Shown here one piece after another: positions 1 through 64,000 of a stretch of 64,000 nucleotides of DNA (the first letter of the stretch is position 1; every line of letters begins with the position of its first letter). The DNA lies in contig NZ_CANMUU010000002.1 in NCBI RefSeq assembly GCF_947501165.1, positions 744,001-808,000 on the forward strand. The letters run 5' to 3'. Origin of the DNA: an uncultured Allomuricauda sp. GTDB lineage: Bacteria > Bacteroidota > Bacteroidia > Flavobacteriales > Flavobacteriaceae. Made by a program: the position numbers and the translations under genes. The notes under the pieces are model-generated. The model did no database searches, had not been told where the DNA came from, and saw nothing but the letters and a program-made list of their open reading frames with translations.

Positions 1-602
1 GTATTCGCACCCTAAAGGTAAAACTAGGCAGTAATGATGGTATTGAAGCCGATAAAGCCATGTATAGTCAAGTGCTGGAATACCATAGAAAGTATCCCAT
101 ATCCATCCGGGTGGATGCCAATGGTGGGTGGGATGTAAAAGAAGCGCACCACATGATGCAATGGTTGTCTGAAAGGGAATGTGAATATGTAGAACAACCA
201 CTTAAAGAAGGACAAGAGGTGGATTTACCTTATTTATTTAAAAACAGACCTTTACCTATTTTTTTGGATGAATCCTGTCGGTTTGCAACCGACATTCCGA
301 AATGGGCCGATGCAGTGGATGGCGTGAACATGAAATTGATGAAATGTGGCGGTGTAACTGGAGCGCTACGGATTATTTCGACCGCCTACGCATTTGGTTT
401 AAAAACTATGATTGGTTGTATGGGGGAATCATCCATTTCCATAGCAGCAGGTGCAGCGGTATCCGGAGCACTGGACCATATTGATTTAGATTCCCATCTC
501 AATCTTAATCCAGACCCTTGCGAGGGTGCACCATTAATAAACGAAATTACCATGCCCATGGATGTGCCAGGTCATGGAGGTAAATTTAAATCCGAAGCAT
601 AA
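1..602 (+). CDS. Dipeptide epimerase / N-acetyl-D-Glu racemase-like enolase-superfamily enzyme, 3' part
   Basis: The gene enters from the left edge (codons in frame from base 3), so only about the last 200 residues are seen. They carry the catalytic signature of the muconate-lactonizing subgroup of the enolase superfamily: LKVKLG (KxK pair), VDANGGW (metal Asp), EQPL (metal Glu), DES (metal Asp) and MKLMKCGG (the opposite-face Lys). This is the barrel of L-Ala-D/L-Glu epimerases. Its stop codon directly abuts the ATG of a DUF1611 gene. In marine bacteria that neighbour pair has been described as DgcA (N-acetyl-D-glutamate racemase) and DgcN (D-glutamate N-acetyltransferase), so the substrate may be N-acetyl-D-Glu or a murein dipeptide. 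The choice between these substrates is inference. Confidence 0.85.
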   Translation, partial: IRTLKVKLGSNDGIEADKAMYSQVLEYHRKYPISIRVDANGGWDVKEAHHMMQWLSERECEYVEQPLKEGQEVDLPYLFKNRPLPIFLDESCRFATDIPKWADAVDGVNMKLMKCGGVTGALRIISTAYAFGLKTMIGCMGESSISIAAGAAVSGALDHIDLDSHLNLNPDPCEGAPLINEITMPMDVPGHGGKFKSEA

Positions 603-1634
603 ATGTTCAGCACAAAACAGAAATTATGCATCTACATGGAAGGAGCTCTGGATAATGATTCTGGTAAAATGGGCTTTGGACTCATGCGCTTTTCAAAACA
701 TCCCATCGTCTGTGTAATCGATTCTAAATTTCAAGGCAAAACAGTAGCAGAGGCAGTAAACCTTCCGTATTCAATCCCGGTAGTGGCTACCGTTGAAGAT
801 GCCCTAGTCAAGGGAAGCGAAATAATGGTGCTTGGTATTGCTCCAAGTGGGGGCAAATTCCCTGATTCATGGGATGAACCAGTTTCTTTTGCGTTGAAAA
901 ATGGACTATCGCTTATAAATGGCCTGCACGATGACTTAAATGCTCGTTTTGCCCATCTTTTGGGCGCCAACCGGATTTGGGATGTACGAAAACCCAAATC
1001 TTCTTATCCCATCGCCACAGGAAAAGCGGCAAAATTGGATAACAAAAGAATCCTAATGATTGGCACGGACATGGCCTCGGGAAAAATGACCGCAGGATTG
1101 GAACTCTATGCAGCTTTGCTGAAGAAAGAAGCTAATGTAGGTTTTGTGCCAACAGGACAAATTGGGATAACCCTTATGGGAAGCGGCATTCCTTTGGATG
1201 CCATAAAAGTAGACCAAGCAGCGGGAGCTGTGGAAGAAGCAGTTTTGGCCGAAAGGGATAAAGACATTATTATTGTGGAAGGTCAAGGGTCACTGGCTCA
1301 CCCAGGAAGTACCGCTACCCTACCCCTTATCCGTGGCACACAGGCTACCCATTTTATACTTTGCCACAAAGCAGCTAATGATCATTTAAGGTTTCCGGTA
1401 TCCCACGTGCCTATACCTCCTCTGGATGAATTCATTAAATTGAATGAAAACGTGGCTAAAGTATGTGGCTCACAATCTCCTGCCGAAACCGTAGGGATAG
1501 CCCTAAACACCATTGGTTTATCCAAAGCAGAAGCCGAAAACAAGGTAATGGAAATAGAAAAGCTTACAGGACTGCCCACAACCGATGTAGTCCGTTTTGG
1601 GGTAGAAAAACTAGTAAAAGCAATTATGCAATAA
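603..1634 (+). CDS. DUF1611 protein, DgcN-like D-glutamate N-acetyltransferase candidate
   Basis: A 343-residue protein of the DUF1611 family with an N-terminal Rossmann-like half and a C-terminal P-loop-like half. The loop GTDMASGKMT lies near residue 153, followed by VEGQGSLAHPG near residue 222. The ATG follows the stop of the epimerase gene with no gap, which implies translational coupling. DgcN from marine proteobacteria belongs to this family and acetylates D-glutamate before racemization by the epimerase homologue. The pairing here suggests the same route, D-Glu to N-acetyl-D-Glu to N-acetyl-L-Glu, probably for recycling peptidoglycan-derived D-Glu. The family assignment is firm; the reaction is inferred from gene order. 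Confidence 0.75.
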   Translation: MFSTKQKLCIYMEGALDNDSGKMGFGLMRFSKHPIVCVIDSKFQGKTVAEAVNLPYSIPVVATVEDALVKGSEIMVLGIAPSGGKFPDSWDEPVSFALKNGLSLINGLHDDLNARFAHLLGANRIWDVRKPKSSYPIATGKAAKLDNKRILMIGTDMASGKMTAGLELYAALLKKEANVGFVPTGQIGITLMGSGIPLDAIKVDQAAGAVEEAVLAERDKDIIIVEGQGSLAHPGSTATLPLIRGTQATHFILCHKAANDHLRFPVSHVPIPPLDEFIKLNENVAKVCGSQSPAETVGIALNTIGLSKAEAENKVMEIEKLTGLPTTDVVRFGVEKLVKAIMQ

Positions 1635-1652
1635 AATACATCCTTTGATATT

Positions 1653-3320
1653 ATGACCGATTTACAGATTGCCAAGAAAGTAAGCCTTAAACACATTACA
1701 GAAATAGCGAAAGCATTTGGAATTGGTCAAGAGGATATAGAAATGTATGGTAAGTTTAAAGCCAAGCTACCTTTAAGCGCCATCGACCCAAGAAAAGCGG
1801 CCAAGAGCAACTTGGTTCTAGTTTCTGCTATCTCTCCTACCCCTGCAGGTGAAGGAAAAACAACCATGTCCATCGGTTTATCCGAAGGTTTAAACCGATT
1901 GGGCAAAAAGACCACAGTGGTGCTGAGAGAACCCTCTTTGGGCCCTGTTTTTGGGATAAAAGGAGGAGCAACAGGTGGTGGTTATTCCCAAGTGCTTCCT
2001 ATGGAAGACATCAATCTTCACTTTACCGGTGATTTTTCAGCTATTGAAAAGGCACATAATCTGTTGGCAGCTTTGATTGATAACAATATCCAAAGTAAAA
2101 CGAATTCCCTCGGAATTGATGCAAGAACTGTAAGTTGGAAACGTGTTGTGGATGTTAATGATAGAGCGCTTAGACAAGTAATTGTCGGTTTAGGGGGAAC
2201 AACGTCAGGAGTGCCAAGAGAAACTGGTTTTGATATTACAGCAGCCTCAGAAATCATGGCCATTCTTTGCTTAGCTGATGATTTGAGTGATTTAAAGCGA
2301 AGACTGGGCAACATTTTTGTGGGCTACACCTACGACAAGGAACCCATCTATGCCAAAGACCTCAAAGCTCAGGGTGCGATGACCGCACTTTTAAAAGATG
2401 CCATCAAACCTAACTTGGTCCAAACCATTAAAGGCAATCCTGCTATTATACATGGTGGGCCTTTTGCTAATATCGCTCAGGGAACAAATTCAGTTATCGC
2501 AACCCTAATGGGAATGTCGCATTCCGAATACACTGTAACCGAAGCTGGTTTTGGATTTGATTTAGGTGCGGAGAAGTTTTTTGATATTAAATGTCAAAGT
2601 GCCGGATTAAAACCAAAGGCTGTAGTACTCACAACAACTATCCGCGCTTTAAAATATCACGGGGGAGCTGACCTTAAATCGCTAACTGAACCCAATGTAG
2701 AAGCGCTTAAAAAGGGACTGCCCAATCTTGAAAAGCACCTGGAAAACATTTCTAAGTTCAATATTACACCGGTCGTTTCAATCAATAACTTTTTAACGGA
2801 TACGGATGAGGAAATTGATGTAATCAAGGAGTTTGCAAAATTGAAAGGAGTTCGTGTGGCTTTGGCCGAAGTTTGGGCCAAAGGTGGTGAAGGCGCTCTA
2901 GAGCTGGCGCAGCATGTCATCAACATAATCGAATCCAATACCTCAGATTTTAAGCCTTTGTATTCTTGGAATCAAAGCGTCACTGAAAAAATCGAGACCA
3001 TTGCCAAAGAAATTTATGGTGCCGAACACGTGGATTATACCGCCAAAGCCAAAGCACATTTAAGGAAAATAACAAACCTTGGATTGGACCACTTACCTGT
3101 TTGTATTGCCAAAACCCAAAAATCCTTGTCTGATAATCCAAAATTATTGGGGCGCCCAAAAGATTTTATCATTACGGTGCGAGAGATTGAAATAGCGGCC
3201 GGCGCTGGATTTTTGATTCCAATAACCGGAAATATTATGCGAATGCCAGGATTACCGGCCCACCCAGCTTCGGAAGGAATGGATATTAATGAAGCGGGTG
3301 AAATAACAGGCCTATTCTAA
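1653..3320 (+). CDS. fhs: Formate--tetrahydrofolate ligase
   Basis: A 555-residue protein of standard length for Fhs, which makes 10-formyl-THF from formate, THF and ATP in the cytosol. The nucleotide loop PTPAGEGKTT lies at residues 62-71, and the family stretches FTGDFSAIEKAHNLL and REPSLGPVFGIKGGA are intact. It starts 18 bp after the DUF1611 gene on the same strand and may share its transcript, although no metabolic link to D-glutamate is evident. The next gene downstream has its own -7 promoter box. No frameshift or missing key residue was seen. Confidence 0.97.
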   Translation: MTDLQIAKKVSLKHITEIAKAFGIGQEDIEMYGKFKAKLPLSAIDPRKAAKSNLVLVSAISPTPAGEGKTTMSIGLSEGLNRLGKKTTVVLREPSLGPVFGIKGGATGGGYSQVLPMEDINLHFTGDFSAIEKAHNLLAALIDNNIQSKTNSLGIDARTVSWKRVVDVNDRALRQVIVGLGGTTSGVPRETGFDITAASEIMAILCLADDLSDLKRRLGNIFVGYTYDKEPIYAKDLKAQGAMTALLKDAIKPNLVQTIKGNPAIIHGGPFANIAQGTNSVIATLMGMSHSEYTVTEAGFGFDLGAEKFFDIKCQSAGLKPKAVVLTTTIRALKYHGGADLKSLTEPNVEALKKGLPNLEKHLENISKFNITPVVSINNFLTDTDEEIDVIKEFAKLKGVRVALAEVWAKGGEGALELAQHVINIIESNTSDFKPLYSWNQSVTEKIETIAKEIYGAEHVDYTAKAKAHLRKITNLGLDHLPVCIAKTQKSLSDNPKLLGRPKDFIITVREIEIAAGAGFLIPITGNIMRMPGLPAHPASEGMDINEAGEITGLF

Positions 3321-3352
3321 TATTCTTGGCTTTTAGCAATGCACCAAAGTCC

Positions 3353-3360
3353 TATCTTTG
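3353..3360 (+). promoter_or_regulatory. Bacteroidota-type -7 box (TATCTTTG) for mutS2
   Basis: TATCTTTG matches the Bacteroidota -7 consensus TAnnTTTG. It lies 18 nt before the mutS2 ATG. TTTT at 3331-3334, 18 nt upstream, is a poor but correctly spaced -33 element. Confidence 0.6.
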
Positions 3361-3378
3361 CGCTGCTATAAATAGAAA

Positions 3379-5550
3379 ATGCGGCAAATACATCCGAAAA
3401 CATTACAAGATCTAGAGTTTCCAACCATTTTGGAACAGCTTTCTGCACGCTGCAATACCGAATTGGGCAAAGCTGCAGCTCTTGAAATACAGCCTCTAGA
3501 AGACAAAGAATTACTGTTGAATGCCTTGGGGAGAACCTCAGAGTATCTAGCTTCGTTTTCCAATGAAAACAGAATTCCCAATCACGGTTTTGACACCATT
3601 AATGGAGAGTTAAGGTTATTGGCCATTGAAAATACAACCTTAGAAGTTTCAGGGTTTCGAAGAATTTCAGCCATTTGTACAACCTTGAGTCTGCATAAAA
3701 AGTTTTTCAAAAAGTTCAAGGAATATTATCCGTTGCTCTTTGAATTTTCAGAAAGTTTTGAAGAGAATAAATCTATTCCTGAAGAAACAAACAATGTCAT
3801 AGATAAGTTTGGGGAAGTAAGAGATACTGCCTCACTAGAGCTAAAGCATATCCGTCAACAAATCAACGAAGTACGGGGAAAAATCAATCAAAGTTTTGGT
3901 GTGGCGCTTCAACGCTATCAAACTTCAGAGTTTTTGGATGAGATTCGGGAATCTGTAGTAGAAAATCGAAGGGTATTGGCGGTTAAGGCCATGCATCGTA
4001 GAAAAGTGAAAGGAACTGTAATGGGTTCTTCCAAAACAGGAAGCATTGTTTACATTATTCCTGAGGCTACCCTGACCTACACACGGGAATTGAACAATTT
4101 GGAATATGACGAGAAAGAGGAAATTCAACGGATACTGAATGAACTCACAAATTTTATCCGCCCCTATCAAGAATTGCTAAAAGCGTATCAAGAATACCTT
4201 ATTGCAATAGATATCATTGCAGCCAAAGCGAAGTATGGTTCAGAAATGGATGCTATCCTTCCAGAAATCAATGAAGACAAACAATTGCATTTAAGGGATG
4301 CTTACCACCCACTACTCTATCTTTCCAACAAACTCAAAAAAGAAAAAACTTGGCCACAGACCATTCAACTTCATCCTGAAAACCGAATCATTGTAATTTC
4401 TGGGCCTAATGCGGGTGGAAAAAGTATCACTTTGAAAACCATAGGTTTGCTTCAAGTAATGCTACAAAGTGGTTTTCTGATTCCTGTGCATGAGCGAAGT
4501 TCAGTCTGCTTTTTTGATAGGATTTTAACGGATATTGGGGATAACCAATCTATTGAAAATCATTTGAGCACCTATAGTTATAGGCTCAAGAACATGAATG
4601 CTTTTCTGAAGAAGTGCAACAACAAAACCCTTTTCTTGATTGATGAATTTGGTACAGGTTCCGACCCCGAATTGGGAGGTGCTTTGGCCGAGGCTTTTCT
4701 GGAAGTTTTCTATGAAAGAGAAGCCTATGGGGTAATCACTACGCATTACGCCAACCTTAAAGCTTTGGCCAATGAATTACCCCATGTTACCAATGCTAAC
4801 ATGCGTTTCAATTCCAAGACCCTAGAGCCCACTTTTCAATTGGTTTTAGGCGAAGCAGGAAGTTCGTTCACCTTTGAAGTAGCTCAGAAAAACGGTATCC
4901 CCTATAGCCTCATCAACAAGGCCAAAAAGAAAATTGAGCGTGGCAAGGTTCGGTTTGATGCCACTATAGCAAAATTGCAAAAGGAACGCAATAAAATGGC
5001 TCAAACCGGTTCTCGACTACAAGAAGAAGAGAATAAAGCCCGTGAAGAAGCAGAAAAGTTGGAAAAACTGAATTCCAAAATCAAAAACAAACTGGAAAAC
5101 TACCAGGAACTATATGACCATAGTCAGCGTATGATACAACTTGGCAATAAGGTCAATACTGCCGCAGAACGCTATTTTGTTGATAATAAAAAGCGACCCT
5201 TGATATCAGAACTACTTCGTATTGTGGAAACGGAGAATAGTAAGCGTAAGAAAACCACAGCGAAGCAGGTCAAAGCCAAACAAGCGCAACAAAAACAAGT
5301 GGCCCAAGAACTGGAAAAAAAGATTGTCAAGGTTAGGCAGGAAAAGAAAATAGAAAAAAAGAAGGCGGAAAAGGCAGAAAAGAATAAACCCAGACCCATA
5401 TTTAAGATTGGAGACCGGGTTCGCATGTTTGACGGGAAAGCAGTGGGTAGTATTGATACCTTAGAAAAAGGGAAAGCTGTGGTGAATTATGGTATGTTTA
5501 CCACTAATGTGAGTGTGGACCAATTGGAACTTGTAGAAGCTAAAAAATGA
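3379..5550 (+). CDS. mutS2: MutS2-type ATPase without Smr domain
   Basis: A 723-residue MutS2 family protein. The core and clamp occupy the first ~330 residues, followed by the ATPase with Walker A GPNAGGKS near residue 342 and Walker B LFLIDEFGTGSDP near 417. A long Lys/Glu-rich coiled coil follows (about 515-665). The last ~50 residues form a KOW-like segment (FKIGDRVRMFDGKAVGSI). The C-terminal Smr endonuclease domain of Bacillus MutS2 is absent. MutS2 proteins suppress recombination and act on stalled or collided ribosomes; which role applies here cannot be told. The gene has its own promoter box and overlaps the next gene by 4 bp. Confidence 0.92.
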   Translation: MRQIHPKTLQDLEFPTILEQLSARCNTELGKAAALEIQPLEDKELLLNALGRTSEYLASFSNENRIPNHGFDTINGELRLLAIENTTLEVSGFRRISAICTTLSLHKKFFKKFKEYYPLLFEFSESFEENKSIPEETNNVIDKFGEVRDTASLELKHIRQQINEVRGKINQSFGVALQRYQTSEFLDEIRESVVENRRVLAVKAMHRRKVKGTVMGSSKTGSIVYIIPEATLTYTRELNNLEYDEKEEIQRILNELTNFIRPYQELLKAYQEYLIAIDIIAAKAKYGSEMDAILPEINEDKQLHLRDAYHPLLYLSNKLKKEKTWPQTIQLHPENRIIVISGPNAGGKSITLKTIGLLQVMLQSGFLIPVHERSSVCFFDRILTDIGDNQSIENHLSTYSYRLKNMNAFLKKCNNKTLFLIDEFGTGSDPELGGALAEAFLEVFYEREAYGVITTHYANLKALANELPHVTNANMRFNSKTLEPTFQLVLGEAGSSFTFEVAQKNGIPYSLINKAKKKIERGKVRFDATIAKLQKERNKMAQTGSRLQEEENKAREEAEKLEKLNSKIKNKLENYQELYDHSQRMIQLGNKVNTAAERYFVDNKKRPLISELLRIVETENSKRKKTTAKQVKAKQAQQKQVAQELEKKIVKVRQEKKIEKKKAEKAEKNKPRPIFKIGDRVRMFDGKAVGSIDTLEKGKAVVNYGMFTTNVSVDQLELVEAKK

Positions 5551-5900
5551 GAACATCTTTTACATTATATAAAAAAGGACTCGCTATTAGTGTTGAAGTT
5601 ATGGTGTATAACAGCAAAATATGCATCCGTGAAAACAGCAATAGTGGAGAACATTTGACCCTTATTGCGAATAATTCTGAAGCGGATTTATTAAAAGCTC
5701 TTGAAGCCAAATCCTGGTTACAAAGCCTATTCTCCAGAAAGAAGCAAGAGACCTTGTCAACAAAGCAAAGAATTCTTAAACTAATGGCTGAAAAATTCAC
5801 TTCTCCGGATAAAGACCCTTATCAAGAGATTACTGCTTTTTTTAAACAACACAAGATTCAATATTCGAATTCGTATTGGCCAGATTCCGATAGATTTTAA
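5547..5900 (+). CDS. Hypothetical protein coupled to mutS2
   Basis: A 117-residue protein starting in the ATGA overlap with the mutS2 stop, so the two are probably translationally coupled. It has no signal peptide or membrane segment. The middle is basic (SRKKQ), and the C-terminus is aromatic and acidic (YWPDSDRF). I do not recognise the family. The tight coupling suggests a cytosolic partner of MutS2, but nothing in the sequence shows a mechanism. The 188 bp after it hold no feature I can support. Confidence 0.7.
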   Translation: MRTSFTLYKKGLAISVEVMVYNSKICIRENSNSGEHLTLIANNSEADLLKALEAKSWLQSLFSRKKQETLSTKQRILKLMAEKFTSPDKDPYQEITAFFKQHKIQYSNSYWPDSDRF

Positions 5901-6088
5901 GAAAAAAAATTATCTAAAACAACAATTATTAGTCTACAATTGGAGTATCTACTGAAAGCTATTCAAATTTGAAGAAACAAAAGTTAATCATTGTTTATTG
6001 GTCATTACACATTGAATATTGCTGTTAAAAAAACAGCCGACATCAAGTTGTTGAACCCAACCTGAGCGGCCGACTGCCTTCTTTAATT

Positions 6089-8050
6089 TTAAAGATCAAA
6101 AGGACCTTCGTTATCAAAATCATTGTTCTTTGAGTTAATGGAATACTGTGTTCCCTCCTCATTAAACAAAATGTAATAACGCGTATCACCTATATACATA
6201 CTCATTGCGGCCCCGACTTTTTGAAAAGGCAGGGTATCGTTACGCCCCCATTTGCTTATTGGTTTAACCTCTTGATAAACACCATCACTACGTAAGGCAT
6301 ATTCCGTGCCTTGTTGGTTTATGAACCAGTGATCATTACCCTCTGTTACGCCCGTTCTATGTATGGCCGCGCCTATACCATCTGTAATAAATGGATTATC
6401 AGCAAAACCTACAGATGAACTTACCGGTACTTTTCTATCCAGCCAATATAAAGAATTGATACCGTCTTCTTCTAGTCCAGAATTCCTTAATACCGACCAA
6501 AAAAGACCGTCTTGCGAAAAGACAATTAATTCAATATCTCTACTACTATTATAGTCTCTATTTCCGTCTGTATTATAAATTGCCCCAATACCATCTTCAC
6601 CAAATGGATAGGAGGTGTCTGTATCTATTATATTTCCCAAATCCTCTATAGGATATGGTCCTTCTAACTTATTCGCAGCCTCTGCATTACTAACAACATA
6701 TCGTTTACCATCTTTGCTAATTAGGATTATTTTAGATTTCTCGGCTACGGTTGCGGCTCCTACCGGTCCTAATAAATCAAGAACCCGTCCTTCCCAATGT
6801 CGGGTCTGAACCGGAGCTGTTCCTTTTGCATATAATTCACATTGCACCAAATCATATTCAGTAGCTAATTTTGTTCCTACTATTTGACTCGGATTTTGCA
6901 CACTCCGCACCACATAAGACAAGGGCATGGCTTCAGTGATATTTGTGCTTTCGGCCAATTTTGCACCAATAACATTAATATCAAGTTCACCTGTCAACTC
7001 AAAGGCGCTTTCTGCACTACCGCCATAGGCAATTATTTTAGTTTTCACCTCTTTTAAGGCATTATACTGTTCATAATCAACTTCGCCTTCAACCTTCTTG
7101 TCAAAACCTTTATAGGTGCCTTCAACCCGGGTTTTTAGCTCATTGACAGAACTGGTCGATTCCACGAGCATATAGAAAATTCGTCCATAGGTCACCGAAG
7201 AAATGAATGTGGCGGGATTATTTGGTTGCACAAATGGGTCTAAATCTTCTCCCGTGACGTTTGCTGCGAAAATATCATCGAGCCCATTGATTTGGTCCAT
7301 ACTCATGGTATAATATTGCTGAGTCAATTTGACCAAAACACGATTATATTGCTTATCGGACGAAAAGGACAAATTACCAGAAGCATTAATATTGAACGAT
7401 TCAAAACTTATGCCTATTTCAAGGGCCATCTGTGCTTCACTAAAAACTTCAACTACCTCCAACTGAAAGTTGGCAGGTACAATATCTGGGTCATTGGCAA
7501 TGATTTCATTCATTGCAGTTTGAATCGTTGATTTTTTGACTTCGTCAACAGTGCTAGCAGATACCGCATTGCCGTTTATCAAATTGTAGGATACGGTTCC
7601 TCCTGCCCTATCCACATTTATGGTTGAAGGCGTGTTATTATCCAATGATTTTCCTTGTAATAAATTACCGGGCCAAATTACTTCGGCATTGGGGTTAAAT
7701 AATGGGAATTTACCATTACCATCAAGTACGCTTAGTTTTTTGGATGTACACTTATAGCGATAATTAATATCAGCGCCATTAAAATTTGGTTCTTCGTAAT
7801 CTTCAAAATAATCATCAAATACTTCTAGGGTGTCTGCGGTTCTAGTTGCTGGATAGTCTTCAATTGCCGCTCTTGAAAGCACATTATTAAGTGTCAGTAC
7901 ATCATTGTCACCCGGGTCATCATCAGTTTGACCTACCACATCGGGGTCATCAGTTGTAGACCCTTCTTTGCTACACGCAAAAATGAGGAGCATTACTAAA
8001 AATGGCAATGCCTTTAGCACAATTTTGAATTGTGATTGATTGGTTTTCAT
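6089..8050 (-). CDS. Cholesterol-dependent-cytolysin-like (CDCL) lipoprotein with four-repeat C-terminal domain
   Basis: A 653-residue protein. I start it at the Met followed by KTNQSQF (8050) because it gives a clean lipoprotein signal ending LLIFAC (Cys26); an in-frame Met nine codons upstream would precede the signal. The next residues (SKEG) and the acidic linker suggest export to the cell surface. The pore-forming core shows VIWPGNLLQG (124-133), SSVTYGRIFYMLVESTSS (284-301) with the YGR signature, the glycine pair in IIAYGGSAES (339-348) and PLSYVVR (376-382). These match domains 1-3 of cholesterol-dependent cytolysins. The Trp-rich undecapeptide and Ig-like domain 4 are absent. Instead, residues ~427-653 hold four repeats, each starting GAA/GAI (430, 488, 558, 612) and containing an aromatic-rich strand plus DG/EG turn. 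A hemopexin-like propeller is my inference. It is divergent from a TPR-LuxR regulator. Confidence 0.8.
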   Translation of the reverse strand: MKTNQSQFKIVLKALPFLVMLLIFACSKEGSTTDDPDVVGQTDDDPGDNDVLTLNNVLSRAAIEDYPATRTADTLEVFDDYFEDYEEPNFNGADINYRYKCTSKKLSVLDGNGKFPLFNPNAEVIWPGNLLQGKSLDNNTPSTINVDRAGGTVSYNLINGNAVSASTVDEVKKSTIQTAMNEIIANDPDIVPANFQLEVVEVFSEAQMALEIGISFESFNINASGNLSFSSDKQYNRVLVKLTQQYYTMSMDQINGLDDIFAANVTGEDLDPFVQPNNPATFISSVTYGRIFYMLVESTSSVNELKTRVEGTYKGFDKKVEGEVDYEQYNALKEVKTKIIAYGGSAESAFELTGELDINVIGAKLAESTNITEAMPLSYVVRSVQNPSQIVGTKLATEYDLVQCELYAKGTAPVQTRHWEGRVLDLLGPVGAATVAEKSKIILISKDGKRYVVSNAEAANKLEGPYPIEDLGNIIDTDTSYPFGEDGIGAIYNTDGNRDYNSSRDIELIVFSQDGLFWSVLRNSGLEEDGINSLYWLDRKVPVSSSVGFADNPFITDGIGAAIHRTGVTEGNDHWFINQQGTEYALRSDGVYQEVKPISKWGRNDTLPFQKVGAAMSMYIGDTRYYILFNEEGTQYSINSKNNDFDNEGPFDL

Positions 8051-8119
8051 AACTTCTTGGTTTATTGGATTCAACACCCCAAACCTAGAAGAGAAAAAAG
8101 GCCTTCCCTAATTTTGGAT

Positions 8120-8282
8120 ATGGACAAATCATGGACAACCAGTCCTAAAATGCATTAAAACATTCATGGACAATGATTGGTTTACAATAGAGATTAAAAA
8201 ATATATATTATTGATTATCAATATTTTATAATATTTTTCTATTTCATTTGAAATCGTAAAACCATGGACATATTATGGACAA
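8120..8282. promoter_or_regulatory. Phased direct repeats of ATGGACA between cytolysin-like gene and regulator
   Basis: Five copies of ATGGACA occur at 8120, 8131, 8166, 8264 and 8275. Four of them form two pairs with exactly 11-bp spacing (8120/8131 and 8264/8275), about one helical turn, and each pair is followed by AC. The element lies wholly in the 312-bp divergent intergenic region and is a good candidate operator for the adjacent LuxR-type regulator. Confidence 0.5.
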
Positions 8283-8362
8283 CAGGTTTTGTAGATAAGT
8301 TTTAATGATCTGTTGCAATAAAATATTTAAGTACCTTAGTATCAACCATTTTTACCAACCAT

Positions 8363-10135
8363 ATGACTAAGAAAAATTTTATGTTCAGCACTTTGCTTTT
8401 ACTTCCGCTTTTTTTGTTGAACGCCCAGGATGATGCATATAGATACAGGGAAATCGATAGTATGCTGACACTATTGAAAACCCAAAAAGACAGCTCATTA
8501 GCTTATACCTATATGGCTATATTTTCTACCCTTGTCACACGTAATCCCGAGAAAGCCAAACCCTACCTAGATACAGTACTTTTTAAGTCCAAGAGTCTAA
8601 ATAATTCTAAAATCCAGGTGCTTTTGCTGAAACATCAGGGAATATATCATCAGAATATAGGTGAATACGATAAGGCCTTGCCCTATTACAAAAAAGTCAT
8701 TGATTCATGTATTGCAAATGAAAACAAACCTTTACTGCAGATTGTTTACAATAACATGGGTATATCACAAAAATATCTGGGTGACCTCGAAGGAGCAATG
8801 GACTCTTATCTAAAATCAATTGAAGTAAGTAAAGAAATTGGCGATACTGATGATTATAGGGCACCAAGTTATCTTAACATTGGACAATTGCACGCTCAAC
8901 TCGGAAATCTAGAGGAATCGAATAAATATTACCGCCTAACAGAGGCTATTTGTCTAAAATTCAATTTGGACTATGGTCTCGCCATTACGCGCTCCAATAT
9001 AGCGGAGAATATGATGGACGAGGGAAAGTATTCAGAGGCGATTCCACTTTATAAGCATGCTCTTGGGTTTTTCGAAAAATCAAATGATTGGGCCGAAATA
9101 GGTGAGCAATACAATTTCATAGGTGAGGCCTATTTCAATTTAGATTCTTTATCGGAATCGAAGTCATACTTTAAAAAAGCACTGCAAATAGGTAACCGAA
9201 TCAAAGAAAAGAAAATGCTGATGGACAGTTTTCACAATTTGGGTCGCATCGCAAGCAGGGAAGGTGAAAATAACAATGCCTTAAAATATTTTGAAGAAAG
9301 TCTTCGCATTGCCCAAGAGGCAAATAATAATCTTGAAATGATAAAAATTTATCTGGATATAGCGGAAGCACATGCCTCATTAAGACAATACGACAAGGCC
9401 TTTGAATACCGCAAATTACATTTTGCAAAATATGATTCTGTTTTCCAAAAAGAGAAGGTTAAACAGTTCAATGAACTTGAAGTAAAATACCAAACAGAAA
9501 AGAAAGAAGCAGAAATTGCCCTGCAGGAGGAAGAAATCAATACGCTAAATGCAAAATCTAGAGCCGATAATCTTCAAAAAGGTCTCTTTGCTGGGGGCAT
9601 GGCCTCTGCTATAGCCCTTTCTGGTTTATTAGTTTTTGGGTTTCGACAGCGCATAAAAAAGAACCGTATCGCCCGCGAAAAGCAGGAAGAAATTTACAAA
9701 CAAGAAATCGCACACAAGAAAAAAGAACTAGCTAGCCAGACCTTACATTTGGTACAAAAGAACACATTCCTAGAAGAGTTAAAAGAGAGTCTAGAAAATC
9801 TCAAAAGTTCTCCTGAAAAATTTAAGATAGAGTTTCGTCGCATTGTCATGTTACTTAAAAAAGAAAAGGCCTCGGACAAGGATTGGGAGACCTTTAAAAA
9901 TTATTTTTCAGAGGTGCACAACAACTTTGACCAAAAATTAAAGACGCTCTATGCCGATATTTCAGAAAAAGAAATCCGATTGGCGGCCTTTCTACGTATG
10001 AACCTGACCACCAAAGAGATTGCAGCTACCCTAAATGTTTTGCCAGACAGTATCCTTAAATCCAAATACCGCTTGAAAAAGAAACTGGGTTTGGATAAGG
10101 AAACGGATTTGACTGGATTCTTAAATAACTTATAA
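8363..10135 (+). CDS. TPR-repeat sensor/regulator with LuxR-type HTH
   Basis: A 590-residue protein. A signal peptide (STLLLLPLFLLNAQ) is followed by about eight tetratricopeptide repeats (residues ~35-370, e.g. YYKKVI, NNMGISQKYLGDLEGAM). A coiled coil and a single membrane segment follow at ~405-428 (ASAIALSGLLVFGF), then a cytosolic coiled coil and a C-terminal HTH (SEKEIRLAAFLRMNLTTKEI onward, residues ~533-575) like those of Bacteroidota TPR-LuxR proteins. The layout implies extracytoplasmic sensing by the TPRs and DNA binding inside the cell. The gene is divergent from the cytolysin-like gene, with phased repeats between them, so local control is likely but unproven. Confidence 0.85.
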   Translation: MTKKNFMFSTLLLLPLFLLNAQDDAYRYREIDSMLTLLKTQKDSSLAYTYMAIFSTLVTRNPEKAKPYLDTVLFKSKSLNNSKIQVLLLKHQGIYHQNIGEYDKALPYYKKVIDSCIANENKPLLQIVYNNMGISQKYLGDLEGAMDSYLKSIEVSKEIGDTDDYRAPSYLNIGQLHAQLGNLEESNKYYRLTEAICLKFNLDYGLAITRSNIAENMMDEGKYSEAIPLYKHALGFFEKSNDWAEIGEQYNFIGEAYFNLDSLSESKSYFKKALQIGNRIKEKKMLMDSFHNLGRIASREGENNNALKYFEESLRIAQEANNNLEMIKIYLDIAEAHASLRQYDKAFEYRKLHFAKYDSVFQKEKVKQFNELEVKYQTEKKEAEIALQEEEINTLNAKSRADNLQKGLFAGGMASAIALSGLLVFGFRQRIKKNRIAREKQEEIYKQEIAHKKKELASQTLHLVQKNTFLEELKESLENLKSSPEKFKIEFRRIVMLLKKEKASDKDWETFKNYFSEVHNNFDQKLKTLYADISEKEIRLAAFLRMNLTTKEIAATLNVLPDSILKSKYRLKKKLGLDKETDLTGFLNNL

Positions 10136-10218
10136 AGAAATTAAAGAATTTGATAACCTAACACTGTATAATATAACGATGAAAGTAGTTCGGTGTTACC
10201 TGAAAAATTGACTTGATA

Positions 10219-10437
10219 TTAATAGTATTCTTCGTCATCATATTCACTAAAATCTGAACCGTCAGAAGAAGTTGAATCAGATGATCCAATATCCTCTAGG
10301 GAGTTCAATAACGGGGTTGTAAAATTCTGATTGGATTCTATTTCTTCAATTCTTTCATTATCACAACTAATAAATGCCCCTAAGATAAACCCAATGAGTA
10401 ATACGTAAATTAAACTTTTAAGTTTTAGTGTTTTCAT
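10219..10437 (-). CDS. Small acidic lipoprotein, unknown
   Basis: A 72-residue protein with a basic N-terminus, a hydrophobic core and a lipobox ending LGAFISC (Cys25). The mature part is very acidic and rich in Ser, Asp and Tyr (SDFSEYDDEEYY at the C-terminus). It is convergent with the TPR-LuxR gene. I do not recognise the family. The signal peptide makes it credible as a gene; its function is unknown. Confidence 0.65.
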   Translation of the reverse strand: MKTLKLKSLIYVLLIGFILGAFISCDNERIEEIESNQNFTTPLLNSLEDIGSSDSTSSDGSDFSEYDDEEYY

Positions 10438-10629
10438 TTCTGTAGTTTTTTAAAAATAATATTAATTTATGAAAGAGTTACTAGTTAATTATTCCTGTAT
10501 TAAAATTCAATACCATTTCCCAATTCCTATACTAATTTCGAAATCAAACTTTAGAAAACAATTCGAAAGTCCTTTTTTAGTCCTATTTTGAAAGCTATTC
10601 CACGAAACAAACCTTAAGAACCATATCAA

Positions 10630-12132
10630 ATGAAAAAATCCGCTTTTACCCTTGCTTTTGCATTACTGTCCTTTCTGGCCCTTGCTCAAGAAAAGGAAAT
10701 GAAAAAAGAGATTCCAAAGGCAGAAACCTTTACTTCTACCCAAACCGTTTCCATTAAAGGAAAGACCATCACATTGGCCACAGAAACTGGAACCCATCTA
10801 TTGCGAGACGAGAATGACAAGCCCATTGCTTTATTCGGGTTTACACATTACAGAAAAACCAACTCTGGAAAAAACAGACCTATCGTTTTTGCATTTAATG
10901 GTGGGCCCTTATCAGCTTCGTTCTGGTTGCATTTTGGGGTTTTAGGGCCTAAACGTATTGAAATCAACGACCCAACGTATACCAAACCAGCTCCTTATAA
11001 AGTGGTCAATAATGAATATTCCATTTTGGATAAAGCAGATTTGGTAATGATTGACCCCGTGGGCGTAGGTTTCAGCAAACCTGTTGGCGAAGCCAAATGG
11101 GAAGATTTTTGGGGCGTAGACCAAGATATTCGAAGCATCGGACTATTTATAGAGCAATTTATCATCAAGGCCAACAAAATGAATTCGCCAAAGTATTTGT
11201 TGGGTGAGAGCTACGGTACGTTCAGAAATGCAGGTTTGGTGAAACATCTTCAAGATAAGGGGATTGCCATGAATGGCGTAATTATGGTGTCCGCGGTGTT
11301 TGATTTACAGCATTTGTTGTTTGGACCTGGGGATGATACGGCATATTTAATTCATTTTCCTACCTATGCCGCTACGGCTTGGTACCATAACAAAGTAAAA
11401 AACAAAGGGAGCAGTCTGGAAGCATTTTTAAATGAAGTTAGGGCGTTTACCCAAAACGAATATGCCCCTGCCCTACTCAAAGGTGACCAGCTTAGTACCT
11501 CAGAGAAATCTTCCATTGCCCAAAAATTGTCTGATTATTCTGGTTTGAGTCAAGACTACTACCTAAAAGCAGATTTACGAGTGACCAATGGAGAGTATTT
11601 TCAAGAATTGTTGCGAAATGAAGGAGAAACCGTTGGGAGATTGGATTCCAGATTTACAGGAATAAGCGAGGACCTTCTATCCCAGAATGCGCTTACCGAC
11701 CCGCAGAGTGATGCCATATCCACCCCGTATATAGCAGCGTTTAAGGATTATCTTTACAATGACCTCAAGGTTCGAAAAGATTTGACCTATACCACAACCG
11801 CAGGCTCCCGAAAAGGTTTTAAGTGGGACTGGAAACACAAAGGCAATATTAGTTGGAACATGCAAGTGGCCACCACTACCCTTCCAGATATGACTTCGGC
11901 CATGAAACGAAATCCTAACTTAAAAATTCTAATCCTTAACGGTTATTATGATTTGGCCACCGTATTCTATGGTGTGGAACATTCCATCAACCATATGGGG
12001 TTGGATGCTGAGCTGAAAAAGAACATCATTATGAAGTATTACGAAGCGGGCCATATGATGTACACCCACATCCCTTCCATGGCCAAGTTCAAAGTGGATG
12101 TTGATGAGTTTATAGACGAAACTTCCAATTAA
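10630..12132 (+). CDS. Peptidase S10 family serine carboxypeptidase, secreted
   Basis: A 500-residue protein with a signal peptide cleaved near LAFALLSFLALAQ. It has the alpha/beta-hydrolase layout of S10 carboxypeptidases: the oxyanion stretch FNGGPLSAS, the nucleophile elbow GESYG (Ser194), the acid in NGYYDLAT (Asp441) and the base in YEAGHMMY (His475). All three catalytic residues are present, so it should be an active periplasmic or secreted peptidase removing C-terminal residues. The next gene follows after 20 bp and may be cotranscribed. Confidence 0.92.
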   Translation: MKKSAFTLAFALLSFLALAQEKEMKKEIPKAETFTSTQTVSIKGKTITLATETGTHLLRDENDKPIALFGFTHYRKTNSGKNRPIVFAFNGGPLSASFWLHFGVLGPKRIEINDPTYTKPAPYKVVNNEYSILDKADLVMIDPVGVGFSKPVGEAKWEDFWGVDQDIRSIGLFIEQFIIKANKMNSPKYLLGESYGTFRNAGLVKHLQDKGIAMNGVIMVSAVFDLQHLLFGPGDDTAYLIHFPTYAATAWYHNKVKNKGSSLEAFLNEVRAFTQNEYAPALLKGDQLSTSEKSSIAQKLSDYSGLSQDYYLKADLRVTNGEYFQELLRNEGETVGRLDSRFTGISEDLLSQNALTDPQSDAISTPYIAAFKDYLYNDLKVRKDLTYTTTAGSRKGFKWDWKHKGNISWNMQVATTTLPDMTSAMKRNPNLKILILNGYYDLATVFYGVEHSINHMGLDAELKKNIIMKYYEAGHMMYTHIPSMAKFKVDVDEFIDETSN

Positions 12133-12152
12133 AATCTGCTTAAAAGTGCTTT

Positions 12153-12617
12153 ATGGTCCTTTTTAAAAAGGCATCCACAAAAGAAGAATATAAACTAGGT
12201 CAGTCTCTATTTTCAAAATATGCCGAAGATATTGGGATTGACCTTTCCTTTCAGGATTTTGAGAAAGAACTACAGCAGTTAGAAAAACAATATGGGGCTC
12301 CCGAAGGCAGCCTGTTCCTCATCTTTGAAGACGCTACCCCTATTGGTTGTTTTGCCATAAGGAAGTTGGAGTCTGAAATTTGCGAGTTGAAGCGCATGTT
12401 CTTGGAAAAACAGCAGCGAGGGAAAGGAATAGGAAAACAAATGATGGGCGAAGCGTTACGAGAAGCTCGTCATTTAGGTTATTCCAAAATACGTCTGGAT
12501 AGTATAAAAAGTATGAGGTCTGCCATTGCACTGTATACCGCGTTTGGTTTTAAAGAAATAGAATCGTACCGGCACAATCCCTTTGATGATGCTATTTACT
12601 TTGAAAAAACCCTTTAA
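12153..12617 (+). CDS. GNAT family N-acetyltransferase
   Basis: A 154-residue single-domain GNAT protein. The acetyl-CoA loop QQRGKGIGKQMM (residues ~88-99) fits the R/Q-x-x-G-x-G/A motif A, preceded by a strand with CELKRMFLEKQ. The C-terminal FGFKEIESYRHNPFDDAIYFEK resembles uncharacterised acetyltransferases that act on small molecules. It follows the S10 peptidase gene by 20 bp. The substrate is unknown. A small hairpin (ACCCT at 12658, AGGGT at 12667) lies downstream. Confidence 0.9.
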   Translation: MVLFKKASTKEEYKLGQSLFSKYAEDIGIDLSFQDFEKELQQLEKQYGAPEGSLFLIFEDATPIGCFAIRKLESEICELKRMFLEKQQRGKGIGKQMMGEALREARHLGYSKIRLDSIKSMRSAIALYTAFGFKEIESYRHNPFDDAIYFEKTL

Positions 12618-12711
12618 TATAGGTTCTCCTGAAAAGGTGTAACACTTGCAAAATTCTACCCTCTTTAGGGTGCACAAATCACAACGATATCGGTAATCAA
12701 GCATAGAACCT

Positions 12712-13794
12712 ATGAAAAATCGAATTGTCTGCATTGTAGGCATATTACTTTTTTGGTCAACTTCCGGAGTATTGGCTCAAATGTCATCAGAGCCCTTTGA
12801 ATTTCAATTTGAAGGCAAAACCTTGAGAGGTTTGATTGAAAAACCGGAAAATAAAACCTCCAAAGCCATTGTCATCATCATTCCAGGTTATGGCAAAACC
12901 AATTTTGTACAGGGAAAATGGTTCAGTAGGCTACGACACCATTTGGTGGCCTCTGGTTTGACCGTCGTTCTTTGGGATAAAATGGGATGTGGTGATAGTG
13001 AAGGGGTGTTTGATGCCCAGCAACCGGTTGAAAATTCTGCTGAAGAAGCACTGGCAGCGATTGAAGAAATTAAAAGACGACAAATACCTGGGGCTGATAG
13101 CATCGGGTTTTGGGGCATTAGCCGTGGGGGTTGGATAGTTCCCTTGATCAATGAGAAATTCCCCATCGATTTCTGGATTTCAGTTAGTGGCACGGACGAC
13201 AAGGAGAACTTTGGATATCTGCTAAAGTCCAACTTGCGCATTGCAGGTAAAGAAGAGGCCGAAGCGGAACGTTTATACCAAGCGTGGATGTTGGGACATA
13301 AAATCTACAATACCCAGGGAAGCTATACGGACTATTTGAAAGCAATAGAACCTTTGGTGCAAGATAGCACGAGTCAAAAACTCTTTGGATATCGGGAAGT
13401 ACGTGAAATAACCGAAATGGATATTGAAGAATTCAAAAAAGAACAAAAACAATATACCAGCAAAGGACATTTTGATGCAGAAAGTGGTCTTTGGGTCTAT
13501 ATTGATGATTTTGATAAAACCCTGTTGAAGATTACATGTCCCGTTCTGGGTTTGTTCGGTGCCAATGACTCACAAGTGGACTGGCGCAAAACCAAAAAGC
13601 TGTACGAAGAAACCATGAGTGTAAATCCCAAAGCTGACCTTTCCGTTCGTGTGTTTGAAAACTGCAATCACGTATTGCAAAAGTGTGTCACCTGTGCTTG
13701 GCAAGAAGATTTATCCGCTTTAAACTGGGCTCCCTGTGATTCCTATTACGAAACCATGCAAGAGTGGTTGAAAGAGCAAAAAATTGTGGACTGA
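12712..13794 (+). CDS. Secreted alpha/beta hydrolase
   Basis: A 360-residue protein with a signal peptide (IVGILLFWSTSGVLAQ). The alpha/beta-hydrolase fold shows the oxyanion region IIPGYGK, the DKMGCGDSEG turn, the nucleophile elbow GISRGG, the acid region GANDSQVDW and the His in ENCNHVLQK. It resembles BAAT/dienelactone-type and EstX-like hydrolases of Bacteroidota. The Cys-rich stretch CVTCAW near the C-terminus could form a disulfide outside the cytoplasm. The substrate cannot be predicted. It is convergent with the next gene, with only 3 bp between the stops. Confidence 0.88.
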   Translation: MKNRIVCIVGILLFWSTSGVLAQMSSEPFEFQFEGKTLRGLIEKPENKTSKAIVIIIPGYGKTNFVQGKWFSRLRHHLVASGLTVVLWDKMGCGDSEGVFDAQQPVENSAEEALAAIEEIKRRQIPGADSIGFWGISRGGWIVPLINEKFPIDFWISVSGTDDKENFGYLLKSNLRIAGKEEAEAERLYQAWMLGHKIYNTQGSYTDYLKAIEPLVQDSTSQKLFGYREVREITEMDIEEFKKEQKQYTSKGHFDAESGLWVYIDDFDKTLLKITCPVLGLFGANDSQVDWRKTKKLYEETMSVNPKADLSVRVFENCNHVLQKCVTCAWQEDLSALNWAPCDSYYETMQEWLKEQKIVD

Positions 13795-13797
13795 CCT

Positions 13798-14511
13798 TTA
13801 CTCAAACGACATGGGTTGAGTCAAGGCTTTGATTATTTCCTCGTCCCCTTCAAACTGTTTTTCAAAATTGTAGGGCACACTTTTGTAGGGATTATACCCA
13901 AGCTCAATAAACTTTTGTTGGGCCTTCACTTCTACAAAGCGATACATCCGCCACGACTTGGTGTCCGGATTATCGGTCATGTACTGTTTTATGGTAGGAG
14001 AGATTTCTTTTCTGATGGCAAGTGCTCCCAGCATGGCTTCCCGAGTTACTTCATCATAACCTGGAGCTTGGTCCAGTTCTTTGGTCTTAGCTTCAGAAAA
14101 AACCCATCTTCGAGTTAGTTCCTGCCATGCAGGCAATCCTTTTTCTTTATAGGTAGTTTCAAGGGAATCAAAATCATCGGTCGGATAATAAATACCAATG
14201 GATTTGATAGCCCCATCCTGAAGCCATCTGCTGGCCATTAAGGCTATGGCCCCTTCTCGGCTTCTATTGGTGACAATATAAATGGAGTCGTTCAGGCGTT
14301 TCTCGATAAAAACCGTATCCACCCGAGCAGGATAGGGACTCTCCTCCTCCCTTACGGGTTCGTAGGTAATGATATCCTTGTATTCTGTGATTTTCTGTTT
14401 ATCGCCTTCCATGCCATAAGCATACCAGGTGCTGTTTTCTTGCCCCAAAACCGAGACAAAAGGGAACAAGCCAATCCACAAAGCGATTGAAAAAATTCTA
14501 TATATCCTCAT
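13798..14511 (-). CDS. Secreted hypothetical protein
   Basis: A 237-residue protein with a clear signal peptide (IFSIALWIGLFPFVSVLGQ). The mature part has no cysteines or membrane segments and contains charged, aromatic-rich stretches (WLQDGAIKSIGIYYPTDDF, WRMYRFVEVKAQQKFIELG). I do not recognise a family. Codon use resembles its neighbours. It is probably periplasmic, role unknown. Confidence 0.75.
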   Translation of the reverse strand: MRIYRIFSIALWIGLFPFVSVLGQENSTWYAYGMEGDKQKITEYKDIITYEPVREEESPYPARVDTVFIEKRLNDSIYIVTNRSREGAIALMASRWLQDGAIKSIGIYYPTDDFDSLETTYKEKGLPAWQELTRRWVFSEAKTKELDQAPGYDEVTREAMLGALAIRKEISPTIKQYMTDNPDTKSWRMYRFVEVKAQQKFIELGYNPYKSVPYNFEKQFEGDEEIIKALTQPMSFE

Positions 14512-14620
14512 TTTTCTAGTTTATGACCTTAAAATAGGAATGAAACTCGTCTTCCGGTTCCAATTCTGTGTAAACGTCGGTTTTTTATGTACGCGTGGGC
14601 CTGAATGCCATAAACCTCTC

Positions 14621-15150
14621 GTCGTTCTGAACCTGTTTCAGAATTCGCACCAATAAAAAACACTGTCATTCCGCACTTGATGCGGAATCTGCTGAAATTG
14701 AAACAAATGTCATTTTGAACGAGCGAGCGACTGAGAAATCCCTTCTTGTTCCAGATTTATCGCTAGCGCTCGAAATGACAAGAGAAAACCATTCGTCATT
14801 CTGAACCTGTTTCAGAATCCGTACCAATAAAAAACACTGTCATTCCGCACTTGATGCGGAATCTGCTGAAATTGAAACAAATGTCATTTCGAAGAAACGC
14901 AGCGACTGAGAAATCCCTTCTTGTTCCAGATTTCTCGCTAGGGCTCTAAATGACAAGAGAAAACCGTTCGTCATTCTGAACCTGCCTCGCCGGCAAGGCT
15001 GGCTTGGCTCAGAATCCGTACCAATAAAAAACACTGTCATTCCCCACTTGATGCGGAATCTGCTGAAATTGAAAGAAATGTCATTTCGAAGAAGCACAGC
15101 GACTGAGAAATCCCTTCTTGTTCCAGATTTCTCGCTAGGCTTGAAATGAT
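14621..15150. repeat. Three tandem copies of a ~175-bp hairpin-rich repeat (REP-like)
   Basis: Units start at 14621, 14795 and 14970. Each holds three inverted repeats in the same order: TTCTGAACCTGTTTCAGAA, then TTCCGCACTTGATGCGGAA, then a longer fold whose arms are TGTCATTT and AAATGACA with an inner GAGAAATC/GATTTCTC pair. Unit 1 keeps the longest outer arm pairing; unit 3 has an insertion (CCTCGCCGGCAAGGCTGGC) in the first hairpin. Similar palindromes are dispersed in many Bacteroidota genomes. With the flanks (14512-14620) this accounts for the 644-bp gap between genes; the flanks hold nothing I recognise. Confidence 0.85.
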
Positions 15151-15155
15151 AACCC

Positions 15156-15443
15156 TTAAGGTTCCTTTGCAATCGCCTCAATACGTTCCCAAAGACATTT
15201 GGTAGCATAGAGGGCATTCTTCTCTGGCCCGTCGATAAGGCAGTAGGAATCATAAAGCGCCATATCATGCACCAGTTTAAGGGATTGCACCAAATCTGGC
15301 CCATCCAGCGCATCGGTAAACGCAAGGAGTTCACGTTGCTTGGGGCTAATTGATAATGAAGTTTTAGATAATTTTTCTGAATCTTTTGAAGAGATGTCAA
15401 CACTAAGTTCTTTACATCGCTTATGACTTTTTGTTTTAGACAT
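15156..15443 (-). CDS. Small hypothetical protein next to the cassette array
   Basis: A 95-residue protein with a basic N-terminus (SKTKSHKRCKE) and a helical, hydrophobic second half (LVQSLKLVHDMALYDSYCLI). There is no signal peptide. It lies between the tandem hairpin repeats and the left end of the attC-like array, on the opposite strand to the array genes. A longer overlapping reading frame through the repeats is an artefact. I do not recognise the family. It is not large enough to be an integrase. Confidence 0.6.
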   Translation of the reverse strand: MSKTKSHKRCKELSVDISSKDSEKLSKTSLSISPKQRELLAFTDALDGPDLVQSLKLVHDMALYDSYCLIDGPEKNALYATKCLWERIEAIAKEP

Positions 15444-15679
15444 AAGATTATGTTTTTAAGTTAAACCCAGAATGTGTTGACGACACAAAAATACAGTTTC
15501 TACAAAAACAACATATTATGCACCAAAACCTTTAATTGCGGATAACCTTCCATTTTGGAACAAGATTTGGTATTTTAAAAATATAGAATTTCCTCTAAAA
15601 AGTGCGATTTACCCTCTCATATGGGTAGGATAATGGCAAAAATTAGATAAATTGAGGATATAAACGAGTTACCCAACAT

Positions 15680-16393
15680 TTGAAAAAAACTTTCGAACAT
15701 AACAATAAGCTATTGAAAATTCTTTTAAGGGAGAATATCTATTTTTCTGTTGGTACTATAATAATAACACCGATTTATTATTATTTAAGAAAAGGAGAGC
15801 AATTTGTTTTGGACTTTTTGTTTGTCAAAATAATGTCTGTGATTTTCTTAATATACAATCTGCCGAACTTCATTATTTACCTTGATTATTATAAAGAAAA
15901 TAGAGATACTAAAATTGAAATTGATACTGAATTAGGTACCATTGGAATTGTGAAAAATGGAATATCAAAACAATATAAAATATCAGAAATAAAATCTTCG
16001 GTTTATCATTTAGGAATTTATTATAAAAATCGGATTGACAATGCAAGACGTTGGAAAATGATAAACTCTGACCTCGCATATTGGGATTTGGAATTTAATA
16101 ATAGTGACAGATATTATATTTCAAATCTACTTGTGGACTTTTTGCACGACAAACCGATTGTGGACAATACAAAATATAGGTTTAGAATGTTTCAGTACAT
16201 TAACAAATCTGATTCTAAAGAAGCTGTTGAATTAAAACAAGTTCAAGAAAAAAATCGAACTGAAAAATTCGTCGAAAAATTTCAATCCAAATCAGAAAGT
16301 GAACTGAATGAAATTTTGAATAACAAATCAAAGTATCAGAAAGAAGCTGTAAAGGCTGTTGAAATAATAATGGAAAATAAAAACGTTGGGTAA
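15680..16393 (+). CDS. Cassette 1: membrane protein, unknown
   Basis: A 237-residue protein starting at TTG (no ATG is available upstream within the unit). Two N-terminal membrane segments (FSVGTIIITPIYYYL and VKIMSVIFLIYNLPNFIIYL) are followed by a soluble beta-rich part of PH-like character (IEIDTELGTIGIVKNG) and a charged helical tail. I do not recognise the family. The TAA stop is formed by the R'' core GGGTAAC of the downstream attC-like site, so the reading frame and the recombination site overlap. Confidence 0.75.
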   Translation: MKKTFEHNNKLLKILLRENIYFSVGTIIITPIYYYLRKGEQFVLDFLFVKIMSVIFLIYNLPNFIIYLDYYKENRDTKIEIDTELGTIGIVKNGISKQYKISEIKSSVYHLGIYYKNRIDNARRWKMINSDLAYWDLEFNNSDRYYISNLLVDFLHDKPIVDNTKYRFRMFQYINKSDSKEAVELKQVQEKNRTEKFVEKFQSKSESELNEILNNKSKYQKEAVKAVEIIMENKNVG

Positions 16394-16522
16394 CAATGTA
16401 TAACCGCAATTACTGTGGATTCGACTATGTCCGAATTCACTCGAAATTGCTAAAGCCTGTGCTAAACCGAAAATTAACGCTAATTTAATCCGTAACTGAT
16501 GGTTATATTAGACCGTTGCCAT
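16388..16522 (+). repeat. attC-like site 1
   Basis: The 5' core is GGGTAAC (16388-16394), the inner arm AATGTATAACC, the returning arm GGTTATA (16501-16507), and the 3' end GACCG with the cleavage-equivalent G at 16515. Bases 16385-16393 (GTTGGGTAA) are the reverse complement of the first nine bases of unit 1 (15669-15677, TTACCCAAC). Confidence 0.7.
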
Positions 16523-16530
16523 TAATTGAA

Positions 16531-17205
16531 ATGAAACTAACAGACCAAATAAAAATCCGAGAACTTAAATTCAAACCAAAGGTTGAGGTTTTAGAAAAAA
16601 CTGTTGAATTGAACGACATAGGAATTTCAATTCCAATACCCAAAGGATTTAAGGTTGATGACGGCGGAATTTTTGAAAATTTTAAAATGGAATATGTGTT
16701 TCCAGAAAACTCAGAATTTTCAAAAAAGGATAGAGAGAACTTTGAAAATGGAATCTTCCCACCTGTTTTCACTCTGAAAAAAACTAATAGAAGACCAATT
16801 ATTGCCTGTTATTTGTTTAAGGCTAAAGCTTTAAAAGGCGGAAGCAATCTAAATATTCGTAGTATAAACAAGTTTGAGTTAATGTGGGCTCCCTACTTGG
16901 CAAAAAAGACAAACGAAGTGCCAATGAATGCCAAAAGGATTTTAAAAAATAACTTGACCGGAGCGCTATCAACCGAATACGGATTTGACTATAAAACGAA
17001 AAGTGGAACTAAACCAATTCCATCAAATTTGAGAATATTGACTTACGAAGTTGGGAAATTTGTATTGACTATTTACTTGATTTACGACAATGCGCACAAT
17101 TTGGTGCAATCCGAATTGGATTCCTTTATTGACGGAATAAAAACTAATGGCAACAATGGCTATAATTCATTGTGGCTAAGAGCTAAATCGATGTTTAACC
17201 TATAA
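16531..17205 (+). CDS. Cassette 2: hypothetical cytosolic protein
   Basis: A 224-residue protein. I place the start at ATG 16531. A TTG at 16516 is in frame but forms the first bases of the cassette core, so it is an unlikely start. The protein has no signal or membrane segment. Its features include ELNDIGISIPIPKGFKVDDG and a Lys-rich middle. Family not recognised. The last ~19 residues (from NGNNGYNSLW) are encoded by the 5' arm of the attC-like site, so the stop lies inside the site, as seen in some integron cassettes. Confidence 0.7.
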   Translation: MKLTDQIKIRELKFKPKVEVLEKTVELNDIGISIPIPKGFKVDDGGIFENFKMEYVFPENSEFSKKDRENFENGIFPPVFTLKKTNRRPIIACYLFKAKALKGGSNLNIRSINKFELMWAPYLAKKTNEVPMNAKRILKNNLTGALSTEYGFDYKTKSGTKPIPSNLRILTYEVGKFVLTIYLIYDNAHNLVQSELDSFIDGIKTNGNNGYNSLWLRAKSMFNL

Positions 17206-17279
17206 ATCTAACGGCAGGATTTCAGCGGAATAATCCTTCGGATGATTCCACAACGAAATCATAGCCTAGACCGTTGTGC
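17148..17279 (+). repeat. attC-like site 2
   Basis: The 5' core is TGGCAAC (17148-17154). The arms GGCTATAATTCATTGTGG and CCACAACGAAATCATAGCC pair with few mismatches, and the 3' end is TAGACCG with G at 17273. TAATGGCAA leading into the core is the reverse complement of the unit start TTGCCATTA at 16516. Confidence 0.75.
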
Positions 17280-17401
17280 ATAATAAGAAACCTCAAATCA
17301 ATTATACTTGAGTTCAAATTTTGAATTTATTTATAACTAATAAATAATAGAAATCTTTAGACTTGACTTCGATAGAAATACAATCGTCCAAAATACATTT
17401 T

Positions 17402-18065
17402 ATGAAAAAACACAAAATAAAATTATTGATTACATTTATTTCAATTGGTGTAATTGTCTTCCTGATTGTAATTCTGCTTTTAAATCTATTTCCTGCAATG
17501 GATGATAATGGAAGAATGAATGTCATTGTAAATCTAATTACAAATATTTTAGGGACAATTATTGGGGCAGGATTAGCTTTTTATTTTGCTATCCGTCAAT
17601 TTACGATTCAGAAATCAAAAGAAAAGACCGATTCTGCTGTTGATTTAACTCTTGAATTTCACGAAAAATTTAATTCGAGTGAAATGTTTGAGGCTAGAGG
17701 TAAAGCAGATAAATTGATTTTAGAAAACCACTCTGAATCTTTAGCTAAACTGTTTGATAAATTCGAGGAAGATAAAACTCGTTGTGTATTTTTAATTGTA
17801 CGATTTTATGAACAACTCTGGTATTTTATTAAGCACGATAAGGTCGACTTAAAACTTGTTCCAGATTTTTTTTGGGAGTATCTTCTATTGGTGGTATATA
17901 GTTTGTTTCAAACACCAACTTCTTCAATCAAATTGGCAAGCAGGAAAAAATATAGAACTATTAAAAGAATGGTTTGATACTAATTCCAATAAATCAGACT
18001 TGGGAAATTGGATAGCAAATGCTGAGCAAGATAGAAAACGTAGGATTGAGGGAGAGAAACGATAA
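17402..18065 (+). pseudogene. Cassette 3: two-TM protein, frameshifted at a poly-T run
   Basis: The first part (ATG 17402; an in-frame TTG at 17363 is possible) has two membrane segments (LLITFISIGVIVFLIVILLL and ILGTIIGAGLAFYFAI) and a helical cytosolic part like DUF4760-type proteins. After VPDFF it would run out as SSIKLASRKK and stop at 17977. The other frame continues naturally with FYWWYIVCF and LKEWFDTNSN up to 18065. The shift maps to the run of eight T at 17866-17873; removing one T joins the two halves. This is either a real mutation or a sequencing error. Family not firmly recognised. Confidence 0.6.
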
Positions 18066-18093
18066 ATTAGAATTTAAGAGAATATAAAACTAT

Positions 18094-18326
18094 GCACAAC
18101 AATGTATAACCACAATTTACTCACGAATGTTTATTTTCAAAAGAGTTCGTCAGTCGCTCGGCTCTGGTCAGTGGATTCGACCACCCTTCGACTTCGCTCA
18201 GGGCAGGCTCAAGCGAATCCACCCCGCCTTGCCAGGCGTGGCAGGTCGGAATTGCGAGCGTCAGTGCTTAATCGAATAACAGTAATTTAAAACCCGTAAC
18301 TGACGGTTATACGAGACTGTTGGCAA
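18094..18326 (+). repeat. attC-like site 3, with an inserted REP-like hairpin in its loop
   Basis: The 5' core is GCACAAC, the inner arm AATGTATAACC, the returning arm ACGGTTATACGAGAC, and G at 18319. TATGCACAA leading into the core is the reverse complement of the unit start TTGTGCATA (17274). The site is about 100 bp longer than the others because its loop holds CCCTTCGACTTCGCTCAGGG and CGCCTTGCCAGGCG palindromes. Confidence 0.7.
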
Positions 18327-18330
18327 CAAT

Positions 18331-18732
18331 ATGAATAAACTAATAATTCTCTCGCTTATAATGGTCGGATTTTCTTCCTGTGGACAAAACCTGAAATGTG
18401 CGGATTTTAAAAACGGGGCTTTTTTGATTCCTGGAGATTCGATTTACTCAATTAGTTCTAACATAATTCGCAAAAATGGACGACAAGTGGAATGGGGAAA
18501 GGCTGGAGACAGTACGCATGCAATTATAAAGTATTTGGACGATTGCAACTGGATTTTGACCTATGATACTGAATTGAACGAATTGGATGAGTTGGAACAA
18601 CTAATTAACGATTCGGGCGGAGTAAAAGTTGAGGTGTTGGAAATAAAAGGAGATACTCTTTTCTACAATGGGATTTTGAAAAATGACACCTTACTTTTTG
18701 AGCAACCTGGGACTATTATAAAACTGAAATAA
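18331..18732 (+). CDS. Cassette 4: small lipoprotein, unknown
   Basis: A 133-residue protein with a lipoprotein signal ending GFSSC (Cys17). The mature part is hydrophilic and beta-rich (FLIPGDSIYSISSNIIRKNG, VLEIKGDTLFYNGIL). The only start is ATG 18331, 11 bp into the cassette. I do not recognise the family. It is probably anchored to the outer membrane or periplasmic face. There is no room for a private promoter between the cassette start and the gene, so it is likely read from upstream. Confidence 0.7.
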   Translation: MNKLIILSLIMVGFSSCGQNLKCADFKNGAFLIPGDSIYSISSNIIRKNGRQVEWGKAGDSTHAIIKYLDDCNWILTYDTELNELDELEQLINDSGGVKVEVLEIKGDTLFYNGILKNDTLLFEQPGTIIKLK

Positions 18733-18739
18733 ATACTGT

Positions 18740-18873
18740 TGCCAACAAGGGCTATAATTTATAGCTGCAATTTCGCTAACTTGAAACTACTAAACAATCA
18801 ACGGCTGGATTTGCCACGGTGGAAATGCTCCGCATTTCTTCACCGCCACAAATCATAGCCGAGACCGTTGGCA
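18740..18873 (+). repeat. attC-like site 4
   Basis: The 5' core is TGCCAAC, the inner arm GGGCTATAATTTATAGC, the returning arm CCACAAATCATAGCC, and the 3' end GAGACCG with G at 18867. TGTTGCCAA (18738-18745) is the reverse complement of the unit start TTGGCAACA (18320). Confidence 0.72.
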
Positions 18874-18888
18874 TTAATTTGAAAAAAT

Positions 18889-19239
18889 ATGAAAAAAACC
18901 GTTGTACATTTTGAAATAGGATGCAGTAATATTGATAAAACATCCGAATTCTATAAAACTGTCTTTGGTTGGAATTTAAAGAAACACGGAAATTCTGCCT
19001 TAATTGATACAGGAGAGGAAGATGCTTTAAGTGGACATATCAATAAATTGGGACCAGACGACCCTCAAAATTATGTAACCGTTTATATTGAAACTGACTC
19101 TCTGCATTCTGATTTAAACGCAATTGAATTAAACGGTGGAGAGATATTTGTAAAACCAATTAAACTACCCGATGGAAGAGAGTTCGCTTGGTTTAAAGAT
19201 GTAGCAGGAAATCTAATAGGACTAATTACACCCAAGTAA
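18889..19239 (+). CDS. Cassette 5: VOC (glyoxalase-like) family protein
   Basis: A 116-residue protein of the vicinal oxygen chelate superfamily: two beta-alpha-beta-beta-beta modules, with VVHFEIGCSNIDKTSEFYKT at the N-terminus and GREFAWFKDVAGNLIGLI at the C-terminus. The first module's His (VHFEIG) and a C-terminal pattern where a Glu is often replaced are typical of small VOC proteins that bind or modify small molecules or antibiotics. No substrate can be assigned. It starts 21 bp into its cassette unit. Confidence 0.85.
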   Translation: MKKTVVHFEIGCSNIDKTSEFYKTVFGWNLKKHGNSALIDTGEEDALSGHINKLGPDDPQNYVTVYIETDSLHSDLNAIELNGGEIFVKPIKLPDGREFAWFKDVAGNLIGLITPK

Positions 19240-19263
19240 ACGTAATTTGGATAAAAAAACTGC

Positions 19264-19394
19264 TTACAACAATGGCTATAAGTAATTGCTTGTTCTCGCC
19301 TACTTCTGAAAATCCGCGAGGATTTTCAGTTTGGTGTGTACTTGCTAAGTTAAGTACTAATAAACGCAACTACTTATAGCCGGGACCGTTGGTC
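19264..19394 (+). repeat. attC-like site 5
   Basis: The 5' core is TTACAAC, the arm GGCTATAAGTAATTGC pairs with GCAACTACTTATAGCC (15 of 16), and the 3' end is CGGGACCG with G at 19388. The core does not match the start of its own unit (TTGGCAT), unlike most other units. Confidence 0.7.
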
Positions 19395-19506
19395 ATAATA
19401 TCTCTATTATTATAATTTTCTTCTATAAGGAATTCAACCTTGTATACTGTAACAAATTTGTATTTGACTTATCTCTGATACATAAACTACTTTAAACTCT
19501 CAGAAA

Positions 19507-20217
19507 ATGAAGAAAATAGGAATATATTTATTACTATTATTTACCACGCTTTTTTCTACACATTGCTATGCGACCTGGTCTATTATTGCTGTAGATAGAA
19601 AAACAGGAGAAATAGGAATTGTAGGGGCTTCTTGCACCTTTGATGTATCATGGATAGGGTCCATAGAACCCGGAAAAGGGGCTGTTATAGTGCAGGCAGC
19701 GAGTAATTACTATGCCAAAATGCGAGGTGTTACGCTTATGGAGAATAATGCTTCAGCTCAGGAAATAATGGATGCAATGATGGCCAAAGAATTTGATCCC
19801 GAACTACAACAATACGGAGTAATCTTAGTTAATGACAACAGCAGCCCTTTGGTTTATTCTGGAGCTCAGATTAAAGATTGGAATGGCGAAATGTTAGGTG
19901 ATGATTTTGCGGTAATGGGCAACATACTTGCAGGAGAGGAAGTAGTTCAGAAAGCCTACGAGGCCTTTGATCAAAATAGGGACAAATCTTTAGCTGAACG
20001 CTTAATGCTAGCCCTTAAAGCTGGAGAACAAGCCGGAGGTGATAAAAGGTGTGGAACACAATATGCCAGATCCGCTTTTATGATGGTTTACAAACCTGAA
20101 GATGGAGCTATTTTAAAATTAGCAATTCAAGGTATTGAGAAAGGTGGTAAACCCGCTGTAACTTTACTAAATCAACAATTTGATTTTTGGCGTAAAGAAG
20201 AAAAAGAAAAAAACTAG
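19507..20217 (+). CDS. Cassette 6: DUF1028 family Ntn-hydrolase-like protein
   Basis: A 236-residue protein with a signal peptide (YLLLLFTTLFSTHCYA). The mature protein starts TWSIIAVDRKTGEIGIVGAS, the N-terminal pattern of DUF1028 (an Ntn-hydrolase fold where the residue after the cleavage site could act as nucleophile). A GGDKRCGTQYARSAFMMVYK stretch near the C-terminus is also typical. The role of the family is unknown, with peptidoglycan or peptide amide substrates suggested. It starts 118 bp into its unit, a longer leader than its neighbours. Confidence 0.85.
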   Translation: MKKIGIYLLLLFTTLFSTHCYATWSIIAVDRKTGEIGIVGASCTFDVSWIGSIEPGKGAVIVQAASNYYAKMRGVTLMENNASAQEIMDAMMAKEFDPELQQYGVILVNDNSSPLVYSGAQIKDWNGEMLGDDFAVMGNILAGEEVVQKAYEAFDQNRDKSLAERLMLALKAGEQAGGDKRCGTQYARSAFMMVYKPEDGAILKLAIQGIEKGGKPAVTLLNQQFDFWRKEEKEKN

Positions 20218-20224
20218 AAACTAC

Positions 20225-20356
20225 CCCCAACAACGTATATAAAAAATAGCGGTTTAGGTACAAATCTAAACCGCTATTGCGTTTAATTAACTATATTAAT
20301 TTCCGAAAAGTTAGTGTATTAAATACCGTGACTTTTTATATACTAGACCGTTAGGC
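20225..20356 (+). repeat. attC-like site 6
   Basis: The 5' core is CCCCAAC. The arm GTATATAAAAAATAGCGG pairs with CCGTGACTTTTTATATAC, a sequence unlike the other sites but still paired. The 3' end is TAGACCG with G at 20350. An internal hairpin TAGCGGTTTAG/CTAAACCGCTA fills the loop. The core shares only CCAA with its unit start TTGGTCA. Confidence 0.7.
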
Positions 20357-20373
20357 TCAATACTGAAAAGCTT

Positions 20374-20754
20374 TTGATATACAGAAAATCACAAATCGGA
20401 TGGGTAATACTCGGAATTATAGTTCTGACAATCATTTTACTATTCATCTTATTTGAAACTCAGTGGGGTGATAATCCTTTAACCATGGTTCCTTTTGTAA
20501 TAATATCCATTCTTTTATTAATTATACTACTCTTATTTTACAAACTTACCATTGAAGTTGGTGGATCTTATTTAAATGTGATTTATGGGATTGGATTGAT
20601 TAAAATCAAATTGAATATTGATGATCTCCTTGGTACAAAGGTGATAAGAACAGCATGGTATTATGGACTGGGAATTAGGTTTACGGTCATGGTTGGAACA
20701 GCAGAGCCAGAAAAGCTAAAGAGAGTCCTAGATGAAAATTTCAATAGAATATGA
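20374..20754 (+). CDS. Cassette 7: two-TM protein with PH-like tail
   Basis: A 126-residue protein beginning at TTG (no ATG in frame near the start). Two membrane segments (WVILGIIVLTIILLFILF and MVPFVIISILLLIILLLFY) precede a beta-rich soluble part (YKLTIEVGGSYLNVIYGIG) resembling bacterial PH-like domains. Family not firmly recognised. Its TGA stop lies in ATGAGCCTAAG, at the edge of the downstream attC-like core. Confidence 0.7.
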   Translation: MIYRKSQIGWVILGIIVLTIILLFILFETQWGDNPLTMVPFVIISILLLIILLLFYKLTIEVGGSYLNVIYGIGLIKIKLNIDDLLGTKVIRTAWYYGLGIRFTVMVGTAEPEKLKRVLDENFNRI

Positions 20755-20859
20755 GCCTAAGATTGGCTATAATTCATTGATGCTTTTTAACTAACTTGAA
20801 ATATATTAACAATTAACCCAGCTGGATTTCGGTGGAATCATACCCAAGTCCATTGGCAT
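20755..20859 (+). repeat. attC-like site 7 (altered cleavage base)
   Basis: The 5' core is GCCTAAG, the inner arm GGCTATAATTCATTG, the returning arm GGTGGAATCATACC, and the 3' end GTCCATTGG, where the usual G before TT is A (20852). GAGCCTAA leading into the core is the reverse complement of the unit start TTAGGCTC (20351). Confidence 0.62.
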
Positions 20860-20881
20860 TCATTCGAGTCGAGCAATAAGA

Positions 20882-21694
20882 ATGAAAAATATAGAAACCT
20901 ATATCGTTGACTCATTTACCGACCAACCTTTTAAAGGAAACCCAGCGGGGGTTTGCATAGTAAAGGATGAACTTTCTAATTCAGAAATGCTTTCAATTGC
21001 AAAAGAATTGGGATTGTCAGAAACAGCATTTATTGGAGAGTTAAATGAGAATAATGAATATCCAATCCGGTTCTTTTCACCTAAAATGGAAATACCTTTA
21101 TGTGGGCATGCTACTCTTGCGTCTTCAAAAGTTCTTTTTGAAAAAAACGGACAAAATTCAATTGTTTTTGTGAATATTCAGAACTTAAAATTACCCATTG
21201 AGCTCGATAAAGAATTTATAAAAATGGAATTCCCCATTTATGAGACAGTCCCTAACGAAGTCCCCTCTAAATTACTTGAAGCCCTTGGAATTAAAGAAGT
21301 AAACCATAGTGAGTTCAATGCTGAAACTAAAATACTGCTACTTGAAATTGAGAGCGCTCAATTATTAAAAAACCTTGCACCCGATTACGACAAATTAAAG
21401 AAATCGCATAAAGGGATTAATGGAGTACTTGTAACAGCACTTTCAGCAAAGTCAGGATTTGATTTTGAATCAAGGTATTTTTGGCCTTGGAGCGGAACAA
21501 ATGAAGACCCAGTAACTGGAGGAACACATACTTTTTTGGCAAAATATTGGGGAAAGAAATTAAATAAGTTAAAGATGAATTCTTTTCAATGTTCTGAAAG
21601 AACTGGATTTATGGAAGTTGAATTATTGAACGAAGAGAAAATGACGATAAAAAGTAAGGCTCAAATTGTTTTAAAAGGGGAATTGAAAATATAG
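20882..21694 (+). CDS. Cassette 8: PhzF family isomerase/epimerase-like protein
   Basis: A 270-residue PhzF-family protein. The N-terminal stretch VDSFTDQPFKGNPAGVCI, the catalytic-type Glu in LGLSETAFI, the conserved PLCGHATLASS, and the second-half counterpart DPVTGGTHTFLAKYWG are all present, so the two-domain diaminopimelate-epimerase-like fold is complete. Members isomerize small carboxylates; the substrate is unknown. The ATG lies 30 bp into the unit. Confidence 0.93.
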   Translation: MKNIETYIVDSFTDQPFKGNPAGVCIVKDELSNSEMLSIAKELGLSETAFIGELNENNEYPIRFFSPKMEIPLCGHATLASSKVLFEKNGQNSIVFVNIQNLKLPIELDKEFIKMEFPIYETVPNEVPSKLLEALGIKEVNHSEFNAETKILLLEIESAQLLKNLAPDYDKLKKSHKGINGVLVTALSAKSGFDFESRYFWPWSGTNEDPVTGGTHTFLAKYWGKKLNKLKMNSFQCSERTGFMEVELLNEEKMTIKSKAQIVLKGELKI

Positions 21695-21697
21695 CCT

Positions 21698-21766
21698 ATG
21701 CAAGCAATGGCTATATGTCCACGTTGGGCAAAAGCCCGCTACCATTAATACAAGAGACCGTTGTAA
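21698..21766 (+). repeat. attC-like site 8 (short variant)
   Basis: The 5' core is ATGCAAG followed by CAATGGCTATATG. The 3' end is AGAGACCG with G at 21760. At ~69 bp it is the shortest site, and arm pairing is weak. The core matches its unit start (TTGGCAT) only with a gap. Confidence 0.5.
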
Positions 21767-21802
21767 CACCTTTAACCAAACCGGAAAAAGTAGTCTATTA
21801 AA

Positions 21803-22354
21803 ATGAAAATACTGATATTCGGAGCATCTGGTTCGGGAACCACAACCTTAGGAAATGAAATTGGTAAAAGAACTGATTTTAAACATTTGGATGTTGACGA
21901 TTACTACTGGAAAAAAACCAATCCACCATACCAAGTAAAAATACCCTTGACCGAACGGAATATAAATCTAAAAGCGGACTTCAAAAAGTTTGAGAATGTC
22001 GTCGTAAGTGGTTCAATGGTAAGCTGGGGAATGGAATGGAAAACAGCATTTGACTTAGCAATATTTATCCAATTGGAAAATGCCAAAAGAATGGAGCGAC
22101 TTAAAAACCGAGAAGCTGTACGTTACGGAGAAAAACTACTGACGGACAAAAATATCCAAAAGAACTCGAACGCATTTTTGGAATGGGCAAACCAATATGA
22201 AAATCCAAACTTTGATGGTCGCTCTTTGAAAGTTCATAATAATTGGATTGAAATGCTGGATTGTAAAATATTAAGGTTAAATGGAGCGACTGAATTGAAT
22301 GAAAATGTAGAAATAGTATTGAACAAAATAAAAGCGTGTTACAACAATGTATAA
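21803..22354 (+). CDS. Cassette 9: P-loop nucleotide-kinase-like protein
   Basis: A 183-residue P-loop NTPase with Walker A GASGSGTTTLG (residues 7-17). The Thr in place of the usual Lys (SGTTT rather than SGKTT) is seen in a subset of adenylate-kinase-like AAA proteins. VDDYYWKKTNPPYQ near residue 32 and RLKNREAVRYGEK later match the shikimate/adenylate-kinase-like group, whose substrates are mostly unknown. The final codons and stop (YNNV, TAA) overlap the downstream site. Confidence 0.85.
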   Translation: MKILIFGASGSGTTTLGNEIGKRTDFKHLDVDDYYWKKTNPPYQVKIPLTERNINLKADFKKFENVVVSGSMVSWGMEWKTAFDLAIFIQLENAKRMERLKNREAVRYGEKLLTDKNIQKNSNAFLEWANQYENPNFDGRSLKVHNNWIEMLDCKILRLNGATELNENVEIVLNKIKACYNNV

Positions 22355-22538
22355 ACATAATGTACTCACCAATGTTCATCCTTAAAGGTGTTCGTGGGTC
22401 GCTTTGCTCCAGTTGACTGATTTGGCTACCCTTCGACTTCGTTCAAGATAAATTAATCCATTCAGAATGGCTTACTATGCGTTCTTATTCGAAAAACAAT
22501 AACTTAAAACCCGTAGCTTAAGGGTATGACCGCCAAAT
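22339..22538 (+). repeat. attC-like site 9 (terminal, partly decayed)
   Basis: The 5' core is TTACAAC and the 3' end TATGACCG with G at 22532; the base pair after G is CC, not TT. GTGTTACAA leading into the core is the reverse complement of the unit start TTGTAACAC (21761). The loop holds a CCCTTCGACTTCG REP-like segment. The ATG of the next gene (22526) lies inside the site. Confidence 0.6.
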
Positions 22539-23326
22539 ACGATAAAATAGGAGTTGATTACAATCTGACACGAAAAGCAGACCCCTATTTAACCCAACAA
22601 CTGCTTTACCATTTACAACCCACCAAAAATGGCAGATATTTGGACATTGGCTGCGGGACAGGCAATTATACCCATGCTTTTCAAAAAAAAGGATATGATT
22701 TTATGGGTGTTGACCCCTCTAAAGTCATGCTGGATAGAGCAAGGAGGAAAAACCAAGAGATTGTTTGGAAAATAGGTTCAGCAGAAAACACTGGACTTCT
22801 TGAATCAAGTTTTGATGGTATCATTGGCTCTCTTACTATACACCATTGGACCAATTTGGAGTTAGCTTTTTTGGAATTGTTTAAGATTTTAAAACCCAAC
22901 CGGCGCATCGTAATCTTAACTTCAACGCCTATACAAATGAAGGGGTATTGGCTCAATCACTATTTTCCAAAAATGTTATTGGATTCCATAGTTCAAATGC
23001 CAAGCATGGAGCAAGTTAAAGAAGCGATCACCTTAAGCGGATTTGAGTTTCTGGAAACACACAAATATTTTATACAACCTAATTTGGAAGACCATTTTCT
23101 ATATTGTGGTAAACATAATCCAGAACTCTATTTTGATGAAAGAATTAGAAGTGGTATTTCCTCATTTTCTTCCTTGTCCAACAGGACAGAAGTAAAAAAT
23201 GGATTGTTACGATTGCGGGAAGATATAGACAGTGGAGAAATCAAGAATGTCATGAAGACCTATGAAAACGATTTTGGGGACTACCTTTTTATTATTGGTA
23301 AAACGCCGTTAGGTCCTAAGGTTTAA
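22526..23326 (+). CDS. Class I SAM-dependent methyltransferase
   Basis: A 266-residue methyltransferase. It has motif I LDIGCGTGNY (residues ~38-47), the acidic motif II in FMGVDPSK, and IIGSLTIHHW at motif IV, as in UbiE/Methyltransf_11 enzymes. The start KYDKIGVDYNLTRKADPYL is typical of the family, which supports ATG 22526 even though it lies within the 3' end of attC-like site 9. Substrate unknown. It seems to be the first gene past the intact part of the array. Confidence 0.9.
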   Translation: MTAKYDKIGVDYNLTRKADPYLTQQLLYHLQPTKNGRYLDIGCGTGNYTHAFQKKGYDFMGVDPSKVMLDRARRKNQEIVWKIGSAENTGLLESSFDGIIGSLTIHHWTNLELAFLELFKILKPNRRIVILTSTPIQMKGYWLNHYFPKMLLDSIVQMPSMEQVKEAITLSGFEFLETHKYFIQPNLEDHFLYCGKHNPELYFDERIRSGISSFSSLSNRTEVKNGLLRLREDIDSGEIKNVMKTYENDFGDYLFIIGKTPLGPKV

Positions 23327-23501
23327 AGCCTCCTCCACTACCGTAAGATTATATCTTGTGCCTGAAATACTTTCCCAACAATTTTTTAATTTAAGGGTCA
23401 GTTTATAACAAGTCTCCGTTTAGTAGCTGCTATCCTTACAAAATCATTGCCGAGACTTTCGTACATTTTTTTGGTCGTCAAATCTGAAATTTCTAAAAAC
23501 C

Positions 23502-24455
23502 GTGAAAAGGAGACAATTTATAAAGAAAAATACGGGTCTTTTGGCCACAATTCCTCTAATTAACCTACAACCTTTAATTTTTGAATTCATGAATGCGGAA
23601 ATTTTCAAATGTAAAATCGGAGGGTTTGAATGCACAATTTTCAAAGATTTGATGTTCAAGTATCAGGCTAAAGACTACTTCATAAATGCAAACGAAAAAG
23701 AACTTAACACTGCATTGAGAAATTACAATGTAAATCCTGATAACATCCCCTCACCATATATTGCAATGTTATTGCAAAAGGGAACTCAAAAAATACTTAT
23801 TGATTCGGGAATCGGGTTTTCGGAAGAGCCAATTGTATTTAAAGGAAAAACATTTGTTTTGAAAGGCAAACTGCAACAATTATTGGCCAAAGAGAACATT
23901 AGTACGACCGACATAACCGATGTTGTGATTACACATTTCCATCCCGACCACATTGGAGGAGTTTATACGCCTGAAGGTGAACTAGTTTTTAAAAATGCAA
24001 AGTTTCATCTTCATCAGGAAGAATGGGACTTTTGGAATACTTCAAAATCAGACTCTCAACCAGCATTATTCAAATTCTTTGTAGAAAACAACGTCACACC
24101 ATTAAAAAACGGGAATGTTAACTTTATTACCCAAGATTATCAAGAAATTTGTGAGGGAATAACATCGATTAATGCCTTTGGCCACACAGCAGGACAAATT
24201 GCACTAATCATAGGAGATACGAATGAAAAACTACTTTATATCTCCGATGCATTCTTACATCCTTTACATATCGATAGGCTAGACTGGCAAACCAATTATG
24301 ACTTAGACCATAAAAAGTCTAAAAAAACAAGAATTAAACTGTTAGAGCTTGCCAATAAAGAAAGTATGAAAATAAATGCGTTTCATTTTGATTTTCCAGG
24401 TCTTGGATTTGCTGAAAGAAATGGCGAGAAATGGAAATGGGTTTACGATAAATAA
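23502..24455 (+). CDS. MBL-fold metallo-hydrolase with Tat-like signal
   Basis: A 317-residue metallo-beta-lactamase-fold protein. The GTG start gives KRRQFIKKN, a twin-arginine type motif, then a hydrophobic stretch, so export as a folded metalloprotein is likely. Metal ligands are visible: THFHPDHIGG (HxHxDH), the His in AFGHTAGQIA, the Asp in YISDAFLH and a terminal His in AFHFDFPG. It resembles quorum-quenching lactonase-like members but the substrate is unknown. A decayed attC-like site begins 7 bp after its stop. Confidence 0.9.
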   Translation: MKRRQFIKKNTGLLATIPLINLQPLIFEFMNAEIFKCKIGGFECTIFKDLMFKYQAKDYFINANEKELNTALRNYNVNPDNIPSPYIAMLLQKGTQKILIDSGIGFSEEPIVFKGKTFVLKGKLQQLLAKENISTTDITDVVITHFHPDHIGGVYTPEGELVFKNAKFHLHQEEWDFWNTSKSDSQPALFKFFVENNVTPLKNGNVNFITQDYQEICEGITSINAFGHTAGQIALIIGDTNEKLLYISDAFLHPLHIDRLDWQTNYDLDHKKSKKTRIKLLELANKESMKINAFHFDFPGLGFAERNGEKWKWVYDK

Positions 24456-24461
24456 AAACGG

Positions 24462-24537
24462 TGTACAACGTATAACTTATTGCAGTCAAAAATTCAAAAC
24501 TAAATTTCCCACAATCAATTATCTTTAGACCGCACCA
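24462..24537 (+). repeat. Decayed attC-like remnant
   Basis: It begins TGTACAACGTATAACTTATTGC and ends ACAATCAATTATCTTTAGACCG, which pair imperfectly like the intact sites. The core TT after GACCG has become CA (24533). It marks the likely old right limit of the cassette array. Confidence 0.45.
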
Positions 24538-24579
24538 GTAATTTTCCACAATAGATTGCTATATATTCAACTGATTTTT

Positions 24580-25368
24580 ATGAAAAAAACCACTCAATTT
24601 CTATTGACATTTTTTATCTGTAGTGGCCTATTTATCTCTTGTAAATTTTCTAAGGAAAAGGAACCAAACAAAGTAACTCCTGCTCAACCCACGGCCTTGC
24701 AAGTGGTGGAAAAAGGGATAGAGACTTCGGGGACCATGGAGAAATGGAAAAACATTGCCTCCTTGCAATACACCAAAAAATCAAGATTACTTCTTGAAAA
24801 TGGAGAGGTCGAGTCTGACGTAACCCAACGGCATCACTACGTGTACAGACCCAAGAAAAGTGTGAGAATTTCATGGGTGGTGGATACCGATAGCTTTTTA
24901 ATTGTACATACAGATTCCATTTCCCAAAAGTTTAAAAATGATAGCCTTGTTGACCAAGGTGCTTCCGTAAAATCCACTGTGAATAGCGCAACGTATGTGT
25001 TGGGCATGCCCTTTAAATTATTGGATAAGGGTACCGTGCTCTCCTATGACGGGCTGAAGTCTTTCAATGCTATCGACACCATACATGCGGTTAAGGCTAC
25101 CTATGCCCCTGAGCAACACCAAAACCATTCTACCAAAGATGAGTGGTGGTATCATTTCAACAAAAACACCGGGGCCTTTGTGGGCTCAATGGTGTATCAT
25201 GCACCCACATATGCCCTTATCGAGAACCTATCCATGATTACAGAAAAGGGACTTACCTTTCCAAAGCACCGGAAGAGCTATAGATGTGATGCAGATGGTA
25301 ACAAAGTTTTCCTACGCGCAGAATTTTGGTATTCAGATTACTCCATTGAATTTCTAACTGAACATTAA
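24580..25368 (+). CDS. Lipoprotein, DUF6503-like
   Basis: A 262-residue lipoprotein. ATG 24580 gives a signal peptide ending LFISC (Cys21). The mature part (HYVYRPKKSVRISWVVDTDS, WWYHFNKNTGAFVGSMVYH) looks like the beta-barrel half fold of LolA-like/DUF6503 proteins common in Flavobacteriia. Its role is unknown. It precedes the beta-lactamase gene by 31 bp on the same strand. Confidence 0.72.
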   Translation: MKKTTQFLLTFFICSGLFISCKFSKEKEPNKVTPAQPTALQVVEKGIETSGTMEKWKNIASLQYTKKSRLLLENGEVESDVTQRHHYVYRPKKSVRISWVVDTDSFLIVHTDSISQKFKNDSLVDQGASVKSTVNSATYVLGMPFKLLDKGTVLSYDGLKSFNAIDTIHAVKATYAPEQHQNHSTKDEWWYHFNKNTGAFVGSMVYHAPTYALIENLSMITEKGLTFPKHRKSYRCDADGNKVFLRAEFWYSDYSIEFLTEH

Positions 25369-25399
25369 GACGAATACCGTACGACTTATCAGGGCAACC

Positions 25400-26305
25400 A
25401 TGAAAAAGCAAATCTTAATTAGCCTATTGATTTTTATAACGGCATTTGGTTGGGGTCAAACGAACTCAATTGACCATTTAAAACAAGAAATGGAAGAGGT
25501 GATTGAAGGAAAATCAGCTACCGTAGCTGTTTCAATGCAAGGAATGGAAGCAAAAGAAAACCTTTCAATAAATGGAAACCTGCGCTTACCCATGCAAAGT
25601 GTTTTTAAGCTTCATTTGGCAGCTGCAGTTTTACATGAAATTGACAAGGGGAATTTAGGTATAAATGATTCCATCAAGTTGGCTCCGGAACTGATACTGG
25701 AATATAAAAACCTTTGGAGCCCCTTGCGAAAAAAATATCCGAAAGGAGGAAAGGTTTCAATAGAAGAGCTCTTAAAATACAATGTGGCTTGGAGTGATAA
25801 CGTGGCGTGTGATGTGTTGCTTGACCTGATTAGCGGACCAAAAGCCGTCCAAAACTATATACACGGACTAGGAGTAAAAGACATTGCCATAATTGACAAG
25901 GAGATTGTATTGCAATCCGATTGGAGCCGACAATACCTTAATTGGTCAACTACCAATGCTTCTAATTCACTCTTACAAATCCTTTATGAAAACAAGGACA
26001 TACTAAGTGCTTCGAGTCACCAGTTTTTAATGACTACCTTAAAAGAAACCTCAACAGGGAAGGGTAAAATTCGTGGACAACTTCCAAAAGATGCCATTGT
26101 TGCGCACAAAACAGGTTTTTCAGGTAAAAATAAAGATGGTATAACTGGGGCAACAAATGATATTGGAATCGTTTTTTTACCTGAAGGCGGATACTTCTAC
26201 ATCAGTATTTTCATTAGTGATTCAAAGGAAGATGAAGCTACCAATCAAAAAATAATGGCAGATATAACCAAACTTGCCTGGAACTATTTTCAAACAAAAA
26301 AATGA
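25400..26305 (+). CDS. Class A beta-lactamase (Bacteroidota/PER-like branch)
   Basis: A 301-residue protein with a signal peptide ([15 protein letters not shown]). All class A active-site boxes are present: SxxK in MQSVFKLH (Ser70-Lys73), SDN in AWSDNVACD (Ser130), and KTG in AHKTGFSGK (Lys234). The omega-loop region ([10 protein letters not shown] then RQYLNW) has the layout of the A2 subgroup (PER, VEB, CfxA). It should hydrolyse beta-lactams in the periplasm; the spectrum cannot be judged. It overlaps the next gene by 4 bp (ATGA). No mobile element flanks it directly. Confidence 0.93.
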
Positions 26306-26925
26306 CAGATACCTGGCTACAGCGTTGGAACAACAGATACAGTGAAAAAGGGTTTGCCTATGGCACTGAACCTAACGTCTACCTAAAAGAGCAACTGGAC
26401 AAACTCACTCCGGGAAAAATCCTTTTTGGCGCAGAAGGTGAAGGTAGAAATGCCGTATATGCCGCCAAAATGGGTTGGCATGTCTCTGCTTTCGATATTA
26501 GTATTGAAGGAAAAAACAAAGCGTTAAAGCTCGCCGCTGAAAACAATGTTTCCATTGATTATAGCGTTGGGCAGTTGCCCCATTTAGATTTTGGGGACGA
26601 AGAGTTCGACGTCATAGCGCTTATTTATGCACATTTTCCACCGAACATCAAATCATCATACCATAGATTACTTGATACAAAATTGAAAAAGGGAGGCCTA
26701 GTGATTTTTGAAGCCTTTGGCAAAAAACATCTTGGATATCGCGATAAAAACCCAAGTATCGGTGGGCCTTCAGATTCAGCTTTGCTGTTTTCCACGGATG
26801 AATTAAAATCTGACTTTAAAAATTATAAGGCCCTGGAATTGGTGGAAAAGGAAATTGAGTTAAATGAAGGACTTTACCATATAGGTAAAGGTTCCGTAGT
26901 TCGATTTTTGGGGCAAAAATTATAA
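26302..26925 (+). CDS. SAM-dependent methyltransferase, TehB-like
   Basis: A 207-residue class I methyltransferase of the group starting [17 protein letters not shown]. The SAM motif is [20 protein letters not shown], where the usual GCGEG is GAEGEGR, as is normal in this branch (compare TehB/tellurite and thiopurine methyltransferase-like proteins). The ATGA overlap with the beta-lactamase gene implies coupled translation. The substrate is unknown, and a role in detoxification is only a guess. Confidence 0.87.
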
Positions 26926-26970
26926 ATCCACCGGAATAGCTACTACGCCAATACCACTGATGCTTTTTAT

Positions 26971-27270
26971 ATGACAGGGAAAATCAAATATCAGTTCAAA
27001 ACCAAAATGTGGAAACACAATGCGCCTGGCGGATGGCATTTTGTTTCTATCCCAAAAGATATCTCCAAAGAAATACGCAAAAATTTACAATGGCAGGAAG
27101 AAGGATGGGGCCGGATGAAAGCAATTGCTGGCATAGACCATGTGCAATGGGATACCGCTATTTGGTTCGATAGCAAAGCGGGCACCTATATTCTTCCAAT
27201 TAAAGCAGAAATCCGAAAAAAGACCAAGTTGAAAATAGACCAACAGCTTAATATGGCTGTTTGGGTTTAA
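26971..27270 (+). CDS. DUF1905 domain protein
   Basis: A 99-residue protein covering one DUF1905 domain. It has the pattern APGGWHFVSIPKDISKEIR and ends with ILPIKAEIRKKTKLK, typical of small members of this all-beta family. There is no signal peptide. Function unknown. It follows the methyltransferase gene by 45 bp and may be part of the same transcript. Confidence 0.85.
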   Translation: MTGKIKYQFKTKMWKHNAPGGWHFVSIPKDISKEIRKNLQWQEEGWGRMKAIAGIDHVQWDTAIWFDSKAGTYILPIKAEIRKKTKLKIDQQLNMAVWV

Positions 27271-27341
27271 AGCCCTTCTCAATTTGAGCCCATTCCAAGT
27301 AACAGAATCCATCTCTGGTCGTCCTATTTTAAAACCAAAGA

Positions 27342-28010
27342 ATGACCAGTAAACATTTGCAAAAACTAGGTGGACTATCCGCAATTCTTGAAGCGCTCAT
27401 TTACATTTCTGCCTTTATCGTGTACGGCGGTGTACTGGTGTATCCCAGCCCGGTAGCCAGTCCTATCAGCCAATATAATTTCTTATCTGATAACTATCGG
27501 ATTCTTTCCATTCTGAACCTTACCAGTTATGTACTATTTAGTATACTGCTGGCCGTTTTGGTCTTGGCACTCCATCAGCGGATAAGCCGTTCTTCACCAA
27601 CTTTATCTAAATTGGCTTCTATTTTTGGAATTATCTGGGTCGGCTTGGTAATAGCCAGCGGCATGATTTCCAATATAGGTTTGGAGGAGGTTTTGTCCAT
27701 AGGTATTGAAAATCCAGAACATGCCATGTTGGTCTGGACAAGTGTGAGTATTGTTACAGAAGGACTTGGCGGAGGAAATGAAATTGTTGGAGGTCTTTGG
27801 GTTTTATTAGTAAGCCTAGCTGCATGGAAACACCAGTTATTTCCAAAGCTATTGACTTTCTTGGGCATCTTTGTAGGTGTTGCTGGAGTTTTAACCATAT
27901 ATCCTTTGGATACTTTTAAGGAGCTTTTTGGCTTAAGTCAGATTGTTTGGTTCGTATGGATTGGGATATTCATGATTCGCACGTCAGCGCTTCAAATGGA
28001 TGATACATAA
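27342..28010 (+). CDS. DUF4386 family integral membrane protein
   Basis: A 222-residue protein with about six hydrophobic segments. The N-terminal LGGLSAILEALIYISAF motif and the SNIGLEEVLSIG loop are typical of DUF4386. It is probably an inner-membrane protein. No functional residues are known for the family. It follows DUF1905 by 71 bp. Confidence 0.85.
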   Translation: MTSKHLQKLGGLSAILEALIYISAFIVYGGVLVYPSPVASPISQYNFLSDNYRILSILNLTSYVLFSILLAVLVLALHQRISRSSPTLSKLASIFGIIWVGLVIASGMISNIGLEEVLSIGIENPEHAMLVWTSVSIVTEGLGGGNEIVGGLWVLLVSLAAWKHQLFPKLLTFLGIFVGVAGVLTIYPLDTFKELFGLSQIVWFVWIGIFMIRTSALQMDDT

Positions 28011-28160
28011 ATTCAAAGCCTTACTCTGCTTTAGCATTCAGCAGTTCAATTTGGAACATGTTCAGCATTCAAATTCAAAATTTAACTCATCTATAAGACG
28101 AATCTTCAACTATCTTCATTAAGATTACAGCAGCTTAAACCACCAATAAAAACAAGAAAC

Positions 28161-28619
28161 ATGAAACTGTCTTTCCTTTTTTGCACCCCAGCTGCTCTCC
28201 TATTTCTACTTTCTTTTACAGTACAGAGTCAAACACAGGCCGATTCTTTGGCCATTAAACAGGTAGCTTTGGATTACATTGAATCACAACATAATGTGAA
28301 TCCGGGCCAATTTGAACGTGCAGCACACCCCAGAATGGTTAAACGAACCTTTTGGACCAACAAAAAAACGGGTAAAGAGTATTTAAGGGAAACCTTCACC
28401 GATGCCATGATCCTGCTTGCGGAGACCTATAATGTGGATGGGGATGCATTTCCCGAAAATCCAAAAAAGGAGGTAATCATATTGGATATCTTTGATAAAA
28501 CCGCATCAGTGAAGCTTATTGCCGACGATTGGATTGACTACATGCATATTGTAAAATTGAATGGAAAATGGCAACTAGTCAATGTGTTATGGCAATTCAA
28601 TGATTCCAATGACCATTAA
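28161..28619 (+). CDS. Secreted NTF2-like (lumazine-binding-like) protein
   Basis: A 152-residue protein with a signal peptide (LLFLLSFTVQSQTQ). The rest is a single cone-shaped NTF2-like domain as in the putative lumazine-binding family: IKQVALDYIESQHNVNP, then HPRMVKRTFW, ending VKLNGKWQLVNVLWQF. Catalytic residues cannot be assigned. Members are common in Bacteroidota and may bind small ligands. Confidence 0.82.
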   Translation: MKLSFLFCTPAALLFLLSFTVQSQTQADSLAIKQVALDYIESQHNVNPGQFERAAHPRMVKRTFWTNKKTGKEYLRETFTDAMILLAETYNVDGDAFPENPKKEVIILDIFDKTASVKLIADDWIDYMHIVKLNGKWQLVNVLWQFNDSNDH

Positions 28620-28675
28620 TATGGCTTCATAAGATACCCTTATAGTCCAAACTAGGCTTTTATTTGCCCAGTATG

Positions 28676-28683
28676 TATCTTTG
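28676..28683 (+). promoter_or_regulatory. -7 box TATCTTTG for the DCC protein gene
   Basis: TATCTTTG fits TAnnTTTG. The expected transcription start is ~5-7 nt downstream, at or next to the GTG at 28688, so the mRNA may be leaderless and the ATG at 28673 is unlikely to be used. Confidence 0.5.
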
Positions 28684-28687
28684 CATA

Positions 28688-29095
28688 GTGGAAAAGAATA
28701 AAAAACTCATATTGTTTGATGGAGTCTGCAACTTGTGCAACGGGGCTATTCAATTCGTAATCAAACGAGATATAAACGATACCTTCCGCTATGCTGCGCT
28801 TCAAAGTGAAATTGGGGAGGAGCTAATAAAAGAACGTGGTATCGATACCAGAAGGATTGATTCCATTATTCTTATTGAGCCAGGCGTAGCGTACTTCACC
28901 AAATCGGATGCTGCCTTGCGCATTGGCCAGAATTTTGGAGGACTCTGGAAAGGCCTAGCAATCTTTACATGGATTCCAAGACCCATACGCGACGGTATTT
29001 ATGACTTTATTGCCAAAAATCGCTACAAATGGTTTGGCCGTAAGGATGCTTGTATGATTCCCACACCAGAACTCCAAGCAAAGTTTTTAGGGTAG
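28688..29095 (+). CDS. Thiol-disulfide oxidoreductase DCC family protein
   Basis: A 135-residue protein from GTG 28688. I choose this start because the -7 box at 28676-28683 would place the transcript start here, and the family normally begins just before LILFDGVCNLCNG. That motif contains the DGxCxxC signature with both cysteines. The C-terminus has the usual YRWFGRK-like stretch (NRYKWFGRKDACM). It has a thioredoxin-like fold and is probably cytosolic. Redox partners are unknown. Confidence 0.85.
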   Translation: MEKNKKLILFDGVCNLCNGAIQFVIKRDINDTFRYAALQSEIGEELIKERGIDTRRIDSIILIEPGVAYFTKSDAALRIGQNFGGLWKGLAIFTWIPRPIRDGIYDFIAKNRYKWFGRKDACMIPTPELQAKFLG

Positions 29096-29220
29096 TCCGC
29101 TACATCATTCCCTAAGCCAAAGTGTGCTTTCCCTTTATCAAAGACCAATTTTACGTACTGTTCCTTTTACACGAACGTTGCTAGTGTTAGGTTTGGATTG
29201 AACATCTAAATCCAACTCAC

Positions 29221-31239
29221 ATGAAAAAGCTAATTCTTCTCTTGTTCCTAGTTCCTGTACTAATTGTGGCTAACGAAAAAACCGTTCCATCCAAGATTAA
29301 AGAAGTTACCGTGTACTTAAGCGGTGCACAAATCCATAGAAAAGCAAAATGCACCCTGAAGGCCGGAAAAAATCAGTTAGTGTTTACTGGGCTATCGGCC
29401 AAGATTGATGAAAGTAGTCTACAAATTTCAGGATTAGGTTCAGCCTCCATCCTATCTATGTCATATGACCTTGATTATTTGAGTGAACTGGAAGGTAATC
29501 CAAAGGTAAAAGATTGGGAAAATCAGATTGTATCACTCCAACACGAGATTGCTCTATACAAAAATCTGATTATAGGTCTGGAAGAAGAAGAAAAGATAAT
29601 CACAACCAACCGAGTGGTCAGTTCTGAAAATCAAGCTTTGGATTTAACCAAAATAAAAGAGATTGGTACGTATTATCGTGAACGTATCACGGCAATCAAA
29701 AACGAAATCTTTCAAACTAATCTAAAAATCAATGAAGCCAATCTGGAAATAGGTAATTTAAGAAAGCAACTTCAAGAAGTAAACAATGCTTCAGAAACAG
29801 AACAAGGAGAGCTAACACTTGTATTGGATGCTCCATTACCCATGAACTTGGAGCTGTCTCTGTCCTATTTAGTTTCAGATGCAGGATGGATACCCAATTA
29901 TGATATCAAGTCGGAAAAACTGAACGCTCCTCTAGAATTGGCTTATAAAGCCCATGTATATCAAAAAACTGGAAACCATTGGGATAACGTAAACATTACT
30001 TTATCTGCAGGCAACCCAAATGTAAATGTCACAAAACCTGATTTAGGAACGCAATACCTAAATTTTACAAATAGAAATTCCAGAGGGCGGACAGGAACAG
30101 TAAAGAAAAATATATACCCCTATAATCCAACCGTAAAAACAATTACGGGAACCGTTATAGACCAAACGGGATTGCCGTTACCTGGGGCCAATGTTATTGT
30201 AAAAGGCACTAACAACGGTACACAAACGGATTTTGATGGAAACTTTTCCATACAAGTAGGGGAAGGAAAGGAAATTGTGATTTCCTACATTGGTCAAGTG
30301 TCCCAAGAGCTTCCCATTTATTCTTCGGTCATGAATATTCAAATGGAAGAGGATTATCAAGCCTTGGAAGAAGTTGTGGTTGTTGGTTATGGTACATCGG
30401 ATGCTTCTAGCAATGTTCGTGTAAGAGGCTATTCCAGTACACCAAAGGTACAGCCTCCACTATACATCATTGATGGCGTTCCTGTAACAAATTACAATGA
30501 AGGAGACCTTGACGGCAATGAGATTCAAAGTATGGAAGTGCTTAATGGTGCTGAGGCTACTGCTATTTATGGAAATAGAGGTGCTTCTGGCATAGTGGTC
30601 ATCACTACACGTCAAAATTCAATAAGGGATGATTTAACAAATACTAAATTTAGTATTAGGAAACCCTATTCTATCGTTTCGGATGGAGATATTACCGCAA
30701 TTCAAATAGATAGTTTCAAATTACCTGCTGAGTATGAGTTTTTTGCTACACCTATCATCAACGAAAATGTATTTCTTACCGCTACCATGCAAGATTGGGA
30801 AAAGCTCCAATTGCTCCCTGGTGAAGCCAATATTTATTACGAAGGTGGTTATGCCGGAAAAACTACATTGAACCCATTTACCGTCAAAAAAGAGTTGATT
30901 CTATCTTTGGGCATAGACCCGAATATTACAGTAACCCGTAAACAACAGCGCAATTTTAAGAGCAAATCCTTCACAGGAAGTAATCGTGTCCTTAATCGCA
31001 CCTATGACCTGGAGGTAAAGAACAACAAGACTCTAGCCATAGACCTTAAGTTAATGGACCGCATTCCTATTTCCCAAAATAAGGATATAAAGGTTAGCGA
31101 TATAGACCCCATGTCCGCAGAATATGAAACAAAGACCGGCTTATTAACCTGGAAGATAAAACTGGAGAGCAAGCAATCCCAAAAAGAAAGCTTCTCTTTC
31201 CAAGTTAAATACCCAAAAGGACGTTACATTTCCTTATGA
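29221..31239 (+). CDS. DUF4140/DUF4139 (MuiA-like) protein with inserted carboxypeptidase-regulatory and TonB-plug-like modules
   Basis: A 672-residue exported protein (signal LLLFLVPVLIVAN). Residues ~25-125 form DUF4140 (VTVYLSGAQIHRKAKC), followed by a coiled coil. DUF4139 starts near 195 (LSYLVSDAGWIPNYDI) but is interrupted at ~306-465 and resumes to the end (LTWKIKLESKQSQ). The insert has a SusC-type carboxypeptidase-regulatory repeat (TVIDQTGLPLPGANVIVKGT) and then a plug-like piece (VVVVGYGT, YIIDGVP, AIYGNRGASGIVVITTR) without any outer-membrane barrel. The insert may dock to a surface complex. This is seen in sequence; the function is unknown. Confidence 0.85.
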   Translation: MKKLILLLFLVPVLIVANEKTVPSKIKEVTVYLSGAQIHRKAKCTLKAGKNQLVFTGLSAKIDESSLQISGLGSASILSMSYDLDYLSELEGNPKVKDWENQIVSLQHEIALYKNLIIGLEEEEKIITTNRVVSSENQALDLTKIKEIGTYYRERITAIKNEIFQTNLKINEANLEIGNLRKQLQEVNNASETEQGELTLVLDAPLPMNLELSLSYLVSDAGWIPNYDIKSEKLNAPLELAYKAHVYQKTGNHWDNVNITLSAGNPNVNVTKPDLGTQYLNFTNRNSRGRTGTVKKNIYPYNPTVKTITGTVIDQTGLPLPGANVIVKGTNNGTQTDFDGNFSIQVGEGKEIVISYIGQVSQELPIYSSVMNIQMEEDYQALEEVVVVGYGTSDASSNVRVRGYSSTPKVQPPLYIIDGVPVTNYNEGDLDGNEIQSMEVLNGAEATAIYGNRGASGIVVITTRQNSIRDDLTNTKFSIRKPYSIVSDGDITAIQIDSFKLPAEYEFFATPIINENVFLTATMQDWEKLQLLPGEANIYYEGGYAGKTTLNPFTVKKELILSLGIDPNITVTRKQQRNFKSKSFTGSNRVLNRTYDLEVKNNKTLAIDLKLMDRIPISQNKDIKVSDIDPMSAEYETKTGLLTWKIKLESKQSQKESFSFQVKYPKGRYISL

Positions 31240-31457
31240 TGTTTTCAGTCTTTTATGTCCAGATTGGGTTTGTGTGAATTTTTTGTGATAACAATTAACG
31301 TTAATTAAGAGTTTTCCGAGGGTTTTTCCCACTATCTGGCATTGATTTTGTGGTAGTTTAATACGTGGATTTCCTATGTTCTAAAGGTTTTGCACCCCGC
31401 TTTCCCGATTAGGAAAAAGACGTTCATTAGTTTACTAACAAAAATCAAAGATTGAAA

Positions 31458-32351
31458 ATGAAAAAGGTAATGCTACTCCTCGTAATGTCACTATCCTTAG
31501 TGGCGTTTGCCCAGCAAGGCAATGTAAACGACATTTTGTTCACCAAATCAGGTGAAATTATCCAAGGTAAAGTGGTCAAAGTGACCAGTTCAACCATAAG
31601 TTTTAGTTATCCCGGTGAATCTTTAGTCAATGAAATCGGTTCCAACCAACTACAAAAAATCGTTTTTTCAAGTGGAAGGACCCAGAACTTTGCGAAGGCC
31701 TCTTCAGGAAACACGTCATCTACAAGTGCTACAAATCCAGCTCCTCCAAAGGAAGAAATAGCCACCACAACAATTCCCAAAGAGGAAATATATTTGGGGC
31801 CAGGTGATGATACCGCTGTCGAGAGCAATAGCAATAACCGTTTAGCGGTAACCCCGATGACTTTTTTGGTTAATGGAGAGTATAGCAAAGAAATATCAGG
31901 TCAAGCTACCCAATTTGCTACAGACTATTTGGCCAGACAAAATCAATCCCAACCTATTGAGGTGCAGGATATGGGAGCTACCATAAAAAAGCTTGTAGAT
32001 GCCGGAATTGGTTTTCAGCAACTTTCCCAAACCACCTCTGAAAAACTTCAAAGTGTTTTGGGCACCGAATATTTGGTATTGATTGAGGTAAATGAGACCC
32101 ATCAAAAAGCGCAACCCAAAAAGGACTCCGGTTTTTTTGATACCCAAGGGGAACAAACCGACCCAAGTTCCAATGTTCGCTATGAGATTGAAGTTATTCT
32201 GTTTGGCGCAGGTGGTTCAGAGAACTATTCGGCCAAATTTTCCAATGAACGTTCTTTTAAATCAACTTTGGGAAATGGAGGTGCAAAAAGCGATTGGAAA
32301 ACCGCTATGCGCTATGTCTTGGACCAAATTTTGACCTCGGGCAGTTTGTAA
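31458..32351 (+). CDS. Secreted hypothetical protein
   Basis: A 297-residue protein. ATG 31458 starts a clear signal peptide (VMLLLVMSLSLVAFAQ). The N-terminal ~60 residues (DILFTKSGEIIQGKVVKVTS) look like a small beta barrel seen in many Bacteroidota proteins. The middle is a Ser/Thr/Pro-rich linker, and the C-terminal half has a LolA/CsgG-like alternation (IKKLVDAGIGFQQLSQTTSE). The family is not firmly recognised. Upstream, 31240-31457 holds a perfect 12-bp palindrome ATTAACGTTAAT (31294) of unknown role. Confidence 0.75.
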   Translation: MKKVMLLLVMSLSLVAFAQQGNVNDILFTKSGEIIQGKVVKVTSSTISFSYPGESLVNEIGSNQLQKIVFSSGRTQNFAKASSGNTSSTSATNPAPPKEEIATTTIPKEEIYLGPGDDTAVESNSNNRLAVTPMTFLVNGEYSKEISGQATQFATDYLARQNQSQPIEVQDMGATIKKLVDAGIGFQQLSQTTSEKLQSVLGTEYLVLIEVNETHQKAQPKKDSGFFDTQGEQTDPSSNVRYEIEVILFGAGGSENYSAKFSNERSFKSTLGNGGAKSDWKTAMRYVLDQILTSGSL

Positions 32352-32358
32352 AAAATAA

Positions 32359-32392
32359 AAGGGCAGACCACCTAACTGGGGGTACTGCCCTT
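32359..32392 (+). terminator. Hairpin terminator
   Basis: AAGGGCAG pairs perfectly with CTGCCCTT across an 18-nt loop, just after the stop at 32351. The T-tract is weak. The rest of the 212-bp gap shows nothing I recognise. Confidence 0.6.
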
Positions 32393-32563
32393 ATCTATTT
32401 AAATCGTTTTATTACTTGTAGAAACTAATTGGCTTATTCAAAAGTTTCATAATCTCCTCCTCACTTTCTAATTACTTGTGTCAGTTATAGTTTGCAAGCT
32501 AAATAAAGAAGTAAAAGAGAAATAGTGGATATTATGAAAAGGATTTTTGCTTGGTCTTGAAGC

Positions 32564-33736
32564 TTATTTTAGATTATTCAAGATAAAATCCAATGTTTTG
32601 TTTGTGTTCAGTTTCTGTGTAAATGAAAGGGGTTTGTGTGTGATAGGTTGCGCAAGACCACGATTCAGAAAATATTTAATGATATCTTCATCTTCAATAG
32701 CTACTTTTCCCATAAGTAAAGGGTCCAGGCTTTCTTCGTTCTGATACTTTTTATAAATTTTTCGAAGACCACTTAGGTATAATCGATCTTTGGTAAATCC
32801 GCCTCCCCGGTGCACGCGCAAAGTGATACCAAAAGCTTCGTTTCTATTCAGTTTATATTGTCCATGTATCAAATCGAAGGTATCAGCGAATGTATAACCT
32901 TTAATTAAACTATCTGCAGCTAAAACCCTGTATGCCAGTTCTTTAAGTCTTTTAAGAGTTAATGCGCCACCCATATACTCACTGAAGACCGCTAACCCTT
33001 CTTGAGTCTCAACATTTTTTGGAAAACCGTTGGAAAAAATGTGTAGGGGTTGTTGTAAACCATTATGCGTTGTAACCAAATGAACACCAATTTCATGATT
33101 CCCCAAAGTAAGCAGTTGATTTTTACTGAACTTGACATTTTTTTTGATAAAAAGTGCTTGCTCCGAATTACTTACCATAGCCTCGGCAGCTATGTGGTGT
33201 GAATATTTAATCTTTAAAGGAAAATCATAGGACTTGGCAAATTCTTCAAAATAGACCCGGGCTTCTTCAGGAGTATAAATCTTTTCCATATCTCCAGAAT
33301 CGGGTTCATCTGCAAAATGAAGAATAAATCGTGCATTTTGCACATCCTTTTCCGTGGGCGTACCATAAACCCTAAGTGAATTGTAATAGAAATGCTTTCC
33401 GCGACCAATGGTTTCAATACATTGAATCATATTGGCGTAGAAATAGATAACATCTTGATAAAACTGCCTAATAATATCATCTTCAATTCGTTCCAAACGC
33501 TGTGAAAAGAAGAGTCTATGCAACTTATAGGGATTGAACTTAAGCTTGGGGTATTTAAAGTTCGGTTCGGACTTATATTTTGAAGCGAAAAACTGCTGCT
33601 TTTCTTTCTCTATATTAAGGGGGTTCACATAGCTTAACAACTCTATGCGACGTACCAACCTATGAAGGTTGGCATCAATCTCAAATACATGGCTATATTC
33701 CTTTTCCAATTCCTGTATTCCTTGAGCCTTTATCAT
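32564..33736 (-). CDS. DUF1704 / QEGLA-motif metallopeptidase-like protein
   Basis: A 390-residue protein of the TIGR02421/DUF1704 family, related to eukaryotic MATCAP tubulin carboxypeptidases. The gluzincin-type zinc site is visible: HEIGVH followed ~25 residues later by ETQEGLAVF (the QEGLA Glu). It contains a long helical N-terminus. The name 'flavohemoglobin expression-modulating' is historic. The start overlaps the stop of the upstream amidohydrolase gene by 4 bp, so the two are coupled. A peptidase or carboxypeptidase role in a three-gene peptide-bond module is inferred. Confidence 0.87.
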   Translation of the reverse strand: MIKAQGIQELEKEYSHVFEIDANLHRLVRRIELLSYVNPLNIEKEKQQFFASKYKSEPNFKYPKLKFNPYKLHRLFFSQRLERIEDDIIRQFYQDVIYFYANMIQCIETIGRGKHFYYNSLRVYGTPTEKDVQNARFILHFADEPDSGDMEKIYTPEEARVYFEEFAKSYDFPLKIKYSHHIAAEAMVSNSEQALFIKKNVKFSKNQLLTLGNHEIGVHLVTTHNGLQQPLHIFSNGFPKNVETQEGLAVFSEYMGGALTLKRLKELAYRVLAADSLIKGYTFADTFDLIHGQYKLNRNEAFGITLRVHRGGGFTKDRLYLSGLRKIYKKYQNEESLDPLLMGKVAIEDEDIIKYFLNRGLAQPITHKPLSFTQKLNTNKTLDFILNNLK

Positions 33737-34560
33737 GCAAACATTGCTTGAAATTCCTTAACCATTTCAGGTATGAGTTTTTTAAGTTGTTCCTCAACCG
33801 ACTTGACCACTTCGGGATAAATGATACCACTTAATTCATCACAATATACTTTGGAAATTTCTGTGGCCAATACCAACGTATTATCAAAATTTCGGGTAAT
33901 ATATTTTAAAAAATAGCCATTCCCTTGAAAAGTATCATTGATTTTAGATGTATTTACAATGTCATTGGGCAATTGTATGGAACCCAATTTTTTACTCCAT
34001 ACTTCGGTTAATGCCCCAAAACGTTTTTGATCTATATTACTAGTTCCTAAATTCCATACCGGTACTTCCCTATCCCAGCGTTTCCAGTTATAGCTATGCA
34101 TATCAAAAACAATCACATTCTTAAAGTCCGATTCAAGTTTCTGAACCAAAGCGTTGACCACTTTGTAAAAGTTGGCATGTTTTTGTAAACTCAGTTCTTT
34201 CTCTTCATTACTTAGTGGTTCTGTCCACAGTTCTTTTCCCCAAGCGTCATCGTAAACGGCTCTTTCAGGCTCTCGGTTTAAATCGTATTCAAATCTGCTA
34301 TCCCTTCCTGCTATCACAATGGGAAACGTTTGAACCATCTCCTTCGTACAAGGGTCTTCTTCATACCAACGTTCGTATTCTGTATGTTTACAGTTTTCCC
34401 ATAGCGAGGACCGGAACTGATGCCCATCATGAACAGCCCCACAAACAATGGGAACGTAATCTTCAATCTTCAAGGTGAAGGAATAGTCCGAAGAAACTGC
34501 TTCAAATTGTTTCCCTGCGGTAATATACTCTATGATTTCTTCAATGGAAAGTCTATGCAT
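33733..34560 (-). CDS. N-formylglutamate amidohydrolase family protein
   Basis: A 275-residue protein of the N-formylglutamate amidohydrolase (HutG-type) family, a zinc-peptidase-like fold. Landmarks are CGAVHDGHQF near residue 40, a DSRFEYDLNR stretch, VFDMHSYNW near 149 and LATEISKVYCDE near the C-terminus. No histidine-degradation gene is nearby. It sits between an ATP-grasp ligase and a QEGLA peptidase with overlapping ends, so its substrate may instead be a gamma-glutamyl or N-acyl amino acid made by the ligase. Confidence 0.87.
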   Translation of the reverse strand: MHRLSIEEIIEYITAGKQFEAVSSDYSFTLKIEDYVPIVCGAVHDGHQFRSSLWENCKHTEYERWYEEDPCTKEMVQTFPIVIAGRDSRFEYDLNREPERAVYDDAWGKELWTEPLSNEEKELSLQKHANFYKVVNALVQKLESDFKNVIVFDMHSYNWKRWDREVPVWNLGTSNIDQKRFGALTEVWSKKLGSIQLPNDIVNTSKINDTFQGNGYFLKYITRNFDNTLVLATEISKVYCDELSGIIYPEVVKSVEEQLKKLIPEMVKEFQAMFA

Positions 34561-35584
34561 TTTCTACTTCACTGCGTAGTCTTGAACGTCTGTCAAAAGC
34601 TTGTAATTTGTCTACCACCTTACTCTCAATAAAGTCGATTACCTTGCATTGAATCTTGGTTTTGTACACTTTGTTCATGTAGGTAATTCCGCCGGGCGAC
34701 ATGACATTGACTTCCACTAGTTTACCACCAATCACATCAATACCAACAAAGAACAATCCATCGTTGACCAGTTTTGGCCCAATTTGCTTACAAAGTGCTT
34801 TTTCTTGCTTGCTCAAGCTATGCTTGGCCACAGAGCCCCCTGCAGATACATTGGAACGATGGTCATCACTTCCAGGTATTCTTCGCATGGCCCCTATAGG
34901 CTCTCCGTTCAATAGAAGAATACGTACATCACCTTGGTCTGCCCCTTCGATATATTCTTGTAGGATAACATAGTTGGAAGACCCATCTGAGTTGGTAACA
35001 TAGAAGTCCAAAAGAGAATTGATGTTGGACATCGCCGATTTTTCAATCAAAATAACACCGGAACCTCCGAAACCATTCAAAGGTTTCAATATCATTTTAT
35101 CCGCAGTGGATTCTTTTATCTGTTGAACCAAATACCTTTTGTTTTTGGAAACATGCGTAGCAGGTATGATATTACTATGACTGTCACCGAAGGCGGCCGT
35201 GTACAATTTGTTATTGGCCTCACGTAAACCTTGTAAGGAATTAACAATAAAGACATCATCCTTTACAGAATCCAGAAAATTGAGCATCAATGGGTCTAAT
35301 GGTGGATTGGCCCGCATAAAAATCACATCAAACCCTGCTAGAGGTAACATCTCTTCGCGAATTACCGCTTGCTTGTAAAAGGTTTTTAAACTACTGGAAA
35401 CCTTATCCATACGATTGATTACCGTACAAAAGGCGCTGGTTACACTGTTTCGAATGGTTAGGTTTGCGGGTGTACACAAAGCGACACCATGGTTTCGCTT
35501 GACGCATTCGTGGATCAAAGCTAAGCTTGTATCATTCTCTGGTTGGATTTCATCCCAAGGATACATTAAAAAGCAAATGTTCAT
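34553..35584 (-). CDS. ATP-grasp ligase, glutathione-synthetase-like
   Basis: A 343-residue ATP-grasp protein with the N-terminal preATP fold (CFLMYPWDEIQPENDTS), the ATP loop KPLNGFGGSGVILIE and metal ligands in the EVNVMSPGG stretch typical of GshB/RimK-like ligases. It is the first gene of the three-gene minus-strand operon and overlaps the next by 8 bp. No gshA homologue is in the window, so true glutathione synthesis is unproven. A carboxylate-amine ligation is expected from the fold. Confidence 0.87.
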   Translation of the reverse strand: MNICFLMYPWDEIQPENDTSLALIHECVKRNHGVALCTPANLTIRNSVTSAFCTVINRMDKVSSSLKTFYKQAVIREEMLPLAGFDVIFMRANPPLDPLMLNFLDSVKDDVFIVNSLQGLREANNKLYTAAFGDSHSNIIPATHVSKNKRYLVQQIKESTADKMILKPLNGFGGSGVILIEKSAMSNINSLLDFYVTNSDGSSNYVILQEYIEGADQGDVRILLLNGEPIGAMRRIPGSDDHRSNVSAGGSVAKHSLSKQEKALCKQIGPKLVNDGLFFVGIDVIGGKLVEVNVMSPGGITYMNKVYKTKIQCKVIDFIESKVVDKLQAFDRRSRLRSEVENA

Positions 35585-35664
35585 GGTCTTGTATGGTTTA
35601 TTGATAGCCTTAAGTTAAACTATGTAAGCCAACTACGCAATGGGCAGGCACATATATTTTCCTT

Positions 35665-36993
35665 TTACTTCACTTCTTCATAATGATCATCCCACTCCTT
35701 GATATTGGGTTCGCCAAGCTTATTTACAGATTTGGCAACTGTCATTGATACGGTAGCATCACCGGTTACATTAATAACAGTCCTGCACATATCCAAAGGC
35801 CTATCGACAGCAAAAATCAATGCTAATGCAACGGGATACAAATCTGCAGGAAAACCAATCGATTCCAATACTATTACTAGCATTACCATTCCAGCACCCG
35901 GGACCGCAGCGGAACCAATGGATGCCAATAAGGCGGTTAGGATAATCGCCAATTGATTTGAAAAAACCAATCCCTCCGGCCATAAAACCTGCATGATAAA
36001 AACAGCAGCAACACCTTGATACAGGCTAGTGCCATCCATATTAATAGTAGCGCCTACTGGAAGCACAAAACTGGAAACCTCTTTATCAACACCAATATGT
36101 TCCTCAACCCGTTCCATGGTAACTGGCAAGGTTGCCGCACTGGAACTTGTAGAAAAGGCCAGAAGTTGGGCAGGACTCATTTGCTTTAAAAACCAAAATG
36201 GGTTCTTTTTCGTGTAAAATGATACTATGATGGTGTAGAATACTATCATTAAAACCAACCCAAGGACCACTACCCCAGAATATTTTAACAATGCAAGGAG
36301 CAAATCGGGGTCACTTGAAGAAACCATCACGCTCGCCAAGAGTGCGAAAACGGCATAAGGCGCAATTAACATGATTAAATCGACCATTTTCAAAACCACG
36401 TCATTCAAAGAATCAAAAAAATCTTTCAACGGTTTAGCTTTTGATTCACCAATGAGCAACATCGAAATAGCAAAAATTATTGTAAATAGAATTACCTGTA
36501 GCATTTTACTATTGTCACTAAACGCCTTGAAAGCGTTATCAGGAACCATATCTTCAATAAAACCTAATGGACCACTCTCCCTCTGTTTTGAAGCTTCCTC
36601 CAATTTGGAAGTAACTCCAGAATCGTTGGCATACGTTTCGGAAAGCTTGGTAATGGTTTCTTCTGATATTCCATCTCCGGGTTTTAAAATATTTACCAAA
36701 ATCAACCCTATTGAAATGGCAACCACAGTGGTTCCAATGTAAATCAGCATAGTACGAACTCCTATGTTCCTAAACTTGGAAATATCCTTCAAGTCAGAAA
36801 TACCCTTAATCAGTGAGGCCAATATTAAGGGAATAGCAATGAGCTTGAGCAACTTGACAAAAATAGTCCCAAAAGGTTGAATCCAATCGGACACAAAGCC
36901 AGGGCCCCAAGCAAAGCCGGTCATAACAAAACCAAAGACAATTCCTAAAACCATCCCGATTAGGATTTGCCAATGAAGTTCTAGTTTACGCAT
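35665..36993 (-). CDS. Dicarboxylate/amino acid:cation symporter
   Basis: A 442-residue DAACS/GltPh-type transporter with eight membrane helices and two re-entrant loops. Signatures are FSTSSSAATLPVTM (hairpin 1 serine-rich motif), NMDGTSLYQGVAAVF (NMDGT of helix 7) and GAGMVMLVIVLESIGFP (hairpin 2). The C-terminal DRPLDMCRTVINVTGD matches the Asp/Arg substrate helix 8. It likely imports glutamate, aspartate or C4-dicarboxylates with Na+ or H+. It is transcribed away from the ligase operon with its own start. Confidence 0.95.
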   Translation of the reverse strand: MRKLELHWQILIGMVLGIVFGFVMTGFAWGPGFVSDWIQPFGTIFVKLLKLIAIPLILASLIKGISDLKDISKFRNIGVRTMLIYIGTTVVAISIGLILVNILKPGDGISEETITKLSETYANDSGVTSKLEEASKQRESGPLGFIEDMVPDNAFKAFSDNSKMLQVILFTIIFAISMLLIGESKAKPLKDFFDSLNDVVLKMVDLIMLIAPYAVFALLASVMVSSSDPDLLLALLKYSGVVVLGLVLMIVFYTIIVSFYTKKNPFWFLKQMSPAQLLAFSTSSSAATLPVTMERVEEHIGVDKEVSSFVLPVGATINMDGTSLYQGVAAVFIMQVLWPEGLVFSNQLAIILTALLASIGSAAVPGAGMVMLVIVLESIGFPADLYPVALALIFAVDRPLDMCRTVINVTGDATVSMTVAKSVNKLGEPNIKEWDDHYEEVK

Positions 36994-37048
36994 AGGTGTA
37001 ATTTTGGTTGGTAAGATAGTATTTTAGAATAGAAACCGCGAAGGGCAC

Positions 37049-38113
37049 CTATATTTTGTTGTTTCGTGACAATAAGCAGAAGTCTGCCAATACCAAGGCT
37101 GACATGGCCTCTACAATGGGTACTGCTCTTGGCACCACACAAGGGTCATGCCTTCCTTTTCCTTGCGTAGTTACTTTTTCACCTTCTTTATTAATAGTCT
37201 CGTAAGCTTGTAATACAGTTGCCACTGGTTTGAAGGCAACGTTGAAGTAAATATCCATTCCGTTGCTGATTCCGCCCTGCACTCCCCCGCTTCGGTTAGT
37301 AGCTGTGGTACCATCAGAATTATATGCGTCATTATGCTCACTACCCTTCATAAGTACACCAGAGAAACCACTACCGTACTCAAACCCTTTTACTGCATTA
37401 ATAGACAACATAGCCGCACCCAACCTGGCATGCAGTTTATCAAAAACCGGTTCGCCCAAACCAACCGGTACATTTTGAATAACTCCAGTAATAATGCCCC
37501 CTATGGTGTCCCCTTGTTTCTTTATCTGTTTTATATATTCCTCCATTTCCGCTGCTGTTTTTGGGTCAGGGCAACGTACGGGATTCGATTCAATCTTGGA
37601 AAAATCAAGCTCATTATAGGGAACCTTCAACTCAATTTCGCCAACTTGGGATACAAATGCATTGAATTTGACATCTGGTAAAAGCTGTTTTGCTATGGCT
37701 CCTGCTACAACTCGACTAGCGGTCTCTCTAGCAGAGCTCCTTCCCCCGCCTCGATAATCTCGAAAACCATATTTTTTATCATATACATAATCTGCATGAG
37801 ATGGACGGTAGGAATCTTTAATATGGGAATAGTCTTTGGATTTTTGATTTGTATTGTGAATGGCGAAACCAATTGGCGTTCCCGTGGTTTTTCCTTCAAA
37901 AAGTCCTGAATAAATCTCCACAGTATCGGGTTCTTTTCGTTGGGTTACAATTGCGGATTGTCCAGGTTTTCTCCTATTCAAATCCAACTGTATTTTTTCT
38001 AAATCTAAATCCAATCCTGCCGGACAACCATCAATTATTCCACCAAGGGCTCGCCCGTGCGACTCACCAAAGGTGGTCAGCTTAAACAATTCCCCAAAAC
38101 TGTTTCCTGCCAT
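37049..38113 (-). CDS. aroC: Chorismate synthase
   Basis: A 354-residue chorismate synthase. I start at the Met of [20 protein letters not shown] because the 12 residues encoded upstream are not family-like. Signatures [19 protein letters not shown] and [16 protein letters not shown] are present, with the FMN-binding Arg/His set intact. It converts 5-enolpyruvylshikimate-3-phosphate to chorismate. It stands alone here, without other aro genes. Confidence 0.96.
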
Positions 38114-38301
38114 GTGCTTGAAGTAAAATCCAAATTTAGGTTTTAGCATTCGTTAAAAAAAACAAGGGTGCCAGTTAATCTTTAAATAACATAACTAGAT
38201 GTTTATTGATATTTTTTTAACCGTATGCTTAAAAATTATTGAAACGAAATTGATTTTCAGTTTATTCCTACTCACTTACTTTGCATTTAAATCTTAGACG
38301 A

Positions 38302-39201
38302 TTGAAAAAAAGGAAGATAGAACTGGCTGTAATTTCCGATGTGCATTTGGGAACTTATGGATGCCATGCGGATGAGCTCATTACTTACCTCAATAGTATT
38401 CAACCCAAAAAGTTGGTTCTGAATGGCGATATCATTGATATCTGGCAGTTTAAAAAGCGGTTTTTTCCTGCGTCCCATCTTAAGGTGCTAAAAAAGGTGA
38501 TTGGAATGGCCTCTAGGGGTACCGAAGTATATTACATCACAGGAAATCATGACGAAATGCTTCGTAAATTTACGGACATTTCAATGGGCAACGTTCAGAT
38601 TTCCAACAAATTGGTGCTCAATCTAGATGGAAAGAAGGCATGGATTTTCCACGGTGATGTTTTTGATGTCTCCATACAAAATGCAAAGTGGCTTGCTAAA
38701 TTGGGTGGGTATGGATACGACATGCTTATTTTGATAAATAGTTTGATCAATTGGTGTCTTATAAAAATGGGGAGAGAAAAGTATTCCCTATCCAAACGGA
38801 TAAAGAACAGTGTCAAAAGAGCTGTAAAGTACATAAACGACTTTGAAAACGTTGCCGCAGAGCTCGCCATTGAAAATGATTACGATTATGTAATCTGTGG
38901 ACACATCCATCAACCAAAAAAGGAAAGAATTGAGAATAAAAATGGCAGTACGCTATACCTCAACTCTGGAGATTGGGTAGAAAACTTGACTGCCTTGGAA
39001 TATTCCTTTAAAAGATGGCGCGTTTATCACTACAATCATGACAAGTTATCTCCATTTTTTGTTGATGAAGATTTAAAAGAAATGGACATGAACGACCTTA
39101 TTGCTTCTATAACGGATAAGGAAGTTGAAGCAGAAGATGTTCAACACTTTCGGGAAGTTGAAAGAGAAGAATCTACAAATTCGGACCACGAGACCCTATA
39201 A
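38302..39201 (+). CDS. Metallophosphoesterase, UDP-2,3-diacylglucosamine diphosphatase-like
   Basis: A 299-residue calcineurin-type phosphoesterase. I take TTG 38302 (KKRKIELAVISDVHLG) as the start: an in-frame TTG at 38281 lies inside a probable -7 box (TTACTTTG, 38276-38283). The metal motifs are in order: DVHLGTYG, GDIIDIW, GNHDE, HGDVFD, GHIHQP. This matches the YbbF/LpxH-like group common in Bacteroidota, though these lipid-A homologues often act on other substrates. The 3' end overlaps the convergent FAD gene by 6 bp. Confidence 0.85.
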   Translation: MKKRKIELAVISDVHLGTYGCHADELITYLNSIQPKKLVLNGDIIDIWQFKKRFFPASHLKVLKKVIGMASRGTEVYYITGNHDEMLRKFTDISMGNVQISNKLVLNLDGKKAWIFHGDVFDVSIQNAKWLAKLGGYGYDMLILINSLINWCLIKMGREKYSLSKRIKNSVKRAVKYINDFENVAAELAIENDYDYVICGHIHQPKKERIENKNGSTLYLNSGDWVENLTALEYSFKRWRVYHYNHDKLSPFFVDEDLKEMDMNDLIASITDKEVEAEDVQHFREVEREESTNSDHETL

Positions 39202-42114
39202 AGTGCTTTTTAATGCCGATTTCAAAATAGAAACCGGGTGTAAAGCCTGTTTTTTGGTTCCATCCATGATTTGATGTCGACAACTGGTGCCATTGGCAGA
39301 AATAATGGTATTTTCCGAGGCCTTTCTGACGCTAGGAAACAACTTTAGCTCTCCAACTTGCATGCTCGTTTGGTAATGTTCTTTTTCATACCCAAATGAA
39401 CCCGCCATGCCGCAACAACCAGATGGGATAATGGATACTTTATAGTTTTTGGGCAAGTTCAAAATGTCAAAAGTGACTTTCTGATTGGACAAAGCCTTTT
39501 GATGACAATGGTTATGAATTTTTACTTCACGCGTTTCTTCAGTAAAGAGTTCAGAAGAGAGGTTTCCTTCTTTTATCTCATTGGCGAGAAACTCTTCAAT
39601 TAAAAAGGTATTTTGAGTTAAGCTTTTCAAATATTTGCTTTGAGGACAAAGTCTTTTATATTCATCCCTAAATGATAAGATTGCTGAGGGTTCTAAACCA
39701 AGAATAGGAAGGTTTTCATCCAATATACCTTTCATTCTCTCCAAGTTGGACTGTGCCAATGCTTTGGCTTGTTTCAAAAACCCTTTAGAAAGGTAGGTAC
39801 GTCCACTTTCTGCATGAAAAAGGGTTACATCATACCCTAATTTAATAAGTAGGTCGATAGCATCCTTACCAATTTCAACATCCAGATAATTGGTGAACTC
39901 ATCTATGTAAAGTACTATCTTTTGCTTTGTAGGTTTTTGGCTGTTTTTCTGATTCTTCAGGTATTTTTCAAAATCAAAACGATATACTTTAGGAAGGTCC
40001 CGTTCTTTAGCCACACCAAAAGACTTCTTAAGAACCCCTCCCAATATGGAAGATTTGTAAACAGCATTGGTCAAAGAAGGTATTTTACTCCCCAGTCTGT
40101 TGAAAGTGGTATTGTAGGCAAACAACTTGCTTCGTAAAGAATACCCATTGGATTCCTGATATTGGTATTGAAACTCTGACTTTAAGGTTGCTACATCCAC
40201 ATTACTGGGACATTCGCTGGCACATGCCTTGCAGCTTAGGCATAAATCAAAGACTTCTTTGAGTTCATCGTGGTTAAACCGATTGGTTTTATCAGAATTT
40301 GTCAAAAACTCCCTCAGTGCATTTGCCCTTGCTCTGGTAGTATCCTTTTCATTTTTGGTGGCATGATAACTGGGGCACATTCCTCCATTCATTGTGTGGC
40401 TTTTTCTACAATCCCCACTTCCATTGCATTTTTCGGCTGCTTTTAATATCCCCTCGCTATCCGAGAAATCGAGAAGTGTGTTTACTTCAGGTTCTTTTCT
40501 ATCCACTTCGTAACGAAGGGATTCATCCATAGGAAAAGCATCAACTATTTTTCCCGGATTAAAAATTGAATTGGGGTCAAATACTTTTTTTAGCCGTCTT
40601 AAAAGTTCATAATTCTCTTCACCTATCATTAGAGGGATAAACTCAGCGCGGACAATACCATCCCCATGTTCACCACTAAAACTACCTTTGTATTTCTTGG
40701 TCAAATGGGCCACATCTGTGGTAATGGAGCGAAAAAGAGACACGTCTTCAGACTTTTTCAAATTTAAGATGGGACGTAAATGAAGTTCTCCTGCGCCAGC
40801 ATGGGCATAATACACCGCTTCTTGACAGTAACCATCCATAATTTTGGTAAACTCACCTATAAAATCCTTTAAATCATCAAGAGCTACAGCCGTATCTTCA
40901 ATACAAGCCACAGCTTTTCTGTCACCTACCATATTTCCCAAAAGCCCCAAACCGGCTTTTCGAAGTTCTATGGCCTTATTGATTTCTGTATCTTTTAAAA
41001 TAGGATTGGCATAACTTAACCCTGATTTTTTGATGGTTTTCAATAGAGCTTCCAGTTGCTGCTGCAATTCAGAATCTGTGTTTGCCTTCACCTCCAACAT
41101 TAAAATAGCGGCAGGGTCTCCATCTACAAAAAAGCGATTCTCCAGCTGCGCACGATTGTTTTTTGTACAATCAAGAATCACCTTATCCATCATTTCACAA
41201 GTATGCAGATTATGAGCCATTACCGGGGCTACGTCTGCCAAACAATCTTCTAAGGTTGCATAATGCGTACATACCATGGCGGCCTTGGAGGGTGGAATAT
41301 CATCCAACTGGAGAGTGATTTCAGTGGTAAATGCCAGTGTACCCTCACTTCCCGAAAGGAGATGGGAAAGATTTAAGCCTTTATTTTCCCCGCCAAAAAT
41401 GGTACTCTTCAATAATTCATCTATGGCATATCCGGTATTGCGCCTGTGAATCTCTGGCTTGGGGAATTCATTTTGAATATGTTTTTGGATTTTAGGGTTT
41501 GAAAGCTCGTTGAATAAAAAGTTATAGATTTTTCCTTCCAAAGTATCTTCATCTCTTTTCTTTTCAACAACTTCTTTTGATACATTCTTGAAAATGGTTT
41601 CGGTACCATCGGAAAGTAGGCATTTTAGCTCCAAAACCTTATCGCGTGTAACACCGTATTGTATAGAAGTGGTTCCGGAAGAATTGTTTCCGACCATCCC
41701 CCCAATCATACACCTGTTTGAGGTTGAAGTATTTGGGCCAAAAAAAAGACCAAAGGGTTTTAGATACTGATTCAACTCATCTCGAACAACCCCTGGTTGA
41801 ACCCGAACTGTTTTATTTGCTTCATCCAGCGCTACAATTTGAGTAAAATGTTTACTTACATCTACCACAATACCATCGCCTACACATTGGCCAGCGAGCG
41901 ATGTCCCTGCCGTTCTTGGAATAAGACCCACCTTGTGGGCATTTGCAAAATCGATTAAATGCTTTATGTCACCCTCGGTTTGAGGGTAGGCCACTGCTAA
42001 TGGTAACTTTCGATATACAGAGGCGTCTGTGGCATATAAAGAACGCTTCAACAAATCAAACTCCAGTTCCCCTTGAAGTTTATCAGCTAGTTTTTTTAAA
42101 AAAGATTTATCCAA
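39196..42114 (-). CDS. FAD-binding and Fe-S (glycolate/D-lactate dehydrogenase-like) oxidoreductase
   Basis: A 972-residue fused enzyme. The PCMH-type FAD domain has PRTAGTSLAGQ, and the FAD-linked oxidase C domain has GSFSGEHGDGIVRAEF. The Fe-S part has CNGSGDCRK and CLSCKACASECPSNV, and the C-terminal cysteine-rich (CCG-like) domain has HNHCHQKAL and PSGCCGMAGSFGY. I start at TTG 42114 (DKSFLKKLADKL); a TTG at 42162 lies upstream of the transcript start implied by the box at 42165-42172. It oxidises an unidentified 2-hydroxyacid and passes electrons to quinone or cytochrome. Confidence 0.92.
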   Translation of the reverse strand: MDKSFLKKLADKLQGELEFDLLKRSLYATDASVYRKLPLAVAYPQTEGDIKHLIDFANAHKVGLIPRTAGTSLAGQCVGDGIVVDVSKHFTQIVALDEANKTVRVQPGVVRDELNQYLKPFGLFFGPNTSTSNRCMIGGMVGNNSSGTTSIQYGVTRDKVLELKCLLSDGTETIFKNVSKEVVEKKRDEDTLEGKIYNFLFNELSNPKIQKHIQNEFPKPEIHRRNTGYAIDELLKSTIFGGENKGLNLSHLLSGSEGTLAFTTEITLQLDDIPPSKAAMVCTHYATLEDCLADVAPVMAHNLHTCEMMDKVILDCTKNNRAQLENRFFVDGDPAAILMLEVKANTDSELQQQLEALLKTIKKSGLSYANPILKDTEINKAIELRKAGLGLLGNMVGDRKAVACIEDTAVALDDLKDFIGEFTKIMDGYCQEAVYYAHAGAGELHLRPILNLKKSEDVSLFRSITTDVAHLTKKYKGSFSGEHGDGIVRAEFIPLMIGEENYELLRRLKKVFDPNSIFNPGKIVDAFPMDESLRYEVDRKEPEVNTLLDFSDSEGILKAAEKCNGSGDCRKSHTMNGGMCPSYHATKNEKDTTRARANALREFLTNSDKTNRFNHDELKEVFDLCLSCKACASECPSNVDVATLKSEFQYQYQESNGYSLRSKLFAYNTTFNRLGSKIPSLTNAVYKSSILGGVLKKSFGVAKERDLPKVYRFDFEKYLKNQKNSQKPTKQKIVLYIDEFTNYLDVEIGKDAIDLLIKLGYDVTLFHAESGRTYLSKGFLKQAKALAQSNLERMKGILDENLPILGLEPSAILSFRDEYKRLCPQSKYLKSLTQNTFLIEEFLANEIKEGNLSSELFTEETREVKIHNHCHQKALSNQKVTFDILNLPKNYKVSIIPSGCCGMAGSFGYEKEHYQTSMQVGELKLFPSVRKASENTIISANGTSCRHQIMDGTKKQALHPVSILKSALKSTL

Positions 42115-42164
42115 TCTGGAACAATTTTTGGTCCTGTTAGTGAGTTTTATTGCAGATAGCAATA

Positions 42165-42172
42165 CAAAACTA
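42165..42172 (-). promoter_or_regulatory. -7 box TAGTTTTG (minus strand) for the FAD/Fe-S gene
   Basis: On the minus strand it reads TAGTTTTG (TAnnTTTG). The expected start near 42158 leaves a leader of ~45 nt before TTG 42114. Confidence 0.45.
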
Positions 42173-42201
42173 TCTTAATTTTTACACTAAACGAGAAACT
42201 T

Positions 42202-42696
42202 ATGAAGATTACCACATTATTTACCGGACTTTTTTTATTCGTAACTCTGAGCATACAAGCGCAAAGCATTTCAGAACACGCTTTGGGGTTGCGTTTGGGA
42301 GACAGCGACGGTTTTGGCGCTGAAATATCTTATCAAAAATCCATTGGAAGATACAATCGTGCCGAATTCAATCTGGGATGGCGGGATAGCAGGGAATTTG
42401 ATTCCTTTAAATTAACCGGGGTTTACCAATGGGTTCATCAGTTGGATGGAAATTTTAACTGGTACTACGGTGTTGGTGGCGGATTGGGAAGTGTTGAATT
42501 TGAACCAGTACCGGAAGGCGATGACAATGATGGCCTTTTTGTTTTTGCGGCAGGTAATTTAGGTGTTGAATATGATTTTGAAATTCCCCTTCTACTATCC
42601 TTGGATTTCAGACCGGAAATTGGATTGCTGGGGTATGACGGATTTGACAACAGTTTTGACTTTGATATAGCTCTTGGAATTCGCTACCAATTTTAG
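42202..42696 (+). CDS. Small outer-membrane beta-barrel-like protein
   Basis: A 164-residue protein with a signal peptide (LFTGLFLFVTLSIQAQ). Alternating aromatic/polar strands (AEFNLGWRDS, NWYYGVGGGLGSVEF, VEYDFEIPLLLSLDFRPEIG) end with a terminal aromatic (YQF), as in small eight-stranded outer-membrane barrels. There is no known specificity. It is divergent from the FAD/Fe-S gene, 87 bp from its TTG. Confidence 0.75.
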   Translation: MKITTLFTGLFLFVTLSIQAQSISEHALGLRLGDSDGFGAEISYQKSIGRYNRAEFNLGWRDSREFDSFKLTGVYQWVHQLDGNFNWYYGVGGGLGSVEFEPVPEGDDNDGLFVFAAGNLGVEYDFEIPLLLSLDFRPEIGLLGYDGFDNSFDFDIALGIRYQF

Positions 42697-42765
42697 CCAG
42701 GGCAAAATGTAAGGGTTTTTATATGAGACAACTTATGAATACCTTAGCAACTTAAAATAATTTCA

Positions 42766-43875
42766 ATGAAAAAAAATGCTTCCATAGCGTTGATTTTGGC
42801 CTTTTTGGCAGCCTGTAGTTCAAAACCTGAAGGTTTTGTTATAAATGCCAAGGTCAGTGGGGAACTGGAAAACGGAACCAAGGTTTTCTTGAAGACCACG
42901 GATTCCCTGAACCAACTGCAAGATATCGATACCACAACGGTAGAAAACGGTATTTTTAGCTTCACGGGAAAACAAGACAGTCCAAAATTGTACTATATCT
43001 TTTTGGAATCCAATAGAGGTAATATTCCTTTGTTTTTGGAAAATGGAGATATAGACTTAAAATTTCAAAAGGATAGTTTAAACTATGCCCAATTGAAGGG
43101 AACTCCGCAGAACGAACTTTTTATGAAGTTTTTGGGTGAATCCAGAAAAATGGCAGAAAGGGCACGTTCCATGCAACGTGATATGAATCAAGCTGCGCAG
43201 GCACAGGATACAGCAACTGTGGCTTCTCTTAGGGAGGAGTATGTTGAGCTTCAGGATGATGTAAAAAGCTTTAATATTGATTTTGCTAAGGAAAATCCAG
43301 ATGCTTTGATTTCGGCTTTAATCTTGGGGAATCTTCTTTTTAGTAAGGCTTTGCCCAATGAAGAAATCCAACAAATATATGATGCCCTTACTCCAGAGAT
43401 AAAAGCTTCAGAACCTGGAGAAAGTCTGAAAGAGCAGTTGGATAAATTAAAGAATACGGATATTGGAAGTGTAGCACCCAATTTCTCCGCTCCTACTCCA
43501 CAAGGTGAATTGTTGGCGTTGAGCGATATTAAAGGAAAAGTGACTTTAGTTGATTTTTGGGCTGCTTGGTGTCGTCCATGTCGGGCTGAAAATCCAAACA
43601 TTGTATCCGTTTATAAAAAATATCATGATAAGGGTTTGAATATTGTTGGAGTCTCTTTGGATGCTAGAGCCGAAGACTGGAACAAAGCTATTGAAGCGGA
43701 TGGTTTGGAGTGGAACCATATCTCCAATTTGAAGCGTTTTCAAGACCCCATAGCACAACTTTATAACATTAATGCAATACCTGCAGCGTTTCTGTTGGAT
43801 GAAAATGGGGTAATTGTTGCAAAAGATCTGCGAGGCCCAGCTCTGGAACAGAAGGTAGCTGAACTTTTGAATTAA
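42766..43875 (+). CDS. TlpA-like thioredoxin-domain lipoprotein (DUF4369)
   Basis: A 369-residue lipoprotein (lipobox LAACS, Cys17). The N-terminal DUF4369 domain (FVINAKVSGELENGTKVFLK) is followed by a helical linker and a C-terminal AhpC/TSA-Redoxin domain with the redox motif AAWCRPCRAENP (CxxC) and the cis-Pro stretch YNINAIPAAF. It is anchored in the periplasm and probably reduces disulfides, for example for cytochrome maturation. A hairpin terminator follows. Confidence 0.93.
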   Translation: MKKNASIALILAFLAACSSKPEGFVINAKVSGELENGTKVFLKTTDSLNQLQDIDTTTVENGIFSFTGKQDSPKLYYIFLESNRGNIPLFLENGDIDLKFQKDSLNYAQLKGTPQNELFMKFLGESRKMAERARSMQRDMNQAAQAQDTATVASLREEYVELQDDVKSFNIDFAKENPDALISALILGNLLFSKALPNEEIQQIYDALTPEIKASEPGESLKEQLDKLKNTDIGSVAPNFSAPTPQGELLALSDIKGKVTLVDFWAAWCRPCRAENPNIVSVYKKYHDKGLNIVGVSLDARAEDWNKAIEADGLEWNHISNLKRFQDPIAQLYNINAIPAAFLLDENGVIVAKDLRGPALEQKVAELLN

Positions 43876-43901
43876 AATATAAAAGCAAATAGAACTCTAC
43901 G

Positions 43902-43930
43902 AAACCCAGGTAATATTCTGGGTTTTTTAT
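43902..43930 (+). terminator. Rho-independent terminator
   Basis: AAACCCAG, then an 8-nt loop, then CTGGGTTT, followed by a T-rich run. It lies 27 bp after the TlpA-like gene stop and before the convergent rhomboid gene end. Confidence 0.8.
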
Positions 43931-43933
43931 TTT

Positions 43934-44584
43934 TTAGATTTTACCCGTTTTTTCCAAAGCGAAAAGAATAACTATTGGAATTGCAAGTAAAATAACAATC
44001 AAAGTTTCAGTGACCAATAGCTCGGGTTTAAACAAAAGTGTAACTGCATACCCTGCAATGGCTCCACCAAAATGGGCGCTATGGCCTATATTTCCCAATC
44101 TACTTTTCATACCATAAATGGAATACAATAAGTACGCAATTCCCAAAACGTATGCCGGCAAGGGAATAGGAATAAACATAATGCCCAATTGCATATTGGG
44201 ATTTAGTAGAATCGCAGCATATAACACACCTGTAACCGCCCCGCTGGCCCCTACTGCACTATAAAAGGGTTCATCTTTATGAAAGAACAGTGCAAGAAGA
44301 CTGCCCCCCAACAAGCTAGCAAAATAGACAATCAAAAACTTAAATGCCCCAAACCATCCAATAACGGTATTGGCAAAAAAGTACAGGGTGAACATATTAA
44401 AAAACAAATGGGATATGTCCACATGCAGAAATCCGGAAGTAACAGTTCTCTCACGTTGACCTGCTTTTACACCTCCGATGCTAAACTTATAGCGCTCAAA
44501 AAAAGTCGTATCATTGAACCCTCTAAGGGACACCAAAACATTGGCTGCAATAATGGCTATGGTGGCCATATGTAAATTGTACAT
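43934..44584 (-). CDS. Rhomboid family intramembrane serine protease
   Basis: A 216-residue integral membrane protein with about six helices. The rhomboid dyad is present: GASGAVTG (nucleophile Ser in GxSG) and HSAHFGGAIAGY (His). The early helices HVDISHLFFNMFTLYFF match the HxxxN region. It should cleave membrane-embedded substrates; the targets are unknown. It is divergent from the acyltransferase gene, and their two -7 boxes form an 18-bp palindrome. Confidence 0.93.
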   Translation of the reverse strand: MYNLHMATIAIIAANVLVSLRGFNDTTFFERYKFSIGGVKAGQRERTVTSGFLHVDISHLFFNMFTLYFFANTVIGWFGAFKFLIVYFASLLGGSLLALFFHKDEPFYSAVGASGAVTGVLYAAILLNPNMQLGIMFIPIPLPAYVLGIAYLLYSIYGMKSRLGNIGHSAHFGGAIAGYAVTLLFKPELLVTETLIVILLAIPIVILFALEKTGKI

Positions 44585-44601
44585 AAAGTAAGGTTTGGGT
44601 T

Positions 44602-44619
44602 CAAATATAGCTATATTTG
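44602..44619. promoter_or_regulatory. Back-to-back -7 boxes forming a perfect 18-bp palindrome
   Basis: CAAATATAGCTATATTTG is exactly self-complementary. Read rightward, TATATTTG (44612-44619) is a -7 box for the acyltransferase gene (ATG 44636); read leftward, TATATTTG (44609-44602) is one for the rhomboid gene (ATG 44584). The two promoters physically overlap. Confidence 0.65.
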
Positions 44620-44635
44620 CCCATAAGAATCATTC

Positions 44636-45553
44636 ATGCAATTTTTGGTTTTTATAATAGCTTACCCCCTACTATGGCTGGTTTCCAGACTTCCATTTAA
44701 ACTTCTGTACGCGCTATCGGATGGCGTTTTCTTCCTATTGTACTACGTTATTGGTTATCGAAAAAAGGTAGTGCGCAGTAACATATTATTAGTATTTCCT
44801 GAAAAAGACATCAAAGAGCGGTTGGATATCGAGAAAAAATTTTACCAGCATATGTGTGATATGTTTTTGGAAATGATTAAAACTATGGGGATTTCAACCA
44901 AAGAAGCAGAAAGAAGATATCGTTTTACCAACATTGAGCTTTATCACCAATTGGAAAATGAAGGCAAGAATACAATGATCATGCTTCCTCATTATGCAAG
45001 TTGGGAATGGGTTTTTAGCCTTAATTCGCAAATTAAATCAAAAGGGTACGGCATTTATCAAAGAATTGGGAACAAGTATTTTGACAAATTGGTTAGAGAT
45101 ATACGAAGTAAATTTGGTACTATTCTTATCGTAACCAGTGAAAGTAGAAAAATTACAAAAAATGCCAAGGCCTCCGGGGAATTGTTTTCGCTTGGAATAA
45201 TAAGTGACCAATCGCCAATGGCAAGTAGGGCAAGACATTGGAGCAAATTTATGGACATCATGGTACCTGTTCATATTGGAGGAGAAGAATTGGCTAAGCA
45301 ATATGATCTTGTACCACTGCATTTAAAGGTTAGAAAAGTAAAACGAGGATTTTATGAAGCAACGTTCATAAAAATATCCGACAAACCTAAAGATTTACCA
45401 AACTATAAAATCACAGAGATTTTCTTGTCAGAAACTGAAAAATCAATCATTGAGGCCCCTCAGTATTATTTTTGGACCCACAAACGTTGGAAGCATAGGG
45501 ATAAGGTGCCTGAAGCTTTTAAACCTGTAGATAATGTCCAAACCAACCCTTAA
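44636..45553 (+). CDS. Lysophospholipid/lipid A acyltransferase (LpxL-HtrB family)
   Basis: A 305-residue membrane-associated acyltransferase with an N-terminal hydrophobic anchor (FLVFIIAYPLLWLVSRLPF). The HX4(D/E) catalytic motif is HYASWE in MLPHYASWEW, with the later ISDQSPM as the NHQ/D pattern and HWSKFMDIMVPVHIGGEELA as the substrate region. It adds a secondary acyl chain to lipid A or a related lipid. It overlaps the next gene by 20 bp. Confidence 0.9.
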   Translation: MQFLVFIIAYPLLWLVSRLPFKLLYALSDGVFFLLYYVIGYRKKVVRSNILLVFPEKDIKERLDIEKKFYQHMCDMFLEMIKTMGISTKEAERRYRFTNIELYHQLENEGKNTMIMLPHYASWEWVFSLNSQIKSKGYGIYQRIGNKYFDKLVRDIRSKFGTILIVTSESRKITKNAKASGELFSLGIISDQSPMASRARHWSKFMDIMVPVHIGGEELAKQYDLVPLHLKVRKVKRGFYEATFIKISDKPKDLPNYKITEIFLSETEKSIIEAPQYYFWTHKRWKHRDKVPEAFKPVDNVQTNP

Positions 45554-46403
45554 ACATTTCAAAAAACGATATATAATACTCATATTCACAGGTGGGTACC
45601 TATTGTTCGCCAACTCATGTATGACCATGCGTACCTCTACCAAAAAGACTCAAACTTTTTTTAAGGAAAAAAACATAGAATACATTTCTAAGGTTGTGGA
45701 AATTGAGGGTAAAAAAGTACACTACATCCAGACTGGAAAACCGGATGCTCCTACTCTAGCCTTTCTTCATGGGTCACCAGGAAGCTGGGATGCCTACAAG
45801 AACTATTTGGTAGATTCTACCCTCATATCTAGGTTTCGAATTATCGTTCCTGACCGTCCGGGTTTTGGTAAGAGCGACTTTAGACGGAGCGCATCCTTGG
45901 CCGAACAATCAACCATATTGAATCAACTTTTTAAAAAAGTCGATAATGGAAGACCGATTACTTTGATTGGACACTCTTATGGAGGTCCTTTAATCGTAAA
46001 GATGGCTTTGGATTTTCCCACTTATAACAATTTAGTGATTTTGGCAGGAGCCTTAGACCCCAAGGCCGAAAAACCTGAAAAATGGCGTGTTCCTTTAACC
46101 TGGATACCCTTAAAGTATTTGGTGCCTGGTGCGCTCAAACCTTCGAATGATGAGCTTTGGTTGCTCAAAAACGAACTCAAAGAGATGGAACCCCATCTAA
46201 ATCGCCTCGAGTCCAAGACTCTAATTATTCATGGTAAGAAAGACAAGTTGGTACCGTACAGCAATGTTCCCTTTATGGAGAAAAACTTCAAAAATGTAGA
46301 TAGCTTAAAGGTGATTACCTTGGAAAATGAAAATCACTTTATAGTTTGGACCCAAGAAGAGTTGGTTAAGAAATCTATTCTTGGATGGACTATAGAAAAC
46401 TAG
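45534..46403 (+). CDS. Alpha/beta hydrolase lipoprotein
   Basis: A 289-residue lipoprotein (signal ending FANSC, Cys29) with an alpha/beta-hydrolase fold: FLHGSPGSW (oxyanion region), PDRPGFGKSD, GHSYGG (nucleophile elbow), HGKKDKLVPY (acid region) and the His in NENHFIVW. It starts 20 bp inside the acyltransferase gene, so the two are likely one transcript. It may be an esterase or lipase-like enzyme on the outer-membrane side; substrate unknown. Confidence 0.88.
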   Translation: MSKPTLKHFKKRYIILIFTGGYLLFANSCMTMRTSTKKTQTFFKEKNIEYISKVVEIEGKKVHYIQTGKPDAPTLAFLHGSPGSWDAYKNYLVDSTLISRFRIIVPDRPGFGKSDFRRSASLAEQSTILNQLFKKVDNGRPITLIGHSYGGPLIVKMALDFPTYNNLVILAGALDPKAEKPEKWRVPLTWIPLKYLVPGALKPSNDELWLLKNELKEMEPHLNRLESKTLIIHGKKDKLVPYSNVPFMEKNFKNVDSLKVITLENENHFIVWTQEELVKKSILGWTIEN

Positions 46404-46464
46404 TTTTTTCAACCTTAAAGTAAGGTATTACGTTTTTCATACGACGAAGGAGAAAAACATTGCT

Positions 46465-46935
46465 ATGAAAAGAAAATTTTTGCTGGCCAGCCTTATATTT
46501 TTTGGAATACTGCAGCATATGAACGCTCAGAAGTTCAATCGCATTCCATACGATTCTTCTCTAAAAACGTTATCCAATGGTTGGTACAAATTTAAAATTG
46601 ACGGAGCTTCTTTTGATGTGGAACTGGCTGGAGGCAGATATGTAAAAGGTAATATCAAATGGTTTGATGGTTCTGAATATTCAGGAAGTCTTGCCGGGCA
46701 GAACATCCAAGGAAAAGGAACATATAAATGGCCTGATGGAAGTAGATACGAAGGCGCTTTCAAAAAACATCAAAGGCATGGAAAAGGTTCTTTCATAAAA
46801 GCTGACGGCACAAAATGGAGTGGAAAATGGAAAGCCAATGAAAAAAATGGAAAAGGAACAATTTTTAACTCCGAAGGAACTGTGATTCAGGAAGGTGTCT
46901 GGGAATCGGATGAACTTGTAGCTGATAAACGATAA
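46465..46935 (+). CDS. MORN-repeat protein, secreted
   Basis: A 156-residue protein with a signal peptide (LASLIFFGILQHMNAQ). It has three or more MORN-type repeats: WFDGSEYSGSLAGQNIQGKG, WPDGSRYEGAFKKHQRHGKG and KADGTKWSGKWKANEKNGKG. Such repeats form an extended beta sheet for lipid or protein binding. No enzymatic domain is visible. A terminator follows. Confidence 0.9.
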   Translation: MKRKFLLASLIFFGILQHMNAQKFNRIPYDSSLKTLSNGWYKFKIDGASFDVELAGGRYVKGNIKWFDGSEYSGSLAGQNIQGKGTYKWPDGSRYEGAFKKHQRHGKGSFIKADGTKWSGKWKANEKNGKGTIFNSEGTVIQEGVWESDELVADKR

Positions 46936-46962
46936 ATAACACCATTCTTTATATAGTAAGTT

Positions 46963-46990
46963 AGCCCGGTATTCTCTGGGCTTTCTTTTT
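46963..46990 (+). terminator. Hairpin terminator
   Basis: AGCCC and GGGCT pair across a ten-base loop, followed by TTTCTTTTTT. It lies after the MORN gene. Confidence 0.7.
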
Positions 46991-47003
46991 TAGGACACAT
47001 GCA

Positions 47004-48392
47004 TTAAATACCTGCTATTTCCTTAATTTCTTCTATAATCCGGTCTGCTAGGTCATCCGCAGCTTCTTGACTTTTTGCCTCGGTATAAATTCGGATTATT
47101 GGCTCTGTATTGGATTTTCTAAGGTGCACCCAGTTTTCAGCAAAGTCAATCTTGACTCCATCAATGGTCGATACTTTTTCATTTTGATATTTCTCATGCA
47201 TAGCTACGAGCAAAGCATCTACGTCCAATTCGGGTGTTAATTGAATCTTTTTCTTGCTCATAAAATAACTTGGGTAGCTAGCGCGTAGTTCGGCAACAGT
47301 TCCTCCCTTTTCTGCCATTAACATCAAAAACAAAGCGGTACCTACCAGAGCGTCCCGTCCATAGTGGCTTGCCGGATAAATAATGCCGCCATTTCCTTCT
47401 CCACCAATTATTGCCGTATTGGCTTTCATTTTGGTGACCACATTCACTTCGCCTACAGCTGCTGCTTCGTAGGTTCCTCCATGCTTTTCCGTCACATCCC
47501 GCAATGCTCTTGAGGAGGAAAGATTAGAAACTGTATTGCCCTTTGTTTTGCCCAGCACATAATCGGCACAGGCGACCAAAGTATATTCCTCACCAAACAT
47601 TTCGCCATCGTTGCTTATAAAGGCCAAACGGTCTACATCGGGATCCACCACAATTCCAAAATCAGCTTGCTCTTTAACCACCAATTCACAAATATCTCGA
47701 AGGTGTTCTTTAAGCGGCTCAGGATTATGCGGGAAATGCCCTGTAGGTTCACAATATAGTTTTATGGTCTCCACGCCAAGTGCGTCCAAGAGTTTGGGAA
47801 TGGCAATACCTCCTGTTGAGTTTACTCCATCAACCACCACTTTAAAACCTGCTTTTTTGATGACATCAGCATCTACTAAATCTAACTTTAGAACTTCATC
47901 TATGTGAATATCAATGTAGGAATCATTTGTTGTGATAGTCCCCAAATCATCTACATCAGAAAAATCAAAGGCCTCATCTTCGGCAATTTCCAAAATCTTT
48001 TTGCCTTGTTCCCCGTCCAAAAACTCTCCTCTTTCATTTAATAGCTTAAGGGCATTCCATTGTTTTGGATTATGACTTGCCGTTAGTATTATACCACCAT
48101 CGGCTTTTTCAAGAGGTACGGCAATTTCAACAGTGGGCGTTGTGGACAGTCCTAAATCAACTACGTCAATCCCTAAGCCTATTATGGTGGATACCACTAG
48201 ATTTTGAATCATTTCCCCAGAAAGACGTGCATCCCTACCTATGACAACTGTTAAATCCTTTTTATTGGAATACTCTTTTAACCAGGTCCCGTAGGCAGCG
48301 GCAAACTTTACCGCATCTATGGGTGTTAGGTTATCTCCAGTACTACCCCCAATGGTTCCTCTAATTCCTGAAATGGATTTAATCAATGTCAT
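47004..48392 (-). CDS. glmM: Phosphoglucosamine mutase
   Basis: A 462-residue alpha-D-phosphohexomutase. The phosphoserine loop is TASHNPKQWNALK, the metal loop DPDVDRLAF, the sugar loop GGEGNGGIIYP, and the phosphate loop with RKSNTEPIIRIY at the C-terminus. These match GlmM/ManB-like enzymes of Flavobacteria. It interconverts glucosamine-6-P and -1-P for peptidoglycan precursors. CAAATATA at 48410-48417 (minus-strand TATATTTG) is its likely -7 box. Confidence 0.93.
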   Translation of the reverse strand: MTLIKSISGIRGTIGGSTGDNLTPIDAVKFAAAYGTWLKEYSNKKDLTVVIGRDARLSGEMIQNLVVSTIIGLGIDVVDLGLSTTPTVEIAVPLEKADGGIILTASHNPKQWNALKLLNERGEFLDGEQGKKILEIAEDEAFDFSDVDDLGTITTNDSYIDIHIDEVLKLDLVDADVIKKAGFKVVVDGVNSTGGIAIPKLLDALGVETIKLYCEPTGHFPHNPEPLKEHLRDICELVVKEQADFGIVVDPDVDRLAFISNDGEMFGEEYTLVACADYVLGKTKGNTVSNLSSSRALRDVTEKHGGTYEAAAVGEVNVVTKMKANTAIIGGEGNGGIIYPASHYGRDALVGTALFLMLMAEKGGTVAELRASYPSYFMSKKKIQLTPELDVDALLVAMHEKYQNEKVSTIDGVKIDFAENWVHLRKSNTEPIIRIYTEAKSQEAADDLADRIIEEIKEIAGI

Positions 48393-48409
48393 ATTGTGAA
48401 AAATTTTAG

Positions 48410-48417
48410 CAAATATA
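48410..48417 (-). promoter_or_regulatory. -7 box TATATTTG (minus strand) for glmM
   Basis: It reads TATATTTG on the minus strand, 18 nt upstream of the glmM ATG. Confidence 0.5.
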
Positions 48418-48479
48418 ATCGCCTATATTCTTTCCAAGGTTTCTTATTTGTAAATTTCAACAGAAAACAGAATTACTGC

Positions 48480-49064
48480 GTGAATTTTTTGGCCCATATA
48501 TATCTCTCCTTTGATGACCCGGAAATAACCTTAGGAAATTTTTTTGCCGACCATATTAAAGGAAACAAGTTCAAACACTTTCCTGAAAAAATCCAAAAAG
48601 GTATTTTACTGCATAGAGAAATAGACACTTTTACAGATTCCCATCCCATTCCAAAACAAAGCAGTAAACGTCTCCATAAAAACTATAGCCATTACAGCAG
48701 GGTGATTGTGGATATTTTTTATGACCATTTCCTAGCAAAAAACTGGACTACCTACTCCTCTACCCCTCTGGAGGAATATGTATCGAACTTTTATGATTTG
48801 CTTAAAGAAAATTTTGAGGTTCTTCCCCTAGCCACACAACGCATGATGCCCTATATGGTAGCTGATAATTGGTTGTTTAATTATGCAAATCTGGATGGAA
48901 TTTCCAATGTATTGAACGGTATGAACCGTAGAACACAGAATCGTTCCAAGATGAATTTCGCAATTATGGACCTTAAAGAAAACTATAAAGCCTTCGAAAA
49001 GGAATTCACAGATTTTTTTGAAGAATTAATTACCTTTTCCCGACTAAAACTAAATGACCTATGA
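48480..49064 (+). CDS. Acyl carrier protein phosphodiesterase-like (AcpH/DUF479)
   Basis: A 194-residue protein from GTG 48480 (NFLAHIYLSFDDPEITLGNF), which matches the family start; an upstream in-frame start would add unrelated residues. The motifs FADHIKGN and LLHREIDTFTDSHP carry His/Asp residues of the DUF479 metal site. The family removes 4'-phosphopantetheine from ACP in E. coli, though many relatives lack a known role. It overlaps ggt by 4 bp. Confidence 0.88.
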   Translation: MNFLAHIYLSFDDPEITLGNFFADHIKGNKFKHFPEKIQKGILLHREIDTFTDSHPIPKQSSKRLHKNYSHYSRVIVDIFYDHFLAKNWTTYSSTPLEEYVSNFYDLLKENFEVLPLATQRMMPYMVADNWLFNYANLDGISNVLNGMNRRTQNRSKMNFAIMDLKENYKAFEKEFTDFFEELITFSRLKLNDL

Positions 49065-50746
49065 AAAAAACCGTACTTCTCCTATTCATCCTTTGCTTAT
49101 GTTACCAATGCAAAAAACCATCTGCTTCCCCCACCGGACTAGTCACTGAACAAGCGATGGTGGTATCCGCACGTGAGGAAGCTTCACGAATTGGTTCTGA
49201 TATTATGCGAAAAGGAGGTAACGCTTTTGATGCAATGGTGGCCACAGAGATGGCGTTGGCGGTGGCCTATCCTTTTGCAGGTAACCTTGGTGGTGGAGGT
49301 TTCATGGTCTATAGAAAAGACAATGGTGAAGTTGGAGGATTGGATTATAGGGAAAAAGCTCCCTTATCCGCACATAAGGACATGTATCTTGATTCCCTGG
49401 GCAATGTTATACCCAATATGAGCACTGTGGGAGCGACGGCGGTGGGTGTTCCAGGTACCGTAGCCGGCGTTATGCAAGTTCATGAAAAATTTGGGGCTCT
49501 TCCTCTAAAAGAAATTCTCCAGCCAGTTATAGCGTTGGCAAAAAGAGGCGTTATAGTTACCGAAAAGCAAGCCAAACGACTGGATAGTTATAAGGAACGT
49601 TTTATCGAAGTGAATGGAGATAGTACAAAATTTGCATCAGGTTTTAAAATGGGAGATACAATAAAATATCCTGAACTGGCCAATACCTTGGAAAGTATTG
49701 TGCAAAATGGAAAAGATGGGTTTTATAAAGGAGAAGTTGCACAAAAACTGGCCACATTCATTCAAGAAAGAGGTGGTTTCGTTACAGAAGAAGATTTAGC
49801 CAAATACGAAGCCAAATGGAGACAACCCATCGTATTCAATTATAAGGATTTGAAGGTGATTTCCATGAGCCCCCCAAGTAGCGGTGGTGTAACCATTAAT
49901 CAGATTTTTAAAATGATGGAGCCTTATAATGTGTCTTCATATGGGCACAATTCCTTAAAAACAGTTCAGCTTTTTACGGAAGCGTCCAGGAGGGCCTATG
50001 CAGACCGAAATTATTTTTTGGGAGACCCAGATTTTGTAGATATTCCGCTTGATGTGCTTTTAAGCGATTCCTACCTAACAAAAAGAATGGCCGATTTTTC
50101 ATTTGACAAGGCCACCTTATCCTCGGCGGTATCCCATGGTATGGTGGATATTGTTGAAAGTAGAGAGACCACGCATTACTCCATTGTGGATGCCGACGGA
50201 AATGCCATCTCGGCCACCACAACGCTAAACGGTGGCTATGGTTCAAAGTTATACTGTGCTGAGCTCGGTATTTTTTTGAACAACGAAATGGATGATTTCA
50301 GTTCTAAGCCTGGTGTGCCCAATATGTTTGGTTTGATTGGAGCTGAAGCTAACAGTATTGCCGCAGAGAAACGTATGTTGAGCAGTATGACACCGACCAT
50401 TGTGGAAAAAGATGGAAAATTATACATGGTAGTTGGAACCCCTGGAGGCTCCACGATTATTACAGCAGTGGTCCAGACGATATTGAACGTTTATGAATTC
50501 AATTTGAGCATGCAGGATGCCGTAAATGCACCTCGTTTTCACCACCAATGGCTACCCGATATGGTAACTTTTGAAGAAGAGGGATTTTCGGTGGATTTGA
50601 AATCGCAATTGGAAGCAAAGGGATACAAGATTTTGGAAGGAAGAACCCCAATAATTGGTAAGGTAGATGCCATTCGGGTGCTTTCAGATGGACGATTGGA
50701 AGGTGGTGCAGATAAACGGGGAGATGATACCGCAATTGGTTTTTAA
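49061..50746 (+). CDS. ggt: Gamma-glutamyltransferase
   Basis: A 561-residue Ntn-hydrolase lipoprotein (lipobox LCYQC, Cys16). The large-subunit start AMVVSAREEASRIGSDIMRK is typical. The autocleavage/nucleophile Thr is in RETTHYSIVD, and the small subunit has TTTLNGGYGSK and MLSSMTPTIV. It cleaves gamma-glutamyl bonds such as glutathione, in the periplasm or at the surface. It is coupled to the AcpH-like gene upstream and is 9 bp before an ATP-grasp gene. Confidence 0.94.
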   Translation: MKKTVLLLFILCLCYQCKKPSASPTGLVTEQAMVVSAREEASRIGSDIMRKGGNAFDAMVATEMALAVAYPFAGNLGGGGFMVYRKDNGEVGGLDYREKAPLSAHKDMYLDSLGNVIPNMSTVGATAVGVPGTVAGVMQVHEKFGALPLKEILQPVIALAKRGVIVTEKQAKRLDSYKERFIEVNGDSTKFASGFKMGDTIKYPELANTLESIVQNGKDGFYKGEVAQKLATFIQERGGFVTEEDLAKYEAKWRQPIVFNYKDLKVISMSPPSSGGVTINQIFKMMEPYNVSSYGHNSLKTVQLFTEASRRAYADRNYFLGDPDFVDIPLDVLLSDSYLTKRMADFSFDKATLSSAVSHGMVDIVESRETTHYSIVDADGNAISATTTLNGGYGSKLYCAELGIFLNNEMDDFSSKPGVPNMFGLIGAEANSIAAEKRMLSSMTPTIVEKDGKLYMVVGTPGGSTIITAVVQTILNVYEFNLSMQDAVNAPRFHHQWLPDMVTFEEEGFSVDLKSQLEAKGYKILEGRTPIIGKVDAIRVLSDGRLEGGADKRGDDTAIGF

Positions 50747-50755
50747 ACTGTACGT

Positions 50756-51685
50756 ATGAAATATGATGTAACTATCCTTACAGATTCTCGCTATCTACAA
50801 CCAGATAAAGACAATATTTATGTTTCCAATGTCATCTTGGAAGACCAGTTGATTATAAAGGCACTCGAAAAAATAGGATTGTCCGTCACTCGAAAAGCTT
50901 GGGACGACCCAGAATTTGATTGGGAGTCTTCCCAATTTGCTCTTTTTCGTGCTACGTGGGACTATTTTGACCGTTTTGATGAGTTTTTTGATTGGTTCCA
51001 AAAGACCAAAAAAAAGACGCAATTTATTAACAGTGGACCATTAATTCAATGGAATATTGATAAGCACTATTTACGGAACCTGGCATCAAAAGGAATCAAT
51101 ATTCCGAAAACCCTCTTTATTGAAAAGGCATCCAAATTAACCCTAGAAGAAGCTATTCAACAAGCAAAGGAACAGTTTGTATCCCGCAGTAGGGAATTTA
51201 TCTTAAAACCATGTATTGCTGGTGCTGCTAGGCACACCTATAGATTTGAAGCGGATAAGGCTGATGAACTTGAACCCATATTTCAAAAGCTAATTGCTGA
51301 AGAAGCCATGATGCTCCAAGAATTCCAAAAGAACATTGTATCTGAAGGAGAAATGTCACTTGTGCTTTTTGATGGAGCATATTCCCATGCCGTTTTAAAG
51401 ATTGCAAAGCCAGGTGATTTTAGGGTACAGGATGATTATGGAGGAAGTGTTCACGAATACCAACCATCTTTCGAAGAAATAGAATTTGCAAAAAAGGTAG
51501 TTGAAGCCTGCCCAGAATTGCCAACCTACGCCAGGGTAGATATTTTTAGGGACAATGATGGAAATTGGGCCCTCGCCGAATTGGAAATCTTTGAACCCGA
51601 GCTATGGTTTAGAAACAAAACTGAGGCAGCAGTGGTTTTGGCTGAGATTATTAAATCAAAAATAGCTCATGAAAAAGTTTCTTAA
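50756..51685 (+). CDS. ATP-grasp ligase, DcsG/RimK-like
   Basis: A 309-residue ATP-grasp protein of COG0189 type. It has the ATP/metal stretches FILKPCIAGAARHTYRF, MLQEFQKNIVSEGEMSLVLF and WALAELEIFEPELWF. It resembles DcsG-like ligases and cycloserine-pathway relatives more than glutathione synthetase. The substrate is unknown. It follows ggt closely and overlaps the next gene by 17 bp. Confidence 0.85.
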   Translation: MKYDVTILTDSRYLQPDKDNIYVSNVILEDQLIIKALEKIGLSVTRKAWDDPEFDWESSQFALFRATWDYFDRFDEFFDWFQKTKKKTQFINSGPLIQWNIDKHYLRNLASKGINIPKTLFIEKASKLTLEEAIQQAKEQFVSRSREFILKPCIAGAARHTYRFEADKADELEPIFQKLIAEEAMMLQEFQKNIVSEGEMSLVLFDGAYSHAVLKIAKPGDFRVQDDYGGSVHEYQPSFEEIEFAKKVVEACPELPTYARVDIFRDNDGNWALAELEIFEPELWFRNKTEAAVVLAEIIKSKIAHEKVS

Positions 51686-52370
51686 GGTTTTAGGTTTCCT
51701 TTTCGTATTTGGGATTCTTGTACTGATTGTTTTTGCATGGTCCGCCAACGAAGAACTGCCGGAAGGCACTACGGGTCCGCAAGCGGAAGAATTAGCTCAT
51801 AAAATGCTCAAAGCCTTAAATGAAGAAGCGTACCAAAACACACGATTTTTAGAATGGTCCTACCGTGGTGGTGCAAATCAATATGTTTGGGATAAACGCA
51901 ACGGATTTGTTACTGTAAAGTGGGATGAAGTCCGCGTCGAATTGAACTTAAACGACCCTAAAAGCAGCAAAGCCTACACGGAAAAAGCCCTGGTTCAATC
52001 TAGCAAAAAACAAAAGCTAATTGATAAGGCTTTGAAAAACTTCAATAATGATTCCTTTTGGTTGGTTGCCCCTTATAAGGTTTTTGATACAGGAACCGAA
52101 CGTTCCTTGGTTACATTGAAAGATGGAAATGCAGGTCTTTTGGTTACCTATCATTCTGGTGGCACCACTCCTGGGGATAGTTATCTTTGGATTTTAAACG
52201 AAAATGGATTTCCTATAGCCTATAAAATGTGGGTCGATATAATCCCCATTGGGGGCCTTGAAGCTTCTTGGGATGAATGGCTGGTTACAAAAAGTGGGGC
52301 TTACCTGCCAAAATCACACAAACTTGGACCCGTAAACTTAAGTATGGGAGATGTTAAAGGTTATAACTAA
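51669..52370 (+). CDS. Membrane-anchored hypothetical protein
   Basis: A 233-residue protein with one N-terminal hydrophobic anchor (FLKVLGFLFVFGILVLIVFA). The soluble part is beta-rich (RFLEWSYRGGANQYVWDKRN, LLVTYHSGGTTPGDSYLWIL). I do not recognise the family. It is translationally linked to the upstream ATP-grasp gene. It is convergent with the S24 repressor gene; the stops abut with no spacer. Confidence 0.75.
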   Translation: MKKFLKVLGFLFVFGILVLIVFAWSANEELPEGTTGPQAEELAHKMLKALNEEAYQNTRFLEWSYRGGANQYVWDKRNGFVTVKWDEVRVELNLNDPKSSKAYTEKALVQSSKKQKLIDKALKNFNNDSFWLVAPYKVFDTGTERSLVTLKDGNAGLLVTYHSGGTTPGDSYLWILNENGFPIAYKMWVDIIPIGGLEASWDEWLVTKSGAYLPKSHKLGPVNLSMGDVKGYN

Positions 52371-53132
52371 TTATCCTTTGCCCTGACCCATTTGACGTTT
52401 AAGTTCCTCCATAGATTGTTGTAGTTGCCTCAATAATCCAGTTTCTGTGGTAGCATCCACATTAAAAGTGAGCTTACTACTAACTTCCCATATTTCCTGA
52501 ATCTGAAAAGGCTTGATATCATAAGCGGGATATGTTTCGTTCAGAGAAACCAGAGTTATATTGTTAGAATTGGGCCGTTTTTCAATTTTCTTCACCATCA
52601 CCGAATCCTGAAGAACCACAACATACATTTTGTTCGCACTTACATGGTCAATATGTTCAATTGCCCTTGCCAAAACCCATTCACCCGGTCTTAAATTGGG
52701 CAACATGCTATCTCCTTCAACCTGAAACCCCCGATACGTGGCATTTCGGAATTCTGGAATTGGTAAATCAAAAGCCGGTAATTGCTGATACCAACTTGTA
52801 TCCTGTATGTTCTGGGGATAACCTGCCGCCGCCTTTGCATTCACCAAAACCATGTTATCTCTATCTGAGGTGTCTACGGTCACTACTTTAGGGATTACAC
52901 TGGTCCGTGAGGTTTCCAAATACTTTTCATCACTTTCACCGAAAAGCCATAACGGATTTATTTTAAATTGTTTCAACAGTTCAGCCACTACCCTACCGGA
53001 TAATTTGGTTCTTCCTCTTTCAATATCAGCTGTAGTATTGGAAATCCCCAGCAATTTGGCAAACTCCGCCTGTGTATGGCCCAAATCTCTACGAATATCA
53101 GTGAACCGCTTTAAACTAATTTCATTTTCCAT
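52371..53132 (-). CDS. XRE-S24 LexA-like repressor
   Basis: A 253-residue regulator. Residues ~1-65 form an XRE HTH (FTDIRRDLGHTQAEFAKLLG, then ISNTTADIERGRTKLS). A short linker has an Ala-Gly site (NAKAAAGYP), where LexA/S24 proteins self-cleave, and then comes the S24 peptidase domain with Ser in EGDSMLP and Lys in VMVKKIEK. I start at ATG 53132 rather than 53207: the extra 25 residues would be encoded by the operator region. The -7 box ends 7 nt before this ATG, so the mRNA may be leaderless. It likely represses the divergent DNA-repair genes and itself. Confidence 0.9.
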   Translation of the reverse strand: MENEISLKRFTDIRRDLGHTQAEFAKLLGISNTTADIERGRTKLSGRVVAELLKQFKINPLWLFGESDEKYLETSRTSVIPKVVTVDTSDRDNMVLVNAKAAAGYPQNIQDTSWYQQLPAFDLPIPEFRNATYRGFQVEGDSMLPNLRPGEWVLARAIEHIDHVSANKMYVVVLQDSVMVKKIEKRPNSNNITLVSLNETYPAYDIKPFQIQEIWEVSSKLTFNVDATTETGLLRQLQQSMEELKRQMGQGKG

Positions 53133-53138
53133 GATGTC

Positions 53139-53168
53139 CAAATATACGGAATTTGGATTATTTCCAAA
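53139..53168 (-). promoter_or_regulatory. Repressor promoter with operator dyad
   Basis: On the minus strand, TTTG (53168-53165), an 18-nt spacer and TATATTTG (53146-53139) form a good Bacteroidota promoter. The dyad TTTGGA-N5-TCCAAA (53152-53168) covers the spacer and -33 box, fitting autorepression. Confidence 0.65.
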
Positions 53169-53176
53169 AAATATTT

Positions 53177-53205
53177 GGAATATTTCCATTTTTAGGAATA
53201 TTTCC
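53177..53205. promoter_or_regulatory. Two identical GGAATATTTCC operator-like dyads
   Basis: GGAATATTTCC occurs at 53177-53187 and 53195-53205, 18 bp apart. Each is a dyad GGAA-TAT-TTCC. The second abuts the + strand -7 box TAATTTTG (53207-53214). Bound repressor would block the radical SAM promoter. Confidence 0.7.
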
Positions 53206-53206
53206 A

Positions 53207-53214
53207 TAATTTTG
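53207..53214 (+). promoter_or_regulatory. -7 box TAATTTTG for the DNA-repair operon
   Basis: It fits TAnnTTTG, with TTTC 20 nt upstream as a weak -33. The predicted start is ~53221; the gene's ATG is 53233. Confidence 0.6.
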
Positions 53215-53232
53215 GATTAATTACATGCTGAC

Positions 53233-54495
53233 ATGAACTTTGAGAGAATTAGAGAAAAGCTGAATATCCTTGCGGACGCTGCCAAATACGACGTTTCATG
53301 TGCCAGTAGCGGGAGTACAAGGAAGAATTCCAAAAACGGTTTGGGGAATTCTACGGGAATGGGAATTTGCCACAGCTACACTGAGGATGGAAGATGTGTT
53401 TCCCTTCTCAAGATTCTTTTAACCAACTATTGCATCTATGATTGTGCTTATTGTGTGACTCGCAAAAGCAATGATGTGAAGAGAGCGGCCTTCAAGATTC
53501 AAGAAGTGGTTGATTTGACCATCAACTTTTATCGCAGAAATTATATAGAAGGCTTGTTTTTAAGTTCCGGGATTTTTAAAAATCCAGACTATACCATGGA
53601 GCGTTTGATAGCTGTGGCTAAAAAGCTTCGTGAGGAAGAAAATTTTAATGGATACATTCATCTAAAGTCCATTCCAGGGGCAAGTGACGAACTGATGTAC
53701 CAAGCAGGACTTTATGCTGACAGGTTATCCGTAAATATCGAAGTACCAACAATTTCGGGCCTTAAACTATTGGCCCCGGATAAAAAACATGAAGACTTCA
53801 CTAAACCAATGCTCAAGGTCAAAAACGAGCTACTTCGTTACAAAAATGAAAGGAAAATCATCAAAAGTACGCCCAAATATGCCCCTGCAGGGCAGAGTAC
53901 CCAGATGATTGTTGGCGCTACTAATGAAACGGACAAGGACGTAATGTATTCAGCAACCTTTTACTACAAAAAATACCATATGAAGAGGGTATACTATTCA
54001 GGATATGTGCCCGTGGCCAAAGATGACCGCCTTCCGTCCATCGGTTCACAGGTTCCCATGTTGCGAGAAAATAGATTGTATCAAACAGATTGGCTGCTAC
54101 GATTTTATGGTTTTGCTGTTAATGAGATTTTGAATAATGACCATCCTAATTTGGATATGGATGTTGATCCCAAATTGTCATGGGCTCTTCGCAATCTTCA
54201 ACACTTCCCTGTTGATATCAATAAAGCAGATAAACACATGTTGGCTCGCGTTCCTGGTTTGGGTATGCTTTCGGTGGGGAAGATTTTAAAAGCTAGACAG
54301 TTTAGAAAATTGAACTGGGAGCATCTCAAGAAAATGGGTGTGGCCCTCAATCGTGCCCAATATTTTTTGGTATGTGATTCCAAAAGTTGGGAACGAAGAG
54401 ATTTGGACGCCGAGCGAATAAAAGGAATGATTCTCCAAAATTCGAAAGGAAAATTTAGGAAACAATATAGTCAACAATTGGCCTTATTCAATTGA
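53233..54495 (+). CDS. Putative DNA modification/repair radical SAM protein with HhH tail
   Basis: A 420-residue protein of the TIGR03916 type (radical SAM linked to UDG/DUF4130). The cluster motif NYCIYDCAYCVTRK gives CxxxCxxC. Further conserved stretches are LSSGIFKNPDYTMERL and SIPGASDELMYQAGL. Residues ~315-375 form a helix-hairpin-helix (INKADKHMLARVPGLGMLS), which suggests DNA binding. It is the first gene of an operon under the divergent XRE-S24 repressor. The chemistry on DNA is unknown. Confidence 0.9.
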   Translation: MNFERIREKLNILADAAKYDVSCASSGSTRKNSKNGLGNSTGMGICHSYTEDGRCVSLLKILLTNYCIYDCAYCVTRKSNDVKRAAFKIQEVVDLTINFYRRNYIEGLFLSSGIFKNPDYTMERLIAVAKKLREEENFNGYIHLKSIPGASDELMYQAGLYADRLSVNIEVPTISGLKLLAPDKKHEDFTKPMLKVKNELLRYKNERKIIKSTPKYAPAGQSTQMIVGATNETDKDVMYSATFYYKKYHMKRVYYSGYVPVAKDDRLPSIGSQVPMLRENRLYQTDWLLRFYGFAVNEILNNDHPNLDMDVDPKLSWALRNLQHFPVDINKADKHMLARVPGLGMLSVGKILKARQFRKLNWEHLKKMGVALNRAQYFLVCDSKSWERRDLDAERIKGMILQNSKGKFRKQYSQQLALFN

Positions 54496-54507
54496 AAAAC
54501 AAACACT

Positions 54508-54678
54508 ATGGAAAAAGTAACAGGAAAGAAAAGATACTTGGAACAAAAAAGAGAGGCAATTCTGGGTTTGGGTTATGAGTATATCAAATTCAGAAGCAAT
54601 GCAAGAAAATCATTGACTAGGCTAAAGCATATAATAAAAAACAACACCCATCATTTTGAAGAAGTCTGCGACCTATAG
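54508..54678 (+). CDS. Small basic protein in the repair operon
   Basis: A 56-residue reading frame, ATG 54508 to TAG 54678, 12 bp after the radical SAM gene and 47 bp before the DUF4130 gene. It is Lys/Arg-rich (KVTGKKRYLEQKREAILGLG, NARKSLTRLKHIIKNN) and ends EEVCDL. Its place in the operon and its clean helix-like composition support it as a gene. No family recognised; a DNA-binding helper is a guess. Confidence 0.5.
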   Translation: MEKVTGKKRYLEQKREAILGLGYEYIKFRSNARKSLTRLKHIIKNNTHHFEEVCDL

Positions 54679-54725
54679 CTTTGGGTTTATCAGATACGTT
54701 TTGAATGGTCTTAAAAAAATACATC

Positions 54726-55502
54726 ATGGAAAAGTCAACAACCTTAATTTACGATGGCAGTTTTAATGGATTTCTTACTGCAGTATTTACCGCTTTTGAA
54801 GAAAGGCTAAATGTGGCAGATATTCAAACCAATAATAAGGGGCAGAGTGGTCTTTTTTCAGAAAATGAAACCATTTTTACCAATGTAGAGAAAGCAAAGC
54901 GTGTTTGGAACGGAGTACGTAACAAAAGCCATGCTGCAATTTCAAATATCTACTTTGCTTACTTAAGTGAAATGGAAGGTATTGAAATTTTGCTGTTCCG
55001 ATATATTCAAAAATTGATGGGAACAAAAAGTAACAAGCATCTTGACTTTTCCGATGATACCATGTTGCGTATTAGTCAATTGGCACGTTCTGTGGGAAGA
55101 GAAAAACACAGAATGGAGGCGTTTGTGCGATTTCAGCTGACTAAAGATGATATTTACTTTGCCAACATTGAACCCGACTTTAACGTGTTACCGCTGATCT
55201 CAAAGCATTTTCGAAATCGGTATGCAGACCAACAATGGCTCATTTACGATGTAAAAAGGAAATATGGCCTTTTTTACAATCTAAAAGGTGTTGAGCTAGT
55301 GTCTCTCAATCTAAATGAAATTCATTTTAATAAAATACATAAGAGCGATGCCTTTTTGAACGAAGAGTACGATTACCAAACACTTTGGAACGATTACTTC
55401 AAAAGCACGAATATCAAATCCCGAATCAATAAAAAGCTACACACCCAACACGTACCCAAGCGATATTGGAAGTATCTTTCTGAAAAGAAGGAAACTGCTT
55501 AA
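54726..55502 (+). CDS. DUF4130 (TIGR03915) putative DNA repair protein
   Basis: A 258-residue DUF4130 protein. The start at ATG 54726 gives STTLIYDGSFNGFLTAVFTA, the conserved N-terminus. Other landmarks are HRMEAFVRFQLTKDDIYFAN and FRNRYADQQWLIYDVKRKYG. The family co-occurs with the radical SAM protein upstream and is sometimes fused to a uracil-DNA glycosylase domain, which is absent here. It probably acts with the radical SAM protein on damaged DNA. It is followed by the alkylation-repair gene after 9 bp. Confidence 0.9.
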   Translation: MEKSTTLIYDGSFNGFLTAVFTAFEERLNVADIQTNNKGQSGLFSENETIFTNVEKAKRVWNGVRNKSHAAISNIYFAYLSEMEGIEILLFRYIQKLMGTKSNKHLDFSDDTMLRISQLARSVGREKHRMEAFVRFQLTKDDIYFANIEPDFNVLPLISKHFRNRYADQQWLIYDVKRKYGLFYNLKGVELVSLNLNEIHFNKIHKSDAFLNEEYDYQTLWNDYFKSTNIKSRINKKLHTQHVPKRYWKYLSEKKETA

Positions 55503-55511
55503 CACGATTAT

Positions 55512-56285
55512 ATGGCTTATAAACAACTTAAACTTTGGTTTGATGAAGAGTTGGCTGAATTGTTGGCTAATAAGTTTTTGGAAAACCATGTGGCTATCAA
55601 CAAAAATGCATTTATAGACTTTATAGCTCAGAGTATTGAAGAATTGGAACTAAAGGACAGGGTTGAATACATAGCCGATGCATTAAAGCAGAATCTCAGT
55701 GGCAATTATGAAGAAGATATTTCACACTTCATGAAAATTCTTGGCCCTGAGAATGAAAAAGAAACGGGTATGTTCAAAGAGTTTTACTGGATTATGCCTT
55801 TGGCCAAGTATGTTGAAAAATATGGTTTGGAATATTTTGATACTTCCATGCAAGCAATTTATGAGATTACAAAACGTAACACCGGTGAATATACTATTCG
55901 ACCGTTTCTGGAAAATTACCAAGACCGGACATTGACCACTCTTTTAAAATGGTCCAAAGACCGCAACAAGCACGTAAGGCGTTTAAGCAGCGAAGGCATT
56001 AGACCTCGGCTACCATGGGCCAATAAACTGGATGCTTTTAGTAAAGATCCAACACCAATCTTACCTATTTTGGAAAATCTAAAGGACGATTCAAGCAAAT
56101 ACGTACAAAAATCGGTTGCCAACTGTATGAATGATATTCTCAAAGATAATCCCGAAGTAGGAAAAAGTGTTCTAGAAACATGGTCTGTAGATGCGGGTAA
56201 AGAACGTAAATGGATTATTAAACATGCCCTAAGAAACTTAATCAAGAATAATGATACATGGGCCCTTCATTTAACTAAGGGATAA
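55512..56285 (+). CDS. DNA alkylation repair protein, AlkC/AlkD-like
   Basis: A 257-residue all-helical HEAT-repeat protein. SRNKHVRRLSSEG-type stretches (WSKDRNKHVRRLSSEGIRPR, DDSSKYVQKSVANCMNDILK) and the final KERKWIIKHALRNLIK fit the AlkC/AlkD 3-methyladenine or N7-alkylpurine glycosylase fold. The conserved Trp/Asp catalytic pattern could be WANKLD or DTWALH, but I cannot assign it with certainty. It is the last gene of the S24-controlled repair operon. Confidence 0.85.
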   Translation: MAYKQLKLWFDEELAELLANKFLENHVAINKNAFIDFIAQSIEELELKDRVEYIADALKQNLSGNYEEDISHFMKILGPENEKETGMFKEFYWIMPLAKYVEKYGLEYFDTSMQAIYEITKRNTGEYTIRPFLENYQDRTLTTLLKWSKDRNKHVRRLSSEGIRPRLPWANKLDAFSKDPTPILPILENLKDDSSKYVQKSVANCMNDILKDNPEVGKSVLETWSVDAGKERKWIIKHALRNLIKNNDTWALHLTKG

Positions 56286-56483
56286 CTCTCTTTCCATATC
56301 AATCCATATTCTTTTCCAAAAAAGAATAGTATTTCAACGTTTGCCTTGTTGTCACAAGGAGTTTGATTTGTCCTTGTAGCTAATCCATAGTTGATTAATA
56401 CATGCTTTATAACCCAAATTCAAACTATTCTGAATGTTACTTTTACCATTCTTTCCCAAAGAATCTTATCTTTCCTAGGTTTT

Positions 56484-56921
56484 ATGAAGACTCAAAGAAT
56501 CGTTGCTGCCATTTTTCTATTAATCGCTATGATATTGGGATTTTATTTCCACTCCAAGATTCAATTCCCCACGGAAATAGGTTCTTATTTTAGAATTGGC
56601 ACTTATAATCAATTTGGACCGTTGGCTATTAGTATAGAGCTACTTGTTGCAGGGTATTATCTGTTTGTGGGTCACAAAAAAACCAATTTTGCTTTAGCGC
56701 TTTTCGCTTTTACGGCGCTATTGGACCCTTTTTTCAATTTCACTGGACTTTTTACAAGTTTGGTTCCCATTTATGCGACAATTATTTTTGTGGTCTGTGC
56801 CCTAATCGCTCTTTGGATTGCCTTCTCCAATACTTTTGGAACAGGTAGAATAAGCTTTTTAAATGCTTTGGGAAGTTTTATCCTAGGTGCTGTTGTAGAG
56901 TTATTTTTTAACTATTTGTAA
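56484..56921 (+). CDS. Small integral membrane protein
   Basis: A 145-residue protein with about four membrane segments (VAAIFLLIAMILGFYF, LAISIELLVAGYYLFVG, TIIFVVCALIALWIAF, FILGAVVELFFNYL). I use ATG 56484; an upstream in-frame start would encode residues unlike a membrane protein. There is a near-consensus -7 box (TTATCTTTCC) just upstream. No family recognised. Function unknown. Confidence 0.72.
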   Translation: MKTQRIVAAIFLLIAMILGFYFHSKIQFPTEIGSYFRIGTYNQFGPLAISIELLVAGYYLFVGHKKTNFALALFAFTALLDPFFNFTGLFTSLVPIYATIIFVVCALIALWIAFSNTFGTGRISFLNALGSFILGAVVELFFNYL

Positions 56922-56929
56922 ATGTTCAA

Positions 56930-57454
56930 TTACTTCGAGCGCTCACCCACCATTTGATCACTTTTGTTCTTAAAAAGAACATTAAATGAAGTCAAACTCC
57001 CGTAGATTCTGGTAATATATTGCTGCAAATCTATTTTTTCCTGATCATCCAAATTTTTACTGCTGTTTATCTTCTGTTCCATAACTCGGATACGGTCGCG
57101 TACCATAACAATTTTATGGAAGAAAGTATCTATGGGCATTTCTTTGGGAGCCAAATCGCCTCCAGGCTCCAAAATCAATTTACCCCCTTTCCATTTGTCA
57201 GCAATGGCTACTTTTTCATGGGTATCGCTCCATTTTTCCAGAATCTTTACAAGAGAGCGTTCTACATCAAAATAGCTGACCGTATCGACCTCGTCCTCTA
57301 CCGCTTCAATCACTTCAAAATCTTCATCCAAATCAATGGTTTCCAGGCCATTTTCTAAAAATGTTACCCAATAATGCTTGGATGATATATTTGTCACCAC
57401 TCCTTTACCATAGTCCGCATGTTCAATTCGCGAACCAATACCTAATAATTTCAT
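56930..57454 (-). CDS. Hypothetical cytosolic protein
   Basis: A 174-residue protein with an N-terminal KOW/SH3-like part (LGIGSRIEHADYGKGVVTNI, WVTFLENGLETIDLDEDFEV) and a helical C-terminal half rich in Lys, Glu and Ser. The start is like that of flavobacterial conserved hypotheticals, but I cannot name the family. It lies 8 bp from the convergent membrane-protein gene. Confidence 0.7.
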   Translation of the reverse strand: MKLLGIGSRIEHADYGKGVVTNISSKHYWVTFLENGLETIDLDEDFEVIEAVEDEVDTVSYFDVERSLVKILEKWSDTHEKVAIADKWKGGKLILEPGGDLAPKEMPIDTFFHKIVMVRDRIRVMEQKINSSKNLDDQEKIDLQQYITRIYGSLTSFNVLFKNKSDQMVGERSK

Positions 57455-57519
57455 ATGAATTTATGTGAATGAATATTTCAAATCAATTTTTACTGAAGCG
57501 TCTTTTAACCAAAAGTAAT

Positions 57520-58422
57520 TTACTCCTTAGAAAATGCCAATAGCGTTTTGTAAAAATCTTGATAGATTGCCTTGCCATCTAGAGAATCATAAAAACTAAT
57601 CTCACGGTTTCCACTATCTCGGGATGTTTTGATTTTTATGGTATGGGCCAAGTTTGGTTTAATAAATGCACTTACCAAAGCTAAATCCCAAAGTATTCTA
57701 GATTTACGTGAGCCGTCTAAATGATTGTCCCATCTTTTGAGAAGATATTTACCCAAATCTAGACTGCCAATGGCTTTCTCAAGGTCATCATATTTAATCT
57801 CCATATCCACTGCAACGTTAATTGGCATAATCACTAACTCAACATCCGAGTCAAGTAACATATCCAAAGCAAAGGGGTCCATTAGAGGATTAAAATCGTT
57901 CCGTTTCAATACACCAGTATTGAAGTCCATGGTTGTTCCCAACCAATACACTGTTATTTTTTTAGCTATTTCAGGTTTAATATATACTGCTGAGGCTACG
58001 TTGGTCAAAGCGCCCAAGGCCAAAACATTCAATTGCTCAGTATCCTCAGCTTGGGCAATAATCTCATAAGCAGCTGCAGAATGCTGTGCCCTATCACCCC
58101 AATCATACATCCGTGCATTTGCTCCACGAAGAGTTTTTACAGTGGCATCCATTTCTCCCAACAGTTGCTGATTCAGACGATGGCTATTTTCCATAGTATT
58201 GGGAATCGCCCATAAGCTGGTTTGCCAATGTGCAGCGTTCAAGGCAGTCATCTCAATGGAAGGCTCCATGATAATCCGGGCCAAAGCGAATATATCATCC
58301 ACTTCATTACCTGTATCCGCATCAACAATTACCTTGGTTTTTTCCTGACTATAAATACTATTGCATGAAAATATAAAACAAGTAATAATGGTGCCAATGA
58401 CTAGTTTTTGGGATTTCAACAT
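57520..58422 (-). CDS. Nucleoside hydrolase, secreted/lipoprotein
   Basis: A 300-residue IUNH-family protein. The start at ATG 58422 (LKSQKLVIGTIITCFIFSC) gives a lipoprotein signal; the 26 codons upstream are not signal-like. The calcium-binding motif VDADTGNEVDD is intact, with MPINVAVDMEIK later. It hydrolyses N-glycosidic bonds of ribonucleosides outside the cytoplasm. It is convergent with the hypothetical gene and divergent from uvrA. Confidence 0.92.
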   Translation of the reverse strand: MLKSQKLVIGTIITCFIFSCNSIYSQEKTKVIVDADTGNEVDDIFALARIIMEPSIEMTALNAAHWQTSLWAIPNTMENSHRLNQQLLGEMDATVKTLRGANARMYDWGDRAQHSAAAYEIIAQAEDTEQLNVLALGALTNVASAVYIKPEIAKKITVYWLGTTMDFNTGVLKRNDFNPLMDPFALDMLLDSDVELVIMPINVAVDMEIKYDDLEKAIGSLDLGKYLLKRWDNHLDGSRKSRILWDLALVSAFIKPNLAHTIKIKTSRDSGNREISFYDSLDGKAIYQDFYKTLLAFSKE

Positions 58423-58505
58423 ACGTTTCCAGTGGTTAATTAAAGTAATGCCATAATTTACAAAAACGAAACATAAGTCAACTTCCTTTTTAACTGCCAA
58501 ATCCC

Positions 58506-58513
58506 TATTTTTG
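58506..58513 (+). promoter_or_regulatory. -7 box TATTTTTG for uvrA
   Basis: It fits TAnnTTTG, 10 nt before the uvrA ATG. No good -33 element is visible. No copy of the GGAATATTTCC dyad was noticed here. Confidence 0.45.
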
Positions 58514-58523
58514 AAGCTTTGCT

Positions 58524-61385
58524 ATGATTGAATATGAAGAACATATTGAGGTTAAGGGGGCTAGGGTCCATAACCTGAAAAATATAGATGTAACCATCCC
58601 CAGGGAAAAGCTGGTTGTGATTACGGGGCTCTCTGGTAGCGGAAAATCCTCTCTTGCTTTTGATACCATATATGCCGAAGGTCAAAGACGCTATATTGAA
58701 ACTTTTTCTGCCTATGCCCGTCAATTTTTAGGCGGGTTGGAACGACCGGATGTGGATAAAATTGATGGTCTCTCCCCCGTTATAGCCATTGAGCAAAAAA
58801 CCACCTCAAAATCGCCTCGTTCCACAGTAGGAACTATAACGGAGATTTATGATTTCTTGCGACTTCTCTTTGCACGTGCTGGAGAGGCATATAGTTACAA
58901 TACGGGTGAAAAAATGGTGAGCTACAGCGATGAGCAAATCAAGGATTTGATTATCGCTTCTTACACGGATAAAAAAATTAACGTACTAGCTCCTGTTATT
59001 AAATCGAGAAAAGGGCACTATAGAGAACTTTTTGAACAAATTGCCAAACAAGGTTTTGTTAAGGTAAGGGTTGATGGTGAGATTTTGGATATTGCAAAGG
59101 GAATGAAAGTAGACCGTTACAAGACCCACGATATCGAAATCGTAATCGACAGGCTTAAAGTAGTTGAAAGTCAGGATTTCCATAAACGTCTATCAGAGAC
59201 CATCAACACAGCTATGTACAGTGGCAATAATGTATTGATGATTTTGGAAGAAGGTGAAACTATACCAAGATACTTTAGCAGGGATTTGATGTGCCCTTCT
59301 ACGGGTATTTCGTATCCAACTCCCGAGCCCAATACGTTTTCATTTAATTCACCAAAGGGCATGTGTCCAACCTGTAACGGATTAGGGCACATTTACGAGG
59401 TTAATGAAGAAAAGATATTTCCCAATAAAAAACTATCCATACAAGCTGGGGGTATCGCTCCATTGGGTGAATACAAAAAATCGTGGGCCTTTAAACAACT
59501 GGAAACTATTGCACAACGCTACGGATTTGAATTAACGGACCCAATTGAAAATATCCCTCCCGAAGCCTTGGAGGTTATACTGCTTGGTGGAAAAGATAGC
59601 TTTGAGGTTGATTCCAAAACACTTGGGATAAAGCGGCAATACAAAATTGACTACGAAGGCATTTCCAATTTCATCAAAACCCAATTTGAGGAAGCTAATT
59701 CAACTTCCATTAAAAGATGGGCCAAGGAATACATGGACAAGGTGCCATGCCCAAGTTGCCATGGAGCACGACTTCGTAAAGAATCGTTATACTTTAAGAT
59801 TGGAGAAAAGAACATTGCCGAACTATCCCATTTGGATATTGCTGAACTTGCAGACTTCTTCAAACAGTTGGACGGCTCTTTAGATGGTAATCAAAAAATT
59901 ATTGCTGAGGAAATCATCAAAGAAATCAAAACCAGAATCCAGTTCTTATTGGATGTAGGATTGGATTATCTTTCCTTGAACCGAAGTTCCAAGTCCCTAT
60001 CCGGAGGAGAGGCGCAACGCATACGTTTGGCTACTCAAATAGGCTCGCAACTGGTTGGGGTACTATACATTTTAGATGAACCTAGTATTGGTTTACATCA
60101 AAGGGACAATGAGCGTTTGATAAATTCTTTGGAATCCCTCCGGGATATTGGAAACTCGGTAATAGTAGTAGAGCATGACCGAGATATGATTGAACACGCG
60201 GACCACGTGATAGATATTGGTCCAAAAGCAGGTAAACATGGTGGAGAAATAATTTCGGAAGGCAAACCTGAAAATCTTAAGGATCATAATACGCTTACGG
60301 CCAAATATATTTCTGGAGAGCTGGAAATTCCAGTACCACCAAATCGAAGAAAAGGAAATGGCAAAAAGATTGTACTATCTGGCTGCACAGGAAACAATTT
60401 GAAAAATGTAACGGTAGAATTTCCTTTGGGGCAACTTATTGGAGTAACGGGAGTTTCGGGAAGTGGTAAGTCCACACTTATCAATGAGACCCTCTACCCT
60501 ATTATGAATGCCTATTACTTTAATGGCGTCAAAAAACCAATGCCTTACAAGAAAATCAAAGGTCTTGAGCATATCGATAAAGTAATTGATATTAACCAGT
60601 CTCCTATAGGGAGAACCCCTCGTTCCAACCCTGCGACCTATACTGGTGTTTTCAGTGAAATTCGTTCATTGTTTTCAAAGACCACAGAAGCTACCATTCG
60701 TGGATACAAACCAGGGCGATTTAGTTTTAACGTAGCAGGTGGGCGATGTGAAACTTGTCAAGGGGGCGGACTTAAGGTAATCGAAATGAATTTTTTACCC
60801 GACGTTTATGTAGAGTGTGAAACTTGCAACGGAAAACGATTCAATCGGGAAACGCTCGAAATTCGATATAAGGGCAAATCCATTGCCGATGTCTTGGAAA
60901 TGACCATAAATGAGGCCGTGGATTTTTTTGAGAATATCCCCAAGATTCACAGAAAACTCAAAACAATAAAAGATGTTGGTTTGGGTTATATATCTTTAGG
61001 GCAGCAGTCCACAACCTTATCCGGTGGTGAGGCACAGCGGGTCAAGTTGGCTACTGAGCTTTCCAAGCGCGATACCGGAAATACGTTTTACATTCTGGAT
61101 GAACCCACAACGGGACTACATTTTGAAGACATACGGGTATTGATGGAAGTACTCAATCAACTTGTCGACAAAGGAAATACCATATTGATTATAGAACATA
61201 ATATGGATGTGATTAAAATGGTAGATTACATCATAGATATCGGGTATGAAGGTGGCCGTGGAGGAGGTATGATTGTTTCAAAAGGCACTCCTGAAGAAGT
61301 GGCAAAGGACAAAAAAAGTTATACGGCAAGGTTCTTGAAAAAAGAATTGGAAAATTCAAATCATAAAATAGCCAAGGCGGTTTAA
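58524..61385 (+). CDS. uvrA: Excinuclease ABC subunit A
   Basis: A 953-residue UvrA of normal length. It has two ABC ATPase halves with Walker A loops [10 protein letters not shown] (near residue 31) and [10 protein letters not shown] (near 645). Zinc modules are [28 protein letters not shown] and CETCNGKRF, with signature loops [11 protein letters not shown] and [11 protein letters not shown]. It is the damage-recognition subunit of nucleotide excision repair. It lies 2.2 kb from the S24-controlled repair operon but has its own promoter box. Confidence 0.98.
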
Positions 61386-61394
61386 AATATTAGT

Positions 61395-62087
61395 ATGCAA
61401 ATGCGAAAAGAACAACACACTAAGGGTTGGAACGAGATAAAGACCAATGACTCATGGGCTCTTTTTAAAATCATGGGTGAGTTTGTGACCGGATTCGAAA
61501 AAATGAGCGCTATTGGTCCTTGTGTTTCCATTTTTGGTTCTGCTCGAACCAAACCTGGAGACCCCTACTACGAATTGGCCGTAAATGTTGCCCAAAAAGT
61601 GGCCGAAGCCGGTTATGGAATAATAACTGGGGGTGGCCCTGGAATTATGGAAGCTGGAAATAAGGGAGCAAACCTCGCGGGAGGTACTTCTGTCGGTTTA
61701 AATATTGACCTTCCATTTGAACAACATGATAATCCTTTTATTGACAGTGATAAAAGTCTTGATTTCGACTACTTCTTTGTACGAAAAGTGATGTTCGTTA
61801 AATATTCACAAGGTTTTGTTGTAATGCCCGGCGGCTTTGGCACCCTAGATGAATTGTTTGAATCCATTACCCTTATCCAAACCAATAAGATTCATAAATT
61901 CCCTATAGTTCTGGTAGGTTCAGACTTTTGGGGAGGACTATTGGACTGGGTAAAAAATACCATGTTGAAAGAAGGAAACATCAGTCCGGGAGACCTAGAT
62001 TTAATTAAACTAGTTGATTCGGCAGAAGATGTTGTAGAGGTTATTGATGACTTCTATAAAGGGCATACTTTAAGCCCTAATTTTTAA
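61395..62087 (+). CDS. LOG family protein (TIGR00730, Rossmann-fold)
   Basis: A 230-residue lysine-decarboxylase-like/LOG family protein. GGGPGIMEAGNKGA and MPGGFGTLDELFE (PGGxGTxxE) are the family motifs, with IGLNIDLPFEQ between them. Members are phosphoribohydrolases acting on nucleotide monophosphates such as cytokinin ribosides. It begins 9 bp after uvrA and may share its transcript. Confidence 0.92.
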   Translation: MQMRKEQHTKGWNEIKTNDSWALFKIMGEFVTGFEKMSAIGPCVSIFGSARTKPGDPYYELAVNVAQKVAEAGYGIITGGGPGIMEAGNKGANLAGGTSVGLNIDLPFEQHDNPFIDSDKSLDFDYFFVRKVMFVKYSQGFVVMPGGFGTLDELFESITLIQTNKIHKFPIVLVGSDFWGGLLDWVKNTMLKEGNISPGDLDLIKLVDSAEDVVEVIDDFYKGHTLSPNF

Positions 62088-62100
62088 TTCCACTTCTGTA

Positions 62101-64000
62101 TTGCAATCAACTAAGGCCTCATATATTCAATTTTTAACCGTATTACTGTCCATAGGGTCTTGGTTTTCTGTTGTAGGCCAGCATACTAATGATATTAAAG
62201 CAGAATTGGATTCTGAAACGAATGTAATTAAAATAAAACAAAGTTTTACCTATCTAAACCAATCAAACAAAGGACTGAACATACTATATTTTAACGATTG
62301 GAACCACTCCTATTCGAATAAAAAAACTGCACTGGCCAAACGGTTTGGCGATGAGTTTAAAAGAAGCTTGCACCTAGCAAAAGACAAAAATCGAGGATTT
62401 ACAAGAATTGGTAGCATTGTGGATGGCTCGTACTCTGGTCTGGATTGGGAACGCACAGACAACATTGACATCATAAAAATTGAGTTAAACAAAACCCTTC
62501 ATCCTGGAGAATCCATAAACCTTTTTTTTACTTACGAAGTTGACCTGCCCAACAGTCGCTATACTGGATATGGTCATGGCTATAAAGGAGGGTATTATCT
62601 AACGGACTGGTATCTAAGCCCAGCAATGTTCGATGGCGAATGGCACTTATATCCCAATAAAGACCTAAAGGATTTACAAACAGACGTTGCCAATACAAAA
62701 GTTGTATTTACCTATCCCAAAGCATTATATCTCGCCACGAACTATAACGTTGATTCTGATATTGATTTTTCAATTGGAAAACAGGCTCTTTTAAGTGGTA
62801 CTAATAGAAAGAACTGCGAAATAGTACTTACTCCCGTAAAAGACTTTACTACCCATAAAACTCCTTTTCTTTCGGTAACCACGGATATTGAGACTTCTAA
62901 GTATGATGATATTTCTCAGGGTCTGTCCATTAACAAGATTGCTCAGTTCATCAATGAAAACTTAGGACAATATCCCCATAAAAACTTATTGGTTAGTGAA
63001 TTGGAATACAATCGCAACCCACTTTACGGAATAAACCAGTTACCAAGCTTTATTCGGCCATATCGAGAACAGTTTCAATTCGAGATGAAATTCTTGAAGA
63101 CTGCCCTAAACAGTATAGTACGGGAAACTTTGTTTTTAGATGAACGAAAAGAACGCTGGGTCAACGATGCCATTGTCAACTATTTGCTTATTAAATATGT
63201 AGATCAGTATTACCCAAACCAAAAATTCGCTGGTAAATTATCCCGTTTATGGGGATTTCGTTCTTACAATCTGGCCAAATTGGATTTTAACGACCAATAT
63301 TATCTACTACAAATGTTTTCGGTAAGGAGAAATGACCATCAATCACTATCCACTCCAAACGATTCATTGATAAAGTTCAATCAAAAAATCACCAATCGGT
63401 ACAAAGCTGGTTTGGGAATGGCATTTTTAGGAGAGTATATAGGATATGAGGTTATAGACACTGTTATATCCGATTTCTATAAAGATTTCAAACTGAAGCC
63501 GCACGTATATGCCAAAGATTTTGAAAAGCTATTGAAAAAAAGGTCGTCTAAAGAGATTAGTTGGTTTTTTGATGAATATGTTGCCTCAAGAAACAACATA
63601 GATTTTAAAATTAGAAAGGTAACCAAGACGGAGGATTCCATCACCTTTACAATAAAGAACAAAAGTGGAACCAACGTCCCTATTTCAATGTTCGGATTGC
63701 AAAAAGATTCTGTAGTCTCAAAATATTGGTTTTCTGATATTGATACATCCAAGACTTTTACCATTCCCAAAAGTGGAGAAGATAGGCTGGTTTTGAATTA
63801 TGACAAAAAAATTCCAGAAGAGAACCAACGCGACAACTGGAAAAGTTTAAAAGGGTTTTTCTCTAGCAACAAAAAACTTCAGTTCCGATTTCTTAGGGAT
63901 GTTGAAAACCCATATTATAATCAACTCTTTTATTTCCCAGAGTTTAAGTTCAACGTTAATGATGGTTTTAGGGTGGGCATCACATTGAACAATAGAACCT
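62101..64000 (+). CDS. M1-aminopeptidase-like outer-membrane protein, degenerate active site, 5' part
   Basis: The frame is open from TTG 62101 to the window edge (633 residues seen). A signal peptide (TVLLSIGSWFSVVGQ) is followed by an N-terminal beta domain as in M1 peptidases. In the catalytic region the expected HEXXH is replaced by FEMKFL, while the following ERWVNDAIVNYL keeps the WLNEG-like position. Residues from ~600 (FPEFKFNVNDGFRVGITLNN) look like the start of a C-terminal outer-membrane barrel. It is probably a non-catalytic member of the family. It is continuous across the window edge. Confidence 0.75.
   Translation, partial: MQSTKASYIQFLTVLLSIGSWFSVVGQHTNDIKAELDSETNVIKIKQSFTYLNQSNKGLNILYFNDWNHSYSNKKTALAKRFGDEFKRSLHLAKDKNRGFTRIGSIVDGSYSGLDWERTDNIDIIKIELNKTLHPGESINLFFTYEVDLPNSRYTGYGHGYKGGYYLTDWYLSPAMFDGEWHLYPNKDLKDLQTDVANTKVVFTYPKALYLATNYNVDSDIDFSIGKQALLSGTNRKNCEIVLTPVKDFTTHKTPFLSVTTDIETSKYDDISQGLSINKIAQFINENLGQYPHKNLLVSELEYNRNPLYGINQLPSFIRPYREQFQFEMKFLKTALNSIVRETLFLDERKERWVNDAIVNYLLIKYVDQYYPNQKFAGKLSRLWGFRSYNLAKLDFNDQYYLLQMFSVRRNDHQSLSTPNDSLIKFNQKITNRYKAGLGMAFLGEYIGYEVIDTVISDFYKDFKLKPHVYAKDFEKLLKKRSSKEISWFFDEYVASRNNIDFKIRKVTKTEDSITFTIKNKSGTNVPISMFGLQKDSVVSKYWFSDIDTSKTFTIPKSGEDRLVLNYDKKIPEENQRDNWKSLKGFFSSNKKLQFRFLRDVENPYYNQLFYFPEFKFNVNDGFRVGITLNNRT

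Follow-up and report, generated by a model that had tools for sequence, protein, structure and literature searches.

The window, by which we mean the whole 64,000-nt stretch of DNA that was analysed, carries nine one-gene units, each with a foldable site. The row of captured genes most likely arose through an integron-like system, the enzyme of which is missing a part regarded as necessary in textbook integrons. Judging from the sequence comparisons presented here, we consider it very probable that the units are the cassette array of an integron-like platform, in which an enzyme of the P0001 family would join circular units at G|TT via folded sites. The system appears to work like an integron yet fails the integrase test, and we infer the recombination itself from the traces that it would leave. 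A first-pass annotation had interpreted the same DNA as an integron-like cassette system, a view that our results support in part.

The window array and its attI copy

The longest listed ORF lies on the + strand in all nine window units (Table 1), in agreement with the first-pass description of nine back-to-back + strand units with terminal folded sites. The bounds then given to the array (15669..22532) have to be revised at its start, as the array begins at a copy of attI that falls outside them. The original of this attI lies ~0.5 Mb off on the same contig, where it adjoins the gene of a 282-aa tyrosine recombinase, P0001 (G000:C2:1255447-1256292), and a second array. P0001 was found by searching the genome for tyrosine recombinases, a check that had been proposed with the first reading. 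The genome has ten Phage_integrase matches, all outside the window, and XerD- and XerC-like proteins are also encoded. Because a recombinase with a matching attI lies ~0.5 Mb away, the earlier statement that the system has no integrase holds for the locus and fails for the genome. P0001 is presumably the enzyme of the system and would serve the window array in trans.

Table 1 Features of the window array (positions in the window)
Feature	Coordinates	Strand	Description
Recombinase gene remnant	15534..15553	-	Start codon 15551-15553 plus 6-7 codons; homology with L033 enters start of recombinase gene L033:1945-2793(-)
Leader + attI copy	15544..15668	+	Insertion point ...GGATATAAACGAG|TT; 5 mismatches/125 nt vs leader of intact platform L033; homology stops at G|TT
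Cassette 1	15669..16515	+	237-aa ORF, Pfam: none; site 16385-16515; 9-nt self-complementarity; 80.8 bits (training site)
Cassette 2	16516..17273	+	229-aa ORF, Pfam: none; site 17145-17273; 9 nt; 85.4 bits (training site)
Cassette 3	17274..18319	+	204-aa ORF, weak sub-cut-off DUF4760; site 18091-18319, long loop; 9 nt; no model match at E<=0.01
Cassette 4	18320..18867	+	133-aa ORF, Pfam: none; site 18737-18867; 9 nt; 74.6 bits (training site)
Cassette 5	18868..19388	+	Glyoxalase-like, PF00903; site 19261-19388; start/own-site match of 3 nt only; 106.8 bits (training site)
Cassette 6	19389..20350	+	DUF1028, PF06267; site 20222-20350; start/own-site match of 4 nt only; 88.0 bits (training site)
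Cassette 7	20351..20852	+	126-aa ORF, weak sub-cut-off TgpA_N; site 20752-20852, decayed ends; 9 nt; 31.1 bits (non-training)
Cassette 8	20853..21760	+	PhzF-like, PF02567; short site 21695-21760; start/own-site match of 3 nt only; no model match at E<=0.01
Cassette 9	21761..22532	+	AAA_18 kinase-like, PF13238; site 22336-22532, 3' end G|CC not G|TT; 9 nt; no model match at E<=0.01
Methyltransferase gene = array end	22526..23326	+	PF08241 + ORF list; start codon overlaps last site

CALIN and In0 are terms for incomplete integrons. The window array resembles them in having no complete integrase gene beside it, but differs in that it keeps an attI copy and that a recombinase with a matching attI is encoded elsewhere in the genome. 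We consider it unlikely that the window array is a CALIN-like fossil that has decayed and become immobile. In favour of this reading, its recombinase gene is reduced to the first codons, and three of the nine units as well as the last site show degradation. Elsewhere in the genome, however, there is an open recombinase gene, a nearly identical attI and another array, and near-identical plasmids differ at attI (see below). These observations indicate that the whole system is no relic, although the window array alone may be one.

PADLOC, run on six window proteins, returned a single weak match; a protein of platform L033 matched better. Two Rfam matches were obtained, neither of which reached the gathering score. 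For the gene downstream of the window array, 13 of the 60 congeneric genomes contain a match; L193, a region of genome G222 fetched via this gene, has no site at E<=0.01.

Unit starts, foldable sites and repeated units

Units 1, 2, 3, 4, 7 and 9 each begin with exactly nine consecutive bases that are reverse-complementary to those leading into the unit's own site, as had been noticed earlier for six of the nine units. The latter bases extend through the AA of the site motif (AAC; AAG in unit 7). For a many-locus comparison, we used 77 of 79 covariance-model hits (without L080 11015-11058 and L091 799-909) together with the hand-set window sites S3, S8 and S9, and then enlarged this set by 48 of 50 further hits (without two partial hits in L188). 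Units were kept if they began with TT, had a site with AAC and were 120-4000 long; removal of three repeated head/tail pairs reduced them from 82 to 79. A match of at least 7 nt to the own site was found in 57 of the 79 units, compared to 140 of 6162 cross pairs, and 2000 permutations yielded a maximum of 9/79. The match is absent in 22 of the 79 units (3/9 in the window), a number that may combine decayed units, fusions and overlooked sites. In L033, the first unit, which is not part of this count, has a 9-nt match to its own site. The circular-cassette signature, a unit start that pairs with the unit's own R'' arm, is therefore present in these 57 units, and the matching arms differ from unit to unit. 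The longest ORF lay on the strand of the site in 81 of 87 units and on the opposite strand in two; four had none of 60 aa. An initial unit finder was dropped, being strand-symmetric, blind to orientation and prone to chance links.

Nine-base inverted repeats flanking a gene might also be the ends of a small transposon, with each unit being one such element. We regard this as barely credible, because the repeats vary from unit to unit with no common terminal sequence, the second repeat precedes the ~120-nt site rather than ending the unit, and no Pfam transposase family matched among the nine window genes.

The sites themselves form a distinct family, as first proposed. Two site-end patterns are enriched in the window relative to shuffled sequence (4 matches vs a mean of 0.07, and 3 vs 0.02). 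A two-ended regular-expression search gave many false matches outside the arrays and was replaced by a covariance model, which scored window sites S1, S2, S4, S5 and S6 at 75-107 bits, all five being among its 19 training sites, and the non-training site S7 at 31 bits; S3, S8 and S9 had no match at E<=0.01. Site length is often 122-126 nt. At E<=1e-3, seven of the 14 sites in the genome fall outside the two arrays and seven inside, so isolated sites exist, and the repeats are confined to arrays only in part. The first-pass annotation had also taken the departure of the core from GTTRRRY as unusual. The departure is real but by itself not unusual: a control for canonical attC with the fixed GTTRRRY motif found nothing in 14 IntI loci, and a looser control found units mainly in the canonical-IntI locus L140, where the core varies too.

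The stems of 19 sites, which had been chosen with a stem requirement, contain 61 double-change cells vs 17.6 after shuffling. When sites were defined by their R arms alone, the L stem paired in 60 of 82 readings (most links being counted twice, once per strand) compared to 136 of 972 cross pairs. In 59 of 61 sites, the L stem carries an invariant A.C pair. Strand-specific G.T pairs were counted in 123 stem cells for the bottom strand only and in 20 for the top strand only, and in 49 of the 57 matched units the R stem has an A.C (T.G on the bottom strand) past the matched stretch, followed by two further complementary bases. A bottom-strand alignment, A4, was left unused as its stems were less well aligned by eye. 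Extrahelical bases of attC choose the recombining strand, as described in passages of PMC2727003. In the present sites, the L stem has no regular extra base and the invariant A.C stands in its place, and the R'' arm has one extra base in 11 of the 57 matched units. The T.G wobbles or the unequal spacers may determine polarity, a role for which IntI has its extra domain and extrahelical bases.

Such sites could in principle belong to a double-stranded Cre- or Xer-like system that joins duplexes at G|TT, the hairpins being incidental or protein-binding repeats. Exact G|TT boundaries would be left by it likewise, the recombinase lacks the IntI domain that has been linked to single-strand substrates (domain role in passages of PMC7790495), and the DNA folding energy of whole sites is lower for the bottom strand in only five of the nine window sites. 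Yet a duplex system leaves unexplained why the variable arm before a site is exactly complementary to a unit start several hundred bases away (57/79), why the L stems covary and why the A.C pairs are one-sided, and we judge it improbable. We favour a folded, single-stranded bottom strand as the probable substrate. P0001 or another recombinase of the Bacteroidota family would then join circular one-gene units at G|TT, either to a double-stranded attI adjoining the recombinase gene or to sites within the array. The site of a unit would fold, most likely from the bottom strand, into R and L stems, the R stem being formed by the start of the unit together with the bases preceding its own site.

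Comparison of platforms is consistent with such insertion. Five platforms are identical across the last 900 bp through the TT of attI, a sixth is 94.3% identical, and all six have different first units. The start of a first unit was located after the recombinase gene in seven of the eight same-strand loci tried (of ten). Plasmid and phage protein searches revealed a pair of mobilizable plasmids, common to two genera, that have 99.993% identity across the 13,905 bp aligned for comparison and diverge exactly at the G|TT of attI; past this point, the first unit of each shows the own-site match, and one plasmid has an erm(F) unit. An attI adjoining a recombinase gene, with varying cassettes behind it, is thus present in the six platforms and the plasmid pair. 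Platforms that share recombinase and attI, at places other than the window locus, contain different cassettes and not an unchanged set of genes lacking the repeats. Repeated units were also seen: a single array contains four copies of a 267-nt unit, with 0-3 mismatches and different neighbours, and a 0.75-kb unit is first in L186 and present twice in tandem in L185 (99.4-100% identical). Together, platforms, plasmids, repeated units and own-site matches bear out the earlier claim that cassette-like units were inserted at G|TT.

A recombinase family without the additional domain

The best NCBIfam model for P0001 is the integron integrase TIGR02249 at 192.2 bits, which is below the curated cut-off of 265. 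The additional domain of IntI (~41 aa) is absent from the family: all 28 family rows fill 0-3 of 40 domain columns, whereas all 14 IntI rows fill 39-40, and the match of P0001 to 2A3V has a gap at this place. R136, K161, K164, H225, R228, H251 and Y260 are invariant in the 20 sequences of alignment A6; we take R, K, H-x-x-R, H and Y to be the catalytic residues of tyrosine recombinases.

From 80 contig-search proteins, 13 that were short, partly matched or had broken frames were excluded by judgement before any tree. In a tree of a chosen subset of 52 rows, IntI with the domain formed one clade (100/100) and the recombinase family a second one (87/89), both surrounded by domain-less groups. 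P0001 fell within the family at 99/92, and domain-less relatives without detected arrays adjoin the family. The sampled Xer proteins formed a separate clade (100/100), which places the family outside XerC/XerD.

One reading of these data is that the system is a canonical integron, within the IntI family, in which the Bacteroidota secondarily lost the domain. TIGR02249 being the best model, the SP[LF]-type C-terminal ending that P0001 has in common with 2A3V, and AU tests that did not reject one clade of family plus IntI (p 0.455) or of P0001 plus IntI (p 0.44) all agree with a loss, but the separate clades and the score below the cut-off make it rather doubtful. The chances seem about even that Bacteroidota possess a second widespread cassette-capture lineage in which the recombinase was without the additional domain (I2 helix) from the outset, representing a pre-domain integron state or an independent origin of folded-DNA use, with T.G wobbles at fixed positions in both stems marking the strand.

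Known systems and distribution

With integrons, the Bacteroidota system has in common a tyrosine recombinase gene adjoining the point of insertion, one-gene units in tandem that mostly share one orientation, a G|TT junction for insertion, unit starts that pair with their own site, and a two-stem foldable site with unequal spacers. It differs in its domain-less recombinase, which scores below the IntI cut-off, and in its sites with their characteristic length, invariant L-stem A.C and recurrent R-stem A.C. XerC/XerD/XerA with dif, and IMEX, are related through the tyrosine recombinase superfamily, but the family stands apart from the sampled Xer clade and uses variable-arm foldable sites in arrays. 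NCBI annotates two plasmid copies as 'site-specific tyrosine recombinase/integron integrase' and gives the gene name xerA to one of them.

For an integron-like subgroup of tyrosine recombinases, passages of PMC8138268 describe the insertion as indispensable to integron function and mention no cassette arrays for members without it; the present family differs in this respect. According to passages of PMC7790495, cassette capture requires the I2 helix, and this helix was the innovation that enabled integrases to use single-stranded DNA; a lack of intermediates is noted there. A natural family that seemingly captures cassettes without this helix makes the claim of necessity directly testable.

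Among genomes of the order, sites were found in 46 of the 54 with the recombinase (E<=1e-40) vs 29 of the 142 without it (listings compared by hand), and eight genomes have a relative of the recombinase with no site found. Of the 80 contig-search loci, 28 of which bear a Bacteroidota name and several of which lie on contigs that end early, only 10 contain sites in addition to the recombinase (11 if a weak match elsewhere is counted). Since the standard integron finder requires the additional domain, as stated in passages of PMC9668308, the Bacteroidota platforms would go unrecognised as complete integrons. The sites are nonetheless present in 123 of the 296 Bacteroidota genomes sampled, compared to 1 of 49 non-Bacteroidota control genomes, and the platforms extend to the mobilizable plasmids of two genera, including the one with erm(F).

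A putative recombinase and an attI copy for the window array

A search of the whole genome (3.73 Mb, 13 contigs, with the window at C2:744001-808000) recovered a tyrosine recombinase, P0001, beside a gene that reads by eye as purA. A second array on the + strand follows the leader of this recombinase gene. The final 125 nt of this leader recur before unit 1 of the window array with 5 mismatches; the homology stops at ...ACGAG|TT, and the window copy retains no more than six to seven codons from the start of the recombinase gene. The shared leader and the end of the homology at G|TT therefore place the window array behind a copy of attI, the insertion point that adjoins the recombinase gene. 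The first-pass annotation had reported no integrase, which does not hold for the genome, as the matching recombinase lies ~0.5 Mb away.

Seven sites of the same family were found outside both arrays (E<=1e-3). Two of them enclose one unit (locus L034), perhaps a lone insertion, with a start-to-own-site match of 8/9 bases. In the intact platform (recombinase gene, attI and array; L033), a protein encoded in the first cassette matches PADLOC capP (4.8e-15) and is possibly defence-related.

Locations of the array, the recombinase and associated features
Feature	Location	Strand	Basis or remark
Tyrosine recombinase P0001, 282 aa	C2:1255447-1256292	-	Search of own genome
Window array, nine units	Window 15669-22532	+ (longest listed ORF of every unit)	ORF list
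Methyltransferase start codon overlapping 3' end of last window site	Window 22526-22532		Site ends G|CC
Seven isolated sites	C2:355560, C2:356590, C1:1102459, C1:1445482, C3:174428, C1:151191, C1:1327963		E<=1e-3
Protein in first cassette of intact platform	L033:3264-4148		PADLOC capP
267-nt unit, four copies	L070 (locus of G133) 4589, 5995, 7786, 11410	-	0-3 mismatches
Stretch reading like a reverse transcriptase gene	L070 13040-14100	- (reading)	YADD-like motif by eye
First unit, Flagellimonas marinaquae plasmid	L196 (NZ_CP092416.1) 11655-12815	erm(F) opposite to unit direction	Start matches own site over 8 nt
Three sites, KSB1 MAG (G557)	C139:8206, C248:12783, C238:34290		Covariance model

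Units and their probable exchange at G|TT

One + strand gene per unit had been proposed for the window array, and the longest listed ORF is on this strand in 9/9 units. The complementarity between unit start and own site that had been claimed for six units was also recovered: in units 1, 2, 3, 4, 7 and 9, exactly 9 nt of the start are the reverse complement of the 9 nt whose last bases are the AA of the motif at the unit's own site, and the same comparison gave no match for units 5, 6 and 8. Pfam named a glyoxalase-like protein, DUF1028, a PhzF-like protein and an AAA_18 kinase-like protein among the products, gave only sub-cut-off matches for units 3 and 7, and found no match for units 1, 2 and 4. 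The last window site ends G|CC in place of G|TT.

Comparison of platforms gave strong evidence, at the level of sequence, that units can be inserted at G|TT. In five genus platforms (L182-L186) the last 900 bp through the attI TT, including nearly the whole recombinase gene, are identical; for a sixth (L187), the identity over the compared 900 bp is 94.3%. The first units of all six differ. A 0.75-kb unit stands first in L186 and forms a tandem pair in L185 (99.4-100% identity). In L070, the four copies of the 267-nt unit differ in their neighbours and are bounded by G|TT on either side, and their longest ATG frame is 71 codons; the G+C-rich site of this unit was not matched by the site model. 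Plasmid pSMS7 (Arenibacter algicola, Sweden) and the Flagellimonas marinaquae plasmid (China) share 99.993% identity across the compared 13,905 bp, a stretch that runs to the attI TT; beyond it, pSMS7 carries a first unit with a hypothetical protein and the other plasmid a unit with erm(F). The start of each first unit matches its own site over at least 8 nt. L183 is this same Flagellimonas plasmid and is therefore not an independent case.

Site complementarity, stems and strand

Among the first loci, 31/53 units matched their own site over at least 7 nt. With 13 further loci fetched for the genus, giving 79 distinct units, this applied to 57/79 units versus 140/6162 cross pairs; the maximum in 2000 permutation rounds was 9/79, and the longest complementary run was 9 nt. 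Past the matched run, 49 of the 57 units show a unit-start A opposite a site-side C, followed by two further complementary bases; the A.C position comes after nine bases in 31, after an extra R''-arm base in 11 and after a mismatch in 7. Read on the bottom strand, this A.C of the R stem (unit start paired with the R'' arm before the site) is a T.G wobble. A link test independent of the site model gave, per 100 kb, 44 links at the ten array loci that served as positives and 0 at ten Xer loci. The density was 0.7 for 18 domain-less proteobacterial loci, 2.6 for five archaeal loci, 2.7 for five other loci and 9 for 14 IntI loci.

In the 19 hand-picked sites from six genomes on which the covariance model was built, 84.5% of stem cells are paired versus 64.5% when shuffled, with 61 double-change cells versus 17.6 and far lower values in slid versions, a result favoured by the stem requirement used to pick these sites. 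When sites were set by the R arms alone (100-140 nt), the second (L) stem paired in 60/82 readings versus 136/972 cross pairs. One L-stem pair is A.C in 59/61 sites, 19 of the 61 being training sites, and neighbouring pairs vary by compensation. The 1159 stem cells comprise 976 Watson-Crick pairs; 123 are G.T only when read on the bottom strand and 20 only when read on the top strand, with 39 other cells and 1 gap. This one-sidedness of the G.T cells favours the bottom strand as the putative folded form. Whole-site folding energy, suggested earlier as a check, was lower for the bottom strand in 5/9 window sites and not in the remainder, and thus gives no support for the bottom-strand form.

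A recombinase family lacking the integron integrase domain

P0001 scores 192 bits against TIGR02249 (cut-off 265), 190 against XerA, 172 against XerD and 158 against XerC. Its match to VchIntIA (2A3V) is interrupted, with residues 9-174 aligned on 8-173 and 204-277 on 246-319, and of the 40 additional-domain columns, 39-40 are filled in 14 IntI rows and 0-3 in 28 rows of its Bacteroidota family. With these columns removed, a 52-row tree (the first tree had 76) gave clades for IntI (100/100), Xer (100/100) and the family (87/89), with P0001 inside the latter (99/92). AU tests rejected neither the family plus IntI as one clade (p 0.455) nor P0001 plus IntI (p 0.44). A clade of the 16 rows with detected sites was rejected (p 2e-44), because rows without detected sites fall among them. 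The family may descend from an integron ancestor that lacked the domain, or may reflect convergence or loss; of these we think loss the least likely.

Passages of earlier papers place the Bacteroidetes/Chlorobi group among intI holders, with genes selected by the additional domain or patch (2008 survey, PMC2426708), list Bacteroidota (PMC8618304), and report In0 in Bacteroidetes along with a single complete integron, that of Salinibacter ruber (IntegronFinder 2.0, PMC9024848). They also describe an integron finder relying on the IntI-specific domain (PMC9668308), an insertion incompletely conserved within the integron-like subgroup (PMC8138268), I2 as necessary for cassette capture with intermediates said to be missing (PMC7790495), and the attC features applied here (PMC2727003). 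Among the papers listed in a search that covered few subscription papers and preprints, none describes these platforms in its title or abstract opening, and they are likely new to the literature. The window system works like an integron. We do not class it as an integron proper, since the domain that defines the integrase was looked for and is missing from the family.

Recombinase relatives occur in 54/196 genomes of the order (E<=1e-40) and 30/60 of the genus (E<=1e-45); sites (E<=1e-4) occur in 75/196 order genomes and 123/296 of a phylum sample. By hand comparison of order genomes, which are not independent, sites are present in 46/54 with the recombinase versus 29/142 without. In a wider contig scan, the best 80 of at least 593 places included 28 Bacteroidota by title (4 of them Xer-like) and many short contigs. 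Among these 80, ten loci have sites beyond the recombinase, downstream on its strand (Flavobacterium, Lutibacter, Algibacter, Zunongwangia, Aquiflexum, Arundinibacter, Lewinella and three less closely named Bacteroidota), and an eleventh has a single weak match elsewhere. Six loci, whose recombinases are short (272-282 aa), have a divergent array; open frames of same-strand recombinases are longer (at least 345 aa, from putative gene starts). The first unit starts 36 to ~450 nt past the recombinase gene in 7/8 same-strand loci tried, and no start was found in L097. Among non-Bacteroidota genomes with a recombinase relative, sites were detected in 1/49, a KSB1 MAG, where they may stem from transfer or contamination.
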